From positions 53,970,859-54,034,858 of the forward strand of contig CM059575.1 of assembly GCA_030386875.1 (NCBI GenBank): a DNA stretch of 64,000 bases, in the 5' to 3' direction. How positions within the stretch are numbered: the first letter of the stretch is position 1; each line of letters opens with the position of its first letter. The stretch is from Morinoia aosen (taxonomy: Eukaryota; Arthropoda; Malacostraca; Amphipoda; Talitridae). Made by a program: the position numbers and the translations under genes. Positions 1 through 64,000 of this stretch are shown here, piece by piece. Below the pieces are notes generated by a model that was given only the letters and a program-made list of their open reading frames with translations, did no database searches and had not been told where the DNA came from.

Positions 1-684
1 AACGAACAAGTAAACAACACTCAAGCACACAGTGGTCAGAGGTACCCAAAGGGGGAGCAACAGAAACCCAGACAACATCAGGAACATCCGTGAGCACCAA
101 GTCCAGGCAGTTCCCCGCAACATGAGTCGGACCCTGAACAAGTTGCGTGCAGCCAGACATGTTGGAAAAGTCCAAAGCGTTATGACCATGCACATCCGTG
201 GGCGAAACGGAACCCAGCCACTCAGTGTGGTGTGCATTTGCATCACCCATGAATACAAAGACTGCCTTCGGGTCAGAGGACTGAGCTCGTGCCATCAAAT
301 CCAACAGGCAATCATATAAAGAGCCATCGTGCCCCGGATTACGATAAAAGGCCACCAAGTAGAAATTAGACACTGAGCCACAAACCCGTACCACCATAAA
401 CTCGTGACACTCGCATTCCAAATGCAAGCGCCTATAGGCGCGACAACCCTCCCGAATATGGAGGGCCATTCCACGAGTAGGCTACCCCCAGTGGGCATAA
501 CCAGCCTCAATTGAGGCGACGCAAATCCCGGGACACGGAGCTCAGCCGGGTGTCTCCGATCTGAGACAAGAGTCTCTGACAAGAACAAGATATCACACCG
601 GGAGGCAGCAACGGCTAATTCATTCAAATTGGCCCTGAGTCCCCGAATATTGTCACAAAGTACAATCAGCTCCCTACCAACCAC
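1..684 (-). pseudogene. Jockey-like LINE endonuclease domain, frameshifted, runs off the window
   Basis: This is the apurinic-like endonuclease that opens the ORF2 of a Jockey-clade non-LTR retrotransposon; in a live element it nicks the target DNA to prime reverse transcription. Reading down the minus strand, the first part holds LCDNIRGLRANLNELA and the ILFLSETLVSD segment. One frameshift near 480 follows; the next frame continues with RGMALHIREGCR, FYLVAFYRNPGHDGSLYDC, FMGDANAHHTEWLGS (catalytic Asp/Asn motif) and LGTSDHC (the S-D-H motif). After the frameshift is allowed for, the domain is open to position 1, so the reverse transcriptase would lie beyond the left edge. Upstream of it on the same strand (about 740-825) is a pyrimidine-rich tract. 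The family assignment comes from recognising the protein, which is common in crustacean repeats. The frameshift makes this copy inactive unless it is an assembly error. Confidence 0.88.
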
Positions 685-2138
685 GGTGGTCTCATCCCCG
701 CCATACCAAACAAGGAAGACCCAGGTATGAAAGGATAGAATGAAAGGAGAAAGAAAACAATAAAGTGAAATAGCAAAGGAAATGAGAAAATGAGAAAAGA
801 AAAAAGAGAAAAGAAAAAAGACCGGAGCATGGAAGGCTGCGTAAGACCAACTAATAGCTATGGCGACAGCCCGAACCCCACCACCACGAAAGATCAGAGG
901 AGATACAGAGCGGAAAAGATAGAGAGAGGCACGCCACCTAACTTGGTCTATAACAGGCTATTTACATGACACACTTTAACATAGTAGAGAAAATTTGCAA
1001 TAAGAAGCCTTAAATTTATGTGGGAAAACAGACCCATAACAATCAAACTGTAGCTCAAATTTAACTAAGCCTACGAGATCACACAAATTACATCCCCGGC
1101 AGCAATAGGCAAACAGGGAAATGACACAAATAAACAACCTAAATACATTCAGTGCACAAACATATAAAACCATAAACCCGTAACTTCAGGTCAACAGACC
1201 CGAAGTAGCGACGAACATATCCCAGCAGTGACGAGTAAAGTTCGGGCAGCAGCCAGCGACGAAAGCGTGAAACTCTAGCAGCACCGCCAGGGTCCCGATA
1301 CCAGCAGACGCAGTCTCCCGGTGCAACTGCCGGATAAACCCCGGCTCACAGAACAACTGAACTGATGTCGCTGAACATCCACTTCAGCAAAAGTGCCGAG
1401 GTAATCCTTGAAATAGCTCCAGCAGTGCATTACACGCATCGGAGCACACTTCCCGGCCGAGATAATGGAGCAGAAGGTTCAGATCGCTGGCAGAAATGGC
1501 GTGGAAGGCAAGCAATACCACCGAGGTCCCGTCGGCAGTAATTACACTTTTCAAAACGAAGTTGGGTATGAATTCAAATGATTTAATCATAAACCAGACT
1601 TTCAACAAGCAAGGCTAAAAGATCTGGTCATCACCACTTTGGGAAATACGTTAGAGACGTGCAGGCTCGCAAACAAGTTCCTGTAAAGTCTGGGTTGATC
1701 TGAAACACACTTTACCAGCCACGTCTCCCGCCAGTAAAAAGTGCTAAAGGGAACAGTGAAAATACGAAAATACTTTATGTAGGGATTTGAATAAGAAGTT
1801 TCACGTACCATCAGAGAAATAATTAGAACAAGACTAATTCTGAACCTCAGTATCCAAATGCAGTTGGCCATTTCAGAGGAAATACAAAAGCAAGTTGACG
1901 AAAATAGCTTCTTCTCAAAAATTTCTGATATTTGGACCTCTCCAAGTCGAGATTCTTTCATGTCAATAACTGCGCAATGGATTATAATTACACTGGATGG
2001 TAACATAGATACTGCTTTTTCTTCTTAGTGGCTGCATGTTCTTCAGGATTGCGATGCAATAGCAAATCTCTTGAGAAATCGTTTTGAATTTGATGAAAAA
2101 AACCCGTAAATTTTTCACATGCGGGTAGCCGGGCACTC
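685..2138. other. No gene recognised
   Basis: The stretch contains an A/G-rich low-complexity tract at about 740-825, probably part of the upstream region of the LINE fragment on the minus strand. The remainder has only short open frames without a motif I recognise. Confidence 0.5.
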
Positions 2139-2154
2139 TACACCTTTTCCACTT

Positions 2155-2365
2155 CAAATTAACCCAAGTCAAGTTCAATTTAATCCTAGTCAAGTTCAAA
2201 TTAATTCATGTCAAGTTCAATTTAATCCAAGTCAAGTTCAAATAAATCCTAGTCAAGTTCAAATTAATCCAAGTCAAATTCAAATTAATCCAAGTCAAAT
2301 TCAAATTAATCCAAGTCAAATTCAAATTAATCCAAGTCAATTTCAAATAAATCCAACCCTAATTT
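2155..2365 (+). repeat. Subterminal tandem repeat, about ten 21 bp units, left foldback arm
   Basis: The unit contains the core AATCCAAGTCAAGTTCAA, with AAATT joining units. Because the period is a multiple of three it creates an open frame with a repeating seven-residue motif (INPSQVQ), which I regard as non-coding. Later units carry AAGTCAAATTCAAATT variants, showing local homogenisation. Confidence 0.9.
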
Positions 2366-3483
2366 GAGTTAAGAATTGACACAATCATTCGTTAATTTGA
2401 GCGTTTTTTGTGTTAAATATGTATCTATTGGATGTGATGAACGAGACAATCGTTTTTTCTTTCAGCGAGGAGTACATAAAATTTCCGCCGGTGTTGCAAT
2501 CTAAAAACAAGCTGTCGTAAAATGTGCCCAGCCTCAAGCATTAGGAGGCTGAGTGTGATTCAGATCTTTGAGCGGCGTAAAAGATATAAGTCAATTATAA
2601 AAACTTCGTATTATACTCATTAAAGTTGTTTTAACATTCTAAATTAATGACAGTATGAATCCATTCAAACATTTATTTTCAAATGGTAATTTTTTATTTC
2701 GTAGTAGTATCGAGGATTTATTTACACTCATGTGAAGATTTGTATACGTGAAATTCCACTTCATCCCATATATGGAATCGTACATACATGCAACCACATA
2801 AGATTACCATAGGGCGATACGTAGATTTTTGCTAAAAGAAATATAGCAAAGAAGTACTTTTTTCGCTCGTTCAAACGCTTTTCGTAAAAACAAGTTACAA
2901 TTTGTTACATCGGCATAGATGATATATTTGCCTTGCCCTAATATTTTGAAGGAATGGCAACATTTTATTCCTAATGCAGGAATGTGTCTGTGAAGTAATA
3001 TACTGATATATATTGTAAGCAAACGGTATCGTACATAAGTGATCAGTGAATCACATATGTATATATATTTCAAAGATTAAATTTACATATTGTCCAATGG
3101 TAATCTTGTGAAGTTGCATGTAGATATGATTTCATATGTGTGATAAAGTGAAATTTCACGCATATTAATCTCTATACGATCGTAAATAAATCCTCGATAC
3201 CATGTGTATGTGTAACATAAAATTATCTCTGAACATAAATATTTGAATGGATGCATACTGTTATTAGTTTAGAATTATAAAACAGCTTTAATGCAAGTGT
3301 AATATGTAGTTTTATAATTGACTTCTATCTGTTACTTCGCTCAGAGATCTGAATGTCACTCTTCCTCCTGATGATGGGTACTCACCACATTTCACGACAG
3401 CTTGTTTTCAAATTGCAGAAATTTTTTGTGTTCTTTGCGGAAATGAAAAACATTTTTCTTGCACATCACATCCAATAGATATA

Positions 3484-4060
3484 CAGGGTGACCCAGAAGT
3501 AACTGACCCTTTTAATTTGCTAATAAAACGAAAACTTTGAACGCCAGAAAGTTGAAACTTGTTTTATTTTTGGAAAGAATAACAATTTGATAGTTTATTA
3601 GCACTATGTTTGGAATATAATGTCCTTTAAATGTCCACCACGGTTGTTTTGACAAATTAGGGCTCTTTTCCTTGTTGCTTCCATAACGCTCCATAGTGTA
3701 TCTGGCGAGAGTTGAGCTGTTTTTATTGTTTTTAAGTTCTTGTAAATTTGTTGGATTTGTTCCATAAACTCGTGACTTGAGGTAGTCCCAAAAGAAGAAG
3801 TCGCATGGGGACAATTCTGGAGAACGAGGGGACCCCTGGATGTTCCCAAATCGTGAAATTAAAGGATTTGAAAAGCAATCTCTTAACAATGTTAGAGTTT
3901 CTCTTGCCGTATGGGCTGGGGCTCCATCCATATATAGGATACCATATAATAAACTATAAAAATGTTATTCTTACAAATAAAACAAATTTCAACTTTCTAG
4001 CGTTCACAGTTTTCTTTTTATTAGAAAATTAAAAGGGTCAGTTACTTCTGGGCCACCCTG
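3484..4060 (-). mobile_element. Internally deleted Tc1/mariner element in the right foldback arm
   Basis: The copy is 577 bp, flanked by TA on both sides (3482-3483 and 4061-4062), as expected for this superfamily. Terminal inverted repeats extend about 100 bp: the left end starts CAGGGTGACCCAGAAGTAAC and the right end is its complement with CAGGGTGGCCCAGAAGTAAC. Most of the transposase is deleted; only the C-terminal third remains. It interrupts the foldback arm, so it inserted later. Confidence 0.9.
3604..3934 (-). pseudogene. Mariner transposase, C-terminal remnant
   Basis: The remnant covers the last part of an IS630/mariner DDE transposase, the enzyme that cuts and joins the element. 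Visible motifs in order are MDGAPAHTARETL (containing the second catalytic Asp, in D-G-A-P-A-H), SPRSPELSPCDFFFWDYLKS (the last catalytic Asp falls in P-C-D-F) and a C-terminal tail ending RGGHLKDIIFQT before a stop. The tail is in a different frame from the catalytic part, so at least one frameshift lies near 3715-3780. The N-terminal DNA-binding domain and the first catalytic Asp are absent, so the copy cannot move itself; its long terminal repeats could still be recognised by a related enzyme. Confidence 0.85.
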
Positions 4061-4124
4061 TATATTTACCGCAAAAAAACGCTCAAATTACCGAGTGAAT
4101 ATGTCAACTCTTAATGCAACTTAG

Positions 4125-4260
4125 GGTTGGATAAATTTGAACTTGACTTGGATTAATTTGTACTTTACTTGGATTAATTTGAACTTTCGATTAATTTGAT
4201 TAATATCCACTTTATGAATGGGATTAAATCAAACTTGACTTGGATTAATTTGAAGTGAAA
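4125..4260 (-). repeat. Subterminal tandem repeat, right foldback arm
   Basis: This is the complement of the 2155-2365 array (ACTTGACTTGGATTAATTTG repeated), with fewer and more diverged units. The difference in copy number between the arms shows expansion or contraction after the element formed. Confidence 0.85.
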
Positions 4261-4316
4261 AAGGTGTAGTACAATACTAAAAACCCTGGCCAAAACCACA
4301 GCTTAGGGCACTATTC

Positions 4317-4417
4317 TGCCGTGGCCGGGGTGGGCAAAAATTGTCGGGGCTTGCCGGGGCCGGGGCCAGCAAAAATGGCCGGAGTTGGCCGGGCCGGGGC
4401 CGGGGCTCCGGTCGGTC
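4317..4417. repeat. GC-rich low-complexity tract built on GCCGGGGCC
   Basis: The tract repeats GGCCGGGGC with two GGGCAAAAATTG / GCAAAAATGG interruptions and stands out from the AT-rich surroundings. It could be the end of an unrecognised DNA element or a simple expansion. Confidence 0.6.
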
Positions 4418-7400
4418 TAATAATGTCAGACACCAGTCAAATCGTGATCTCTACAAGTTGACTGTAAATTTATTTTTTTACAATTATTTGACATCGAAAT
4501 TTTCTCAAAATTCATCTTCCAAAAAATAGAAACAGGGAAAGATACTTAGTTTTTGAAACTAATACCTATTTGCGTATTTTTAGTTTAGTTTCACTTCCAT
4601 GTGTACCAGAGCTAGATAGTAGGGAGAGTTGACTCCAGGGAAGTTGCTATGTTTAATTATCGCGTCGAGACCTGGTAGATCTATTCACTTTATGCTGGCA
4701 ATGATTAGAAAAAAAGGCTCGTCCATTTCAGTTTAAGCAGTGAAAACTTCTCATGTGAGAGTCATAACTTCCTCTTTCCATACTCGGCATGACACTTCGT
4801 TCAATAATCAACTGCTGATGCCCACACACAGCCATCAGATCATGGGGTGAGTTGAAATGAATAAAAATTATTATTGAGTTCAAAAGACACACATTATCAG
4901 TAAAACTTGTCTTGGAATGTTTTCAGGAGTAATTTAACGTTGATGACGAAATATATCGATATCAGAGTCATGAGTTTTCACTTTACACCGCTGTGTTATT
5001 CCAGATTCTATAACAATAGCTTAAAATTTGACGACTAATGTCCTGTAACTCTCAAGTTATGAGAAGTTTAATTGCAGCCGAGATTCTACCCTTTTTTCAC
5101 AAAGAATTTCATATCTATGCAATGTCATCTTTCTTCTCACTAAGGAGACATGGCAGAAATTCCCCCTTCCGAACAGCTCATTGGGTCCTAAAATTGTTGC
5201 TGATATTTCAACGGAATAAATAGCTTTCTATTGAGCCGTTAATAAGTTTGTTCGCTCATATACCGATACAAACTTCTTCCTTTCGTCTTCTCAACTTTTA
5301 TATCGGTTTTCCTTCCGATAAAACTTATTAAAATGTGCAGCATTATTGTGCATAAATGGAATTCTGCCTCCAGAGAATAAATTCGTTTCATGCCCATACT
5401 AGTCCATGTAAGATCAGTAGGCAAACAATACTTCTTTCTAAAGGCCATTAAAAAAATCACGTAGGATAGGCTTTCCTCGGTTGATCATTTTCTGCATGAT
5501 AGAAAACGAGTCAATTTTGTTAAATCACTGACTATTCACTGGTGTTGATTTGGCCTCGGTGCGTAGTTGACAAACTGAAATGCTGACCCCATGCAGGGAG
5601 CGGAGCAGGCTTGTGTGTGTGTGTGTGATGCGGCAAAGAAATTGTTGCCTCCGAGCTTCTGGGCATCAGCCTAATGCTTCAATTATGGATTGTGTCTCAT
5701 CTTATAGAGTTCGGCTTGCTCTTGTTCTCGTATCAATTTGGTTTCATCAAGACGCTCCTCAGTCAAATATAGGAGAAATATCACACCACAAACTGCGCGT
5801 GTCAAGTGAATTCATCTTATCGAAATTACTTGATCATTAGAAATTAGAATATTATAAGAATATCAACAAATTAAGTTCTTTGCTGATAAAAGCACTCTGG
5901 AAAACTTCACTACCATTTTTCTTAACGTCAGATATAATTTATGCGCAAGAAATGACCCTGTAGTTTAATAAAACTTGACATTTAATTTCATCGGCACTTG
6001 CTCCCTCATTCACTCACTGTACGGTCTGTCGAGCTTAGATTCCACTCTCAAATTGGCTCGTTACAATGACAATAATGAGAAGTTGCAACTGAAATGCAAT
6101 TTTAGTTGATGATAGATCGATTATCAAGTAATGTTGATCTCTGTATATTTAAAAAAAATTGTGATGTATAGCATATAAATATATCACCTTTTATTGTAAA
6201 ATGTACAATCGATTTTCCAGATGAAGAAATATTACACGAACAGAAAAAAGTAAAAAGGCAGTTTTTCTACGACCATATTATTGTGCGATATGATACTGTG
6301 TTTTCCTGATTGCTTATCCCTGTTCATTTTGATGAATAGAAGTCTTTTCCGCCGCCAGCACTCAGAGGCAGCACGTTGATTCGTGTTGTAGCAATCTGAA
6401 GATGAATAAGTCCAACCGTTAATATATTCAGAGCATTCAGTCCATCATGACGAGTGGTGATGTTAATTTAGTTCCCAGTCCCTCACTAGGTAGCGTGACC
6501 TTGCTGCGCAGACATACAGAAGACTCAAGACAAATCATGGAAATAAATTACAACGTAACACACATGAAGGAATTTTGGTACGCAGGGGAATCTGCCAAGC
6601 CATCGTGAGAGAAGCGTGTATTCATGAGGCGCTCGGCAGCTTTGTGATTGATAAGTGAAAGCCGTGCATGTCTTAGACGTTAATTACTTACACCAAATTA
6701 GACTGGAACAAAGGCAGCCTCTAAACAAAGGCTTGTGAGACCAGTAAATACCCTCGTCTTAATTTTGTATACAGCTGTGCTCGATGCCCCTCTCTCTTCA
6801 CCCTGCAGTGTATCTCCAATTACCAGTGTGGCTAATACTAGACGAGACCGGATGGGCAAGGTAGCTTAATAATCTTTCCTTCATACCTTCACATTTGGTT
6901 TTTACGAAAACATATTACTTAATTACGTTGAGTAAAGTTCATCTTCGCAGAATTATACTAATTTTTTATACCCTGGCGCACGTAAGTCGCAATATCCAAG
7001 GCCGGCAGTAGAAGTCGGTGGAGCGCGTTAGAAATGAGTATTTGAGGTCGATATTGAACTTGAATAAATTTATATGTGATACTTCGGTGCTTACTAAAAA
7101 TATCCTCTGTCACTGATAATCATAAATTAACGCGCATGGTACTCGTGTTTTAAGGTCATAACAGCTGTCCGAGTAATTTGATTTATGAGAACAATACTGT
7201 CCCGTTCTAACATGTGAAGTTATGAACGTCGCATTTGGTTGATACGATCTTGCGTGATTTCTGACTGTCTACAGTTCGCTATCTTTGGTCTACACGGTCT
7301 TCCAGATTAATCCGTACAAGTTTCCTTTCTGTACTTTAATCTTAATTACTAAGAGAAAGAGTAACATTATACGTTGGTATTCTGACAGTTTATTTAACAC

Positions 7401-7440
7401 ACGAGAAAAACATAAGCTTTATTCGATATGAACACCTTCA
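4418..7440. other. No gene recognised
   Basis: AT-rich DNA with a short TG microsatellite near 5612-5627. Open frames are all under 90 codons and none shows a domain I recognise. Confidence 0.5.
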
Positions 7441-7449
7441 TCCAATATC

Positions 7450-7910
7450 TATACTATTTCAAAAGCTATAGGTGCGGCCCACAGGTTACTGCCGCTTCCA
7501 ACGACTCTGCGGCCTTTTTGATGTCCTTCTTAAGGACTGTGATGCTGTTGCGGGCTTTTGCACAAGCTTTGACCTCAATTTGCAACCAAAAATAGCAACT
7601 CATTCGGCTAAGGATTGGCAAGTTGGAAGGCCAAAAGTTTTTTTCTCAGAATCGCCCTCCAGACTTTTTGAGCAAGTCAATGGGATCGCTCACATTGTTG
7701 GCGGGAGCCAAGTCCTGTTGGAACGTGAACGTCTCATTTGAAGGAATGGCCATGAAATGATTTCTGTTTACCAAGCTTTGCGGAGAGATTCGGCATTCAC
7801 TTTTTCGTTATCGGCGTAGAAGTGGGTAAAGATGTTACCCTCACTCGGAACCGAGCAAATGGTCACGACGCTAATTGGTTTCTTTGTGGTTGTCGTGGCT
7901 TGAACGGCAA
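7450..7910 (-). pseudogene. Tc1/mariner transposase, degenerate
   Basis: Read on the minus strand in several frames, this segment matches the catalytic half of a mariner-like transposase. A piece reading VPSEGNIFTHFYADNEKVNA corresponds to the usual SSEG...PHFF...VNA region. FQQDLAPANN corresponds to the F-Q-Q-D-x-A-P motif around the second catalytic Asp. The segment NFWPSNLPILSRMSCYFWLQ corresponds to the W-P-x-x-S-P-D-L-N-P-L-D-Y region, and IEVKACAKARNS to the conserved tail. Several stops and frameshifts separate the pieces, and the last catalytic Asp appears lost. This is a different family from the copies at 3.5 kb and 27-34 kb. No terminal repeats were located. Confidence 0.65.
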
Positions 7911-7947
7911 TGCTTGGAGAGGCAATCCAGCGATCCTTATGTGAGCA

Positions 7948-9060
7948 GAATTACTGTTTAAGCAGACCGACCTGAACCGTATTTTCCAATGGACCAAAAC
8001 AAACCATTATCTAATAACTATCAGTTCATCAGCCTGATATCTATCCAGTAAAACGATGGAAAGATATCTTCGAATCCGGATAACTAAAAACTCTCCAAGC
8101 CCCAAATTTTATTTCAAACACTCAGTACGGATTCCGGGAGAAACGCAGCTGACTCACAATACTACTTTACTTTTTTGGTAATGTAATCCGAATTTTTGAC
8201 AATACGAAAGCCACATATATACCTCATATATCTTGACTTTCAGAAAACATGCGGTAGAGTTTCCCACGAAAGGCTTCTGGACAAAGTGGAAGCCTACTGG
8301 GGAACTGCTATCGATGGAGGCAAAACTGGCTATAACTGGTCTAGCTAAGAGAGCAATGATTCTGCAGCAATTTAATAACTGGGCACAAGTCACTTCAGGG
8401 GTCATCCAAGGAAACGTTTTAGGTCTGCTACTCTTCATCATATTCGTCAATGGATTTGACCTCGGACTCATCAGCTAAATTAACAAAGTTGTAGATGAAA
8501 TGAAACTGCCATTAGGCGTTCACCGAGTGAGGCTGAATTACTGTCCAAGCAGACCTGAACCGTCTTCTCCAGTGGACCAAAACCTGGTAAATAAACTTTA
8601 ACATCGACAAATGCTCAGTAATGCATATTCAAAGTAATAATCAGAACTTCGTACATACTGTGGATGATACTCCTGTTGAAGCTGTGGACCATCAAAGAGA
8701 TCTTGGTGTTACCAATCACCAAAGATCTCAAGCGTGACGAACAAGCATGACAAAATGTCAAGCATGCGTGCAGAATTATTGGCTTCATGACAAAAAACTT
8801 GGAATAAAAGTTAAAGGATATTATATTACCTCTTTACAAAGCACTAGTCCCACTACAATACGCAGGCTGCGCGAGATATCAGCAAAACGGAGAGAATTTA
8901 GCGTAAAGCCACTAAAAGGTTTCAAGAACTCCGCAACCTCAGCTGCGAGCGATGTCTCTGACTGACAAAGCTCATTTCCCTTGAACAAAAAAATTGCAAC
9001 GCCAGTCAATGACTCGTACATATATCACATTGCTTTGATAACGTTACCTCAGAAAGTTTT
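7948..9060 (+). pseudogene. CR1-like LINE reverse transcriptase, degenerate and rearranged
   Basis: Fragments of a LINE reverse transcriptase appear in changing frames. NNYQFISLISI stands for the N-Y-R-P-I-S motif, YGFREK for the Q-Y-G-F-R motif, ISLLDFQKTCG for the L-D-F-x-K-A-F-D catalytic strand, and SGVIQGNVLGLLLFIIFVNG for the G-V-P-Q-G-S-V-L-G-P-L-L-F segment. Next come LNRLLQWTKTW, FNIDKCSVMHI and RDLGV from the thumb region. The catalytic F-A-D-D is missing, with a gap after LFIIFVNG. A short piece of the thumb (ACCTGAACCGT followed by TGGACCAAAAC) occurs both at about 7969-7999, ahead of the palm motifs, and at 8555-8582 in its proper place. The copy is therefore internally rearranged as well as dead. 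The C-terminal fragment at 10939-11370 may belong to the same family. Confidence 0.8.
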
Positions 9061-10938
9061 TTTTTACACCAAGAACAATATCCGAACCAAAAACAACTCC
9101 CGGAAAATAGCAAGAAAAAATTTCATGACCTCTGAGGCCCTAACTTTTTCCATTTGAATTACATGTAAGAGCCTGGGAACAGCTCTCAGAAAATGTTGTT
9201 GTCTCTGATAGTAGGATAATCGAAAATCTTCTTCACTATTACTGGATTGGCAATGCCTCTGTATTCTGAAGTACGAGGGTTAGCCAGAATTCCAAGTTGA
9301 GTTAAAAGAAATAAAAACTATTTGCGCACTTCTCGAGGCGAATTTAACAATACTTATCCTTTCAATAATACTAATACAATTTTCCGTTGCAAAATACTCA
9401 TTTTTCAACCCTGTGTGTGGCAAACGGTAAAAAAAGATCCCAAGCTTCTAAGAGTCCCTAATCATTATCGCTCGGAAGCCCAATCTTCATAACGAGACCA
9501 GTGCCGTCAAATTAAACATTGACCAAATTAACTACTGACGCTATTCTGTGAGTGCGTGTTCGGATGACTGTGTATTTTTGTGCGTGTACGCGCGTGTGTC
9601 TACTATGCTCATAAGTTTAAGGAATTTTAGACTTCTTTAGGTTTTAGAGACAAGTCTATTTTATTCAGTTTCATTTTAACATTTTTTCGATAGGACTCCT
9701 CTCCATTTTCAATACCGAAGATGGAAGATTGAAATTCCAAATCATTTGCAATTAAAATGTTCATATATTCAATAGTTCTCCTTTTCATGATTGAATTGAG
9801 ATTTCCGAGGAATCGACCGATTTGTAATGTACTTCTGGAGGTATAATAGAAAACCGCATTTCTTCGTGCGATATAAGAGTGATTCCATTTTTAATGCCTC
9901 ATCAAATAGTGACGTCACTATGAAGCGAAAATAAAGAGGTATTTATGACTAATATTTCTAAAAACGCGAAGAAAAATATCGTATGGGATCACACTTTGCA
10001 TGACAGCCACGTTAAGAAATGTTGTCTTAGCATGAGTGCACTATTGCTTGTACGTGAAAAATGTTTATTGAATCCGTGTTTCGTTGATGCCTGTGCGTGA
10101 CTGGCGTCTGACTGCATCGGGTTTGAAGTCAGTCGCAGGATGAGCCACTTGGCTCATTTCTGATGACATTTTGTACGTTATTTTATGATGGTATATATAC
10201 GTCCCTGGGACATGGAAGGAAATTGGATAACTTACCAGAAATAACAAACGCTCGTACAAACTTTCCTACCACAGAGTAGGATTATCTGAATCGTGAACTT
10301 TTTATGTACGCGTATAAACAACTGCCTGCCAAATCGTGGAAGAATTTGTGTAGCAAAATAAATGAAACAACGAACTTTTTGGCCAACCAGCCACATGCTA
10401 TCGAAGCTTTGCTCTAACGTTTGAAAATCGTGCATTTAGAAACGTTCACGTGTACTACTGAGAAATATTAATTGTAAACCGAAAAGCTTTACATAATTGC
10501 AGCTTGAAATGATAGCAACTGCAGACAGCACGGGATCTCAGGAAGGCACGGGAAGGAGAGCTCTTAAATGATGTTCATGACGGTCGGAGAAGTGCGTCGC
10601 TTTACCCTGCAGTAATATGGTGATTAGATGTTATTTCTACGCAGCGGAATCTTGCCTAATGTCTTCATTGGTATAAATATGAAATTTTGATTCTATCATA
10701 GCCTTATTTCATTCTTTCATTGAAACACACTCACACACACACCACACACACACATGTGCACAAATTGTGCTCAACCAGCGGAGTAATTTAGCAGAAGTGA
10801 GGTCTGGAGTGACCTTTGTATTCATTTGAATGTTATGACGTTAGACGATGTACAAGTTAGGAACAAGTTTGTTTTCCTAAAAAAGTGCAAACTTAAAAAC
10901 AGGATTCTTCACCATCAATAAAATGTATTGCTGACAAA
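9061..10938. other. No gene recognised; CA microsatellite
   Basis: An interrupted CA microsatellite lies at about 10735-10757. The first 250 bases may be decayed LINE sequence continuing from the element to the left. No other element or domain was recognised. Confidence 0.5.
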
Positions 10939-11370
10939 TTGATCCAGCCAATTATAAGATGTTCGGTTATTGAGAAAATAGCGAGTAAGATTTACACACT
11001 GAGTATTCCCATGCATGTTCAAGTAAAACACACCGCAACTGTGATCCCAACTTTACAACGAGATACCGATAAAATTAAAAGAATTCAGCGGCCAGCAACG
11101 AAAACGATTTCACAGCTCTGGAACCTCAGCTACGACCGACGTCGCCAACGGGCCAAACTCATTTCCTTTGAACAAAGAAGATTGCGAAGTCAATTAATTG
11201 AGACCCGCAAATATCTTAATGGTTTGAACGATGTGAGCCCGGAAGGGCTTCTCAACCCTGAGGACAACGTTCGAACCGGAAATGACTCCCTGAAATTAAC
11301 AAAGAAAATTTTTAGAACAGCACAAATACTGAGTTTCTTTTCCGTTAACAATGAAAGAATTTTTAACTAA
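10939..11370 (+). pseudogene. CR1-like LINE ORF2, C-terminal fragment
   Basis: A single open frame of 143 codons carries the tail of a CR1-like LINE protein. DTDKIKRIQRPATKTI corresponds to the usual D-I-x-x-L-E-x-V-Q-R-R-A-T-K motif. LWNLSYDRRRQRAKLISFEQ corresponds to the N-L-S-Y-E-E-R-L...L-F-S-L-E motif, and RRLRSQLIETRKYLNG to the R-R-L-R-G-D-L-I segment. FFSVNNERIFN matches the end, where the family normally has F-F-x-x-R-x-x-x-x-W-N. The catalytic domain is not attached; the nearest reverse transcriptase remnant is about 1.9 kb upstream on the same strand. This is probably a 5'-truncated LINE copy, since such truncation is usual for the group. Confidence 0.8.
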
Positions 11371-11475
11371 CTGAGTAAAAATTCTGTATCTACTCGCTCA
11401 GTATTTGCGTTGAAATTTCGTCTTAATCATTAGTGCATCGGAAATTGCCATAACTTTTTAATCAGATGATATATA

Positions 11476-12320
11476 TACGGGCTGCTGCTCCTGCACAGGC
11501 CGGGCACCTCACTGAGGCACGGGCTGCTGCTGCTGCACAGGCCGGGCACCTCACTGAGGCACGGGCTGCTGCTCCTGCACAGGCCGGGCACCTCACTGAG
11601 GCACGGGCTGCTGCTCCTGCACAGGCCGGGCACCTCACTGAGGCACGGGCTGCTGCTGCTGCTGCGCAGGCCGGGCACCTCACTGAGGCACGGGCTGCTG
11701 CTGCTGCACAGGCCGGGCACCTCACTGAGGCACGGGCTGCTGCTGCTGCACAGGCCGGGCACCTCACTGAAGCACGGGCTGCTGCTGCTGCACAGGCCGG
11801 GCACTTCACTGAGGCACGGGCTGCTTCTGCTGCACAGGCCGGGCACCTCACAGAGGCACGGGCTGCTGCACAGGCCGGGCACCTCACTGAGGCACGGGCT
11901 GCTGCTGCTGCACAGGCCGGGCACCTCACTGAGGCACGGGCTGCTGCTCCTGCACAGGCCGGGCACCTCACTGAGGCACGGGCTGCTGCTGCTGCTGCAC
12001 AGGCCGGGCACCTCACTGAGGCACGGCTGCTGCTGCTGCTGCACAGACCGGGCACCCCACCGAGGCACGGGCTGCTGCTGCTGCACAGGCCGGTCACCTC
12101 ACTGAGGCACGGGCTGCTGCTGCTGCACAGGCCGGGCACCTCACTGAGGCACGGGCTGCTGCTGCTGCACAGGCCGGGCACCTCTCTGGGGCACGGGCTG
12201 CTGCTGCTGCACAGGCCGGGCAGCTCACTGAGGCAAGGGCTGCTGCTGCTGCACAGGCCGGGCACCTCACTGAGGCAAGGGCTGCTGCTGCTGCACAGGC
12301 CGGGCACCTCACTGAGGCAA
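11476..12320. repeat. GC-rich minisatellite, 20 units of about 42 bp
   Basis: I count 20 occurrences of the block CAGGCCGGGCACCTCACTGA joined by GGCACGGG and a variable (CTG)n run. Unit lengths are 36, 42 or 45 bp. Because the indels are nearly all multiples of three, both strands stay open in long frames (302 codons on plus, 323 on minus). One missing G near 12025 changes the plus frame. The sequence is far more GC-rich than its surroundings. There is no initiation context or conserved domain, so I call it non-coding tandem DNA. Confidence 0.92.
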
Positions 12321-15300
12321 CATACAGTGTCAACATACAGTGTGACAGTATTTCCCTTTTGCATACTTCGGTGAAACAGGACCTCTAAAGAAAAATACTG
12401 GCACACAGTGGACTCGTGAATGTCCAGGTGCACTTGACACGATGCGTTTTATCTCATTAACAGCCATTGTCTCGTCAATTGCACTGAAGGGCCACACATG
12501 CTCATTTTTGAATCGTTTGTCTCTGCGATGAATCGTAATGTGGCACAAAAGAATCTAACTCGCTGTCGCAACGCAGTCGCTCATTGAGTCTCGCCTGCAC
12601 CATTGCTCAGTGAGTCACCGGAAGGATGACTACAATCACTGAATTCTTGCACTCTTTTAAGTAATAATTTCATTTCTTGTCTGATCAATAGTTTTCTGGG
12701 TTATGAATGTTATTCATGTTCTCATTCTGTTTTCAGGAACACACAGTTTGGACTGTATTTGTCATGCATCAGTAAAAATGGAACTTATTTTATTGTCCTG
12801 ACAACTGCTTTGTGTACGTCTGTTTGATCGCTCCTGCATTCCATGATGCATAAACAAGTTAATCGTTTTAGCCTTATTAATGCCCCTTATTCAGGTCTCG
12901 ACCTTCTAACATCGCTCTGCGATGAACTCTCGCGAGTATTTCTGTTGCAGAATAGCAGGCAGTGGACAGCGAAGATATAGCTGCATGGTGTTATTATCGT
13001 TTCCTCTGATGGGTCCACCTCGGAAAATATTTGTTGCAAATGCGTTAGAGGATATTTTACGATAGGTCGTCATTCTATAGAATAATATCCGGTATCAAAT
13101 CCAAGAGTGAATGAGCAAGTTAATGATGAGTGACTTCAGTTTTTTGTCTTTCTCGTATACGACGAGTATTTGTGAAGACGAAATTCAAACATTTAAGGAT
13201 GAAATCATCCAATTAGGAGAAATCAAAACATTGACTTCACCCAGGAATTACTTACCTCAAAACTTTATCTAAGGCCATAGTTGTACGATAACAATGTGTA
13301 TATAACTTGCAATTCTTCATTACATTTAGAAATTGCGTCGAGATGTTCAACTTTCTATTTTTTATGTTTATGGCATAAGTGTATTCTTTGTGAGCACGTG
13401 GTGGGCAGGTCTTAATCGAATGAGGTGTCCGTGTTACGATTCGCTCCAGTGCGGCCACAGCGTCCGGCATTTGTGAGCAGATCGAGCCAATTCCAGCATT
13501 TTGTGTCGCTGGTCGCTCCGAGCATTTGCTGCCAAGCATTTTACTGTCCGCATGTCCCACTTGCAGAGCCAGGTACAAGTCATCCCGTTGTGTCGCTTAG
13601 TTCCAGTGTGTCTAATTTGATTCCAACTCCACACGCATCACATCGCCTTATTCTGAGTGACGACGCCAACAGGTGCTCTTAATAATGGTTATGTGATATT
13701 CGTCTCTTAAATAGATGTTCAGTGTTCTAGTCGGAAAATTACCTCGCCCCCTATGGAATGTTATGCTATTGGAATAATTTGGCAGCTAGCAGATATATTT
13801 TTTTTCATTTTCAACCTAAGCGTGTGAAGATGCCCGTGAACACTTGCCCTGCCTCGAAAATTCAAATTAGAGAACTTCATTTCATGTGTAACTTTCATTT
13901 CAAATAATTCAGGAAATCTGTTTACATTCAATTCTACTTATTAGTTGATTATTTTCATGTTGTATAGGACATATTTTTTTATTCGTGGAGTGTACAAGCC
14001 ACCAATACAATTTATAATTTTAACCTTGTTCCAAATATTAACTTTTGGTAGGCCCGTAAAAAGTCTCCAGTGTAAGATAAAAGAAAGATTCGGTGTAAAA
14101 CTCTGAGTTTTTCCCTTAAACTTCGTACTTTTAAAAACTTTTTGCATTGAAGCGTACTTGGGAGGGCTCACTATTATGTAAATATTTAAATTATTCATTT
14201 TGGCAACGTGAGTTGAATACCGATACCTGTCCGTTTCCCATCGAGCATGTGCCGCCTAGTCGACGCCTGGTAAACTGAAATAACGCCGTGACCGAGTTGG
14301 AAAATTTTATAGGATTTTCAAATATGATAGGAAGCGAAAAGTAGTTCAACCAACGCCAGCTTTAACTCCTTGATCGGAGTTTCAGTCCCAACTCCTGCTA
14401 GAGCTTTACAGTGCATTGATTGAGCTTTAGAGAACCACGTGAATATATCGAGACTAAAGTGATTGATGGTAGCAGCGTCATAAATATAGAGTCTAGACTC
14501 GTGTCTGTAGGATATAAGCCCATGACAGATGGGGCGTAACCTGTCTTTTCTGGAGCATGTGAAGAGACGGCTCTTATTTATTGGTATTGGAAATTATACG
14601 AGGACACGAAATATACAGAGGTCGAAGCAGCTTGCGCACCATGCCATTAAGAAATATTTTACGGTATTCAGAACTGAGAACTGAAGAATTTGAGCATACC
14701 TCTAAGAATGCTCACATTTAGCAACAAACGTTTATTGAAGTACTATGTACGATTTTAAATCTTGTTCAATCCCTTTTAATTTAGTAATTTATTCAGAAAA
14801 TTTGAAACATAAATTAAATTTCCAATAGTCTCTGAGAATAGTCCAATAGTCTCTGTATACCTAATGTAGTAGTCATAAAATACAATCCCTGTAGCTCGCC
14901 GCTGTTATCTTGCTCTTTTCTGGTTAATCTATTTCTCATCCTTGTGGTGCTGTGTCGGTAGTCACGTTACGGTATTTTATCTGCTGTTCTTCTCGTCAAA
15001 CATTCAGAAAGTCTTTTTATTTATTGATATTATTTTTTTCTTGTTATGATGCATGAATCAACTATAAGAGTTGCTGATATCATCACCTTTATCTGTTAAT
15101 TGTTTCTTTCAATCAGAATAGGTTTATCGAGCAAAAATGTGGAGTGGCTGTAAGTATAAGAAGGGTGGTGGTGCATATCGGTAGTTATTTATTTCAATAG
15201 GTACTTTGCACATTTAAAAAACAATTCCACCATCATCATCATCATCGGCTTCGGAAAAATACTCTTGTAGCTAATGTTTAACATCTATCTATTATAAAGA

Positions 15301-16507
15301 TAGAGATTATATCCACTGATCAAGTTAATTATAGGCTCCACGACTAATTTAGCCCCACACGCTTCACTATCTGTGTAGGCCCTAAAGACAATCTGAGGAG
15401 AGTTCACAATCAAGATCAGGCGAGTGTTACTGAATGAAATAAGAGAATTCAGCCTTGAGTTCGAAGAGAGCTGTTGCAAACGTTATTAGCAGAAGCAAAG
15501 GAGCCGAAGAAGTCTGCGGCTGGTCCAGAGTTTGAGACTCGCTTTTGAGAGCATATTAAAAGGAATTGACAATGATGGCTGGTGATGGTTGGGTTGGCCT
15601 TTGCACTTCACAAGGGAGTGTTGGAATGGAGTTCAAGTATAAAGCTTGGAAATGTGACTGAGAGCTCAAGGTGTGATCGTTTGTTTTGTTAAATTGGGAT
15701 AATGAAAATAAGGTCTTCCCTCAACGCTGTCGGGTCGGGGAGTCTGAAATATGCGACACCAGTTGTAACAGAACTCGGAGTTGCTGTCTTATAAGGTTGA
15801 GCCGCTCCAGGGTACGCCAGCCAGTTAGAGGGGTCCCTTAACGCAGTGATGAAACGTTTGATCGCATTATGAGAAAATAGGTATGTCATCCTAACGGTGC
15901 CAAACTAAGCTTAAATGAATCAATTATCCTACAATGAATTCTATGGAAAAAAATCTATCTATAAATATTTATTTCTTATACAATCTAAAAAAAAATATAT
16001 TTAGAAAATTTTTTGAAAAGCCATCTTTGGAATCTTGAGTATGACCTGGAGAAGCGAGTGGAGAACAAAAGGTGGAGAACAAAAGGGTAAACATTCCTAC
16101 TCAGGGAATATCTATATAAGCCCTCTAATCATTTCGTTGTCTGAGCTTCGTTCTCCGAGAAGCAGATTGCATAAAACTTGTAGTGAATAATATTTTTTGA
16201 GTATGGATGATGCAGTGAGTTTTCGTGAATCGAAAAATTCAGGTAGGCCGCAAGAGTTCTCTAAGAGGTTAGATATATTTATAAATGTTCACGGTGATGA
16301 TGGAGCCATGACACTGTTCATTTTTTTGTTTCATCTACTCAAAACAACGATGTATTTTGAATGACATTGGAATAAAATGAAAGCGTATCATTTTCCATCT
16401 TAAATTCAAATAACTTTTCGAACAATTTACATTGGACTCAGTTCGAGTGACGAACAAGGCCGTTTGAGAACACTGACCGAGCTCGAGCTGCTCCCCTGCC
16501 CAGTCTA
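12321..16507. other. No gene recognised
   Basis: Mostly AT-rich unique sequence. A more GC-balanced segment at about 13400-13680 gives overlapping short frames on both strands without a recognisable domain. A short CAT repeat sits near 15232-15246. I found no transposon ends. Confidence 0.5.
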
Positions 16508-16600
16508 ACTTCTTTGCCGCCTACACGCATGTTTTTCGCCACCCAAGTAATTAAGTCGCTTGGGCGGTGAAAAACATACATGCCCCGTCGAAAAAGTTGA
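16508..16600. repeat. Short inverted repeat with 11 base loop
   Basis: The left arm ends GTTTTTCGCCACCCAAG and the right arm begins CTTGGGCGGTGAAAAAC, giving a near-perfect stem of about 17 bp. Looser pairing continues outward to the AACTTCTTT / AAAAAGTT flanks. It may be the remains of a small non-autonomous element or a cruciform-forming site. It has no poly-T run, and a bacterial terminator is not expected here. Confidence 0.75.
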
Positions 16601-17503
16601 ACTGCGTGCAAGACGTGAGCCGCAGTCCACCATGCCGCAGCTGTAGGACGATCTCGTGTTGCCAGCGACAGCGCCTGCGGGCATCAGTCCTGACGTGTAT
16701 ACAGGGATTATTTTCCCCGATATCTCAGTGATTCATGAAGTTTGATCTTCCTTTAATCATGTTTACTGGTCACAGGCATGAAGAACTTCTGCTTAAATTA
16801 CAATGTGGTCCATGGTGCTCTCCTAATTGGTAAATTAAAATTAATATCGAATAATGCTATTTGAAATTCTCTATTTATCAACTGGCCTCATAATTCTGAT
16901 AACATAATCCTTTCGCTAAGGGGTGTATCTTAAGCGTCAATTTTGTCAGTCCTTCCACTTTAAGGCATGAGGAGGCATTTTGAAGTAGTTTTGAGGATAT
17001 CGCGAACATGGAATGTATAGCCCTACTTTGGGTGATCAGTAGCACTCATGCAACCATTGTATATAGAAAGATATCGATTTAATTGTCACTAAACTTAAAT
17101 TACTTCCAAGTTTGGGCTCGTGGTTCGTGATTAGTGGGAATTTTGCCCCACTCTTCCCCCCCCCCCCACCCTAGTTTAGGTTTTCTGATTTGATTCAATT
17201 TGTGCACTGATTAGTCGTGGTCTAAATAATACTCATAGAATATGATCTACGATATTTTTTCTTTGCCAGTTGTTTATACATGCATGCATTTCTGAAACTT
17301 AGATTCATACGCTTGTACATGCAGTAGCAGCTATGATAAATGAACGGAAACAACAACAGCACTTATCAGTTCATCACTGAAACATTATTAAATGATCCCA
17401 TGGGGAAACTTTCCCAAAATCTATAAACTAGACATCAAGTTGCAAGTTGCAAAACAATTTTGGCACGATTTTCAAATTTGGAAAAATTTGGTGAATTATC
17501 CCG
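16601..17503. other. No gene recognised
   Basis: AT-rich sequence with a C-run near 17156-17167. No domain or element end was recognised. Confidence 0.5.
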
Positions 17504-18694
17504 TGGCCAAAAGTTAAGGAACAATTTAAAAGTTACTTTATTTAGCCTTCATTCTTTTTTCAAAACAATATACTTTTTTAGAGTTATAGACGATACTCTT
17601 AAATGGTTTGAAGTATTTGTGAGCGATATGGTGATGTCGACAGGTAAAACCCTGCCGTCCGAAGAAAAGGAAATCATTTTGCCAAATTATTAGGAAAAAA
17701 GTCAATAACAGAAATTGCCAGCATTTGATGAAGGTCTGAATGTGCCATCCATTGCGTGGTGAGCAGAGATGAAACACCTAAACGGCAGATGCGACGCCGA
17801 GGACTAAAAGACCTCCCTCCATAAACCTCTGCACGAGATAATTCCAAGATAGATATGATGGCTAAAACTGAACATTGTGCAACAGATTTCTCATAATTTA
17901 AATGAAGAAACAGTGAATATTATCTCGAGGAAAATAGTTTCGCACAGGCTACAAAATGTAGGATTGCATGCTCGGGTGCCAGCCAGCAAGCCTTTCATTA
18001 AAAAACTTAGTCCCTTCTCGATTTTGCGAGAGAGCATGTTCTCTGGACTGATGCACAGGGGGCTGAAGTTAACTTCAGAGACAAATCGAAGATCAATGAG
18101 CTCGGTTCTGAGGGTAAAATATGTGTACGACTCATAACAGGTAGAAGATTATCGCCAGATGCGTTAAAAAACGTGAAACTTAAAGGGGAAAGTGTGATGG
18201 TGAGGTGAATGATTTCTTCCTCTTGAGTGGGCACCATTTTACGCTAACGTGGAATAATTAATATTGAAGTTTATCACCAGATTCTTCATCATTATGCTGT
18301 GTTGAGCTCACACCTTAGTCCTTGTCAACCCACCATTGCAAGACAATGGACCTCGTCATTAGGCAAGGAAAATCATGATCTGCCTGGAAGAGAAAATAAA
18401 TACTCCAATGAACTGGCCAGCTCAGAGTCTCGCTCTTAACCCTGTCGAAAATGTTTGGAAGATAAGCGAGAGAGAGGCCAGAAAAAAATTGTTAAAACCC
18501 GGATCATCTCTGGCATTAACTGACAAAAGAGTGGGAAAGGAGCACCAGCGGGTTTTGCAGGAAACTAATAATGTCATGTGCTCGACGATGCAGTGAAGTG
18601 ATAGAAAATGAGTGAACTTCTACAATTTATTGAAATTATTGTATAAATTTAGCAATAAATCGACGTTTTTATACAGTTCCTGAACTTTTGGCGG
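17504..18694 (+). mobile_element. Tc1-like DNA transposon, degenerate
   Basis: The element is bounded by imperfect inverted ends: GGCCAAAAGTTAAGGAAC at the left (from about 17505) and the complement of GCCAAAAGTTCAGGAACTG at the right (to about 18692). Between them lies a broken transposase on the plus strand. The size of about 1.2 kb is close to that of a full Tc1 element without large deletions. The exact ends and the TA target duplication could not be fixed because the flanks have diverged. Confidence 0.7.
17636..18598 (+). pseudogene. Tc1-like transposase, degenerate
   Basis: Pieces of a Tc1-type transposase run in the expected order in shifting frames. GKTLPSEEKEIIL is the N-terminal helix-turn-helix. 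SHRLQNVGLHARVPASKPFI is the linker/second helix-turn-helix, resembling the usual R-x-L-x-x-x-G-L-x-x-R-x-P-x-x-K-P. A frame with VLWTDEAEVNFRDKSKI holds the first catalytic Asp. MNWPAQSLALNPVENVWK is the W-P-x-Q-S-P-D-L-N-P-I-E-N-L-W region, with the last catalytic Glu kept. Several frameshifts and stops make it inactive. Confidence 0.82.
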
Positions 18695-18768
18695 TGATAT
18701 AATTCATCAATTTGTCTTACGCATTAAAATTTTGTTTCAAAATTGTAGTAAACCCTGTGGTTATGTAT

Positions 18769-19192
18769 CTACATGTTTTCATTTCAAATTAATCCAAGTC
18801 AAGTTCAATTTAATCCATGTCAAGTTCTATTTAATCCAAGTCAAGTTCAAATTTATCCAACCCTAAGTTGAGTTAAGAATTGACATAATCACTCGTTAAT
18901 TTGAGCGTTTATTGTGTTAAAATGGGCCTATTGGATGTGATGAGCAAGACAATTGCTTTTCCTTTCAGCAAGGAATACATAAATTTCCGCCGGTGTTGCA
19001 ATCTAAAGACAAGCTGTTGGAAGATATGCTAAGTATCCAGCATCAAGAGGCCGAGTGTGATTCAAATCTTTTACCGGAGTAAAAGATACAAGTCAATTAT
19101 AAGAACTTCGTACTATACTACACATTACAGTTATTCCAAAATTCTGCATTAATAGCTGTATGCATTGATTCAAATGTTTATGTTCAGAAGGT
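18769..19192 (+). mobile_element. Single arm of the foldback family at 2.1-4.3 kb
   Basis: Starts with CTACATGTTTTCATTTCAAA, the same end as the 2139 element. It continues through three to four of the subterminal repeats, then GAGTTAAGAATTGACA, TTAATTTGAGCG and AATTTCCGCCGGTGTTGCAA, and ends near the AAGGTAAC stretch. No opposite arm is found in the flanks, so this is a solo or truncated arm. Confidence 0.82.
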
Positions 19193-19314
19193 AACTTGAG
19201 ACTTGCTGTCTGAGCTCAGTTTTGAAGCCCATGGCACAATTGCCTGTAATTACATCGCTATTTATTGCGTCTTTATTTTAGTCGGGTTGTGGCAACTGTT
19301 TTTCTGCTCTTTAA
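19193..19314. other. Spacer between the foldback arm and the TTAA element
   Basis: Short unique sequence; nothing recognised. Confidence 0.5.
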
Positions 19315-19477
19315 GGGGGTCCTCAAAAAAAAATAATTTTTGATCCGATTGGTCTGAAATTTGGTCAGTATATGTATTTTTGCAAGAAAAACATATTTGA
19401 ATGGCAAAATTTTTTGATTTAGGCTTTAGTTTTTCCGAAAAATTTGAAATATTAGTTTTTTGAGTCATTTTTATGCA

Positions 19478-19726
19478 TGTGCCGTCGCGGTTGCGCACTT
19501 TCTCTGTACATATGTTCGTACATATGCTGATGCAACGCCTGGGTGCGGTTTTACCGCAGTGCGGGTGCTTGGTCAGCAAATTGAGACTATATAAAGACGT
19601 GCGCGACTTGCAAAGTCGCATTTGGTCCGTGTTCCTCCCCTGTACAACACCTCTACCAGTAAACGTCGCCTATAACCAGCGTTATCTCTCTACCCCTCGG
19701 ACTTCACACCTACTTTTGCCTTTACA
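19478..19726 (+). repeat. 5' LTR
   Basis: Begins TGTGCCGTCGCGG and ends TTTGCCTTTACA. It contains a TATATAA box at 19588-19594 and a small palindrome, ACATATGTTCGTACATATG, upstream of it. Confidence 0.93.
19588..19594 (+). promoter_or_regulatory. TATA box in the 5' LTR
   Basis: TATATAA followed by AGACGTGCGCG; in an LTR this position marks the likely start of the genomic RNA, about 25-30 bases downstream. The same box occurs in the 3' LTR at 24711-24717. Confidence 0.6.
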
Positions 19727-19727
19727 C

Positions 19728-19745
19728 TGGTGGCGAGACAAGTGA
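19728..19745 (+). other. Putative primer binding site
   Basis: TGGTGGCGAGACAAGTGA begins one base after the 5' LTR. The leading TGG would pair with the CCA end of a tRNA; I could not assign which tRNA. Confidence 0.55.
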
Positions 19746-22700
19746 CGGACCCACGAATTCGCGAAGATATTTTGAGAAGAAAAGAAGATACAGTATTCGA
19801 CGAGCAACCTAAATAAGTTTGAGAAGAAGGTCGAGTGACTTCAGCAAATCAAGACGACGGAGATAACTACAGAGAATTCGAGAGAACTCCAGGAAGATCG
19901 TCTGGTGACGAGAAGAAATATACTTTCTACGAAGATTATCTGCAGAGACTGCAGAGCAACGAGATATCGACTATAAGGACAGCATCTACAGACAGAGAGG
20001 TTCAGAGTTCTACGGAGAGGGCGACTACGGAGCTGAAAACTTCAACTACGAGGTGATTCATCCGACTACAGTTTCGTTATCTTAGTGCTGTGGACGGAGC
20101 AGTGACGGTGCATCGCCTACAACGATGACAGAGATCACGACATCGTGCGACAACTCTAACTACAATTTAAGATAAGTAAAGCAGCAATTAATGGTGATAA
20201 TTGTAACAGTGCCGTTGCAGCTAACTATTCATTGCACGTGAGGCAGGCAGCGTGCAGCGTGCGCGTCAGCCAGTGCCAGTACGTGCGGGCGTCAAGGTCA
20301 ACCTAGCTGGGCTGTACTTGCAGTTGCAGAGAGCAGGCTGTGTGTTCAATGACCCCTAGACATGAGCTGTTTTCAAGGTGTTACGAGTCCTATTTTTTAA
20401 AGTGAGTGGCGCTATTTTCTCGAGGTGTTACTATAACTGCTTCAAGTACTTTTGTATTGTTTTAGTTGTGTAAATTCAATCTTGAGCAACGTTAAACTCA
20501 TTTGAGCAGTGATGTTATTTGTGTAATACGTAGAGACCAAACTCGTAACGTAATTATGCCTGAAATTTCAGTATCGAGTGATTTTCGAAATAGTAGAATG
20601 CCTACCACAGTTTTTTTTCTGATGTGGATATATTGGCGACAGAGAGATAAGTATACTTAAATACCTTCTGTGGTCTGTACAACATGTAGGTCATGTGAGA
20701 TTTATTTTTTTTTGCTGGTTGCGTCTGGTAGGATGATGGAGGGGGGAACTGCATTCCAATTTGCCCAAAGGTGATGCTGAAGACCTTTGTAAAAATCAAC
20801 TTTCTAGCGTTAGAGTATAGTAAAATTTGAACAGGAATTGAAAGATAGTTTTCGACTAGTACAGAGCAGGCTGAGGATTAAGCCTAGCGAGAAATATGAA
20901 GTAATGATGAGACAATAATGATGAAATATATTGTGACTTTTAATGTGATGAGAAGTGCTATGTGACTTCGGGAATTAAGAATAAATATAAGTAGGAAGGA
21001 GTAAAGATACTCTTCCGAGTGAGGTAAATAATCGTGGATGATATTCTGATGATACCTGATGTGCAAGGATTGCACGGTTAAAGTAAGAATGAAGTATTTT
21101 TGAATACCGTAAATAATGCAGAGTGTCTGATGACAGACGTGGTTGCCCAGAGGAGGCGTAAAGAGTAATATTTGCTACGGTAGAGAGAGCCTCGAAAATG
21201 GCGGTGCTGTGGGGCAGCGAAAAAACCCCGAGACAGAAGTGCTGTGGGGCAGCGAATAACCCCGAGACAGAAATGCTGTGGGGCTATCTGGGAAAAGGCA
21301 AATTAGTACCAGGTAATTCTATCAGCGAGGTCAAAGTATTGAAGTAGAAATGAATTCGCGCAGACAATTAAGTGAGTAAGCTTTAGAGAAGCGAATGTTT
21401 GCAATGTTCACGGTGATGCGGATCTACCCAAAGTCGACAGTGTTGTGGTGGAAGTTTCAATGCCATCTCTGGTAAAGACGTTGGGATGATATTGCTAAAC
21501 CGGGGCATTGTTGTAACGATATTCGTGTTGACGAACTAGGAATTAATGCCAGTGATACCATGATGGTCAGAGTAGCATTGTAGATTGCGGTTGTCATTGT
21601 GCTGGCGAACAGAAGTAACATACAAGAGAAGTAATGAGAGGCGTTAGACGCCCATTAATTAACCACGCGTGGTGGTGAGGTACTAAGTTAAGAGTAACTA
21701 GTAATAGAGTGTACAGAGTGTAGAGTGTGCAGAGCTGCACGCAGCTGCACCGAGACATTGAACTCGGAGAAAAAAGAGCACTAGACGACATGCAAACGCT
21801 GACTCATACGCCAGACAGAAAGGCGCCTTACTTCCTGTGGCTCTGTTTAGCAACAGTTGGTAGCCAAGGTACGAAGGCATGGATATGAATATGACTGGTG
21901 AATCGTCATGAATAGGATGTGTTTTGAAGAATTGACATATAATTGAATAGTGGAAACTAATTAAAAGTAAGAGCAAAATTTCATTTATCTCTTCGTTAAT
22001 TTTTGAAGAGAGTGGCTGCCCGTAATGTTTTTTGAGCACGTTTACGATCTAGTGCGTCATAACAGTCATTTTTGCAAGTCTTCTAGAATTTCATACTCAG
22101 TAAAGTTTTATGTTGTGTAATTTGAAATTAATCAAACGCAAAAGAATGTAAAATTTATCGTCAAGTCTCCCAAGGTTTCTACGGGATAATTAACAACTGA
22201 TTGAACGATTAAAATTTAGAGTGCTTAACGTCAATATTGATTTTTACCTTGACAACTTTTCGTGTACATAGCGTAAAATGTGTGTTTCTTATGTATTGAA
22301 TTGTGTCTTTTTGTTGTATTTGCTTATGCTTCATGTTAACCTCGTATATGCATTAGTATTTAACCTTTTTAATTAAGGCATTAACGTAACGCGATAAGTG
22401 AAACGTAAAGTACCCGTTCACAGTGTAACAGTTCAACAAGTACAGTATAATAATACGTAATTTTCTTGTGCAAAAGCAGTACGTGATTATTGATTGTGAT
22501 CTGTCGTGGCAAGAAACATTGATGACCTTGCAGAAATTTATTTTTTCATTGTGCATCGAGGCTGAAAATGCCCCAGTTTTGCTCACAATAGAAACGGTTA
22601 ATTAACAGTTTTTAGTTTTGAATTCCACATTTGCGAGATAAGATTACTGATGAGAAATTTGAATGTCTGTAACGAAGATTAAATGTAAATGCGAAATTTA

Positions 22701-24585
22701 GTCGTTTTTATTAGTTTAGCAATTATATTTCGGGAAAATTCTTGGATGCTAATGAGGAAGCTACTTTTTGTTTGTCATTTCACTTTATTTGTGCATTCAT
22801 GTACGAAAGTTTGCGCTCTAGCCATGCTAATCGTTTTTGTATTAAATTCCAATTTCAGTTCGAGCGTGTGCGAGCGGTAACACGACATCTGTAACGCGAT
22901 TCATGCTGCTGTGCCAGCAAGGAAGCACAGCGATTACGGGCGAGTCACGCAGTCACACGTGACGGGGTACGCACTATGCAGTGCGGAGTCCGGCTGCGAC
23001 AGGCTGGCGCCCCGCAACTGTCAACAAACATCGATGGCCTTGGCGGCAGCTAAGCTTCGCATACAGCGAAGAGATTACTGGACTTTGCCTTCGCGCGCAG
23101 TCAAGAGATTACTGAAATTCAACTTCGCGCGCAGTGATTTGAAAAGAGTAACTTACCTTGAAGATTTAATGTGGTTTTAATACTTTACAGTGTTACTTAA
23201 CCATGTTCGTAATGTTGAAAACGTGGTTTAATAAATTTTGAAACTTGAAAGTAGGTAATTATAAATTCAGTCGTTCAAAAATTATGACTTTGTTTACATT
23301 TTATTACGATTACATTACGATAATTTGGAAACCCGATTTTCATATTCATACTTGATGTCTTAAACTAGCGTGTGTTCGATTTTGCTACGTATTATCTTAT
23401 ATCTTACTCCACGTTCTACATCGTTATGTTACCGATAGAATTAAGTTTTACGAGTCTACGGTACTCTGTTTATTCTGATTGGTTGTTTTACTAATAGTGG
23501 AAAAATTCTGTTCTAATTTGTGCGATGTTTGGTTATAAGATTATCCAACTTCTATTTTTAAGTCTACGGTAACGAAGACGATGTTTTGAATGTTTCTTTT
23601 TGGTGAAAACTTTAATGATGCTTTATTTACAATCAACTCAACTTTTCTGTATTATTTTTCGTTACCTACGAGGCAATAGTTTTGATTATTATAAAATTTT
23701 CCGAAATTGCCTTGCCGAAGAACTCGTGTTTTGCTCGGTGTTACTGTTTCACCAGAGATGTAAGCGGATGTTTTTATATTTACTCATGAATTAATATTAA
23801 GTTGGTATTTCCAAGCTTGTGTTTTACGTATTTCATTTTAACCATGTTCGCGAAGATACTCGAGTCGATGCAGTGTTCAGGTATATAATTATGATTTGTT
23901 CATTTTGGTTTATCGATAACTCAATTTATGCGAATACTTGTTCATTTAAAATTTTAAAGGTATTGTGTATTTAATTTCATGCGTGTTATTATTATCCTTA
24001 ACGAATGTATTGATTTATTTAAATTTTATGGCGAGAATGATTTTTTATTTGTCGAGGTATCTGCGTGCCCTATTTCTTATTTGTGTTTGATTAAAAACTT
24101 TTTAGTTGTTGTTTCAACGATGCGATTTTCTTTTTCATTTTTACTGCGTTAGCATTTGAACTGTTTAACACAAAACAATGTTAGAGTTAATTGTGTTTTT
24201 CATGGCTGGTGTTCATGTTAGCGGATTTTTGTTTTTTTTAGTACGACACGTGCCGAGGTGCATTGTTTTAAGGTTTTCTGTTGCCAGAAAATTTTTTATG
24301 TTGCAATGTTCGTGTGCCAAAATTTTTTTTTTGCGTTCTATACGTGTCTTGAGCAGCGCCTCTTCCCATGTTTTTTTGGTGATGGGGGTGTTTGCGTTTT
24401 TCTTTGCAATGCTTTTTGTTGAATTTAACTGGACGCGTTTGTTTTTCCTGTTACTGGCAGTTGTTTTTACCACGAAAGGATTATTTTAATTTTTTGGTTT
24501 TTCTAACCAGGATGCCTTTAGCTTACTGTGTTGATTTTTAATTTACGATTCTTCCCTTTGATTCGTTTATTTTGTAATAAATCAG
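19746..24585 (+). other. Non-coding interior of the LTR element
   Basis: About 4.8 kb without a protein-coding frame. Recognisable structure is limited. There are two and a half direct repeats of CTGTGGGGCAGCGAA with AACCCCGAGACAGAA at about 21207-21290. A pair of repeats sharing AAGAGATTACTG and TTCGCGCGCAGT lies at about 23068-23135. A T-rich, TTTTTT-punctuated 3' third runs from 24050 to 24540. The interior is not obviously a scrambled gag-pol. Confidence 0.7.
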
Positions 24586-24600
24586 GCATGGGGGAAGGTG
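24586..24600 (+). other. Putative polypurine tract
   Basis: GCATGGGGGAAGGTG lies directly before the 3' LTR; the GGGGGAAGG core would prime plus-strand synthesis. Confidence 0.6.
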
Positions 24601-24849
24601 TGTGCCGTCGCGGTTGCGCACTTTCTCTGTACATATGTTCGTACATATGCTGATGCAACGCCTGGGTGCGGTTTTACCGCAGTGCGGGTGCTTGGTCAGC
24701 AAATTGAGACTATATAAAGACGTGCGCGACTTGCAAAGTCGCATTTGGTCCGTGTTCCTCCCCTGTACAACACCTCTACCAGTAAACGTCGCCTATAACC
24801 AGCGTTATCTCTCTACCCTTCGGACTTCACACCTACTTTTGCCTTTACA
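24601..24849 (+). repeat. 3' LTR
   Basis: Matches the 5' LTR over all 249 bases apart from one C/T difference that I can see. Confidence 0.93.
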
Positions 24850-24865
24850 TGCATATGTCAAATGA

Positions 24866-25600
24866 ATAGAAGTCATTGAGTTTTTATGCTAGAACAAATC
24901 CAAAGACAGTTTTGGAATCCTTGGAACATTCCTAACAAAAGTACATTCATGGATTTTTCAATTTCTTTTATATATGCGATATTTTATCAATATATAAAAT
25001 ATACCGAAATTTTTGATGAATGAACTATGATAAAAAATTAGAATGTAAAAATTGAAAAAGTAGCAATGTTGTTTTGTTAAAAATGTTCCAAGGATTCTAA
25101 CACTGTCTATTTTTTCTTCCTAGCATAAAAAATCAATGACTTCTATTCTTTTGAATGTTGAAAATAAGTAACTTTACAGTACGGGCCAACAACAAAAATT
25201 TTTGTTGAAGTGTAATATAATGGAAAATTTATGTAATTGAATGCTGTTTTCATTTTTATTTCGATAATCTCCATGCATAACTTCATATTTACACTGTGAA
25301 TTGTAATTTCCATTAATAAAAAAATTATTTTTTTCATGAAAATTATGAAATTTCCATTCCATTTTCAGTCTGATTCTTATGAAATTTGACTATAATATGT
25401 AACTTTTGCAAAGAAACACAATTTCTTTCGAAAATTTTTTTGATTGAAAAATTTGATATATATATTGGTTTTTAGTCCATTGGTATCGATATTTCAAAAG
25501 AATAGAACTCATTAAGTTTTTATGCTAAAATAAAAGCAAAGACAGTTTTAGAATCCTTGAAACATTTCTAACAAAAGCATATTTTCAAATTATCAATTTC
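24866..25600. repeat. Imperfect palindrome plus a third copy
   Basis: GAATAGAAGTCATTGAG ... TTTTTATGCTAG ... GGAATCCTTGGAACATT (24866-24930) is complemented at about 25083-25155 (ATGTTCCAAGGATTCTAAC ... CTAGCATAAAAAATCAATGA). A third copy in the first orientation occurs at about 25499-25590. This was the core of the TTAA element before the LTR insertion. Confidence 0.75.
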
Positions 25601-25840
25601 CCGTTTTGTTTTCTTGTTATATGGGGTCGAATGGGGTCGAAAATTTAAGATTTTGGTCCCCTTACCACCCCCCCCCCCCCCGAGGGGGATCTATTGTTCG
25701 AGTTCTATTCGGGGGGGATCTATTGTTTGTAGTGCCATCAAATTTTAGGACCGAATAGTCCACCACCTAAGGGTCCTTTTCCAACAAAAACATGAAAAAT
25801 GACCATCGGAGAGAAAAGGCGCCTTGGAGGACCCCCTTAA

Positions 25841-26955
25841 CGTAAGGAGGGGGAGTGGGTGAGCGGAGAGCAAGCTCTGTAAGCAGCAGAGCTGCTCCTC
25901 ATAAATTTTCTACCAGCCTTTTTCGTTTTCCGACGGGCTGGGGAAAATACCGCGTTTATTGAACTGAGATAGATCCTGGACCTGTCAAGTCTGATGCTTT
26001 ACCGCCCGCAAACTCTAAATTTTTACTGTATTGAAGTATTCATTTTAAATGAGGTATTTCATGAGGTATGGGCTGATCTAACATTTCTTTCTGTGAGGCT
26101 ATAAAATGTATTTGGTTTATTATTGAAAATCCTTATCTATGCTACTTTTAGTGTGAATAACAAAAAATTTTACGGCATGACACGTATTGTAGTTCATTGA
26201 GGTGAACATTTTCCTAATTATTTTGACGGTACACAAGAAGAAATAAGAAAACCTATCTCGAAAATGTGAAAATCTTGCACAAAACAATCTTTCCGTCTAT
26301 TTTGTGACCATGGTCTCTCGGTCTCTCATATTTAAGTTTAGAGGAGAATCTATTACAGAAAGCGAAAATTTTATCTCCATCCATTGTGGAGACGCATGCA
26401 GAGTGCAGGACATCCTCATTCAGTTCGTAGCTTTCCACCGTCCGCAAGAGATCAAGACCATAACGCTGCTCTGTGAGGCTGGTAGATTACAATTTCTCAT
26501 TGGGCAAGCTATAGACATGATGAGGCTGCAAGTAACTTTGACACCTTCTGGAAATTAGGAGTGTAGAAGAGATCTCAATGTTTTCCAATTATGCCTTCGA
26601 CTTGCACTTCATTTCATTGCAGTGAGTAAAAGTGGCATGTGAGGATCTTATTCAGAGATTGAGAACTGCTAAAAGTTCAAACAAAATATTTAATAATACT
26701 ATTTCCAATTATTTCTAGGGAGAAGAAACTTCAATGCCTAATTGGTGAAGTCGGATATCTATTTAATGAGGTGTGTTGTCCTACCCGAACAATAGCTAAA
26801 AGTTCTATCTATTGAAATGTAAGCCGGCTCCTTAGGATTAACTGCCTTCCGTGAAAGGGCTTCAAAGAATTGGTTTCACGATGAGTTACACTGAAATGAT
26901 GTGCTCTTCAGGCGTCTGTGTTGTGTCACCTGTTTGTCCCTTGTAAACATATATA
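25841..26955. other. No gene recognised
   Basis: An 84 codon open frame at 26304-26558 (plus) has no motif I know. The rest is AT-rich and without element ends. Confidence 0.45.
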
Positions 26956-27179
26956 CAGGGTGTTGAAAAATTGTTGGTACAAACTTCGGCTACTAATAAA
27001 AAAATAATGATAAAAGCACTATTTCAACAATGAAAAAATTCAAAAAAACTTCATTTTTGAAATAACCTGATGTGTAATATAAGAACGCCGATTATTAGCT
27101 TCACTCTGTTTATTAATACACAAGAGAGTAATTCGAAAACCAATTAACAACATATAATGTATTAGTAGCGAGGGACTCA

Positions 27180-27464
27180 TTACAGTAATTGTTCAAAATG
27201 TCTACCATGAGTATCGATACAAGTGCGACACCTTCGTCGGGGGGAGTTGCGTACGTTGCCAAAGACTCCAGGCATCTCAGCAATATCTCCAGCAGCGACT
27301 GCAATTCTGGCGACAAGATCTTCCGACTAGACATGAACATAAGACATAAACAAGACTTTCATGTGCCCCCACAAAAAAAAAAAATCTAATTAAGTCAGAT
27401 CAGGAGATCTTGGCGGCCAGGACACAGGACCATTACGACCAATCCATCGATTTGCAAATTGAAG
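27180..27464 (-). pseudogene. Mariner transposase, C-terminal part
   Basis: The block starts at the insertion site with LQFANRWIGRNGPVSWPPRS followed by PDLT and a stop where the family has PDLTPLDFFLW. Beyond it, in shifted frames, come DLVARIAVAAGDIAEMPGVF and a tail ending GRHFEQLL then a stop at 27180-27182. The last catalytic Asp lies in the damaged L-D-F-F segment. The same tail, better preserved, occurs in a separate copy at 44647-44841. Confidence 0.85.
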
Positions 27465-27470
27465 GTCAAG

Positions 27471-29182
27471 AAAACGATCCACATCCACAGCAAAATGTTG
27501 TGGGGAAAATTCCCCACAGATTCGCTCGGAGTGTACTTCGATTTCTGTACTATTAACGTAAACGGCTGGTGCTGCGTGGCAGGTGAGGTCGCGCAGCAAC
27601 AGCGCATATCAAGTATAGGTCGTCGGTGGTAAAGATAGGTCGTCGGTGGTAAATCAGGTGTGTCGGGTGTGTCAGGTAAACAAGAGGCCAGGCTGAGTCT
27701 CGGTCGAAGGCCTCTGTTACGTCGGCACGCCGGGAGTACGCTCGGCTCGTGACGTGGAGTTGTGACGGTCGCCAGCCTATCTCTTCCATCCCTTCTTCCT
27801 GCATGTTCAATAAGTTTATGGTTTGATTGTGTGTGTGAAAGCGTTAAATTTAGGTTCTTTTTCATTAATTAATTGCATGATTAAGGCGGGTTACGAACCG
27901 CAATTAACTTTCCTCTAAATAGGCGTGTTCGCTGCCCTAAAAGGGGGCCAACCTTACCCTGTCGCAGTGAACCGCCGTCTTTATTAACTATTACTATTAA
28001 CTTAACTATTACCTATTATCTTTAACTACTATTGGGCTTCTGCCTTCATTACTATTGACACTCTACTGCGACTTCTATATCGCCATTACTGCCATCGTCT
28101 AACAGTCGCTATGCGCACTGGAGGATAAATTCTTCAGGTTGGTAGTCGTGTGTCTAATATTTGCCGATTATTGAAACTTAATTCTCTGTTTACCTTTATC
28201 AAGAAGATTGACTTTGGTCTTACCTGGTACCTATTTTTTCAGTATCTAGCGAGCACTTCGTCGCACTGCGCACTTCGTGCTTCACAACGTTGATAGCCAA
28301 TTAAGCCATCTTGTTGGACAGCAGTAGCCGCAACTAGGTAATTACGTTGACCGTTAACTACTATATTCGTTCTAAATTCTTTGTATAAGCGCTGTTTCAT
28401 AATATTTTCTTATGTAATTATTTTCTTGGGTACATTTCTTCATCTTGATGGCAATATCAACGTCTTCTCTCCAAAGATACCCGGCCAAGTAACTCAGAGA
28501 TCTCTAACCATCAATACACCTGAAGAACTAGACAAGTACTTGCTGCAACATGTCGGCAAGTCCTCAGAGGAAATTATTCGTGATTAGTATTTTTTTAGAC
28601 TGACGTATTGAGTTTAATATTATTTTGATATCTGTCCACATGTTTTCTTCTTGATTTTTGATTGAATTACCTTCACCTCTTCAAGGCATTCACGTCGACC
28701 TTACAGCCTTGTTTTGCTACTTACTAAATTGCTTTTTCAATTTCTTTCTTTCTCTTTTTTATCGAATGCTCATACCGAACTTGCTGTTCAGACTTAACTC
28801 GTGTATGTGTTTCTGAATCTGGAAACAATTTAGATAGTCAAGATTTTTTAAATTCCATAAATAACTTCACTGTCACTTCGTTTTTAAATCCATTTTGTCC
28901 TTGCTACATCTTATAAGTGTTATATGCGGAAACCACTGGTACAACAGCCTTGTAACTACATTATTTGCCATTTATGATCCCTAATGTTCCTGCTCATGGA
29001 CTGAATTTGCGCTCTCCTTATGAAATCATACTAGGTTTTAAACAATTTAGACTAATAATCTGTGTGTTTTTAGTTTCTCTTTTTTTTAGTTTAATTCTAA
29101 GTAGGAATGTCCTTATTTTTACCTTGATCCTGTAGTTTTTATCATTTTTATTTTTACGTCACATTTTACTTACTGTCTCTTA
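27471..29182 (+). other. Insert sequence upstream of the LINE ORF
   Basis: The first 50 bases include the palindromic TGTGGGGAAAATTCCCCACA. A short tandem repeat of ATAGGTCGTCGGTGGTAAA follows at about 27615-27655. From about 27940 on the strand is T/C-rich and may be the 5' untranslated region of the LINE. A 68 codon frame at 28381-28587 has no recognised domain. No LINE ORF1 (gag-like, zinc-knuckle or esterase) was found. Confidence 0.5.
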
Positions 29183-32100
29183 ATGCTAATGACTGACCAT
29201 GTTGACATATTCGACAATATTGATCCAGATCTCAATCATTTGAATAGACTGCACCCAAACCTAAATGAAACTGGAAACTGTAAATACCTAAATATTAAAA
29301 AATTCAATGAATCGATGAGGAACACCTGTAACGATTTTTCTCTATTATGTTGGAACTGTAGATCCATTTATCCGAAAATAGATGAAATATCTTGTACTAT
29401 CACTGAGCTGAACAGCAATTTTGATGTTCTCAGTTTCACCGAAAGTTGGCTAGACGACTCATCTAAAGACCTGATTCAAATTCAAAACTATTATAGCCAT
29501 CATTCACTCCGTAGTAACAAACGTGGTGGTGGCATCAGTACGTACATATCTAAACATATATCTTCGAAAGTCATTTTAAGTGCAACTATGAATCGTGAAC
29601 ATATTGAGACCTTATTTATAGAACTAACGAAAAATGGTAAACGGATTATGCTTGGGACAGTATATAGACCCCCAATAGCTTGTAACGTCTCTTTCCTGAA
29701 CGAGCTTCAAAGCATTATATCTCAGTTCAACAAGTCTCTATATAATGACATAATAATCTGCGGGGATTTCAACTACGATCTTTTACAATATGATAGCTGT
29801 GAGCAAATCTCAAACTTCATAAATGTTTTTCAGTCTAGCTCCTTCCTTCCAATCATCACGAAACCTACACGTGTTGCTTCTGAATCGGCTACGTTACTCG
29901 ATAATATTTTTATGTTAGATCCGACTGATTTTCTTACCGGAATAATAATTTCTGACTTATCTGACCATTTCCCGGTGTTTCTCATCAAGAAAAATGTCTA
30001 TAATCCTTGCTCCAGTCCACAGGCTGATACTTATTCATTTCGTTGTGTAAACGAATACAACTTGGGAACAATGCGAACTGTTCTAGAAGAATTAATGCCA
30101 TCATTAGACGTCTATGAACGGGACAATAATGCGATTAACATTGATGAAGCAATACTAAATTTAACTGAAATTATAACGACCGCATATAACCAGTGCTGTC
30201 CAATAATCACCCGCACAATTACGCCGAAAAATAGACAAAAGCCCTGGATTACTGAAGATATCGTGATCAATATAAAGAAACGTCAAGCGTACCTAGCCTT
30301 ACTATACGAAGGGCGAATATCTAAAGTAACGTATAACAGATTCAGGAATCATGTGACAAATCAAATACGAACCTCAAAACGAGACTACTTCACGCGCAAA
30401 TTTACTGAATACAAAACTGATATTAAAAAAACTTGGCGCCTGCTTAATTCATGCTATAAACCGAATAATAATACTACGAAAACAATTGAGTCCGTCGTTC
30501 ACGAAAATGTAAAATACCACGAGAAAAAAGATATTGCAACTGTGTTTAACAACTTTTTTGTAAACATAGGAAAAAATATAGCCGATAGCGTCTTCAGTGA
30601 ACCCAGAGACCACTTGCAATACATGGACCATGTCCGTGAACCTAACTCTTTCTTTTTCACGCCAACTAATCCCTCCGATGTAATTACGTGCATCAACAAC
30701 TTGAAAAATAAATCAAGTGGATTGAAAAATTTTTCGGCTAAAGTTCTTAAGGCTATAGCTGATATAATAGCACCGTGCATATCTTATATTATCAACCAAT
30801 CCCTTTCTCAAGGTATCTTCCCCAACTCTTTCAAAATTGCGAGAGTCACCCCTATTTTTAAAAATGGTGATAAAAACTGCGTTAACAATTATAGACCTAT
30901 CCCTGTACTACCAATTATTAGCAAAATATTCGAGAAAATTGTGTATAAAAAAGTGTATTCGTATTTTGAACAAAAATCTTTCCTCTACGACAAACAATAC
31001 GGTTTTCGTTCTAAGAAATCTACGACACAAGCTGTATTAAATCATTTGCAATACCTTTATTCTAATATAGATGAAGGAAAGCTTGTTTTCTCCGTATTTC
31101 TTGACTTTCGAAAAGCATTCGATTGTGTGGACCATAACGTATTACTCTCGAAACTACATTGTTATGGCATTCGAGGGACTGCCCATGATTGGTTTAGATC
31201 CTACTTAGCAAATCGGAAACAATACGTTGTCATTGACGACGCAAAATCAGACCCACAGACAATTAGCCATGGGGTTCCACAAGGATCTGTCCTTGGGCCT
31301 CTCCTATTTCTAATTTTTATCAATGATATCATTAAATCTACATCATTCTTCGAATTCATACTTTTTGCCGATGACAGTACCCTTTCTGCGGGCCTTCCAG
31401 ACCAAAATCCCGCTAGGATGGCGGAGCGTATAAATAATGAACTTCATAAGGTTTCATTGTGGCTTAAAGCAAACAAAATAAGCCTTAATATCGATAAAAC
31501 AAAATATATTACATTCTCATACAAGAAAAATATATCTCTCCCACGCATTCAAATTGGCGAAGGTGAAATCGAAGAAACCAACTCAAGTAAATTCCTCGGC
31601 ATCATAATAGACAAACATCTAACCTTTAAAGAGCACATCGCTCATATTAGTTCTAAATTATCAAAATCTATCGGAATCCTAAATAAAGTTAAGAATTTCC
31701 TGCCTGAAACAGCCTTACAAATGCTCTACCGAACGCTCATTTCACCATACTTGCAATACGGATTAGAAGCATGGCACGGAACTGATAAAAATAAAACCAA
31801 CAAAATTTTTACCCTGCAAAAAGGAGCCATAAGAGCGATAAAGAATCTAGAATATAATGCTCACACAAATGACTCATTCAAAAATTTACGAATACCTAAG
31901 CTCTCGGATCTCTTCAAAATCTCCATTTGCAATTTCATTTACAAAACATTAACAAATGATGGCGACAATAGCCTAAAACAACTATTAACTACGCAAACTG
32001 GTCATCACGACCATTTAACCCGAAATAGAAGTAAATTCATGCTTCCTTATTACTCAAAGGCTCGGTCACAACACAGTATCCTCTTCGTTGGAACTAAAAC

Positions 32101-32191
32101 TTGGAACTCAATACCTGCGGAGATCCGTGAAAGTAATTCTTATAAGGTATTCAAAAAAAGTCTTGAGTCTCACTTCCTATCAGATTACTAG
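29183..32191 (+). CDS. CR1-like LINE ORF2: endonuclease and reverse transcriptase, intact
   Basis: A 1002-residue protein that copies LINE RNA into nicked chromosomal DNA (target-primed reverse transcription in the nucleus). Residues about 50-270 are an apurinic-type endonuclease: LLCWNCRSI, SFTESWLDD, GTVYRPP, CGDFNYD (193-199) and the S-D-H triad (260-262). Residues about 540-790 are the reverse transcriptase: ARVTPIFKNGDKNCVNNYRP, QYGFRSKKST, FLDFRKAFD (catalytic Asp 641), HGVPQGSVLGPLLF and FADDS (728-732). A thumb and C-terminal tail follow (SPYLQYGLEAW, WNSIPAEIRES). No RNase H domain is present. All catalytic motifs are intact and no stop interrupts the frame. The ATG chosen is the first in an open stretch beginning after a stop at 29102-29104. 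NYRPIP replaces the usual NYRPIS. The clade (CR1/L2-like) is judged from motif spacing and tail. It could encode active enzyme, but no ORF1 partner was found. Confidence 0.95.
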   Translation: MLMTDHVDIFDNIDPDLNHLNRLHPNLNETGNCKYLNIKKFNESMRNTCNDFSLLCWNCRSIYPKIDEISCTITELNSNFDVLSFTESWLDDSSKDLIQIQNYYSHHSLRSNKRGGGISTYISKHISSKVILSATMNREHIETLFIELTKNGKRIMLGTVYRPPIACNVSFLNELQSIISQFNKSLYNDIIICGDFNYDLLQYDSCEQISNFINVFQSSSFLPIITKPTRVASESATLLDNIFMLDPTDFLTGIIISDLSDHFPVFLIKKNVYNPCSSPQADTYSFRCVNEYNLGTMRTVLEELMPSLDVYERDNNAINIDEAILNLTEIITTAYNQCCPIITRTITPKNRQKPWITEDIVINIKKRQAYLALLYEGRISKVTYNRFRNHVTNQIRTSKRDYFTRKFTEYKTDIKKTWRLLNSCYKPNNNTTKTIESVVHENVKYHEKKDIATVFNNFFVNIGKNIADSVFSEPRDHLQYMDHVREPNSFFFTPTNPSDVITCINNLKNKSSGLKNFSAKVLKAIADIIAPCISYIINQSLSQGIFPNSFKIARVTPIFKNGDKNCVNNYRPIPVLPIISKIFEKIVYKKVYSYFEQKSFLYDKQYGFRSKKSTTQAVLNHLQYLYSNIDEGKLVFSVFLDFRKAFDCVDHNVLLSKLHCYGIRGTAHDWFRSYLANRKQYVVIDDAKSDPQTISHGVPQGSVLGPLLFLIFINDIIKSTSFFEFILFADDSTLSAGLPDQNPARMAERINNELHKVSLWLKANKISLNIDKTKYITFSYKKNISLPRIQIGEGEIEETNSSKFLGIIIDKHLTFKEHIAHISSKLSKSIGILNKVKNFLPETALQMLYRTLISPYLQYGLEAWHGTDKNKTNKIFTLQKGAIRAIKNLEYNAHTNDSFKNLRIPKLSDLFKISICNFIYKTLTNDGDNSLKQLLTTQTGHHDHLTRNRSKFMLPYYSKARSQHSILFVGTKTWNSIPAEIRESNSYKVFKKSLESHFLSDY

Positions 32192-32592
32192 TCGTGTAAG
32201 ATCACAGAGTCAAACCTTGTCCCCTACATAACTGGTCCTAATAATGTAATTCGCCTTGATTAATTTCGCCGATCTTCAGTCTGTTCTTGAATCGTTTGTC
32301 GAATATACTGTTAAAGAAATCTAGTCCATATGAACTATATTGTGAAATGAAGTATCTAATTTCGAGTTACTTATCTCATTGATCAGTCTAATGCGTCTCT
32401 AGTTTAAGTGAATTAGGTTAAACATTATTGTACTCCTAAGACTAACCTTGATGGTAGGATGCCCTAGAAGTCACTGAACTTATTCGGGCCCACAGGTAGC
32501 TATACTCAAATTTGACCATTGTACTAGACTTAAGAAACATTTTATCTCTGTATCTCCTGTGGTAAATAAATTGTTTAAATTGTTTAAAAAAT
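32192..32592 (+). other. LINE 3' untranslated region and repeat tail
   Basis: The stretch after the stop codon ends in a short tandem of AAATTGTTT units, TAAATTGTTTAAATTGTTTA at about 32565-32585, then AAAAA. Short 3' microsatellite-like tails instead of poly-A are usual in CR1-like LINEs. Confidence 0.65.
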
Positions 32593-33173
32593 CTTTATGT
32601 ACAGCTGTGAGGGGACTGGAGGCGTTGGTCACGGTTTAGCTGCTCTGGCCCTGGTTGTGCCGCGGTCGCCGTGCCTGTTTCCTTCGGTTAGCGTCAGTTT
32701 TTCGCTAACTTTCGTCTTCCTGAAGTGCTTGTAGCAAGCGCGCACGTTGAAGCTCGGTCAATATCCCGTGACGTCCGTGTAAGCTGGCGCTGTTACGGAG
32801 CCTTTCTGAAACGGAGAGCCTCTCCAGACTCCTCGTTCCTGCGCCTGAAGACTGGCATTACCTGACACCCTAACTTTGAACCTTAAAAATTACATGCGTA
32901 TTTTAACCTGAATAATACATAAATAAATATATCAATAAATAAAGGAATAAACAAACGCGATACTTGAGGGCGAATTGTCCTTTAGGTTTTAAAAATTTAA
33001 TACTTTGTAAATCGGCTACTTGCCGTATTGTGTTTGGTTAAGTACTTGTTGCCTTGTAACTATTACGAATCTTCCTTGGCGTTCAGGCGACTGATTGAAA
33101 ATTAAATTTGGAAACTTTGTGTCCTTGTCTTTATTAATCTTTACAGCTTCGAAACGGCTGTTGAGTCAAATGT
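32593..33173. other. Insert sequence downstream of the LINE
   Basis: A GC-richer part at 32600-32860 is followed by AT-rich sequence with several AATAAA-like runs (32920-32960). No gene was recognised; the origin is unknown. Confidence 0.45.
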
Positions 33174-33959
33174 GTCAAGGTAGTTCCTCACAATGTGCCG
33201 TAGCTCCATCATGCTGAAACCACATTCTTCTACGAATATCCAATGGAACATCGGCCAATGAATACGAAAGGACTTCTCCAAGAAATATTCTGTAAACATT
33301 CCCAGTGAGACGCTCCCAGTGAGACGCTCTGGTAGAATGTATGGACCAATGGACCTGCCCAAACATTGACAGTTTATATACAGCGGTGTCGATATCCATG
33401 TTTATGGACGACATGAGGGTTGTTCGTTTGCTATTCGTGAAAATTATGGAAATTGAACATTCCATCGCGAGTCTAAGTAGCTTCATCCGTGAAGAACATC
33501 CGTGTTCTGCGAAATGGCATCTTTTAACTCATTGTTAAAAAAACCACTGCGCGAATCGTACGCGAGGAGCATAATCTGCGGGGAAGTAGTCCTGGATACA
33601 ACGAAAGTGATACGGATGATAATTATTGCGATTCAATATCCGCCACATGTGCACTGTGATGTAATCTTGAATTCCCATAGATGCTGCTGCGGCACGAGTG
33701 CTCGTACGTGGGTTTTGACTACAATGTTGCAGCACACCTTCCTCTTGATCCAGATCAAGCTGTCTTGCGTGACCAGCATTCGCTCTGTTTGCACTGAAAC
33801 TTCCGTTTTCACACAATCTTTGGTGCAAAGCAGTGAATAATCGATGAAGAGGCACCTGTCTATTGGGGTGACGTTCTTTGTACAATGTCTTGGATTGCCA
33901 TCAACAGAACCATAGACGAAATGCAAATCAGCCATTTGTGCATTTGTTAGGCAGTTCAT
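33141..33959 (-). pseudogene. Mariner transposase, N-terminal and central part
   Basis: This block is the DNA-binding and first catalytic part of an IS630/mariner transposase with an N-terminal DUF4817-like helix-turn-helix. In order on the minus strand come MNCLTNAQMADLHFVYGSVD, HPNRQVPLHRLFTALHQRLC, STRAAAASMGIQDYI, and YHPYHFRCIQDYFPADYAPR. FTDEATFSRDGM carries the first catalytic Asp, and RRRMWFQHDGATAH the second. At least three frame changes occur: near 33890, near 33480 and just after GATAH. The protein is therefore inactive. A final in-block piece, IVRNYLD, continues across the insertion into LQFANRWIGRNGP at 27464, which proves that the two blocks were one gene. Confidence 0.87.
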
Positions 33960-34347
33960 TTTACCAGTGCAGTGTCACGATGCTACCTGACAAACGATCA
34001 CGGTTCAAACTAGAGGTTACTAACGTTGACTGGAAAGTTTTAAAAAATTATTTAATCTGGAAATTTTTTAAAGTTTGTGAATGTTAAGTTTTTAGACATT
34101 TTACAAATAAGAATAAATGGGTATGGCGTCAATCCTACCTAAATTTGCCAATTTTAATTCTCCTTATTGCTCTGCTCCTGTCTTTTGTGAATTCGCCGTC
34201 GGGCTGCGAAAAATGAGTTTTGAGTTTGAAAGCATAATATCTCATCAACGGAGAGTTTTTTGAACCTAGTTCATTGATGAAATAGTGCTTATATCAATAT
34301 TTTCTATCAGTAGTCGAAGTTTGTACAAACAATTCTGCAACACCCAG

Positions 34348-36184
34348 CATATCACGAATAAATGATGTAGGTGTGAGTGTAGCAGTTTCGGGGGAGAATA
34401 TCATTCGTGGATCTGACAGTAATCGTCCGTGAGTTAAATTAAATATTTTGTCGCGGTAATTTAATTATATGTTCTCTGAAATTAATAAATATTGAAGTCG
34501 AATCAGTTAGCAGTCTTTTCTCCTGCAACTAAGATGACATGGATGGTTATGGCTCAGAATGAACTACCATCAACACATTACCTGACTCAAAAGATCCTTC
34601 GTACGACTTCGTGTTATTTAAGCCGCAGTGACTGTTCCTCATCTGTTCTCACAGGAAAATGATGCGTTGCACTGGCGCTTCATATGTCTTAAGTTTGATT
34701 TTAGTTTTCAGGGGTGACTTGTGCTTCGAGAATGGTTGTCTTTGATACTCATATCTTTATCCCAGGCGCTGTTTTCATTTGATTAGAATTTTTTATTAAT
34801 AATTTTTTGTAGCCGAGACGTGTCTGAAATTGAATATGTTGGTCATGACTCCAAGCAAGACTAAGGTATTTGGAGTAACCTTCGTCCAAGCAACGTGTTT
34901 ATTTGGCTGTGCGTACTGTTTGTTTTGGTGACGACCGCTCGGCCCACAGACCAACAAGATACAGTGCAGATGTCAACGAGGGTGTGGTTCGGCTCGAGGC
35001 AGCGTTGAAGACCCGGGTGCATTTTGTGCATTTTTGGACCAGCGCTGCATCGGAAAGGTTAGCGAGGATATTTTTCAGTAGTCTCTTTTACTGAAATAAT
35101 AGTGATACCGAGCTCATGGTCGTTAGTAAAAGTAGAGACCAATTATGTTGAAAAACAAGCATATAAAATTAAATAAACTCGAACGCATTTAGGAACGCGC
35201 GAAGAAAGCATAACGGCGATTTTTTGCAAATGTTGCTGGTGTCGTGAAAACTGTAGAAAGACAAGATTTTTCCCCACATGGTGTAACTTCAAAGCTGGCT
35301 CTGGAGCCCCTAAATTCTATTGGAATTTTTAAGGAACTCTTCTACAGATGCAATCAAGCGTGACACACGCTGAAAAACATCAGCCTCTGCTATTGAAGTT
35401 AACTTAAACGTGAATTCTTGGGCCAGAGAAACTTTCTTTATTTGAAAAGATCTAAAGTTAAACTTTGGGAAAATTGAAGGTTTGAACAACTTTGCTTTCT
35501 TGACAGAGAATGTCAATGTTGTCTCCAGAAATTAGATTTCTTGCGACTGCTCTGCGGATCCCAGTGGACGCGACAGGAATTGTTGCTGTCTGAAATGCAT
35601 TAAAGAAATTCATGAGAATACAAAGAAATAAACACAATAAGTAAATTTGTGCTGCTTATAATTGAGTTCTGTATTCTTTCACTCGTGGGATTAGATTGAA
35701 TGCTGTTATTGTTCGTATCACAAAATTTATCAGCACAAATAGTTTACGGATTGTCAAACAACTGAACAGAATGAAAACTATGCGACCTTTATCAAATACA
35801 ATCAGGATACTCAGCCTTATCAACGTGTCAGTACAAAGAGGGAAAATAAAGAGAAGTCGTAAATCTCAGTCGGTTGTTCAAGTCAGACAAAAAATTGTTC
35901 TTCGAAACGAGTTCACAAGGGAAAGGATGAGTTCCAAACCGTTAGTTTGAAGAGCCCATATCTCTTACCTAAAGTACTGGTACAAAATAATACAGCAAAT
36001 GCTCTCAATTTAATATTTTACAAAGTGTATCCTGGGGTGTGTTCCTTTAGAGAGACTAAGCCTGGTGGTTCACATGAGAAATGACTCCTCGGTCCGCTAC
36101 ACAGGCCTCACGGTTTTGATACTTATTTTACGGCATTATATTATCAACGGCCAGATGGACGACTTTCTTTTTGAAAACCATTCG
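34348..36184. other. No gene recognised
   Basis: AT-rich unique sequence with short frames only. No element ends or known domains. Confidence 0.5.
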
Positions 36185-37976
36185 CAGGTTTAAATTCTTA
36201 ATCAAAGGCACGCAGGTTTAAATTCTTAATCAAAGGCACGCAGGTTTAAATTCTTAATCAAAGGCACGCAGGTTTAAATTCTTAATCAAAGGCACGCAGG
36301 TTTAAATTCTTAATCAAAGGCACGCAGGTTTAAATTCTTAATCAAAGGCACGCAGGTTTAAATTCTTAATCAAAGGCACGCAGGTTTAAATTCTTAATCA
36401 AAGGCACGCAGGTTTAAATTCTTAATCAAAGGCACGCAGGTTTAAATTATTAATCAAAGGCACGCAGGTTTAAATTCTTAATCAAAGGCACGCAGGTTTA
36501 AATTCTTAATCAAAGGCACGCAGGTTTAAATTCTTAATCAAAGGCACGCAGGTTTAAATTCTTAATCAAAGGCACGCAGGTTTAAATTCTTAATCAAAGG
36601 CACGCAGGTTTAAATTCTTAATCAAAGGCACGCAGGTTTAAATTCTTAATCAAAGGCACGCAGGTTTAAATTCTTAATCAAAGGCACGCAGGTTTAAATT
36701 CTTAATCAAAGGCACGCAGGTTTAAATTCTCAATCAAAGGCACGCAGGTTTAAATTCTTAATCAAAGGCACGCAGGTTTAAATTCTTAATCAAAGGCACG
36801 CAGGTTTAAATTCTTAATCAAAGGCACGCAGGTTTAAATTATTAATCAAAGGCACGCAGGTTTAAATTCTTAATCAAAGGCACGCAGGTTTAAATTCTTA
36901 ATCAAAGGCACGCAGGTTTAAATTCTTAATCAAAGGCACGCAGGTTTAAATTCTTAATCAAAGGCACGCAGGTTTATTTTCTTAATCAAAGGCACGCAGG
37001 TTTAAATTCTTAATCAAAGGCACGCAGGTTGAAATTATTAATCAAAGGCACGCAGGTTTAAATTCTTAATCAAAGGCACGCAGGTTTAAATTCTTAATCA
37101 AAGGCACGCAGGTTTAAATTCTTAATCAAAGGCACGCAGGTTTAAATTCTTAATCAAAGGCACGCAGGTTTAAATTCTTAATCAAAGGCACGCAGGTTTA
37201 AATTCTTAATCAAAGGCACGCAGGTTTAAATTCTTAATCAAAGGCACGCAGGTTTAAATTCCTAATCAAAGGCACGCAGGTTTAAATTCTTAATCAAAGG
37301 CACGCAGGTTTAAATTCTTAATCAAAGGCACGCAGGTTTAAATTCTTAATCAAAGGCACGCAGGTTTAAATTCTTAATCAAAGGCACGCAGGTTTAAATT
37401 GTTAATCAAAGGCACGCAGGTTTAAATTCTTAATCAAAGGCACGCAGGTTTAAATTATTAATCAAAGGCACGCAGGTTTAAATTCTTAATCAAAGGCACG
37501 CAGGTTTAAATTCTTAATCAAAGGCACGCAGGTTTAAATTCTTAATCAAAGGCACGCAGGTTTAAATTCTTAATCAAAGGCACGCAGGTTTAAATTCTTA
37601 ATCAAAGGCACGCAGGTTTAAATTCTTAATCAAAGGCACGCAGGTTTAAATTCTTAATCAAAGGCACGCAGGTTTAAATTCTTAATCAAAGGCACGCAGG
37701 TTTAAATTTTTAAACAAAGGCACGCAGGTTTAAATTCTTAATCAAAGGCACGCAGGTTTAAATTCTTAATCAAAGGCACGCAGGTTTAAATTCTTAATCA
37801 AAGGCACGCAGGTTTAAATTCTTAATCAAAGGCACGCAGGTTTAAATTCTTAATCAAAGGCACGCAGGTTTAAATTCTTAATCAAAGGCACGCAGGTTTA
37901 AATTCTTAATCAAAGGCACGCAGGTTTAAATTTTTAAACAAAGGCGCGCAGGTTTAAATTCTTAATCAAAAGCACA
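36185..37976 (+). repeat. Satellite: 64 units of 28 bp without an indel
   Basis: The unit is CAGGTTTAAATTC followed by TTAATCAAAGGCACG. The distance from the first to the degenerate 65th unit (starting 37977) is exactly 1792 bases, that is 64 times 28, so no copy has gained or lost a base. Most units are identical. Single-base variants include ATTATTAATC in units 10, 24, 31 and 46 and TTTTTAAAC in units 55 and 63. The two boundaries differ: the left is sharp and the right decays through two diverged units. Such homogeneity implies recent amplification or ongoing conversion. Confidence 0.96.
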
Positions 37977-40900
37977 CAGTTTGAATTTTTAATCAAGAGA
38001 AAAAGATAAAAAGGGAAATTACCAAACCACATTTTAAACAAGCTGATTTGTATTGACAGATCAACTCAGGAAATTGAAGGAAATTGAAAGTGTACACCAT
38101 GAACAGAAATGAAACGTTAAGTGATTTAGTTCCTGTTCTTTCCCTTGTGCGGGTTTCCTTACTAACTTCGCTGACTTCATATTGCTCATTAAATTTTTTT
38201 TATATCAAATAACAACACTGAACAGCACGCGAGTTTTGCTTACCAACCTCTTCAAGGAACGCCAGTCTTTGTCATGAAACATGTTAGGCCGTCTTCACCC
38301 GCCAGGATTTAAACTGGTCCCATCGTTTTGCTTATAAAGCCAAATTATTTTCTGTATCGTTACGTTGAACAAATACCCCAAATAGATTCGCCGCTCTGAT
38401 AAAAACCAATAAGGCGTCCGTAATCCGCAGGGTCTCCATTTTTTTAGTTTTAAGCCAATTCCATCAAATTAATAACTCTTTTCATAGATTTTGACTAGTG
38501 GATAAATATTCATGGATTGCTGAGATGGATGTCAACACTTTACAAATATTGCAGAAACATAAATTGCTACATATCACAGAACTTCGGAACAAGAAAATAT
38601 GTAAAAAAGTGCGTGACTTTTTTGACAGACAGTATATTTTGTCACGTTAAAGTAAGTTGACTTTAAAAAAAATACCTAGAAAGGAAGCGGTGAAGTAGTA
38701 TAAATCAAGTAATGCTTGGGAGAGCCCGTGAGTCGGCTGCAGCAGTGAACAGCGCAGCGGAGCGGACGTCTGGTGAACGGTGCAACAGTAGAATGACAGC
38801 AGAATGAAGTTATGGAGAGTGCAGGCAGTTCCCATTGTCTTACGGTGGTATGTACGAATATTTACTCTGGTGAATAGTGAGGTGAATGTATTTTTTACGG
38901 CTAGCGAGTGTAGCAAGCAACCTACGCATGAAATGTCATAGCACAATGCAAATATGGCGGCAGAGACGGCCGAACTGCAGAACGTCGCTGGACAAAAAAG
39001 GAAATGAAACAAAATATCAAAAGACCATTTTCGGTAGATAAGTATGAGAACTAAATACAATATTTGGTAGAGGATGAAAGAGAGGTAAATGGAGGAATTT
39101 TGTCGTCTATCCTAAGAAAATGTAATAACCCATTACCCAAAAGAAGATAGCTAAAGCAGGAAATTATTTTGAGGAGAAATCACGCAAATTAAAATGAAGC
39201 AAACCTTCCCAACAGTTCAATTGGTACAGATCAGCACACTAGCAAACGTGAAGAAAACTCGATGACTCCACCACTGACATTATTTACAATCGATGTCCAG
39301 TTCCTCCTACAGGGCAATCAAAGTGACATCCTCAGTCTCTGTTTCGAGGCTTTGCACTCCAGCTCGTTTTCTGAGAGGAGTGTGGGGTGCTCAAAACACT
39401 GTTCGTTGATTCGATGTGGCTCACTGTTCCTTTCTATTGAGAGATGGTTTGTCTTTCTATAGGAAAGTACACTAAAGTTTTCAGATCACACCATTATTTG
39501 TATTTGTAGAAAAAATTTTCCTCTCCGGAGTTGTTGGAAAATGTTTGAGCGGAATACTTGCATTAGGACTTGACAGGTGGGCTGCTTTATAAACTTCTCG
39601 AGTAAAAACTTCACAGCGTTCAGTGGAACAAAGAATTGTTTTTTATTTCAGTTTTAAGCAACACTGCGACATAATGTTACACTGTATTCATTCATGTCTC
39701 AAGTAGTTAAGGGTTGGAATTTGTTCTGCCCTGTCATTAACCATAGTCCTTACGTTACAATTCGAAGTGCAACCGCACACGACAGAAGCGTGACAAGACA
39801 TTCAACGTCGCTGCGTTCTGTTATTGGCAGCGTGCTGAGGTACGATAATGTACTGAAGACCTGTGCACGAGATGAAGAATACGCTTCAGTGAGAAGTACA
39901 AACTTTTTTGAATAATGAGAGTTCACAAGCGATCAATTGTGATTAATACACCATTGCAACATTCATACATTGCCCTTAACAAGTGCGTCACATAATTTAA
40001 AATTTATATCCTGATTAGTTGAATTTGCTCTTCAAAAATGGGACTGTGCGGTTACACCTGCAGTAGTTACATTGGATACATAATAAACTTTTTTACAACG
40101 CATGCCACATTATCAACTTTATGCTGATGAGTAAACGTCGTTCTGTGATAATTTATGAAAATGTCAATAGCTTCGTTTATTGTGATCCCATTACACATCT
40201 TCACCTCTGATATTAGAAGAAAATAGCATGAGATGTGCTCAAATAATAACTTTCAATTTTCATGAGGTACATAAATCAGGTTTGGAATCAAAAGAGCACA
40301 GTTTGTTGATCTCCTGAATGCAGCTGTTGCTGCGGGGGGTTTGTTTTAGCCGGAAAATCAAGTCTGTGTGAGAAGGTATAAAGCGGAATCTCCCAAGCCG
40401 GTGATACCTCTGCATGGAAGGGTACAGAAGATAACGGTCCAACTCACAATTGCGAACAGTTACAAAGAAGTTATACTGCAGTATGTGAACCACAGCTCTA
40501 TTCATAATTTGTACGTTGAACATCATAACTTCAGAGCTCATGCGCACGCCTACGTTTTCAGTAGGAATGGTCCTTGGGAGCATGAGACATTTTACACCAC
40601 TTTAGAGCAAGGTCATAAACAAGTATCGTGATAAGTTGAAACGATGTCGACCTGATTACGGAAATTCATAAGATTAAAGCCGTCGAACAACGAATGAAGT
40701 ATGTAGAGCATGAACATACTGAAGAAAATCGTGTGAAATTATGTGGAAGTCGTGCTGACCAATTCCAAATTAAGTGCGTTCGATGCCATTTCGAAAGAAC
40801 AAGCGGCAGGATGCGAATGAGAACCAAATAGAACGCAAACGAAAATTTACGGCTGATTTTGATTTCGAGCATGAAAGAACCTCACTTGAATTTCATTATG

Positions 40901-41904
40901 GATATTGTTTGCAATAACATTCAACAAGTCACAGAAGTGGAAAGTAAACTAATGGCAAAAGATTGGGTGAGATACTCCATCATTCGTGGAAATGAGAGAC
41001 TATGGCAAGCATGCATTGACCGCGTAAACTACCATGGACCGCTTGGCAGTCGAACGGCTGGCACGAACAAGCAATTGGCATTGGTATGATATTGCTTTGG
41101 TGAACCTGTTCAGGAATGAAATGCTGGTGGAGGAGAAGAATTTAAAGAATTACATATTTTTAAAACATAGGAAAAAGCAAAATAAAATAATTTTCAGAAG
41201 TGACAGAAACCTCAGAACTCCATCGTTTTGGAGAAATGATGACCTGAGATAATTTTAGATTCCTGTAGGAATACGCTGAAGCGCACGCCAACAGCCTGCC
41301 GAAGAAGTAAGATTTTACTCGTTGGCTGGATTGAAAGCCTCTTCCTACGGGAATCTTAAATGTTTTCAGTACATCATTTCTCGACAACGAAGGAATTTTG
41401 AGATTTTAATCACATATGAAAATAGTTTTATTATGCGTTTTTCTATTAGTGGTAAAATACGTACTCGAAAAACAGAAACGCCCTATACAGTATGCTGTTC
41501 ATTTGTAACTTACCTGAGACATAGATGATATGGTGTCGCAAATGATATCATCCTTTAAAAATGCCAACATGTCATAAAACCAAAACTTGGGTGCATAAAT
41601 TTCCTCATGTTCCTGCTCCTGATTTGGCAGATTTCTTCATAAAAGAAGCTTCTTCCCGATATTGTTCCCCCAATGTCTGTATTTTTCTTTTAATATTGAC
41701 AATCGAAAAGTTAGGTAGTTGTTTTCCTATCTGTTGGAAGGCGTCTTATTTACCAATCTATTTTTATATGAATCCAGCTTTGTATTCCATAAGCATGGAT
41801 ACTGCTTGTAATTATCAATCAAGATAGAAACCTCTTCACGTGGTCATGAGTGTGCGCCATTGTCATTATAAATTCCCCTTCGCGACGTCTGAATCATATA
41901 CACG
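37977..41904. other. No gene recognised
   Basis: The first 30 bases are a decayed satellite unit. The remainder holds only short frames. A segment at about 38700-39000 is more GC-balanced and starts a 45 codon frame at 38804, but nothing supports it as a gene. Confidence 0.5.
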
Positions 41905-42085
41905 CGCACTTTTCTTCACCGTCACCGTTAATTATCACTGACGGTCATGAGGGAATTTATCTAACTTGCTTGATATGTCGGTGACGGTGACGAGCATCGG
42001 TGCCGCTCACGCAAGTAAGGTTATTTTGGCAGTGGGCGGGGCTTACACACTCAAGGAACAGTGACGGTGAAGAGCGCTCGTGCAT
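41905..42085. repeat. Small inverted repeat around TTCACCGTCAC
   Basis: GCACTTTTCTTCACCGTCAC near 41912-41931 is complemented by GTGACGGTGAAGAGCGCTCG near 42061-42080. Two more GTGACGGTGACG / CACTGACGG copies lie between. The size and symmetry suggest a miniature inverted-repeat element; no target duplication was identified. Confidence 0.55.
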
Positions 42086-42660
42086 AATGGCATAATATGT
42101 TGAGTGTTTCCCTCATTAATATCCAGACCTTTCTGTCGAATTTCTCTATCCACTTCGTCAACGCCTTCAGCAATAATTTATTCAACGTTGGATCGATCGT
42201 AGACCAGTCAGTAGTCGTAAGGGCATTCGCCCAAGAGCTATCTGAAGACGTCAATTTTTTTTCGTCTGATGGCGGCGCCCTGACCAAATGCGCGCCATTG
42301 TCAATAACGCTTGAAGGGCGCAAAGGCGATGGTGCTGTCGAGATAAGAGGCGTCACATTCCAACTGGTGACGTTAGGGAGTGTCCACTTCTCAGGTCTAG
42401 CAGCGGCTGCTCTTCAAAGTGTTCAACAGTCAACGAATCTTTGTTCTCAGGCGTTTTCGTGCTATTGAGCGTCGACGTCAAATTCCTCTTTGCACAAAAG
42501 CTGGTGGTATTCAAGGGATTGGTAGGCGTTTCAAAATCTGGCAGAACGCCATCATCGTCACTCATCTCCTCGTTCGAAAGTTTGGCAACTGGACGCGTTT
42601 TCTGAATGCGATAAAATTCTGAGGGTGTCTTTTTTGTCCATGTTGGGCGGGGTTTATAAT
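42051..42660 (-). CDS. Two overlapping frames of an unrecognised protein fragment
   Basis: On the minus strand a frame open from about 42650 reads KKTPSEFYRIQKTRPVAKLS then NEEMSDDDGVLPDFETPTNP and ends at 42353. A second frame starting at 42356 overlaps that stop by four bases and runs to 42051, with a hydrophilic start and a possible helical end (LLLKALTKWIEKFDRKVW). The overlap looks like one protein with a frameshift. Composition (Ser/Thr/Asp-rich linker, then an amphipathic helix) resembles linker-plus-coiled-coil regions of insect DUF4806-type or transposon-derived proteins, but I do not recognise the family. The hAT at 42755 lies upstream and may have cut the gene from its 5' part. It may be a pseudogene or chance. 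Confidence 0.3.
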
Positions 42661-42754
42661 CGTATTTCGCAAGGTTTTACTTTTTTTGCATGAGTGCTTT
42701 CAAGTATGCCTCTGGAGGATCATACAGACTTCCATGACGTTAGTAAACACCAAC

Positions 42755-44195
42755 CAGTGTTGGGCTCGCAACTTTTAAAAAGCTGCGGTGCAACCGCAAC
42801 CTCAATAACACAAAAAATGGCGACGCAACCGCAACAGCAACTTTGAAAAAAATAGTTGCGATCGCAACCGCAACTCGCAACTGCAAATTTCTAATAATTA
42901 AATAAAATTTTACTTAAATATTGCACAATTTATTTTACGTATATATTGCCCTGAATAAAATATTAATGTATTCAAAATAGTGCATTGTTTAAGAAAAAAA
43001 ATTAATAGACCGAGTAAATGTGTGGACCAGAATTGAATGAAATATCAAGATACTGAAAGAAACGTTTAATTTGTATATATAGCATGAACAATAAAATGAA
43101 TTCTATTTTCTAATAATAATAAGGTTGGAAAGGTACCTAGCTAGTAGCTATATTTTCATAGGAGTTCCGTATATATAGAAAAAAATTAGAAAATATAAAA
43201 GTGCAGAACATTTGTACAACCTATATGACGCATAAAGGAAACCCATGCATATGCGCCTGTAATATATGATATTCCTCTGCTTTTTGTTGTTCCTCTGTTA
43301 TGATTTAATTCCGGTTCATGATCTCAATGGGACAATGTCAATCCCCTCTAATGACGATCAACGTTGCCTTTCAAAAATGTTAACATTTCAAAATGTTTGT
43401 CTGAAAGCCGAGCACGTCGTGGTCTCGAAATTTCTTTGCTTAAGGAGAACAGTCGTTCGATAACAATATCTCGATGGTATTGGCGTGTTAAATTTGATGA
43501 ACGAAGCAACAAATTCACTTGAAGGAAACATCGCTCTGTGAACTTCAGGGCGGCTAGTTCTGTTGATTACTGGCTGTTTCGGCCAATCATTGACATGTTT
43601 CAACGAACTTTTTTTCGTTTTTTCCTTATCATCCGATAACATCACGACGTCGAAGCAGTCATATTCGTCATCTAAGTGCTTGGCACTGCTCCCCTAAGCT
43701 GAAATACCATTTTCCGATCTATTATTAAGATGGAAGATTAGTTCTTTTGTTCTTACCTCCACTCTCTGTACTTCGTTTAACCATTTTAGCTTAAAATGTG
43801 GATGCAAAGAGAACGCCGAGATAAAATCGTCGTTGTGAAGTACATTGGCAAATCGCAACATCTAGCTATGGAGATTTGCCGTATTACGCGTAATTTTGTA
43901 CTTGTAACTCACATCATTCCTACTGACATATGACAAATAATGAGTTACATTAAATATACTTATATACTTTAAGCGAAGTGTATGTGTATCACTGTATCGT
44001 CTAATGCTAATGATAAACAGTTGCCAGATGGGATGTACCCTGTACGGTTTATTTTCAACCGAGTATTAAACGCGCATTAATTAAACCATCGTGATGTTGC
44101 GGTTACGAGTTGCGGCCTGACACGTCGAAAATTGTAGCGATCGCAACAGATTCTCAACTTTCCAAAAATTGTTGCGGCGCCACCGCCCAACACTG
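42755..44195 (-). mobile_element. hAT transposon, degenerate, with 8 bp target duplication
   Basis: The ends CAGTGTTGGG and CCCAACACTG are exact 10 bp inverted repeats typical of hAT elements. The flanking octamers ACACCAAC at 42747-42754 and 44196-44203 are identical, the duplication length expected for hAT. Both subterminal regions are studded with the motif GCAACCGCAAC or TGTTGCGG (42780-42885 and 44095-44180), likely transposase binding sites. The interior retains only a transposase end on the minus strand, so it is an internally decayed copy of 1441 bp. Confidence 0.93.
43348..43645 (-). pseudogene. hAT transposase, C-terminal dimerisation domain remnant
   Basis: On the minus strand FVASFIKFNTPIPS matches the segment that precedes the hAT dimerisation region. 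After a frameshift near 43470 comes IERLFSLSKEISRPRRARLS then DKHFEMLTFLKGNVDRH and a TAG stop at 43348-43350. E-R-L-F-S and R-x-R-L-S-D...E-M-L are the hallmark residues of the family. The catalytic RNase H-like fold upstream is not recognisable. The position within hAT ends supports the call. Confidence 0.87.
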
Positions 44196-44203
44196 ACACC
44201 AAC

Positions 44204-44639
44204 ATACAGCAAAAGATGCACCAGCGACAAGTATACCGTACCTTTGGCAGCCCGAATATCCACACACTCGTAGCACAAATTAGCCATGAACCGTTTGTTT
44301 ACAGAATACTTAAATTCGTACAAGTACCCTTTGTTTCGGAAAGTTACGTCGCGGCAGGCGCACCATTCCATCCACGGTGCTCAGTTCGAAGTTGCAATAA
44401 CAGGTGTACGCATGTTGATGCGTTGGTTTTTCTTGTTCTTCACGTTCATAGCAAAATTTGTTTCGTCACCATTAAATTTTTCCATTAAATTTTTCGGAAA
44501 AGTTCGGGCTTTTGAGATCTTAGCTATTCATTGTTTCAAAGGCTGAAATTTGATTAGATAATTACCCGCAATATTTATTTTGAATTTACGTTACAAACAC
44601 TTCTATTTTATCAAAGTTTACAATAATGATTTAGTTTCC
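44204..44639. other. No firm gene; weak minus-strand frame
   Basis: A minus-strand frame at 44371 downward reads CRDVTFRNKGYLYEFKYSVN and further on CYECVDIRAAKGTVYLS. The pattern faintly recalls a FLYWCH-type zinc finger but lacks the second cysteine and the histidine pair. Nothing else was recognised. Confidence 0.3.
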
Positions 44640-44844
44640 TTGACATTTGTTAAAGAAGTTGGACCACATGAAGAGCCTTGTTCATGCCACACCCAATGAA
44701 TCTGAGGAAGATCTGGTGGCTAGAATTGCAGCGGCTGTTGGTGAGATTTCTGAAATGCCAGAAGTGTTTCCTAACATCCGGCAGTCGCTCAGGCTAAAAT
44801 TTGAAAAGTGCGTTGATGTAGGTGGAACACATTTGGAATGATTT
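44640..44844 (+). pseudogene. Mariner transposase C-terminal fragment (same family as 27-34 kb)
   Basis: The open frame gives DHMKSLVHATPNESEEDLVA, then RIAAAVGEISEMPEVFPNIR and a tail ending VDVGGTHLE. These match the damaged tail at 27180-27464 and the family's usual C-terminus (H-M-K-S-L-V-Y...D-L-V-A-R-I...G-G-H-F-E). The catalytic domain is absent and no terminal repeat was found downstream, so this is a relic cut at both ends. Confidence 0.8.
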
Positions 44845-45863
44845 TTGTGAAATGAACTGAAAATATGTATTGCGAGTAATTGCGTAATTTAATTTCATCC
44901 TTTAAAACAATAACCAGCTAATATATCATAAACTCAATTTTTTTCGAAAAATTTCATATTGCTTTTTTTACCTGATGTGTAATTTTGTACATCTAGCCTA
45001 GTTCATATAGTTCTGAAGCACACTGTATGTATAAATACTTATGTTGCTAGCTCTATGATTCAAGTTACGTCTTCCACATTACTGTTGGAGAAGAATATAG
45101 CCTAGTTTGAAGATGATATTTTTGTTGGCATTCCCATTTCGAAGCCTTTTTTCTAACCATAACCATGTTTTTTTGACCTATTAAATCATGCACGATTTAA
45201 TAATAGTATTTTGTACTATCGAAAATGAACTTAGTTAATGTTCATTTTGTCCTTAAATTATATCATTTTACAGTTACTTATAAGTGATTTCTGACAATCC
45301 TTAAAACTAAATACTCGTATTAAAACATGAAAAATAATTTTTTCGATGAGGCTTTGTTATTTACCTAATTTATATTAATATTTTCTAAATATTTAACCTG
45401 GTTATACCCTTTCTTTTCCTTAACGGGAAATGATTTTTGGTGTCAGATGCAGTCGACGCAAAAATATCTGCGATAAAATGATAGCCGTCAGACTCACCGT
45501 GCCGCTTAAGTTAGCCATTTGTGTGGGATCACGCCTACTTTATCTCGCCTCGTAAATCCATGAAGTTTTTTCACGTAATAACGCTCAGAAAGACAGAAGC
45601 AGAATCAAAGTGAAAAATTGGATATTTGTAATATGAGTGTGAGTTGAACTCCTAAATATTGGATTGCCTTGTGACGATCGTCATCTTGTAGAGTGACCTA
45701 GAAGTTTTTTGCGCCCTGGACACAAGTCTCTTGCATTGAAAAAAAGCATATGCTTACTTCTACGCATAAAATTTTAAAATAAATATTTATTTCATAATTT
45801 TATGTGCGTGCTATGGTCTCCAAGGTGTTTTGATTTACGCTTGAGCCGTATTGTTGAGAGGGG
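44845..45863. other. No gene recognised
   Basis: AT-rich unique sequence with no frame over 60 codons and no element ends seen. Confidence 0.5.
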
Positions 45864-46055
45864 ACCCCTCAGGGGAGTGCAACTATTGCATCTACTGGAA
45901 TTACAACTCCCACGAGGAAAATGTGAGGTCCCGAGATAAAGGTTTGGTAAGCCGGCATTTTGTTGAAATGGAAATATTTTTGTGTGTTTTTAAACGGACC
46001 ATCTTTTTTTCCCTTCACTGCTGTCCTGTTTTCAGTACCTACTACTTTATTACTG
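45864..46055 (+). repeat. Interspersed repeat family, copy A
   Basis: Starts ACCCCTCAGGGG, then GTGCAACTATTGCAT, GGAATTACAACTCCCA, a purine-rich GTGAGGTCCCGAG, then ACGGACCATCTTTTTTT and a T-rich tail with TTTTCAGTACC. The three short stems of the family head are kept (see the finding). It is truncated at the 3' end. Confidence 0.8.
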
Positions 46056-46124
46056 AATATCTTCGGTAAATATTTACGACCGGACCCTAATCGATTTTCA
46101 TATATTTGTTCCGAGTAGTACGTT

Positions 46125-47015
46125 AATGAGATGAGAATAAACAACTTTTCTTTAATGGAATTTTCATCGCAAATGAGTATTCAATGAGTAATAGCAATAT
46201 GAAACTGCAAACAATTCGAATGCCGCGAGTGACGTCATGGCTGCGGTGCGGCGAGTGAAATCATGGCTGCCCAGATGTGTACTTATCATTCGCGTAATCG
46301 AAGTTTCTAGAACAGTCGGTATTTTATAGCAAAAAAATGATGGATCAATTGCATTACGAGGTTAGTAAAATGGTTTAAATAAGATTACGATATTTGTGAA
46401 GGAGAGAACAATAATCGATTTTTTAATTTTTGGTGCTTGATTAGTGGTAATTAGATCGAAATAAAATTTGTTTCTTCTAAGCACTTTCCGTCGCAAATGA
46501 TATTTAACGAAATATAGCTGTAGGTTAACTACCGCAATTCTATTCTTTGAAGCGCTGGAAGAAGCGGTTTGAGGGGAGGACCCTTAATGGACTCTCCCTT
46601 CCGACGGCTGTAATGCGCTCGAGTGATCGTTACTTTAGGTTACTTTGCTCTAGGCCTCTCTAGGTTACATTAGCTTAGTTACGTTACATTACGTCACCGC
46701 TATAACTCGTTAAATACTCATTTAAGATGGGAAGTGCATAGAAGAAAAATTGTTTAAATAGATCTAATGACCTACATTCAAGGACCAAAAATTGGAAAAT
46801 CGTTTATTGTCCTCTCCTTCACATTCACCAAGCTTACCTAAAAATACCACACTTACTTAAAAGTTCATTCCGGCCATGAAAACGAATATTAAAATACAGC
46901 TTTAACACGCTGAATACTGATTCACGACGGAAAGTGCATAGAAGAAAATTTGTTTATTTCCATCTCATTACTTTTGTACAGCAACAGAAATTGGAAAATC
47001 GATTAGTGTCCGGTG
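46125..47015. repeat. Nested inverted repeats
   Basis: Four arms of one sequence family face one another. Outer arms lie at about 46125-46190 (AATAAACAACTTTTC, GCAAATGAGTATT) and 46905-47015 (complement). Inner arms lie at about 46390-46525 (GAACAATAATCGATTTTTTA ... GCACTTTCCGTCGC) and 46680-46825 (ACCGCTATAACTCGTTAAAT ... AAATTGGAAAATCG). About 155 bp separate the inner arms. No transposase frame is present. Confidence 0.75.
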
Positions 47016-47467
47016 GTAAACAAAAATCACACCTTCTTTCAAGAACATTCTCAATTTACTGTTTCTTGTGAATAGATTAGCGTTAGAGCAACAGAGCTGA
47101 ACAGGGCTCCATCGAGAACACCTAGCGATACGTGGTACGTAAGTTACAAGGACCGTTACGTGGGGTGGATTTTTAATGTGTGGATTATTTTGCATATTTA
47201 ACCCGTTGGGTGCGACGCGACCCACCGGTGGTCATTGAGGGGGTTTTCTTTATGCTGCCAACCGACCAGCAGCCACCGACTCAATTTTCATAAATGCTTG
47301 ATGAAAATCAATAGAGGCAGGATCTATTTAATGTTCGTTACATTCAAAATGATCTCTAAAAATAACTTTAATGTGAGTTGGATATTTAACTTCAGTTTAA
47401 CCCGCCGCACTTTGCATATTATTATAATAACATCGGCTAAATTTCTATTACATATCAAGCTATTACA

Positions 47468-48505
47468 TAAAATGGTAAATGTTGAGGACTTGACCATAAT
47501 TGATTTTCGAATTTTCAATGCCGTAATAATGTGAATGACATGGAAATAAACAAGTTTTCTTCAATGCACTTTCCGGTGGAAACGAGTATTTTAAAAGTTA
47601 TAGCGGTAAATGAGGTAACGTAACTCCAGTGTTCCAGGCGGGGAAAAAATATACCGCGCGGTCCGACGTGAAAGTAAACAGGCGTTGCCGCGCGCCAACC
47701 AAGCCGACTTCGCTAGAAAAAATAAAGAAGAGAAGCAAACCCCCTATTACAAACGTTAAGAGGTTGGGTCGTGAGGGCTAGCAACAGTTCTTTTAGTGGA
47801 AATTATAAAGAAAGGTTTTAACCGACCCACTACGTCGAACCTTCGACGTATCTGAGAGCATTCAAATGAATTCGTTCGGATCGACAAATGTACGTCAAAC
47901 GTTCGACGTATCTGAGAGCATTCGAATGAATTCGTTCGGATCGACAAATGAACTCGTCATCTCAGTTTTTATACTAATGCATACTAGAATTTGACTTTAT
48001 TGATAATTCTCACTAAAAGAACTGTGGCTACCCCTCACGACCCAACCTCTTTACGTTTATAATAAAGTGTTTACCGCTGCTTATAAAGTGTTTACCGCTG
48101 CTTCGACGTCACTGGCATCCCTGAGATGACGGTATATCGTCGGTTCGACGTATGTGGGAACTTTCGAGTTAAGTCTTTCGCATCGACAATATAACTCGTC
48201 ATCTCATTAATTATGTTTATGCATAGTAGAATTTCAATTCATTTCCAATTTTCACTAAAAGAACTGTGGCTATCCCTCTCGACCCAACCTCTTTACGTTT
48301 GTAATAGGGTGATGCTTCCCTTATTCATTTATTCCCGCCTAAAACACTGGAGTTCCGTTAACTCATTTACCGCTATAACTTTTAAAATACTCGTTTCCAC
48401 CGGAAAGTGCATTGAAAAAACTTGTTTCTTTTGATCTGATTAGCATTATTTAGGCATCGAAAATTCAAAAATCAATTATGGTCAAGTCCTCAACATTTAC
48501 CCATA
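47468..48505. mobile_element. Inverted-repeat element, arms about 170 bp
   Basis: The left arm, 47468-47642, runs GTAAATGTTGAGGACTTGAC to ACTCCAGTGTTCCAGGCGGG; the right arm, 48335-48505, is its close complement. Shared blocks include GGTGGAAACGAGTATTTTAA and AGTTATAGCGGTAAATGAG. The arms belong to the same family as the nested repeats to the left but are much better preserved. The interior of about 690 bp is a second repeat structure. No coding capacity was found. Confidence 0.82.
47741..48310. repeat. Inner inverted-repeat element with 60 bp tandem duplication
   Basis: Ends: CCCCTATTACAAACGTTAAG at the left and the complement of CTTTACGTTTGTAATAGGG at the right. Shared interior motifs include AGAGGTTGGGTCGTGAG and AACAGTTCTTTTAGTG. 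Inside, a 60 bp unit containing TTCGACGTATCTGAGAGCAT and GAATTCGTTCGGATCGACAA occurs twice in tandem (about 47831-47949). A block of about 103 bp from CGTCATCTCA to CCTCTTTACGTTT occurs at about 47956-48058 and again at about 48197-48299. ATAAAGTGTTTACCGCTGCT is also doubled (48062-48103). Confidence 0.82.
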
Positions 48506-48894
48506 AAGTTTTTGGAAATAGATGTGATATACATTCATTTTACTTTTTCATTTCTGACTGAATCGATATGCGCTATTCTCTAGCTGAAGGCTTAGTCTCG
48601 TGCGGGCAGGTGGAATCCTCGCTGAGAGAATCGTTGGTAATATACTTATTTTTTTTTGTAGCAGCGTAAAGTTTGAAATAAACTTGTTCATGTGTTTAAT
48701 CATACGGATACTTATTTCATTTTTTTTAAATGTGAAAATTGGTAATTATTTTTCTTCATCAGTACGCATTTGCGTTACAAGTACTGATCCTAGTGTTAAA
48801 CCTTATTTTTCATGAATGTGGCACAGGGGAGACTGTTACATAAGATACCTCAGCCATAGATAGACTTTCGGGGCTTTAGCTTTCGTGCTCAATA
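48506..48894. other. No gene recognised
   Basis: AT-rich sequence between the inverted-repeat element and the next repeat copy; short frames only. Confidence 0.5.
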
Positions 48895-49110
48895 TGCTTC
48901 TTCGACTTTTCATGGATTTTACGCTATCTCTTCTCTGTTTTTACTTCATCTTCCTTCCTAACTTTGTGTTTGTATTCGCTTAATATCATGTGCGGGAAGA
49001 TATTTCGTGCATAGATTCTTTGTTGCCTACGGTCCATACTATCTGGTCCCTTCTCATTGCTCTTGTAATATCGCCTATGTTTCGGCTAGTGAGTCTAAAC
49101 TAATTGATCT
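48895..49110 (+). repeat. Interspersed repeat family, copy C (diverged tail)
   Basis: The 3' half only: CTTCTTCGACTTTTCATGGA, GTGTTTGTATTCGCTTA, TGCATAGATTCT and GAGTCTAAACTAA in family order. The head module is lost. Confidence 0.5.
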
Positions 49111-49918
49111 GTTGGAAATGGTTTCAAAACTTACCCCTACGAATACCGTACGCCCAAATGCAGATGTAATCTACGCGTAGAATTTATACTCACAATTCCT
49201 AAGGACGTGCGTTCATGACATGACGGTCTTATGAGACACTCGTAACAAGCATTAGAGATAATACTGAAGTAAGGTGTTCAGTTCCTGTGTAACCTCGTTA
49301 GCGAAGTAAATGCTAGAACATTGGGCCATATGAGAAGCTCCTTGCTTTAATTTAAGGTAATATTGTGCCACAGTCTTGAGTGTAACCGCAATAGCAGAAG
49401 GGAGACCAACCTGGACGGGTTTATTCTCCAGCTCGCGGGTGCAGTTAGCTTAGGCTGTAAATGCGGCACTGCTAGTGACGATGGCTGCATCTCGGCCTGG
49501 AGCATCCGACTCTGCAATCGGAAGGATCAGCTGTTGGTTTGGAACGAAAAAGTGCCTGTAATTCCTGGGGCTGCGTTGGGGTCATAGCTTCATAACGTTG
49601 CGAAGAGCTGGTAGGGATTAGACACCTTTCCATCCTGAAAAAATGGCTAGGCTCGTTTTACGAATTAAGTTTGTACTACACCAAAATGGTATTAGAAAAA
49701 GGCGTGACAGATGAGCAATTCATTGCAATTAAGATGGTAAACACAATTTGTTGCAGTATTTCATTTTTATACTCAGACACACGCGCGAGCAATAAGGTTC
49801 GTCCATCTTATGCAATGGGGTCTGACACCCTTAGAGGGGATACTGTTGGGTAGCCCCAGGTATACTGTAGATTGGCTTTTGAGACTTCTATATCTTTCGT
49901 TTCCACTTTTTTTCTGTT
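49111..49918. other. No gene recognised
   Basis: The segment at 49820-49860 (CACCCTTAGAGGGGATACTG) may be a decayed family head. Other frames are short and without a motif. Confidence 0.45.
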
Positions 49919-50280
49919 CCCTCAGAGGGGGTAAAACTATTGTATCTATGGGGATTAATACTCTGAGGGATAATATATGAGGTCCTGAGTTTAAGGGTAG
50001 GTAGGCCTTCCTGTGTTGAAATAGAGTAGGTTTTTTATTTTGTTACGGACCGTGTTTTTTCAGTTCATTGTGTTATCTTGTTTTTCAGCACCTTGCACTT
50101 TTTCTTCAAGTTTTATCTTTTTTCAAAAACTTTGCTCTCATTTTACTGTTTTTACGCACCTTGTACATTGATTTTGTGTTCGCTTAGTGCATAATAAATG
50201 GTGCATTCTTCCTTCCTCTTTTTGGAACGTCTTTGTCGGCGGTTAGGGAAGCTTAAACTAACATTTAATCTGAATTTAAT
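49919..50280 (+). repeat. Interspersed repeat family, copy B
   Basis: Near full length: CCCTCAGAGGGGG, AAAACTATTGTATCTATGGG, ATGAGGTCCTGAG, GTTACGGACCGTG, TTGTTTTTCAGCACC, CTTCCTTCCTCTTTTTGGAA and GGTTAGGGAAGCTTAAACTA, in the same order as copies G and J. Confidence 0.85.
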
Positions 50281-50480
50281 ATGAATTTTATTTCTTCTGT
50301 TTTCATACTTTCTTCTCTACCTACATTTTCATTGTCTGTTTTTCCTCTTCGATATTTTACGTTGCTATGCGAAAAGTATTGTGTCTGGGAATATACTTTT
50401 TGGTTAGATTTCTTGTTTTCTACATGCCAAACTAAATGGTTATTTTTCCTTCCTCTATAAAATCATTTTTGCAGTGGAAA
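50281..50480 (+). repeat. Interspersed repeat family, copy D (diverged tail)
   Basis: Directly follows copy B. Recognisable by GTGTCTGGGAATATAC, CCAAACTAAATGGTTA and TTTTTCCTTCCTCT, the 3' part of the family; the head is absent. Confidence 0.5.
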
Positions 50481-52700
50481 CCGAGCCTTAGAAGAACTAC
50501 TATAACAATGAAAATACAAGCTGGTTAAGAAGAACCGTGCGTGGAAGGTAAAAGAGAGAATTTTGGAAATATGTTACAGAAACTTGCCAGCTCTAAAATA
50601 AAAAATGAAAAGGATACACACACACGATGCAGGCACACCGTTTTCTCTCCTTAAAAAAAGCCTGGAGCACAAGACCCCGTGCCGCTAATTAGCGGGCTGT
50701 CAGCGCGGCGTGTGGGATGCAATTACTGCCTTGTGTTGGCGGGTGCCCGCTGGTGTGGTCTTGTGACCTACGCTCCCGTGCCCGTGCGCTCTCTCACAAA
50801 ATAAGGCTTCACTCTAATGAATCCTCAAATTCACACACAAGCGAGTATTTTTGATACAGACTCTTTGATGCGTTCCTTCCAGAACATAAATTTTGTCGGC
50901 ATTCGAATTATTTGTGTCGTTGAAGATGTTAATGAATCTGGTGCAGAGACCTTCGGGTGGATTTGGGGGAAAATGTTCGATTTTAAGAATTTTGTATGAG
51001 AAGACTCGTAGTTAATTTAGAATGGAAATAACGACATCACCGACTCTTTGAAAGTTAACTAAAAATTAAATCTAATTGTTTCTGCCCTTTCAGTTGCACT
51101 TTTTACTTTTATTTATACCGGAATTCGAATTTGAAGCTAGGTATTGAGATTGCCGTAAGTCATAACACTACATTTCATTTCAGATTTTATTCATAAATAA
51201 TTTCTATCATTTACTTCAAGGTGATGCCGAGTGAAGGCAATAACATGTGCAGGTTGCAGTAGCAAAAGACGTTATTTTTGCTCCTCCTAAAAATACAAGT
51301 CGAGTGCGTTGTTGTCCCGAGAAAAACGCTGCAAAGTGTGACGTGATGATGAGTTGTTATTGGAAAACATCGTAGTCTTCGTAGCGCGAGTAGCTAAGCG
51401 TTACTTCAGTTCCGTGAAGGTCATGCATGGTGTTCGATCCCTGTACGACTAGCTCAGGCAGTCTCCATCAGTCTGTGCAGACACTCGGGTTAAAGTCACA
51501 AACAGAAAAGACGGGTAGAAAAGGTAAGACGAGGAACTCCTCTACTTATTTAGTTGCACTTCACTCGCTCAATCATCACTCTCCTAAGTGTGAGAAGCTG
51601 AGAAAAAACCTGTGCGACTCAATTCGTGCAACCCGAAACGAGGCGAGCAATGTTTTCGAGAAATATAGTATCTACGGGAATTGAGTTTTTTTGTTGGCTG
51701 CTTACGAATGTGTTCCATTGTTTTTTGGTCTTTTGAGCATGTGAGGTAATCTTGAGTAATACAAGTAATGCCTTCTATATTGTAGATTTGGTTACGCATA
51801 AAAATTGTGACAGCACAGTTGTGGTTGGAAATTTCCTGCCATTTATGATGAATGAAGGGGCGAAATTAAGCTGGCTCCCATCTATTGTTCGTTCCACATA
51901 GAAATGGGCTGACTAGGTTTTAAAAAATCTTTGGAGGTATGCAGTGATACTCTTTCTGTCAGATGAGTGAATGAAAAACGTTGTTTGTCGTTTTTCTTAT
52001 GCGACAGAAAATAGAAATATATTCGAGCTGGGTATTGGTCCGGCATTTTCGTTCAGTATTACATAAAACACTTTTAACTGATCTAGTAAATTTTGCATTC
52101 GCGTGTATTCTGACGTTAGAAGTTTAGGATCCTCTATTTATCACTAGTGCGTGCGAGTGAATTTCTCTCTTCACGCTGATGCTATACAACCAAAGCCTGT
52201 AACATTTACTGGCCTGCTCATAGAAATAGAGGTCGAACTAGCGGTCCGAGATTTTGCAAGGCTCAAGCTGAGTTGAAGCAGGGAAATTGAGTTAGCTCCA
52301 GCCTATCGCTGATTTCCCATAGAACGGGGCTGACCAGGGGATCGAAAATCCTAGTCAATCTGCACCGATGCTTTCAATTTCGAATAGGTGATTAAAAAAA
52401 TCCATTTTCTCTTAATTACTTCACACATGACAACAAATAACAAGGTAATTGGACTTGCTTGGGTCGTGCATTAACCTGCGTCAATATTTAAAGTAATAAA
52501 ATATTGAGCCGACATATTTTCTTACAACTTTGGTAGATTGTGGTCGTCATATTAACGAAAAGCATTGTTCACGCCCGGTTATATGTCTGACAACTGCATC
52601 GCTATGTATCTCTTGGAATGAAAGCCTTCGGGGCTGCTCTTTGAGCGCAGGCAATGCCTCTCATATTTCTGCAGGGTTGATAGATGTTCGACTTGGCAAC
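50481..52700. other. No gene; a diverged direct duplication
   Basis: Two similar segments lie about 410 bases apart. 51870-51980 has GCTGGCTCCCATCTATT and ACATAGAAATGGGCTGAC; 52280-52400 has GTTAGCTCCAGCCTATC and CCATAGAACGGGGCTGACC. Their order and spacing agree. No gene was recognised elsewhere; a GC-richer patch near 50660-50800 has no long frame. Confidence 0.5.
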
Positions 52701-52870
52701 CCCCTCGCGCGAAAACAACTATTGTGGCATTGAAAATTGCCGCTCCCATAGGGAACATGTGAGGTCCTCAGCCTGAAGTTGGGTAAGCTTTCATTTCCTT
52801 GAAGTAAAGCAGGCCTTTATTTAGGTACGGACCGTTTTTTATGTTCACTATTATGCTATGTTATAGCACT
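52701..52870 (+). repeat. Interspersed repeat family, copy E
   Basis: CCCCTCGCGCGAAAACAACT, GCCGCTCCCATAGGGAACAT, GTGAGGTCCTCAGCCTGAAG and GGTACGGACCGTTTTTTATG follow the family order. It is 3' truncated. Confidence 0.75.
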
Positions 52871-53036
52871 ACAGAGTTCATAGATAATTTAGAAAAAACG
52901 TAAACTACAATGAATTGAATTCTTTTTGTTTCATCATTTTCACAACTGTTGAAATAGGTTTTATTTTAATAGATGTGTGATTGGGATTGTTTTTGTTGAA
53001 TTTTCAGTTCATCTATTTGTACTATCTTTTTCTAAG

Positions 53037-53430
53037 GTCCCTTCAGAGAATACAATTTTTTTATCAGTGGGAATTAGCACTCCAAGGGGGAAATGCGAGG
53101 CCCCGAGCTGAAGCTTGGGTTGGGCTTTGCTTCGATGTACGTAGAGTAGGATTTTCGTTAGGTAACGGACTCACTTTTTGTTTAGTCCACTGAAGTCCTG
53201 TTTATAAGCACATATTTCTTTCTTGATGAACTTTTGCCTTGTTTCATGAACTTGCTTCTTAACTTCATGTTTCTATGCGCAGGGGACCTTGCGTGGGAGC
53301 AAACTTTGTATGTAGATCCTCCTATTCCGTTCACTTGACGCTAACTGGCGTCTTCTGCCTTCCTTTCTCTGGAACTCGTTGGTTATGGTATTCGAGGCTC
53401 TATACCAACTTGGTAAATCTAATTCTAAGC
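53037..53430 (+). repeat. Interspersed repeat family, copy F
   Basis: TCCCTTCAGAGAATACAATT, GTGGGAATTAGCACTCCAAG, GCGAGGCCCCGAGCTGAAGC, GTAACGGACTC, TTGTTTCATGAACTTGCTTC and TCTGCCTTCCTTTCTCTGGA. Full length but diverged. Confidence 0.8.
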
Positions 53431-54530
53431 TTGGTACATGAACAATGAGGCCACACCACTGATGTTAACATTAGTGTCAAATTTTTGGCAGTCAAATTTC
53501 ATCATACTGTGAGTTATAAATAAAAACTTGTATAAAGATATACGGAGTCCTATAGAGTTAAATTATTCGACTTTTTCATTGTATATTTTCTTATCTGTAT
53601 ACGACTGAAATGAGGGAATCCCAGTTGATATGTGATACATTAAACTTGAAATATCCTGGCCTATGTCTGCGTGTTTTTTAATGATAATGTCCTGTTAAAA
53701 GAGATTTATGTCGGTCTGTAGACATGTGCTTAAATTTTTTACAGTGTGCTAAACTTTGATGATTTATGGAGACCTATCTTGTATAGGACCAACAAAAAAG
53801 GAAAATGGGCTGAAAACACTCTATCTTATATAACTCTCGCGTTGAGCTGTTGAACTGTGGACCATAAGCGAATGCTGTAGCTAGAGAATGTTCGAGTGCA
53901 ATATTTCCTTATTATAAATACTCTAATTTCATGGCGCAGGCTAATGTTGTGCGCAAACAAGCGCGATTACACATCTATGTTCTGTCGTGTCAAACAAAAT
54001 GATGAGAATATGAACATTTTATTCTCTTTTCGACAGAAGAGTATCACTATTTATCTACAGAGATTTTCTAAACCCTGGTCAGCTCCGAGAGAAATCAACG
54101 TAATATTTGAGCTAACTTAATTTTATTCCGATTCATCACAAATGGCGAGAAATGTCGGACCACTAGTGAGAGCTCCATTTCTATAAGCAGTCCTAAAGAT
54201 GTGAGAGGCCTTGGCGCAGGCGACAGCCGTAGTCCGCGGCTTTCATCGGAGATTACATTTTGAGTAGTTTTTTCCCCGAGAACCTCCCATCTCATGTAAC
54301 ATGCTTAGTACCTTCGTGGTAACTCCTAGCGTGAAGTCAGAATATGTTGCCCTGGGAATGTGAGTGGAATTAGCAGGGACTCAAGGCAGTTGGCTGCGCC
54401 GCCTGCATGGCGGTCTGCTGCGGCGATTGACTTGGCATTTGCACAGCTTCCAATGTTTCCTTTAGTCGAATGTCTGGCTTCATTTTATACTATTGAGAAA
54501 GTACGATTGTGAGTGAGACAAATTCAATCA
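53431..54530. other. No gene recognised
   Basis: AT-rich sequence with short frames; no element recognised. Confidence 0.5.
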
Positions 54531-54890
54531 CCCCTCAGGGGGATACAACTATTGTATCTATGGGAATTAGCGCTCCCAGGCGAAAAATGTGAGGGCCCGA
54601 GCTGAAAGTCAGGTAGGCTACTTTTTTGTTAAAATAGAATAGGTTTTTGCTTTGTTACGGACCATCTTTTTCGGTTCACTGCTATCTTGTTTTTTTCAGC
54701 ACCTACTACTTTCTTCTTCAACTTTGATCTTGTTTCATGAACTTTTTTCTCATCTTACTGTTTCTATGCCCTTTCTGCATAGATTCCGCGTTCCTTTTAC
54801 TACATACTAATTGGTACCTTCTTCCTTCCTCTCTTTGTATCGCATTTGTTGCTGCGGATAGGGAGGCTAAAACTAACGACTAATCTAATT
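54531..54890 (+). repeat. Interspersed repeat family, copy G (well preserved)
   Basis: CCCCTCAGGGGGATACAACT, then ATTGTATCTATGGGAATTAG, CGCTCCCAGG, GTGAGGGCCCGAGCTGAAAG, GTTACGGACCATC, TTCAGCACCTACTACTTTCT, CTTCCTTCCTCTCTTTG and GGGAGGCTAAAACTAAC. The head is nearly identical to copy J over about 50 bases, indicating recent relatedness. Confidence 0.88.
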
Positions 54891-54929
54891 TAATTCAATC
54901 ATCACTAACGGTTGCGCTGTATTGACTTA

Positions 54930-55272
54930 GCAAGGTGAAAAAGAGAGATCCCGATTTGAAAGTGATTTAGGTCTTTTTGTTGAAATCGAATGTTTTTTTT
55001 GTTAAAGACCATCTTTTTTTGGATCACTGCCGTCTTTCTTCTAAGCACATATCACTTTCGTTTTCAAGTTTTATCCTGATCTATGAACTTCCTTCAAGGC
55101 AAACGGTTTTAATGCGCAGAGGATCGATCTTGTGTGGGAACTTAATTGGAGTATAGATTCCGAGCTCGCTTGACTTCATACTAAATTGTGCCTTAATCCT
55201 TTCTCTCGTCGGAACACTTTTCTTTTGATTAGGGAGGCCTAAGCTACTTTATAATCTAATCTTATTAACGTA
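54930..55272 (+). repeat. Interspersed repeat family, copy H (headless)
   Basis: Begins inside the head near GCAAGGTGAAAAAGAGAGAT. It keeps AAAGACCATCTTTTTTTGGA, AGTATAGATTCCGAGCTCGC, CATACTAAATTGTGCCTTAA and GATTAGGGAGGCCTAAGCTA. It lies 40 bases after copy G in the same direction. Confidence 0.78.
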
Positions 55273-55440
55273 ACCAGATACAGTCTAATTCTTTACGAAC
55301 AAATCCACCAGCGAATTTAAAAGAGTGAGACCTGTTAGCCTTCGTTAGCTTTATAGCTACTTAATTCTTTCAAATTTTAAATTTTTTCCTTCAGGCTATT
55401 AATTCCTTAGCGCTCTACCTGGAATTATTCCTTCCTCGAC

Positions 55441-55752
55441 TCCTCAGGAGAATAAAACTGTGGTATCTATTGGAGTTAGTGCTCCCACGGGGGAAATTAT
55501 GAGGTCACGATCTGAAGGTTTAGTAGACGTTCTTTTCCTTGAAATCGAAAGGGTTTTGTTATGTTACGGAACAATATTCATGGTTCCCATGCATCTATTT
55601 TTCTCAGCGCCTGTTACTTTTATCATAGACTATAAACTTCGTTCCTGATTTGCTTTTTCTATACCCACGATGTTAGGCCACACTACGTACGTGCAAAGAT
55701 TCTCCGTATTTTATACCCCTATCAAATGGTTCTCTTCGCTCTCTTGAGATCG
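55441..55752 (+). repeat. Interspersed repeat family, copy I
   Basis: CCTCAGGAGAATAAAACTGT, TTAGTGCTCCCACGGGGGAA, ATGAGGTCACGATCTGAAGG, ATGTTACGGAACAAT, TTCTCAGCGCCTGTTACTTT and AAATGGTTCTCTTCGCTCTC in family order. Confidence 0.8.
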
Positions 55753-57132
55753 CCCTATCTCTGCCGTCTCGACATCCTTCGAGGAGAGCCTCGTTTCTTC
55801 CCGGATAAACCTCGTTGCAAATCTTTTACTCTGAAATGTTTACGCTCTTTGAAAGCAAACGCACTTGTGGTTTTGGTTATCGGGAGAGAGGCATCGGGAA
55901 GGAACAAAAAACTTGCCTTTCTCCTAATTTCCTCTAAAAGTACTTCCATAGCCGGCATCCATTTTGTAAAACGTCGTTGTTTTCGTAGAGGATTCTCCTA
56001 ATTATTGAACACCTACCGTTGTTGAGTTATGACTGCAGTTAGTTTCTAGTGAATGATTTGGTAGAATATAAAAGAATTTAGAGTTATCCCGAACACTCGT
56101 TGAGTTGCTTAATCAAACTTTGCAGTTTGGGACTTCTTTTGTTCACACCGCACGCTCCTGTAGCCTGGAGCGGCTCGTGTCCCCCCACGAGACCTGAGTC
56201 AGACCGCCAGCAGCAGCGCTCTAATGTGACTTGATCGCTCCCCTTTCAAACTTGATCGCTTGAAAGCAGGTAAAAATTAAAATTATTCGATGCCCTGATC
56301 ATTTGTTGGCTATCGGGAAGCTTAGAAATTAACAAAAAAGTTAATTTAGAAATAGTTTTTTCTAACTTTTTGCTGCGTTGTTCAGTGGCAGTTAGAGCTT
56401 GTTTATCACAATTTGTATCATCATATGATTTTCCTGGAAAACTTGTTACATTTTTTCAGCATACGAAAATACGAGTTTTGCTTCATGAATTGTCGTCTAG
56501 ATTTTGCTACAAAAAAAAAATTCCGTAACACAAAGGACCTGTTTCGGAGGTGTATGCTCCTGCCTCGGTTCGCACGTACAGAAAGTATTCATATGAACCA
56601 TGTCCAAATGATATATCCTCCAGCCTCATTATGTTTCCGCTCACATGCCATATAATTGGCTCAAATGTTCATCTTTGGTTTAACAACATATGTCTTCTGT
56701 TGTTAAGTGAAGAAATGCGCACTGTCACTGTGCTGGGTATATTCATTCTTGACGGACTGTTATCGGAAGACATCACGGATATTCAACAGTGACACAGGAT
56801 TGATTATTCAATAATTTGTGAAACTTGTCAAAATAAACCTGCACAGTTATGTTTATACTCTGTCTGTTTTGTCGTACACAGCGGTACATGACATTTTTCT
56901 TATTGATGAATAGTGGGCAACATTCGCCATTTTTCTCTGTTTTTGTTAACGTTCATGTTTCTCTTCCATTTTAGATTTTACTGAGTGCAGTGATTTTATT
57001 AACATTGGAATATTACTGAGTGAATCAAATTATATTAGTTTCAAAAGACAGCAAGTCATAGTTGAAATAAACTGAGTGAAGTGACGCAATCGCCTCACAG
57101 TGTGTATGCATTAGGACGAGATAGCGAAAACT
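55753..57132. other. No gene recognised; possible upstream region of the exon at 57.2 kb
   Basis: A GC-richer patch at 56140-56240 includes CAGCAGCAGCGC. The last 200 bases before 57132 have no clear TATA box. No transposon end was seen. Confidence 0.4.
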
Positions 57133-57240
57133 GTGAAGTGGCTTGAACTCTCGACGCGCCGCGCTGCCGCTCGGTCAAGTGTTCAGAGTCAGAGAAGACA
57201 AACTGTAGAGAGGAAGGAGACTTCCAGAGCAGCCAGCACC

Positions 57241-57326
57241 ATGTCCGGCCGTGGGGAGGCGAGTGAGGAAGGCAACCGAGCGTCTTTGGTCAACCTCTTC
57301 CAGTCGAAGCTCCAGTTGCCTCTGAT
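57241..57326 (+). CDS. Candidate first coding exon of an unknown host gene
   Basis: An ATG in a good context (CAGCACCATGTCC) opens MSGRGEASEEGNRASLVNLF followed by QSKLQLPL. The frame meets a textbook splice donor, GAT|GTGAGT, at 57326/57327 (split codon). The surrounding 57120-57310 is more GC-rich than the flanks and free of repeats. An ATG at 57133 in the same frame would add a basic Ser/Arg-rich leader, which I think is untranslated. I do not recognise the protein. No downstream exon could be linked; a Harbinger element begins 530 bases later, within the would-be intron. It could be a chance frame. Confidence 0.42.
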
Positions 57327-57860
57327 GTGAGTACCCAGCATTGAGTCGCTTCGCACTTGTTCTAACGTCCTAAGTACTCCAGCCTAATGCCGAGAGGTCC
57401 ATATCTATGGTCTGGGCCGGCTTTAATTTTGTCGTGCATCTTTAATTAATCTCGCTTTTGTTTCCAGGAGCATAAGCATAGTCTGAGCAGTTGTTGACTT
57501 CAGTGATTCCCTAGTGCTTGTAATGTTAGTAGTTCACGTTCAGCGTTCAACTGTTCATAACTTGAGTAGAAGTCGATGACTTGAGTGTAATATTGGCTTT
57601 GTATTTGTCTTCAAGATATCAAGCTACCATCGTATGTCTAACTGGCTAGGCCAATCTTACGATACCCACCATATTCACATTTATTTTCCTTCACATTGAA
57701 AATTCCATTCTCCAGAGCATTATTACGTAGCTGAAATAATTGCTCATTGAATAACAGTCTCGTTTTCTCCTTGAAATTTCATTCCTGTAAACTACGCGAC
57801 TTGGATCTGCAAGTGTACCTCACTTGCCTGGCACGTGTGAGAGTTATGGCTCCCCATTAA
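57327..57860. other. Possible intron start; no gene recognised
   Basis: AT-rich sequence after the donor site; nothing recognised before the Harbinger end. Confidence 0.4.
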
Positions 57861-57988
57861 AGGCCCCCATACATTGGACGATATCAGGTCAGGCGTCAGG
57901 TCGCCTGATGCCTGACAGGAAGGTAGCGCTCTCCATACATTACACGCAACGCATCAGTTCAGCTCGTTGGTTCGCAGTGAGTGATAAG

Positions 57989-58345
57989 ATGGCATCGTCA
58001 TCAGAGTTCGATACCGATGATTATATTGGCATTGCGGTTGCTCTTGGTGCGGAGAAGCGCAAAAAACGGTCTAAGTGAAGCAAATCTTGGCTGCTGAAAA
58101 GAAATGAAATTTCTCATACAGATTTGTTAGAAGAAATTGTAGACAAAAATTTGAATCACAAGCATTCGAAAAAGGACGGACTGCATATGTCACTATGGCT
58201 ATATTTTAATAATGTCACTGAACTTATGAAAATAAATCGAGGTGCATGGGTACCGATATACACCAAATGCCATAGTAGGTACATCAACCTATATATTTTT
58301 TTGATACTACTACTTACCTATTTACCAATGCGACTGAATACCTAA
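57989..58345 (+). pseudogene. Harbinger transposase, N-terminal part with in-frame stop
   Basis: From the ATG at 57989 the frame reads MASSSEFDTDDYIGIAVALG then AEKRKKRSK and a TGA at 58076-58078. It continues in the same frame with SKSWLLKRNEISHTDLLEEI. Acidic start, basic K-R-K-K-R stretch and W-L-L-K-R-x-E-x-S-H-T-x-L-L are characteristic of Harbinger DDE transposases. The TGA replaces what is probably a Trp codon (TGG). Beyond about residue 60 the similarity fades (NLNHKHSKKDGLHMSLWLYF), so a deletion or divergence removed the catalytic D-D-E core. It is inactive. Confidence 0.78.
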
Positions 58346-58488
58346 CTACCTATAGGCCTAGTACGGCTTCACCGTTTAAACTATAAATTATAAAAGTTTG
58401 TTATAAAATGTTGAAATGTCAATTTCAAATAAAAATATGTTAATAACGAATTTAAAAGAGTGAAGTTCTAATTGAAAATGTATTTAAT

Positions 58489-58852
58489 CCCCCTCAGGGG
58501 GATACAACTATTGTATCTATGGGAATTGGCGCTCCCAGGGGAAGAATGTGAGGGCTCGAGCTGAAAGTTAGGTAGGCCTTCTTTTTGTTGAAATGAAATG
58601 TTCTTTGTTATGTTAAGGACCACCTTTTTCGGTTCACTACTGTCTTGTTTTTCAGTACCTCTGACTTTCTTCTTCGACTTTTATCTTATTTCATGAACTT
58701 CTTTCTCAACTTGACAGTTTCTATGGCCCTTCTGCATAGATTCCTCATTCTCTTATCTCCATACTAAATGGTGCTTTCCTCCTTCCTCTCTTCGATACGC
58801 TCTTTTTTTGTTGCGGTTAGGGAGGCTTAAACTAACTTATAATTTAATCTAT
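58489..58852 (+). repeat. Interspersed repeat family, copy J (well preserved)
   Basis: CCCCCTCAGGGGGATACAAC, TATTGTATCTATGGGAATTG, GCGCTCCCAGG, GTGAGGGCTCGAGCTGAAAG, GTTAAGGACCACC, TTGTTTTTCAGTACC, CATACTAAATGGTGCTTTCC and GGTTAGGGAGGCTTAAACTA. It lies inside the Harbinger element, so this copy arrived after that element or was captured by it. Confidence 0.88.
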
Positions 58853-59219
58853 TTTCTAAGATATTTAATCCACCCACCTTTTTATGTTTTTTTTCTGAAA
58901 TTAGATATCAAGAAATGGATTTTCTTGACACAGAAGCTTCTGTCTGCGGTAGGGTGTATTTCTTTAGGTTTTTCAACTGATTTGTCCTGTGTCGATAGTT
59001 TCACATTTTATCGTAATATTCGTGGGACTTAATCTTCCATAAGCAGGGATACGAGTGATATAGATCGATGAATTCACTTTAAACTGCTCGTTTGCAATCT
59101 CCATCCATCTTGATAACACACTACCACTTGAGACAGTGTTGTAAGTCGCCAGTCGGTATGATACACGTTTGAAGTTCGTTTGAAGCTCGTTTAAAACCCG
59201 TTCGGGTACACTCAAAGCA

Positions 59220-60690
59220 TGAACAATATTATATATAATATATGTGTAATTTATACAATATTAACCTGAAGACAAAAATTTTAATCACAAGCATTATACA
59301 ATATTAATTTATACAAATTTATACAAACTAATTATATAATTTATAAAATAATATAATTATATGTAATATATACAATATTATAAATAATAATAATATGAAC
59401 ATCAAAGCATGAACAAGTAATCATGCCGTTATTCTTTATCAAGTGTATTTCTCTGGAAAAGTAATTACAGATGAAGGTTTTCATGTCAGTAAAAACTGCA
59501 AATAGGTTCACACTAGTAAATGCCATCATGACTTGCGTTTTTAGCATTGCAATCTGGCAACCTCGACAGCAGACAACAACCGCGACAAACTGACGCCTGA
59601 CCTGAAACGTTACCACAGACTGCAGGTGTCGTGACCCTCTTTATTTTATCTCGCTGAGGTCACGGTCTTCATTTTTCTCTGCCGTCATTCTTTGTTGCGA
59701 TGCATGATATTTTTCCATGTTATATTATTAGTCGTGACATCAAGATTATTCGTCACTATTCATATATTTTCTACTTGGTAATATAAAGGTAGCTGCCACC
59801 AATTCAGATCTTTATCTGAATGAATATTTAATTCAATCTTCGGTAAGCGTTATGAGCGGCTTAAGGCCATAAATTAATCGTGCATTTTAGCCGTGTTTCC
59901 TGGCTTCAAACATTATTACTTTCCTTCTGAATCATCATGTCCTCTCCTCCTATTTATCTGAGGGTTATTAAAGACACAGGAAATATCAAAGAAATTCACT
60001 ATTGAACACAGGAAAATATTGAGACATTAATCATCGAAAATACGCATTAATTGAATGAATGTGACTTACGCACTCGCAATCCCAACATACTTAGAAGCTT
60101 GAGCGGGGACTCGGATCGACATAATATCAGAGGAAAACTTATCTGAGATTTGGAGATCAGGGCTCGCAGTTTGAACGTCGCCTGGCTGGCGCGCTGTAGC
60201 AAGGTCGCCATGTTTGGTTGAGGGCAGAGAGACCAGGTTGATGGCTGGGGCTATGCCGACAGTTAGCAGTCTAGGTTGACAATCTCTAATTCACGTTATT
60301 GGCACTGCAGTTGAGTATTCTTGAAGTTAATCACTTTCGAGCGAATGAGGGCACAGATATTCTAGGATGGCTTTGAGTAGTGAATTTAAGAGGCAAGCCT
60401 CAGCCCAACTGGACCGGGGTTGATAATTTGAGCTCGTACGTGACCGTTCTCGTTCGTCTTCCTCGCCCGACTGCCGCCGCTCTCTCAAGCAACCGCGACC
60501 GCGTCCAGCGTCACCTTGAGGTGCCAACTCTGAATAACGACCAAACAAGGTTACCAATAAGAACGTGATATATCCCTACTATCAAATAGAAAACATACAT
60601 CATTAACCTTACCCTCATTACTATATAAAAATCCCCACAAAACAATGTTAAACATATGAATTAAAGCAAATGAAGACATCCGTTGAGGTT
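59220..60690. other. Harbinger interior without a gene
   Basis: 59220-59400 is an AT-only tract of TATAATAT-like words. 60100-60570 is GC-richer with short frames on both strands and no recognisable domain. Confidence 0.45.
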
Positions 60691-60691
60691 C

Positions 60692-60961
60692 TTAGCATCT
60701 TCCGTTAGCGTCTTCGTTCGTAACGCGTATCGACGACGTCTGGGCGTTGTTCCTGACGAGTCGACTGTTCTTGAATTTAATGTTGCAATGCTTCCTCGCA
60801 GAAATCAGGCTTATTATTTGGTCTTTTGAATCATTTATGAATAAGTCGTTGGCCGGACGATTATTCAGATCCTTAGCGATATTCCTTACACAGTTATGCG
60901 GAGAAGCATGACACAGGTACGGCTTCATGTACCTATGCTCCGCCCACAAAATATCAAGCAA
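60692..60961 (-). CDS. Unrecognised 89 codon frame inside the Harbinger right end
   Basis: A minus-strand frame starting just inside the right terminal repeat reads MLDILWAEHRYMKPYLCHAS, then PHNCVRNIAKDLNNRPANDL. Harbinger elements often carry a second DNA-binding protein gene (Myb/MADF-like) near an end, and the position fits, but the sequence lacks features I can assign. It may be chance. Confidence 0.25.
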   Translation of the reverse strand: MLDILWAEHRYMKPYLCHASPHNCVRNIAKDLNNRPANDLFINDSKDQIISLISARKHCNIKFKNSRLVRNNAQTSSIRVTNEDANGRC

Positions 60962-61086
60962 GTTTGATGCGCTTCAGGTGCCCTTCAGGTCGCCTGACGC
61001 ATGAACTGAATGGCCCCACACACTTAAGAAAACTGACACTTCACCTGACGCCTGACCTGATATCTTCCAATGTATGGGGGCCTTAA

Positions 61087-64000
61087 TGCAGCTACTCTGA
61101 CCCTCCTGTGCACAGGGTATAGGGAGCCTATTTTGCATTCACACGTGCAAACAGTAGTCCGGATTCCAACCATAAACGACCTTGAAATGTAGAATATCTG
61201 TATTTATTGAGTTAATGTGTCAATGTTTTGATTATTAAGTGAAGGTTTTCCCTTAAAATAGCATTAGATGATTTCTCTGAGTTCGTTAGTTTGGAGAGAT
61301 TTTCTCTACACCGTATACTTGCTCAACAAGTGGTGTATCATACACAAAAATGTTGCGGTCTTATAATTCTCCACACACTCACGACAGCACTTAAATTATT
61401 CATGCGTTCGGTCCCCCACTTCCATTTGAAACCAAGCACTTACTATTAATCCCTCAAATTTAATCGCTGCCAGCATCTTAGTTTCTTCTATCACTAAGTA
61501 ATTCGTATCTTCGTTATCATGGTGTGGTCGCATTAATCATTCACAGTGTTTCTTATCTCCTGTTTTTTTTTGTCGGGCTAAATATTGTCAATTTGTAGTC
61601 ACCCGAAAAACTATCGCTGCTGTCATGCATCTAAGTAATTTGTCGCATTATACTCTCAACAGATGTACTCGTATAGTACGTACTTAAGGCATCTATCGTT
61701 AGTGCGTTGGTTGCCTTTGTTTTTGTTGGTTGATGCTGGCAGGCATTTTAGGATTTATTTTCCAATAATTTTTTTGGTTGGTATAGCCAACAATTTCTGC
61801 TTCTGTATACCTGCACGCATACATGAAGTCATCAGACGTTGATTAATCTATAAACTCCTTAAATGTGTAATGTTCATTACTAATAGTACAAATCAAAAAG
61901 TACAAATCTAGAGAACAGTTTTCTTTCAGATTACCTTAATTTTGCAGGGAAATCTCCCTGCTTTCCACTATGTACGCTTACTCTAAGCGCTAACTTTACG
62001 GGCTGAGCTCCCTGCCTAGCTTCATGAGTGCCTCCCATCTATTGACTTCATCTATTGAGAGGGATGATGGGCCACGAGAGCCGATTAGTGTAACTCGACT
62101 ACAGCCTCGCATTTGCGCGAGACGTAGATACACTTTTCTCGAAAGAATCGGATTAAATCACAGTGTATGCCTACTGTGTTAAGTGCTGACTTACCGTTGT
62201 TAATTTTTGAATGGTCGAAAAGGAACTGAGCTCTTTGGAGGTACTGAGTCCACATTTTCTTCCTGTTATGCGTTCTCATACTCATGCGGCATGATACTTC
62301 TAATCAAGCGGTGCGTTAGAGATTTGGTCAGCTTTGTCGAGAAAAGATTGCTTGCAATGAGCGCGCACTTTGTATCTATGGGGATTGAACTTTCGAGATT
62401 CTCAGAACCATGAAACCTGAGCGTCTCTGCACGGGTACCTAGTTTCAGCAACGGAATCATTCGTTCACCTACAAATATTAAATACTGGTAGTCCCTTCTT
62501 ATAATTTAGTGCTCGTAATCTTACTGAATGACTTTTTTATATTACAAAGTCTATGTTTTAACATCTAAAGTTCAGCTTTGTTGAACGTTCTAGATTATTA
62601 CAAATACTATAATATTCTAGAAAGTTCTATAGTTAGTAAGCTAACGTGGTATAGCAAAAAGCATCACCGTTGATGCGGTATAGTAGTGACACGGCTTGGT
62701 GATACTGACGAAAATCTAGCGCTGATTACTGGAAAAATTTCTTAAATTACAAAAATCGGGCATAACGAAAATAGTTTCAAGTACATAGTTAACCCAAGAT
62801 TGGCCGTGTAATATGTCATCAAGAAGTCTAAGGAATTTTTGTACGGTAGCTAGTTAGCCTGGGTGGTGGGATTTCTTGTATTGGGATTTCGTGGAAAGTG
62901 TCATGCAAACTGCGTCGCGAGGTTAAGATGAGCTCAAAACACTGCATGTAGGATATCGTCCAGGATTTGGGTACGCCAGGTCCGAGAATCAGCTCAAGTT
63001 CCTCAATTCTGAACGCTGCATAAGTAAGAATGGCACACCTTCTGAAAACGACAGATTCACAAGCGATATTTTCTTCTTTTCAACAAGCTTAAAATTCTCC
63101 TGACACTTTCTAGGAGACAGAAAATTGTTTTTCGGAATAAGTAAAAAAAAAATTCAGTTGCTTGGGAAAATAATACAACCAAATTTGACGTTAGAAAAGT
63201 GAGACTTTCCTCATAAATGGCTAAATGTCAATCGACGGCTGAACATCGGAATGGTTACTTGGTGTTATGGAGTTATTTTTACTCAAGTGAAACCCTCCGT
63301 CGAATTAGAGTGGGAGTTATGAATTTGTATGCTATGGTGACTGAATTCGCTGTCTTTTGTGTGGAGTAAGCGGCAACTTATCGCTGTAGCACGTTCTAAC
63401 GCATGCTTGCACGCTACTGTTTTTGTGTCTATTCAGACTGTAAAATAAATAATTTACAGAATATTAGCTCTGTGTAACAAAGGAGAGGTAAAATTGAAAC
63501 CTGTGCTACAAGAATCCGACACTTTTAGCTCCTACTAAACACAACGCAAAAAAACCTTCTAACGGCATGTAACAAACGATGTCGGATGTGCACACCGATA
63601 TTCGTAAATCTACTGAAACGAATATTAGCTTTTCCGCGACTCCATCTACAACTAACTCCTGGTCGATGAAGATATGTATTTATCTGATTGCATAGTTTGG
63701 CTTCCGTAGCAGCCAGTTCGGGTGTTGCCAGTCCACGGCTTGCCAACGTCTATATCATGGTAGACTATCATGGTTTATATGCTATAAGTGTGAAATACGC
63801 CGAAATGCTGTTCACCTGCCCGTAGTCCTTATTGTATCCCATCAGAAACAGGGCCGTCACAAGTCAAATACTCGCGCCAGATCAATTAATGATGAGCGAG
63901 ATTCCAGAAGAGGAACTTTCGACTCTCAGGATGGAATACCTGGTTTAATTGCCAGCTCAGCGACAAACGCCTTCCATTAAACGCTCTATAAAGTTTACCA
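61087..64000. other. No gene recognised
   Basis: AT-rich sequence. 62370-62395 (TTTGTATCTATGGGGATTGA) resembles the repeat-family head, but too little remains to call it. A 73 codon minus-strand frame at 63525-63746 has no domain I know. Confidence 0.5.

Follow-up and report, generated by a model that had tools for sequence, protein, structure and literature searches.

An iterated nhmmer search at E up to 0.05 over both strands of the window, the whole 64-kb stretch of Morinoia aosen DNA analysed here, recovered exactly 10 copies of a repeat, all on the plus strand and all within 45,865-58,861, in agreement with the original prediction of about ten plus-strand copies in 13 kb; the same search found none in the remaining 51 kb. 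Identity of the copies to the local consensus is 62-90%. Ten random points would all fall inside 13 of 64 kb with P ~5e-6, and all ten would lie on one strand with P ~0.002, values which describe a pattern that was spotted first and are not formal tests. The copies, and the transposon that hosts one of them, are:

45,866-46,063, plus strand: copy A, 5' half, consensus 1-199 (nhmmer, alignment)
47,033-47,083, plus strand: copy A, continuation past an inserted element, consensus 196-249 (alignment)
48,908-49,117, plus strand: copy T1, 5'-truncated (nhmmer)
49,919-50,290, plus strand: copy E, full length (nhmmer, TSD scan)
50,297-50,522, plus strand: copy T2, 5'-truncated, immediately 3' of E (nhmmer)
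52,702-52,891, plus strand: copy G, head half (nhmmer)
53,039-53,422, plus strand: copy H, full length (nhmmer, alignment, TSD scan)
54,531-54,891, plus strand: copy B, full length (nhmmer, TSD scan, divergence)
54,931-55,262, plus strand: copy C, damaged head, with B just upstream (nhmmer)
55,441-55,767, plus strand: copy D (nhmmer, TSD scan)
58,491-58,861, plus strand: copy J, full length, within an inverted-repeat transposon (nhmmer, TSD scan)
57,860-61,084, no strand assigned: DNA transposon hosting copy J (42-bp terminal inverted repeats, 98%)

Copy A is a single element that was split by the later insertion of a ~970-bp element with inverted-repeat ends (46,073-46,110 and 46,983-47,020, 84%), its continuation aligning with a score of 25.5 against a maximum of 16 in 300 shuffles. 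Target duplications, which had been suggested as a check, are present at the edges of window copies: copy B, the least diverged, and copy J each have a perfect 10-bp duplication (54,521-54,530 / 54,892-54,901 and 58,481-58,490 / 58,862-58,871, p 0.003 each), copy E has an imperfect one (49,908-49,918 / 50,291-50,301, p 0.011), and copies H and D are flanked by a 7-bp repeat, TTCTAAG (p 0.028), and a weak 6-bp repeat, CTCGAC (p 0.09), respectively. The TSD scan found no target duplication at the edges of copies G and C. The combined p is 1.1e-5 for six copies and 5.8e-5 for all eight tested, T1 and T2 being left out. Copy G has a weak continuation reaching 53,038 (p 0.01), an additional stretch in copy H is common to C and T1 by alignment, and T2 is the most diverged copy in the window (62% to consensus). 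The transposon around copy J is presumably a PIF/Harbinger element, judging by its TAA flanks and a fragment resembling a transposase; a Pfam search gave no match for that fragment and did not identify any gene among the candidate exons of the window.

The family extends far beyond this locus, contrary to its initial description as local. A first look at the genome gave 7,302 candidates, and an exact 50-base head occurs 4,873 times on both strands of the 1.99-Gb genome (2,400 forward and 2,473 reverse) with no genome-wide occurrence of its reversed-sequence control; by a crude estimate the total is perhaps 10^5 copies. The element is ~370 bp long and non-coding, with a fixed 5' end (start identical in 37 of 39 copies) and usually a TAATC tail (TAATC lies close to the 3' end in 34 of 38). 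Of 38 genome copies, a set that includes seven twin pairs from segmental duplication and leaves out the truncated copy L031, 30 have target duplications exceeding the 95% null; the lengths of these duplications are 10-18, with 19 of the 30 at 13-14, and 26 sites are left once identical duplications are removed. We propose, at odds of roughly three to one, that the repeats are copies of a non-autonomous, non-coding retroposon resembling the promoterless SIDEs, whose copies lie in the sense direction in the genes sampled. Such a ~370-bp retroposon, beginning with CCCCTCAGGGG and in most cases ending in TAATC units, would be reverse-transcribed into nicked target DNA by an enzyme presumably supplied by a LINE partner, and reverse transcription of this kind would generate the 10-18-bp target duplications that are read from the copy edges. 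The suggestion of an "undescribed element" thereby comes close as far as the element goes, since the family spreads by insertion and leaves target duplications; five 16-19-base pieces of it had no occurrence in the literature text searched.

A decayed local tandem array, in which a head-to-tail duplicated unit was later broken by insertions, was another of the initial suggestions, and would account for ten window copies on one strand, some of them nearly abutting. We have practically discarded it, because copies occur genome-wide, carry distinct target duplications (15 of the 21 full-length copies tested next to other copies have their own), and in the case of copy J lie within another transposon; the dense loci L065, L068, L071 and L075 moreover have no within-locus non-family repeats of at least 100 bp. 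The insertion footprints and genome-wide spread likewise reject a satellite array. A MITE or other TIR transposon was rejected since visual comparison of the ends, CCCCTCAGGG and ...CTAATC(TAATC)n, shows no inverted repeats, and since the target duplications vary in length (10-18). Head and tail patterns, searched both exactly and in degenerate form, also turned up in one viral and seven prokaryote stretches and were judged to be chance, rescoring of these stretches with the family model leaving only short, weak matches, of which the top one scored 10.9 bits (29 bases, E 0.0028).

SINEs are short, interspersed elements headed by tRNA, 5S or 7SL sequence, with a variable 3' tail and target duplications. 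The family here is likewise short, interspersed and non-coding, with a variable 3' tail and target duplications, but differs in that the defining Pol III-type head was searched for and not found, and a Pol III SINE was accordingly rejected. ARAGORN reported no tRNA genes in the window, and Rfam gave no match at gathering there and, with E values of up to 5 allowed, no tRNA, 5S or 7SL in 45,800-58,900. Degenerate A/B-box pairs are present (76-102 with 143, two mismatches each), yet occur equally in 127 and 107 of 500 shuffles of two consensuses, that is, at chance level, so that the early remark that no SINE boxes or transposon ends were seen holds. Runs of at least 4 T number six and five inside these consensuses. 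Lacking a convincing Pol III promoter, the family resembles SIDEs (short internally deleted LINEs) or other promoterless LINE parasites and not tRNA/5S/7SL SINEs; its defined 5' end and target duplication are also SIDE-type traits. No partner LINE was found in the 297 kb examined. Two of five sub-threshold Rfam matches overlap copies; NEAT1_2 at T1 (E 0.13) and ceN109 on the minus strand of G (E 0.87) were rejected as lying far below gathering.

Among known systems, the lepidopteran SIDE Persaeus, whose LINE is Zenon of the CR1 group, is 263-386 bp long, has neither a Pol III promoter nor similarity to tRNA, 5S or 7S, shows an apparent target duplication, was first found within a DNA transposon and is present in 12 to 115,283 copies per genome (PMC6740152), all of which recalls the present family. 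Persaeus differs in its poly(A) tail and in a known LINE partner that matches both of its ends, whereas the family here has a TAATC-type tail and an orientation bias in genes (PMC6740152). The Drosophila R2 and R2/R1 SIDEs are similarly short and non-Pol III with a precise 5' end and are attributed to target-primed reverse transcription, but they bear a 5' self-cleaving ribozyme and occupy fixed rDNA sites (PMC3414825), whereas here no ribozyme was recognised and the targets are dispersed.

The R2 precedent raises the alternative that the 5' head is a structured or self-cleaving RNA that sets the 5' end, in line with the "structured-RNA repeat" initially envisaged. The three palindromes of the head are above chance as words and stand together in copies B and J; as stems of the family at large they are only partly borne out, CCCC-TCA-GGGG being exact in three copies (45,865; 54,531; 58,490), ATACAA-CTA-TTGTAT in two (54,543; 58,502), and TGGGA-ATTAGCGC-TCCCA in one (54,561), with one mismatch at 58,520 and two or three mismatches in two more. 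The variant GTGCAA-CTA-TTGCAT of copy A is indeed present at 45,877-45,891, but the covariation that it seemed to promise is no clearer than in shuffles: seven heads give 3 doubly changed pairs, equalled by 105 of 500 shuffles, and 63 distinct heads (from 89, near-identical ones having been dropped) give 7 double changes against a shuffle mean of 4.1, equalled by 45 of 500; by three measures 37, 45 and 54 of 500 shuffles reach the observed value. Folding z-scores of +0.58 to -1.81 in seven copies are about as in shuffles, with copy A the lowest and borderline (7 of 200 shuffles equally stable). An HDV-like descriptor is over-represented in copy E (63 matches vs 23.8 shuffled) but in the other five sequences examined it is about as frequent as in shuffles or less so; CTGANGA is absent from all six, and Rfam, with matches accepted to E 5, gave no ribozyme in 45,800-58,900. 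A known ribozyme or structured-RNA family was rejected for want of an Rfam match and of covarying helices, and overall we hold a ribozyme head to be highly improbable, the folds and covariation showing nothing beyond chance and one copy standing apart in the descriptor scan.

The description of the family as directional proved right and recurs at other loci. In 20 loci chosen by hand from 39 retrieved copies (12 plus, 8 minus), 43 of 46 further copies are oriented as the best copy of their locus, three being discordant; with copies of at least 150 bp only, concordance is 36 of 38, and 14 of the 16 loci with such neighbours are wholly concordant. Random orientation across the genome, which had been named as evidence against the original prediction, is what we see globally (2,400:2,473) but not locally (43:3). 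Outside this count, the same 20 loci hold weak family matches (E from 1e-5 to 10), 5 of them in the same direction and 2 opposite. Other repeats, compared between loci as a control, are 38 same to 44 opposite; within-locus direct repeats of other DNA (214:12) were rejected as a control, being mostly tandem arrays. On contig 1, pairs are concordant in 9 of 9 cases below 20 kb, 17 of 25 at 20-100 kb and 21 of 35 at 100-200 kb, and thereafter in about half; adjacent pairs below 200 kb are concordant in 31 of 45 (permutation p 0.008). Orientation agreement fades past ~100-200 kb.

Same-direction queues could also form by self-targeting, with new copies landing in old tails as in the human Alu/L1 CLIQUEs, which show an orientation bias (PMC3215922); copy E directly before T2, and B before C, would fit. 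We find this quite implausible, for the target duplications of the genome copies are not TAATC runs, many neighbours are hundreds to thousands of bases apart, and self-targeting does not predict agreement with the gene strand. The target motif holds only 1.7 bits and predicts orientation at 1.3:1, and was rejected as a cause of direction.

Agreement with gene direction was seen in myosin genes chosen blind to their copies. Five of six held copies, and 13 of 14 matches in their intron pieces are sense and one antisense, two of the 14 possibly being halves of one element; all five copy-bearing genes (three on plus, two on minus) are sense-majority. GH47 and F-box exons, found through proximity to copies and so not blind, each run in the same direction as three copies, making 7 of 7 genes with copies sense (p 0.016). 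Among exon-like ORFs, of which 71 of 88 were kept after dropping those that match other loci, Pfam host domains occur in 2 of the 36 sense ones and in none of the 35 antisense ones. Masked flanks have an AT skew of -0.074 (18 of 20 loci) and a GC skew of +0.037 (16 of 20), a sense-strand-like T>A, G>C composition, while among the myosin introns only 4 of 6 have a positive GC skew on the sense strand. Copies are thus apparently sense in genes, so that neighbours in one gene agree, on a small gene sample with flank composition as support. By extension the window cluster would be one same-direction gene domain; that copies A-D lie upstream of the first inferred coding exon at 57,241 weakens the case for a sense gene covering them.

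Skew of T over A and G over C is also a signature of leading-strand replication, and replicon scale is not unlike tens to ~100-200 kb. Both the flank composition and the range of agreement would hence suit an orientation set by replication-fork direction in place of transcription. We consider this unlikely, since the sense majority in five copy-bearing myosin genes would then need chance or co-orientation of forks and genes.

The best reading is that copies are preferentially inserted, or preferentially retained, in sense orientation relative to genes. Retention alone would mean that antisense intronic copies harm processing, or form dsRNA with sense copies, and are then lost; human Alu elements are known to lose inverted pairs (PMC3215922), and of six poly(A) hexamers scanned in the consensus none occurs in sense and one (AGTAAA) in antisense. 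Concordance, however, does not rise with divergence (11 of 11, 18 of 21 and 14 of 14 by class), copies at least 90% identical to consensus being already 11 of 11 concordant; pair loss by itself leaves the consistent gene-sense direction unexplained; and the Alu effect is weaker, with an inverted-to-direct ratio of 0.38 for adjacent full-length pairs in clusters (PMC3215922) against ~0.07 (3:43, within 10-kb loci) here, the two being measured differently. The T-run with CAG at its end, likened at the outset to a splice acceptor, is real in the consensus, and splice-like scores are higher in sense (acceptor 9.9 vs 8.7, donor 8.4 vs 5.3). Sense insertions should therefore be harmful, which speaks against selection and also counts against the sense-bias reading as such. 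We judge selection without an insertion bias to be rather doubtful.

The bias most likely arises at insertion, and reverse transcription would then be primed from the template strand of the gene. That such priming is all but confined to the template strand in active genes, insertion being strand-specific and transcription-coupled, the great majority of genic copies (13 of 14 matches in the blind sample) being sense and copies marking gene direction genome-wide, we advance tentatively, at somewhat less than even odds. A family whose copies number perhaps 10^5 and strongly favour the sense direction offers a natural test of whether transcription can steer retroposition, and its least diverged copies, already concordant, of whether orientation is set by selection alone; the copies could also be used to mark gene direction in this genome. 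Among the matches listed in searches of the open-access literature, titles and abstract openings gave no earlier report of such orientation or transcription-directed insertion. The human CLIQUEs and Alu inverted-pair exclusion share with this family retroposon clusters of a preferred common orientation, which here tracks the gene strand (cf. PMC3215922). Mammalian intronic LINE and LTR elements are also non-randomly oriented relative to genes, but mostly antisense, which is read as selection against transcript-disturbing sense copies (PMC3088655), whereas the copies here are sense; human SINEs show a sense excess 20-200 bp from exons (PMC3088655).

Iterated nhmmer searches of both strands of all 64 kb, with E-values up to 0.05, recover ten copies of the ~370-bp non-coding repeat (A, B, C, D, E, G, H, J, T1 and T2), every one on the plus strand, and a second model recovers the identical set, in agreement with the original prediction of about ten plus-strand copies. 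Identity to the local consensus ranges from 62 to 90%, and the copies therefore differ in age or subfamily. A common start (CCCCTCAGGGG), exact or within a base or two, is found in seven of the ten and is absent from C, T1 and T2; copy G retains the head half only, and copy A is a single element interrupted by ~970 bp of inserted DNA whose ends are inverted repeats.

Features of the window
11,477-12,319: tandem repeat of a 42-bp unit, 20 copies, crossed by three open frames of more than 200 codons, on both strands
29,183-32,191: LINE open frame of 1,002 aa, encoding endonuclease and reverse transcriptase domains
36,183-37,996: tandem repeat of a 28-bp unit, ~65 copies, 98% matching
45,865-58,861, plus strand: extent of the ten family copies
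46,073-48,501: foldback-like elements with inverted repeats, nested in one another, one of them inserted in copy A
51,661-51,682, plus strand: weak head-like fragment (shuffle p 0.03), left out of the copy count
57,241-57,326, plus strand: probable first coding exon, predicted from its open frame and the GTGAGT donor at which it ends; Pfam gave no match
62,367-62,386, plus strand: weak head-like fragment (p 0.01), likewise left out

Across the assembly (29 contigs, 1.99 Gb, with the window on contig 20) copy B as query returned 7,302 first-look candidates, of which 40 were scored; these represent both strands and comprise B itself, a 99% identical truncated duplicate at 54.15 Mb of the window's own contig, and 38 more at 90-93% identity. 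One 50-base head sequence is present without mismatch 2,400 times in the forward and 2,473 times in the reverse orientation (reversed control 0), and these 4,873 heads, spread over the genome on both strands, contradict the earlier description of the family as local. As this 50-mer is present in only two of 46 further copies lying near the fetched ones, we arrive at a crude total of ~10^5, an estimate resting on those two copies. In pairwise comparison the fetched copies differ by a median of 9%.

The family copies are insertions. A scan of the window copies for direct repeats abutting the element start found perfect 10-bp duplications at B and J, an imperfect one of 11 bp at E, one of 7 bp at H and a weak one of 6 bp at D, with none convincing at C, A and G (combined p = 1.1e-5 for the six window copies with a right end, 5.8e-5 for all eight tested). 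Copy J is nested in a transposon bearing 42-bp terminal inverted repeats. Among the fetched genome copies the 5' start is identical in 37 of 39, 34 of 38 carry TAATC close to their 3' end, and 30 of 38 are bordered by duplications of 10-18 bp (13-14 bp in 19 of the 30), the null being flanks taken from other copies; seven twin pairs that arose by segmental duplication are among the 38, and 26 sites are left once identical duplications are removed. Fifteen of 21 full-length neighbour copies (18 from the oriented loci described below, three from myosin introns) have duplications of their own, and neighbouring copies are thus independent insertions.

As far as tested, the family fails the defining feature of a SINE, since no tRNA gene was found, no Rfam family reached its gathering threshold (45,800-58,900 yields five matches at E up to 5, all sub-threshold), and the A- and B-box-like words of the consensus (positions 76-102 and 143, two mismatches each) recur as a pair in 127 and 107 of 500 shuffled consensuses, about a quarter; the element also contains several T-runs, which would terminate Pol III. 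It resembles Persaeus, described in PMC6740152 as a SIDE of a CR1 LINE, although no parent LINE was found here in 297 kb. In those 297 kb TAATC-type tails occur 26 times at family copies and six times elsewhere, the DNA upstream of the latter six being mutually unlike, and the DNA after the LINE frame at 29,183-32,191 is unlike the family tail. The family may already be catalogued.

We then considered orientation in 20 loci of 10 kb, picked by us around fetched copies, in which the best-scoring copy is on the plus strand in 12 and on the minus strand in eight. Of 46 further copies, 43 are oriented like the best-scoring copy of their locus and three are opposed (36 and two for copies of at least 150 bp), and 14 of the 16 loci having neighbours of at least 150 bp are fully concordant. 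A comparison of other dispersed repeats between these oriented loci, with six introns and the window cluster included, found 38 in the same direction and 44 in the opposite one. On contig 1 orientation was compared for 100 exact 50-mers, the first ones among the 4,873 (45 plus, 55 minus); pairs agree in 9/9 cases below 20 kb, 17/25 at 20-100 kb, 21/35 at 100-200 kb, 26/55 at 200-400 kb and about half farther apart; adjacent pairs less than 200 kb apart agree in 31/45 (permutation p 0.008). PMC3215922 describes queues of human Alu and L1 elements with a common, if milder, orientation.

With flanks oriented by the copy, and the family and tandem repeats masked, AT skew is -0.074 (T>A; 18/20 loci, p 1.9e-5) and GC skew +0.037 (G>C; 16/20 loci, p 0.0023). 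Such an excess of T and G typically marks the sense strand of an intron or a leading strand, and replication polarity is a possible rival cause of the orientation. Undetected family relics could add to the AT skew of the flanks; the family's own GC skew is opposite in sign (-0.09), and such relics therefore do not explain the GC part. A Pfam search for the myosin head gave 79 exon matches, and intron pieces of six of these genes (33 kb), chosen blind to the copies, hold 14 family matches, 13 sense and one antisense, two of which may be halves of one element; one gene is empty. When masked and read in gene sense, these introns have negative AT skew in 6/6 and positive GC skew in 4/6. The density of family matches in the myosin pieces (14 in 33 kb) is several-fold that expected from 10^5 copies in 2 Gb, a total too crude for a claim of enrichment. 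At 4,452-4,780 of one fetched myosin intron (L077) two heads, including the sole antisense match, abut as an inverted pair. GH47 exons and an F-box exon each run in the direction of the three copies beside them, at loci that were not blind-picked, the copies at the latter perhaps lying outside the gene; the gene sample is small, at seven genes. Exon-like open frames match Pfam at 1e-4 in 2/36 sense and 0/35 antisense cases. The shared direction of the window cluster may be explained by analogy with the other loci only, because copies A-D are located upstream of the exon at 57,241, which is itself a prediction.

We lean, short of proof, towards an insertion bias as the source of the orientation. 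Across 16 positions at 26 sites the target motif amounts to 1.7 bits, a weak preference from which just 1.3:1 would be predicted on these flanks. Among copies with 90% or more identity to the consensus concordance is 11/11; it is 18/21 between 80 and 90% and 14/14 between 70 and 80%, and thus does not rise with divergence. By splice-site matrices, the splice-like acceptor scores 9.9 in sense and 8.7 in antisense, and the donor 8.4 and 5.3; of six poly(A) hexamers scanned, none occurs in sense and one, AGTAAA, in antisense. Intronic LINE and LTR elements of mammals are mostly antisense according to PMC3088655.

The head was originally proposed to be structured, with three short stems; its palindromes are real, and evidence that they represent a conserved RNA structure is lacking. 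Seven heads fold ordinarily relative to their own shuffles (z +0.58 to -1.81, A being borderline), and their three both-sided pair changes are matched by 105/500 shuffles. In 63 distinct heads retained from 89 there are seven cells with both-sided changes (shuffle mean 4.1, matched by 45/500), the share paired is matched by 37/500 and further pair types by 54/500. Pairs slid out of register by one to three columns have more double changes (9-16), the in-register advantage being confined to the share of paired cells. An HDV-like descriptor is enriched in copy E alone (63 vs 23.8), and a descriptor scan found no hammerhead core.

Two pieces of the window cluster recur inverted on the same contig at ~99% identity, ~125 kb from their window counterparts: 54,150,067-54,150,353 matches window 54,500-54,786, with B ending abruptly at its base 256, and 54,151,433-54,151,814 matches window 53,039-53,420. 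These represent either a segmental duplication or an assembly artefact. By visual comparison, seven pairs among the 39 fetched copies share identical or near-identical flanks (L019/L027, L020/L034, L029/L038, L030/L051, L032/L043, L037/L055 and L041/L042); each pair lies on one contig, 0.2-1.5 Mb apart, and represents either segmental duplications or unmerged haplotypes.
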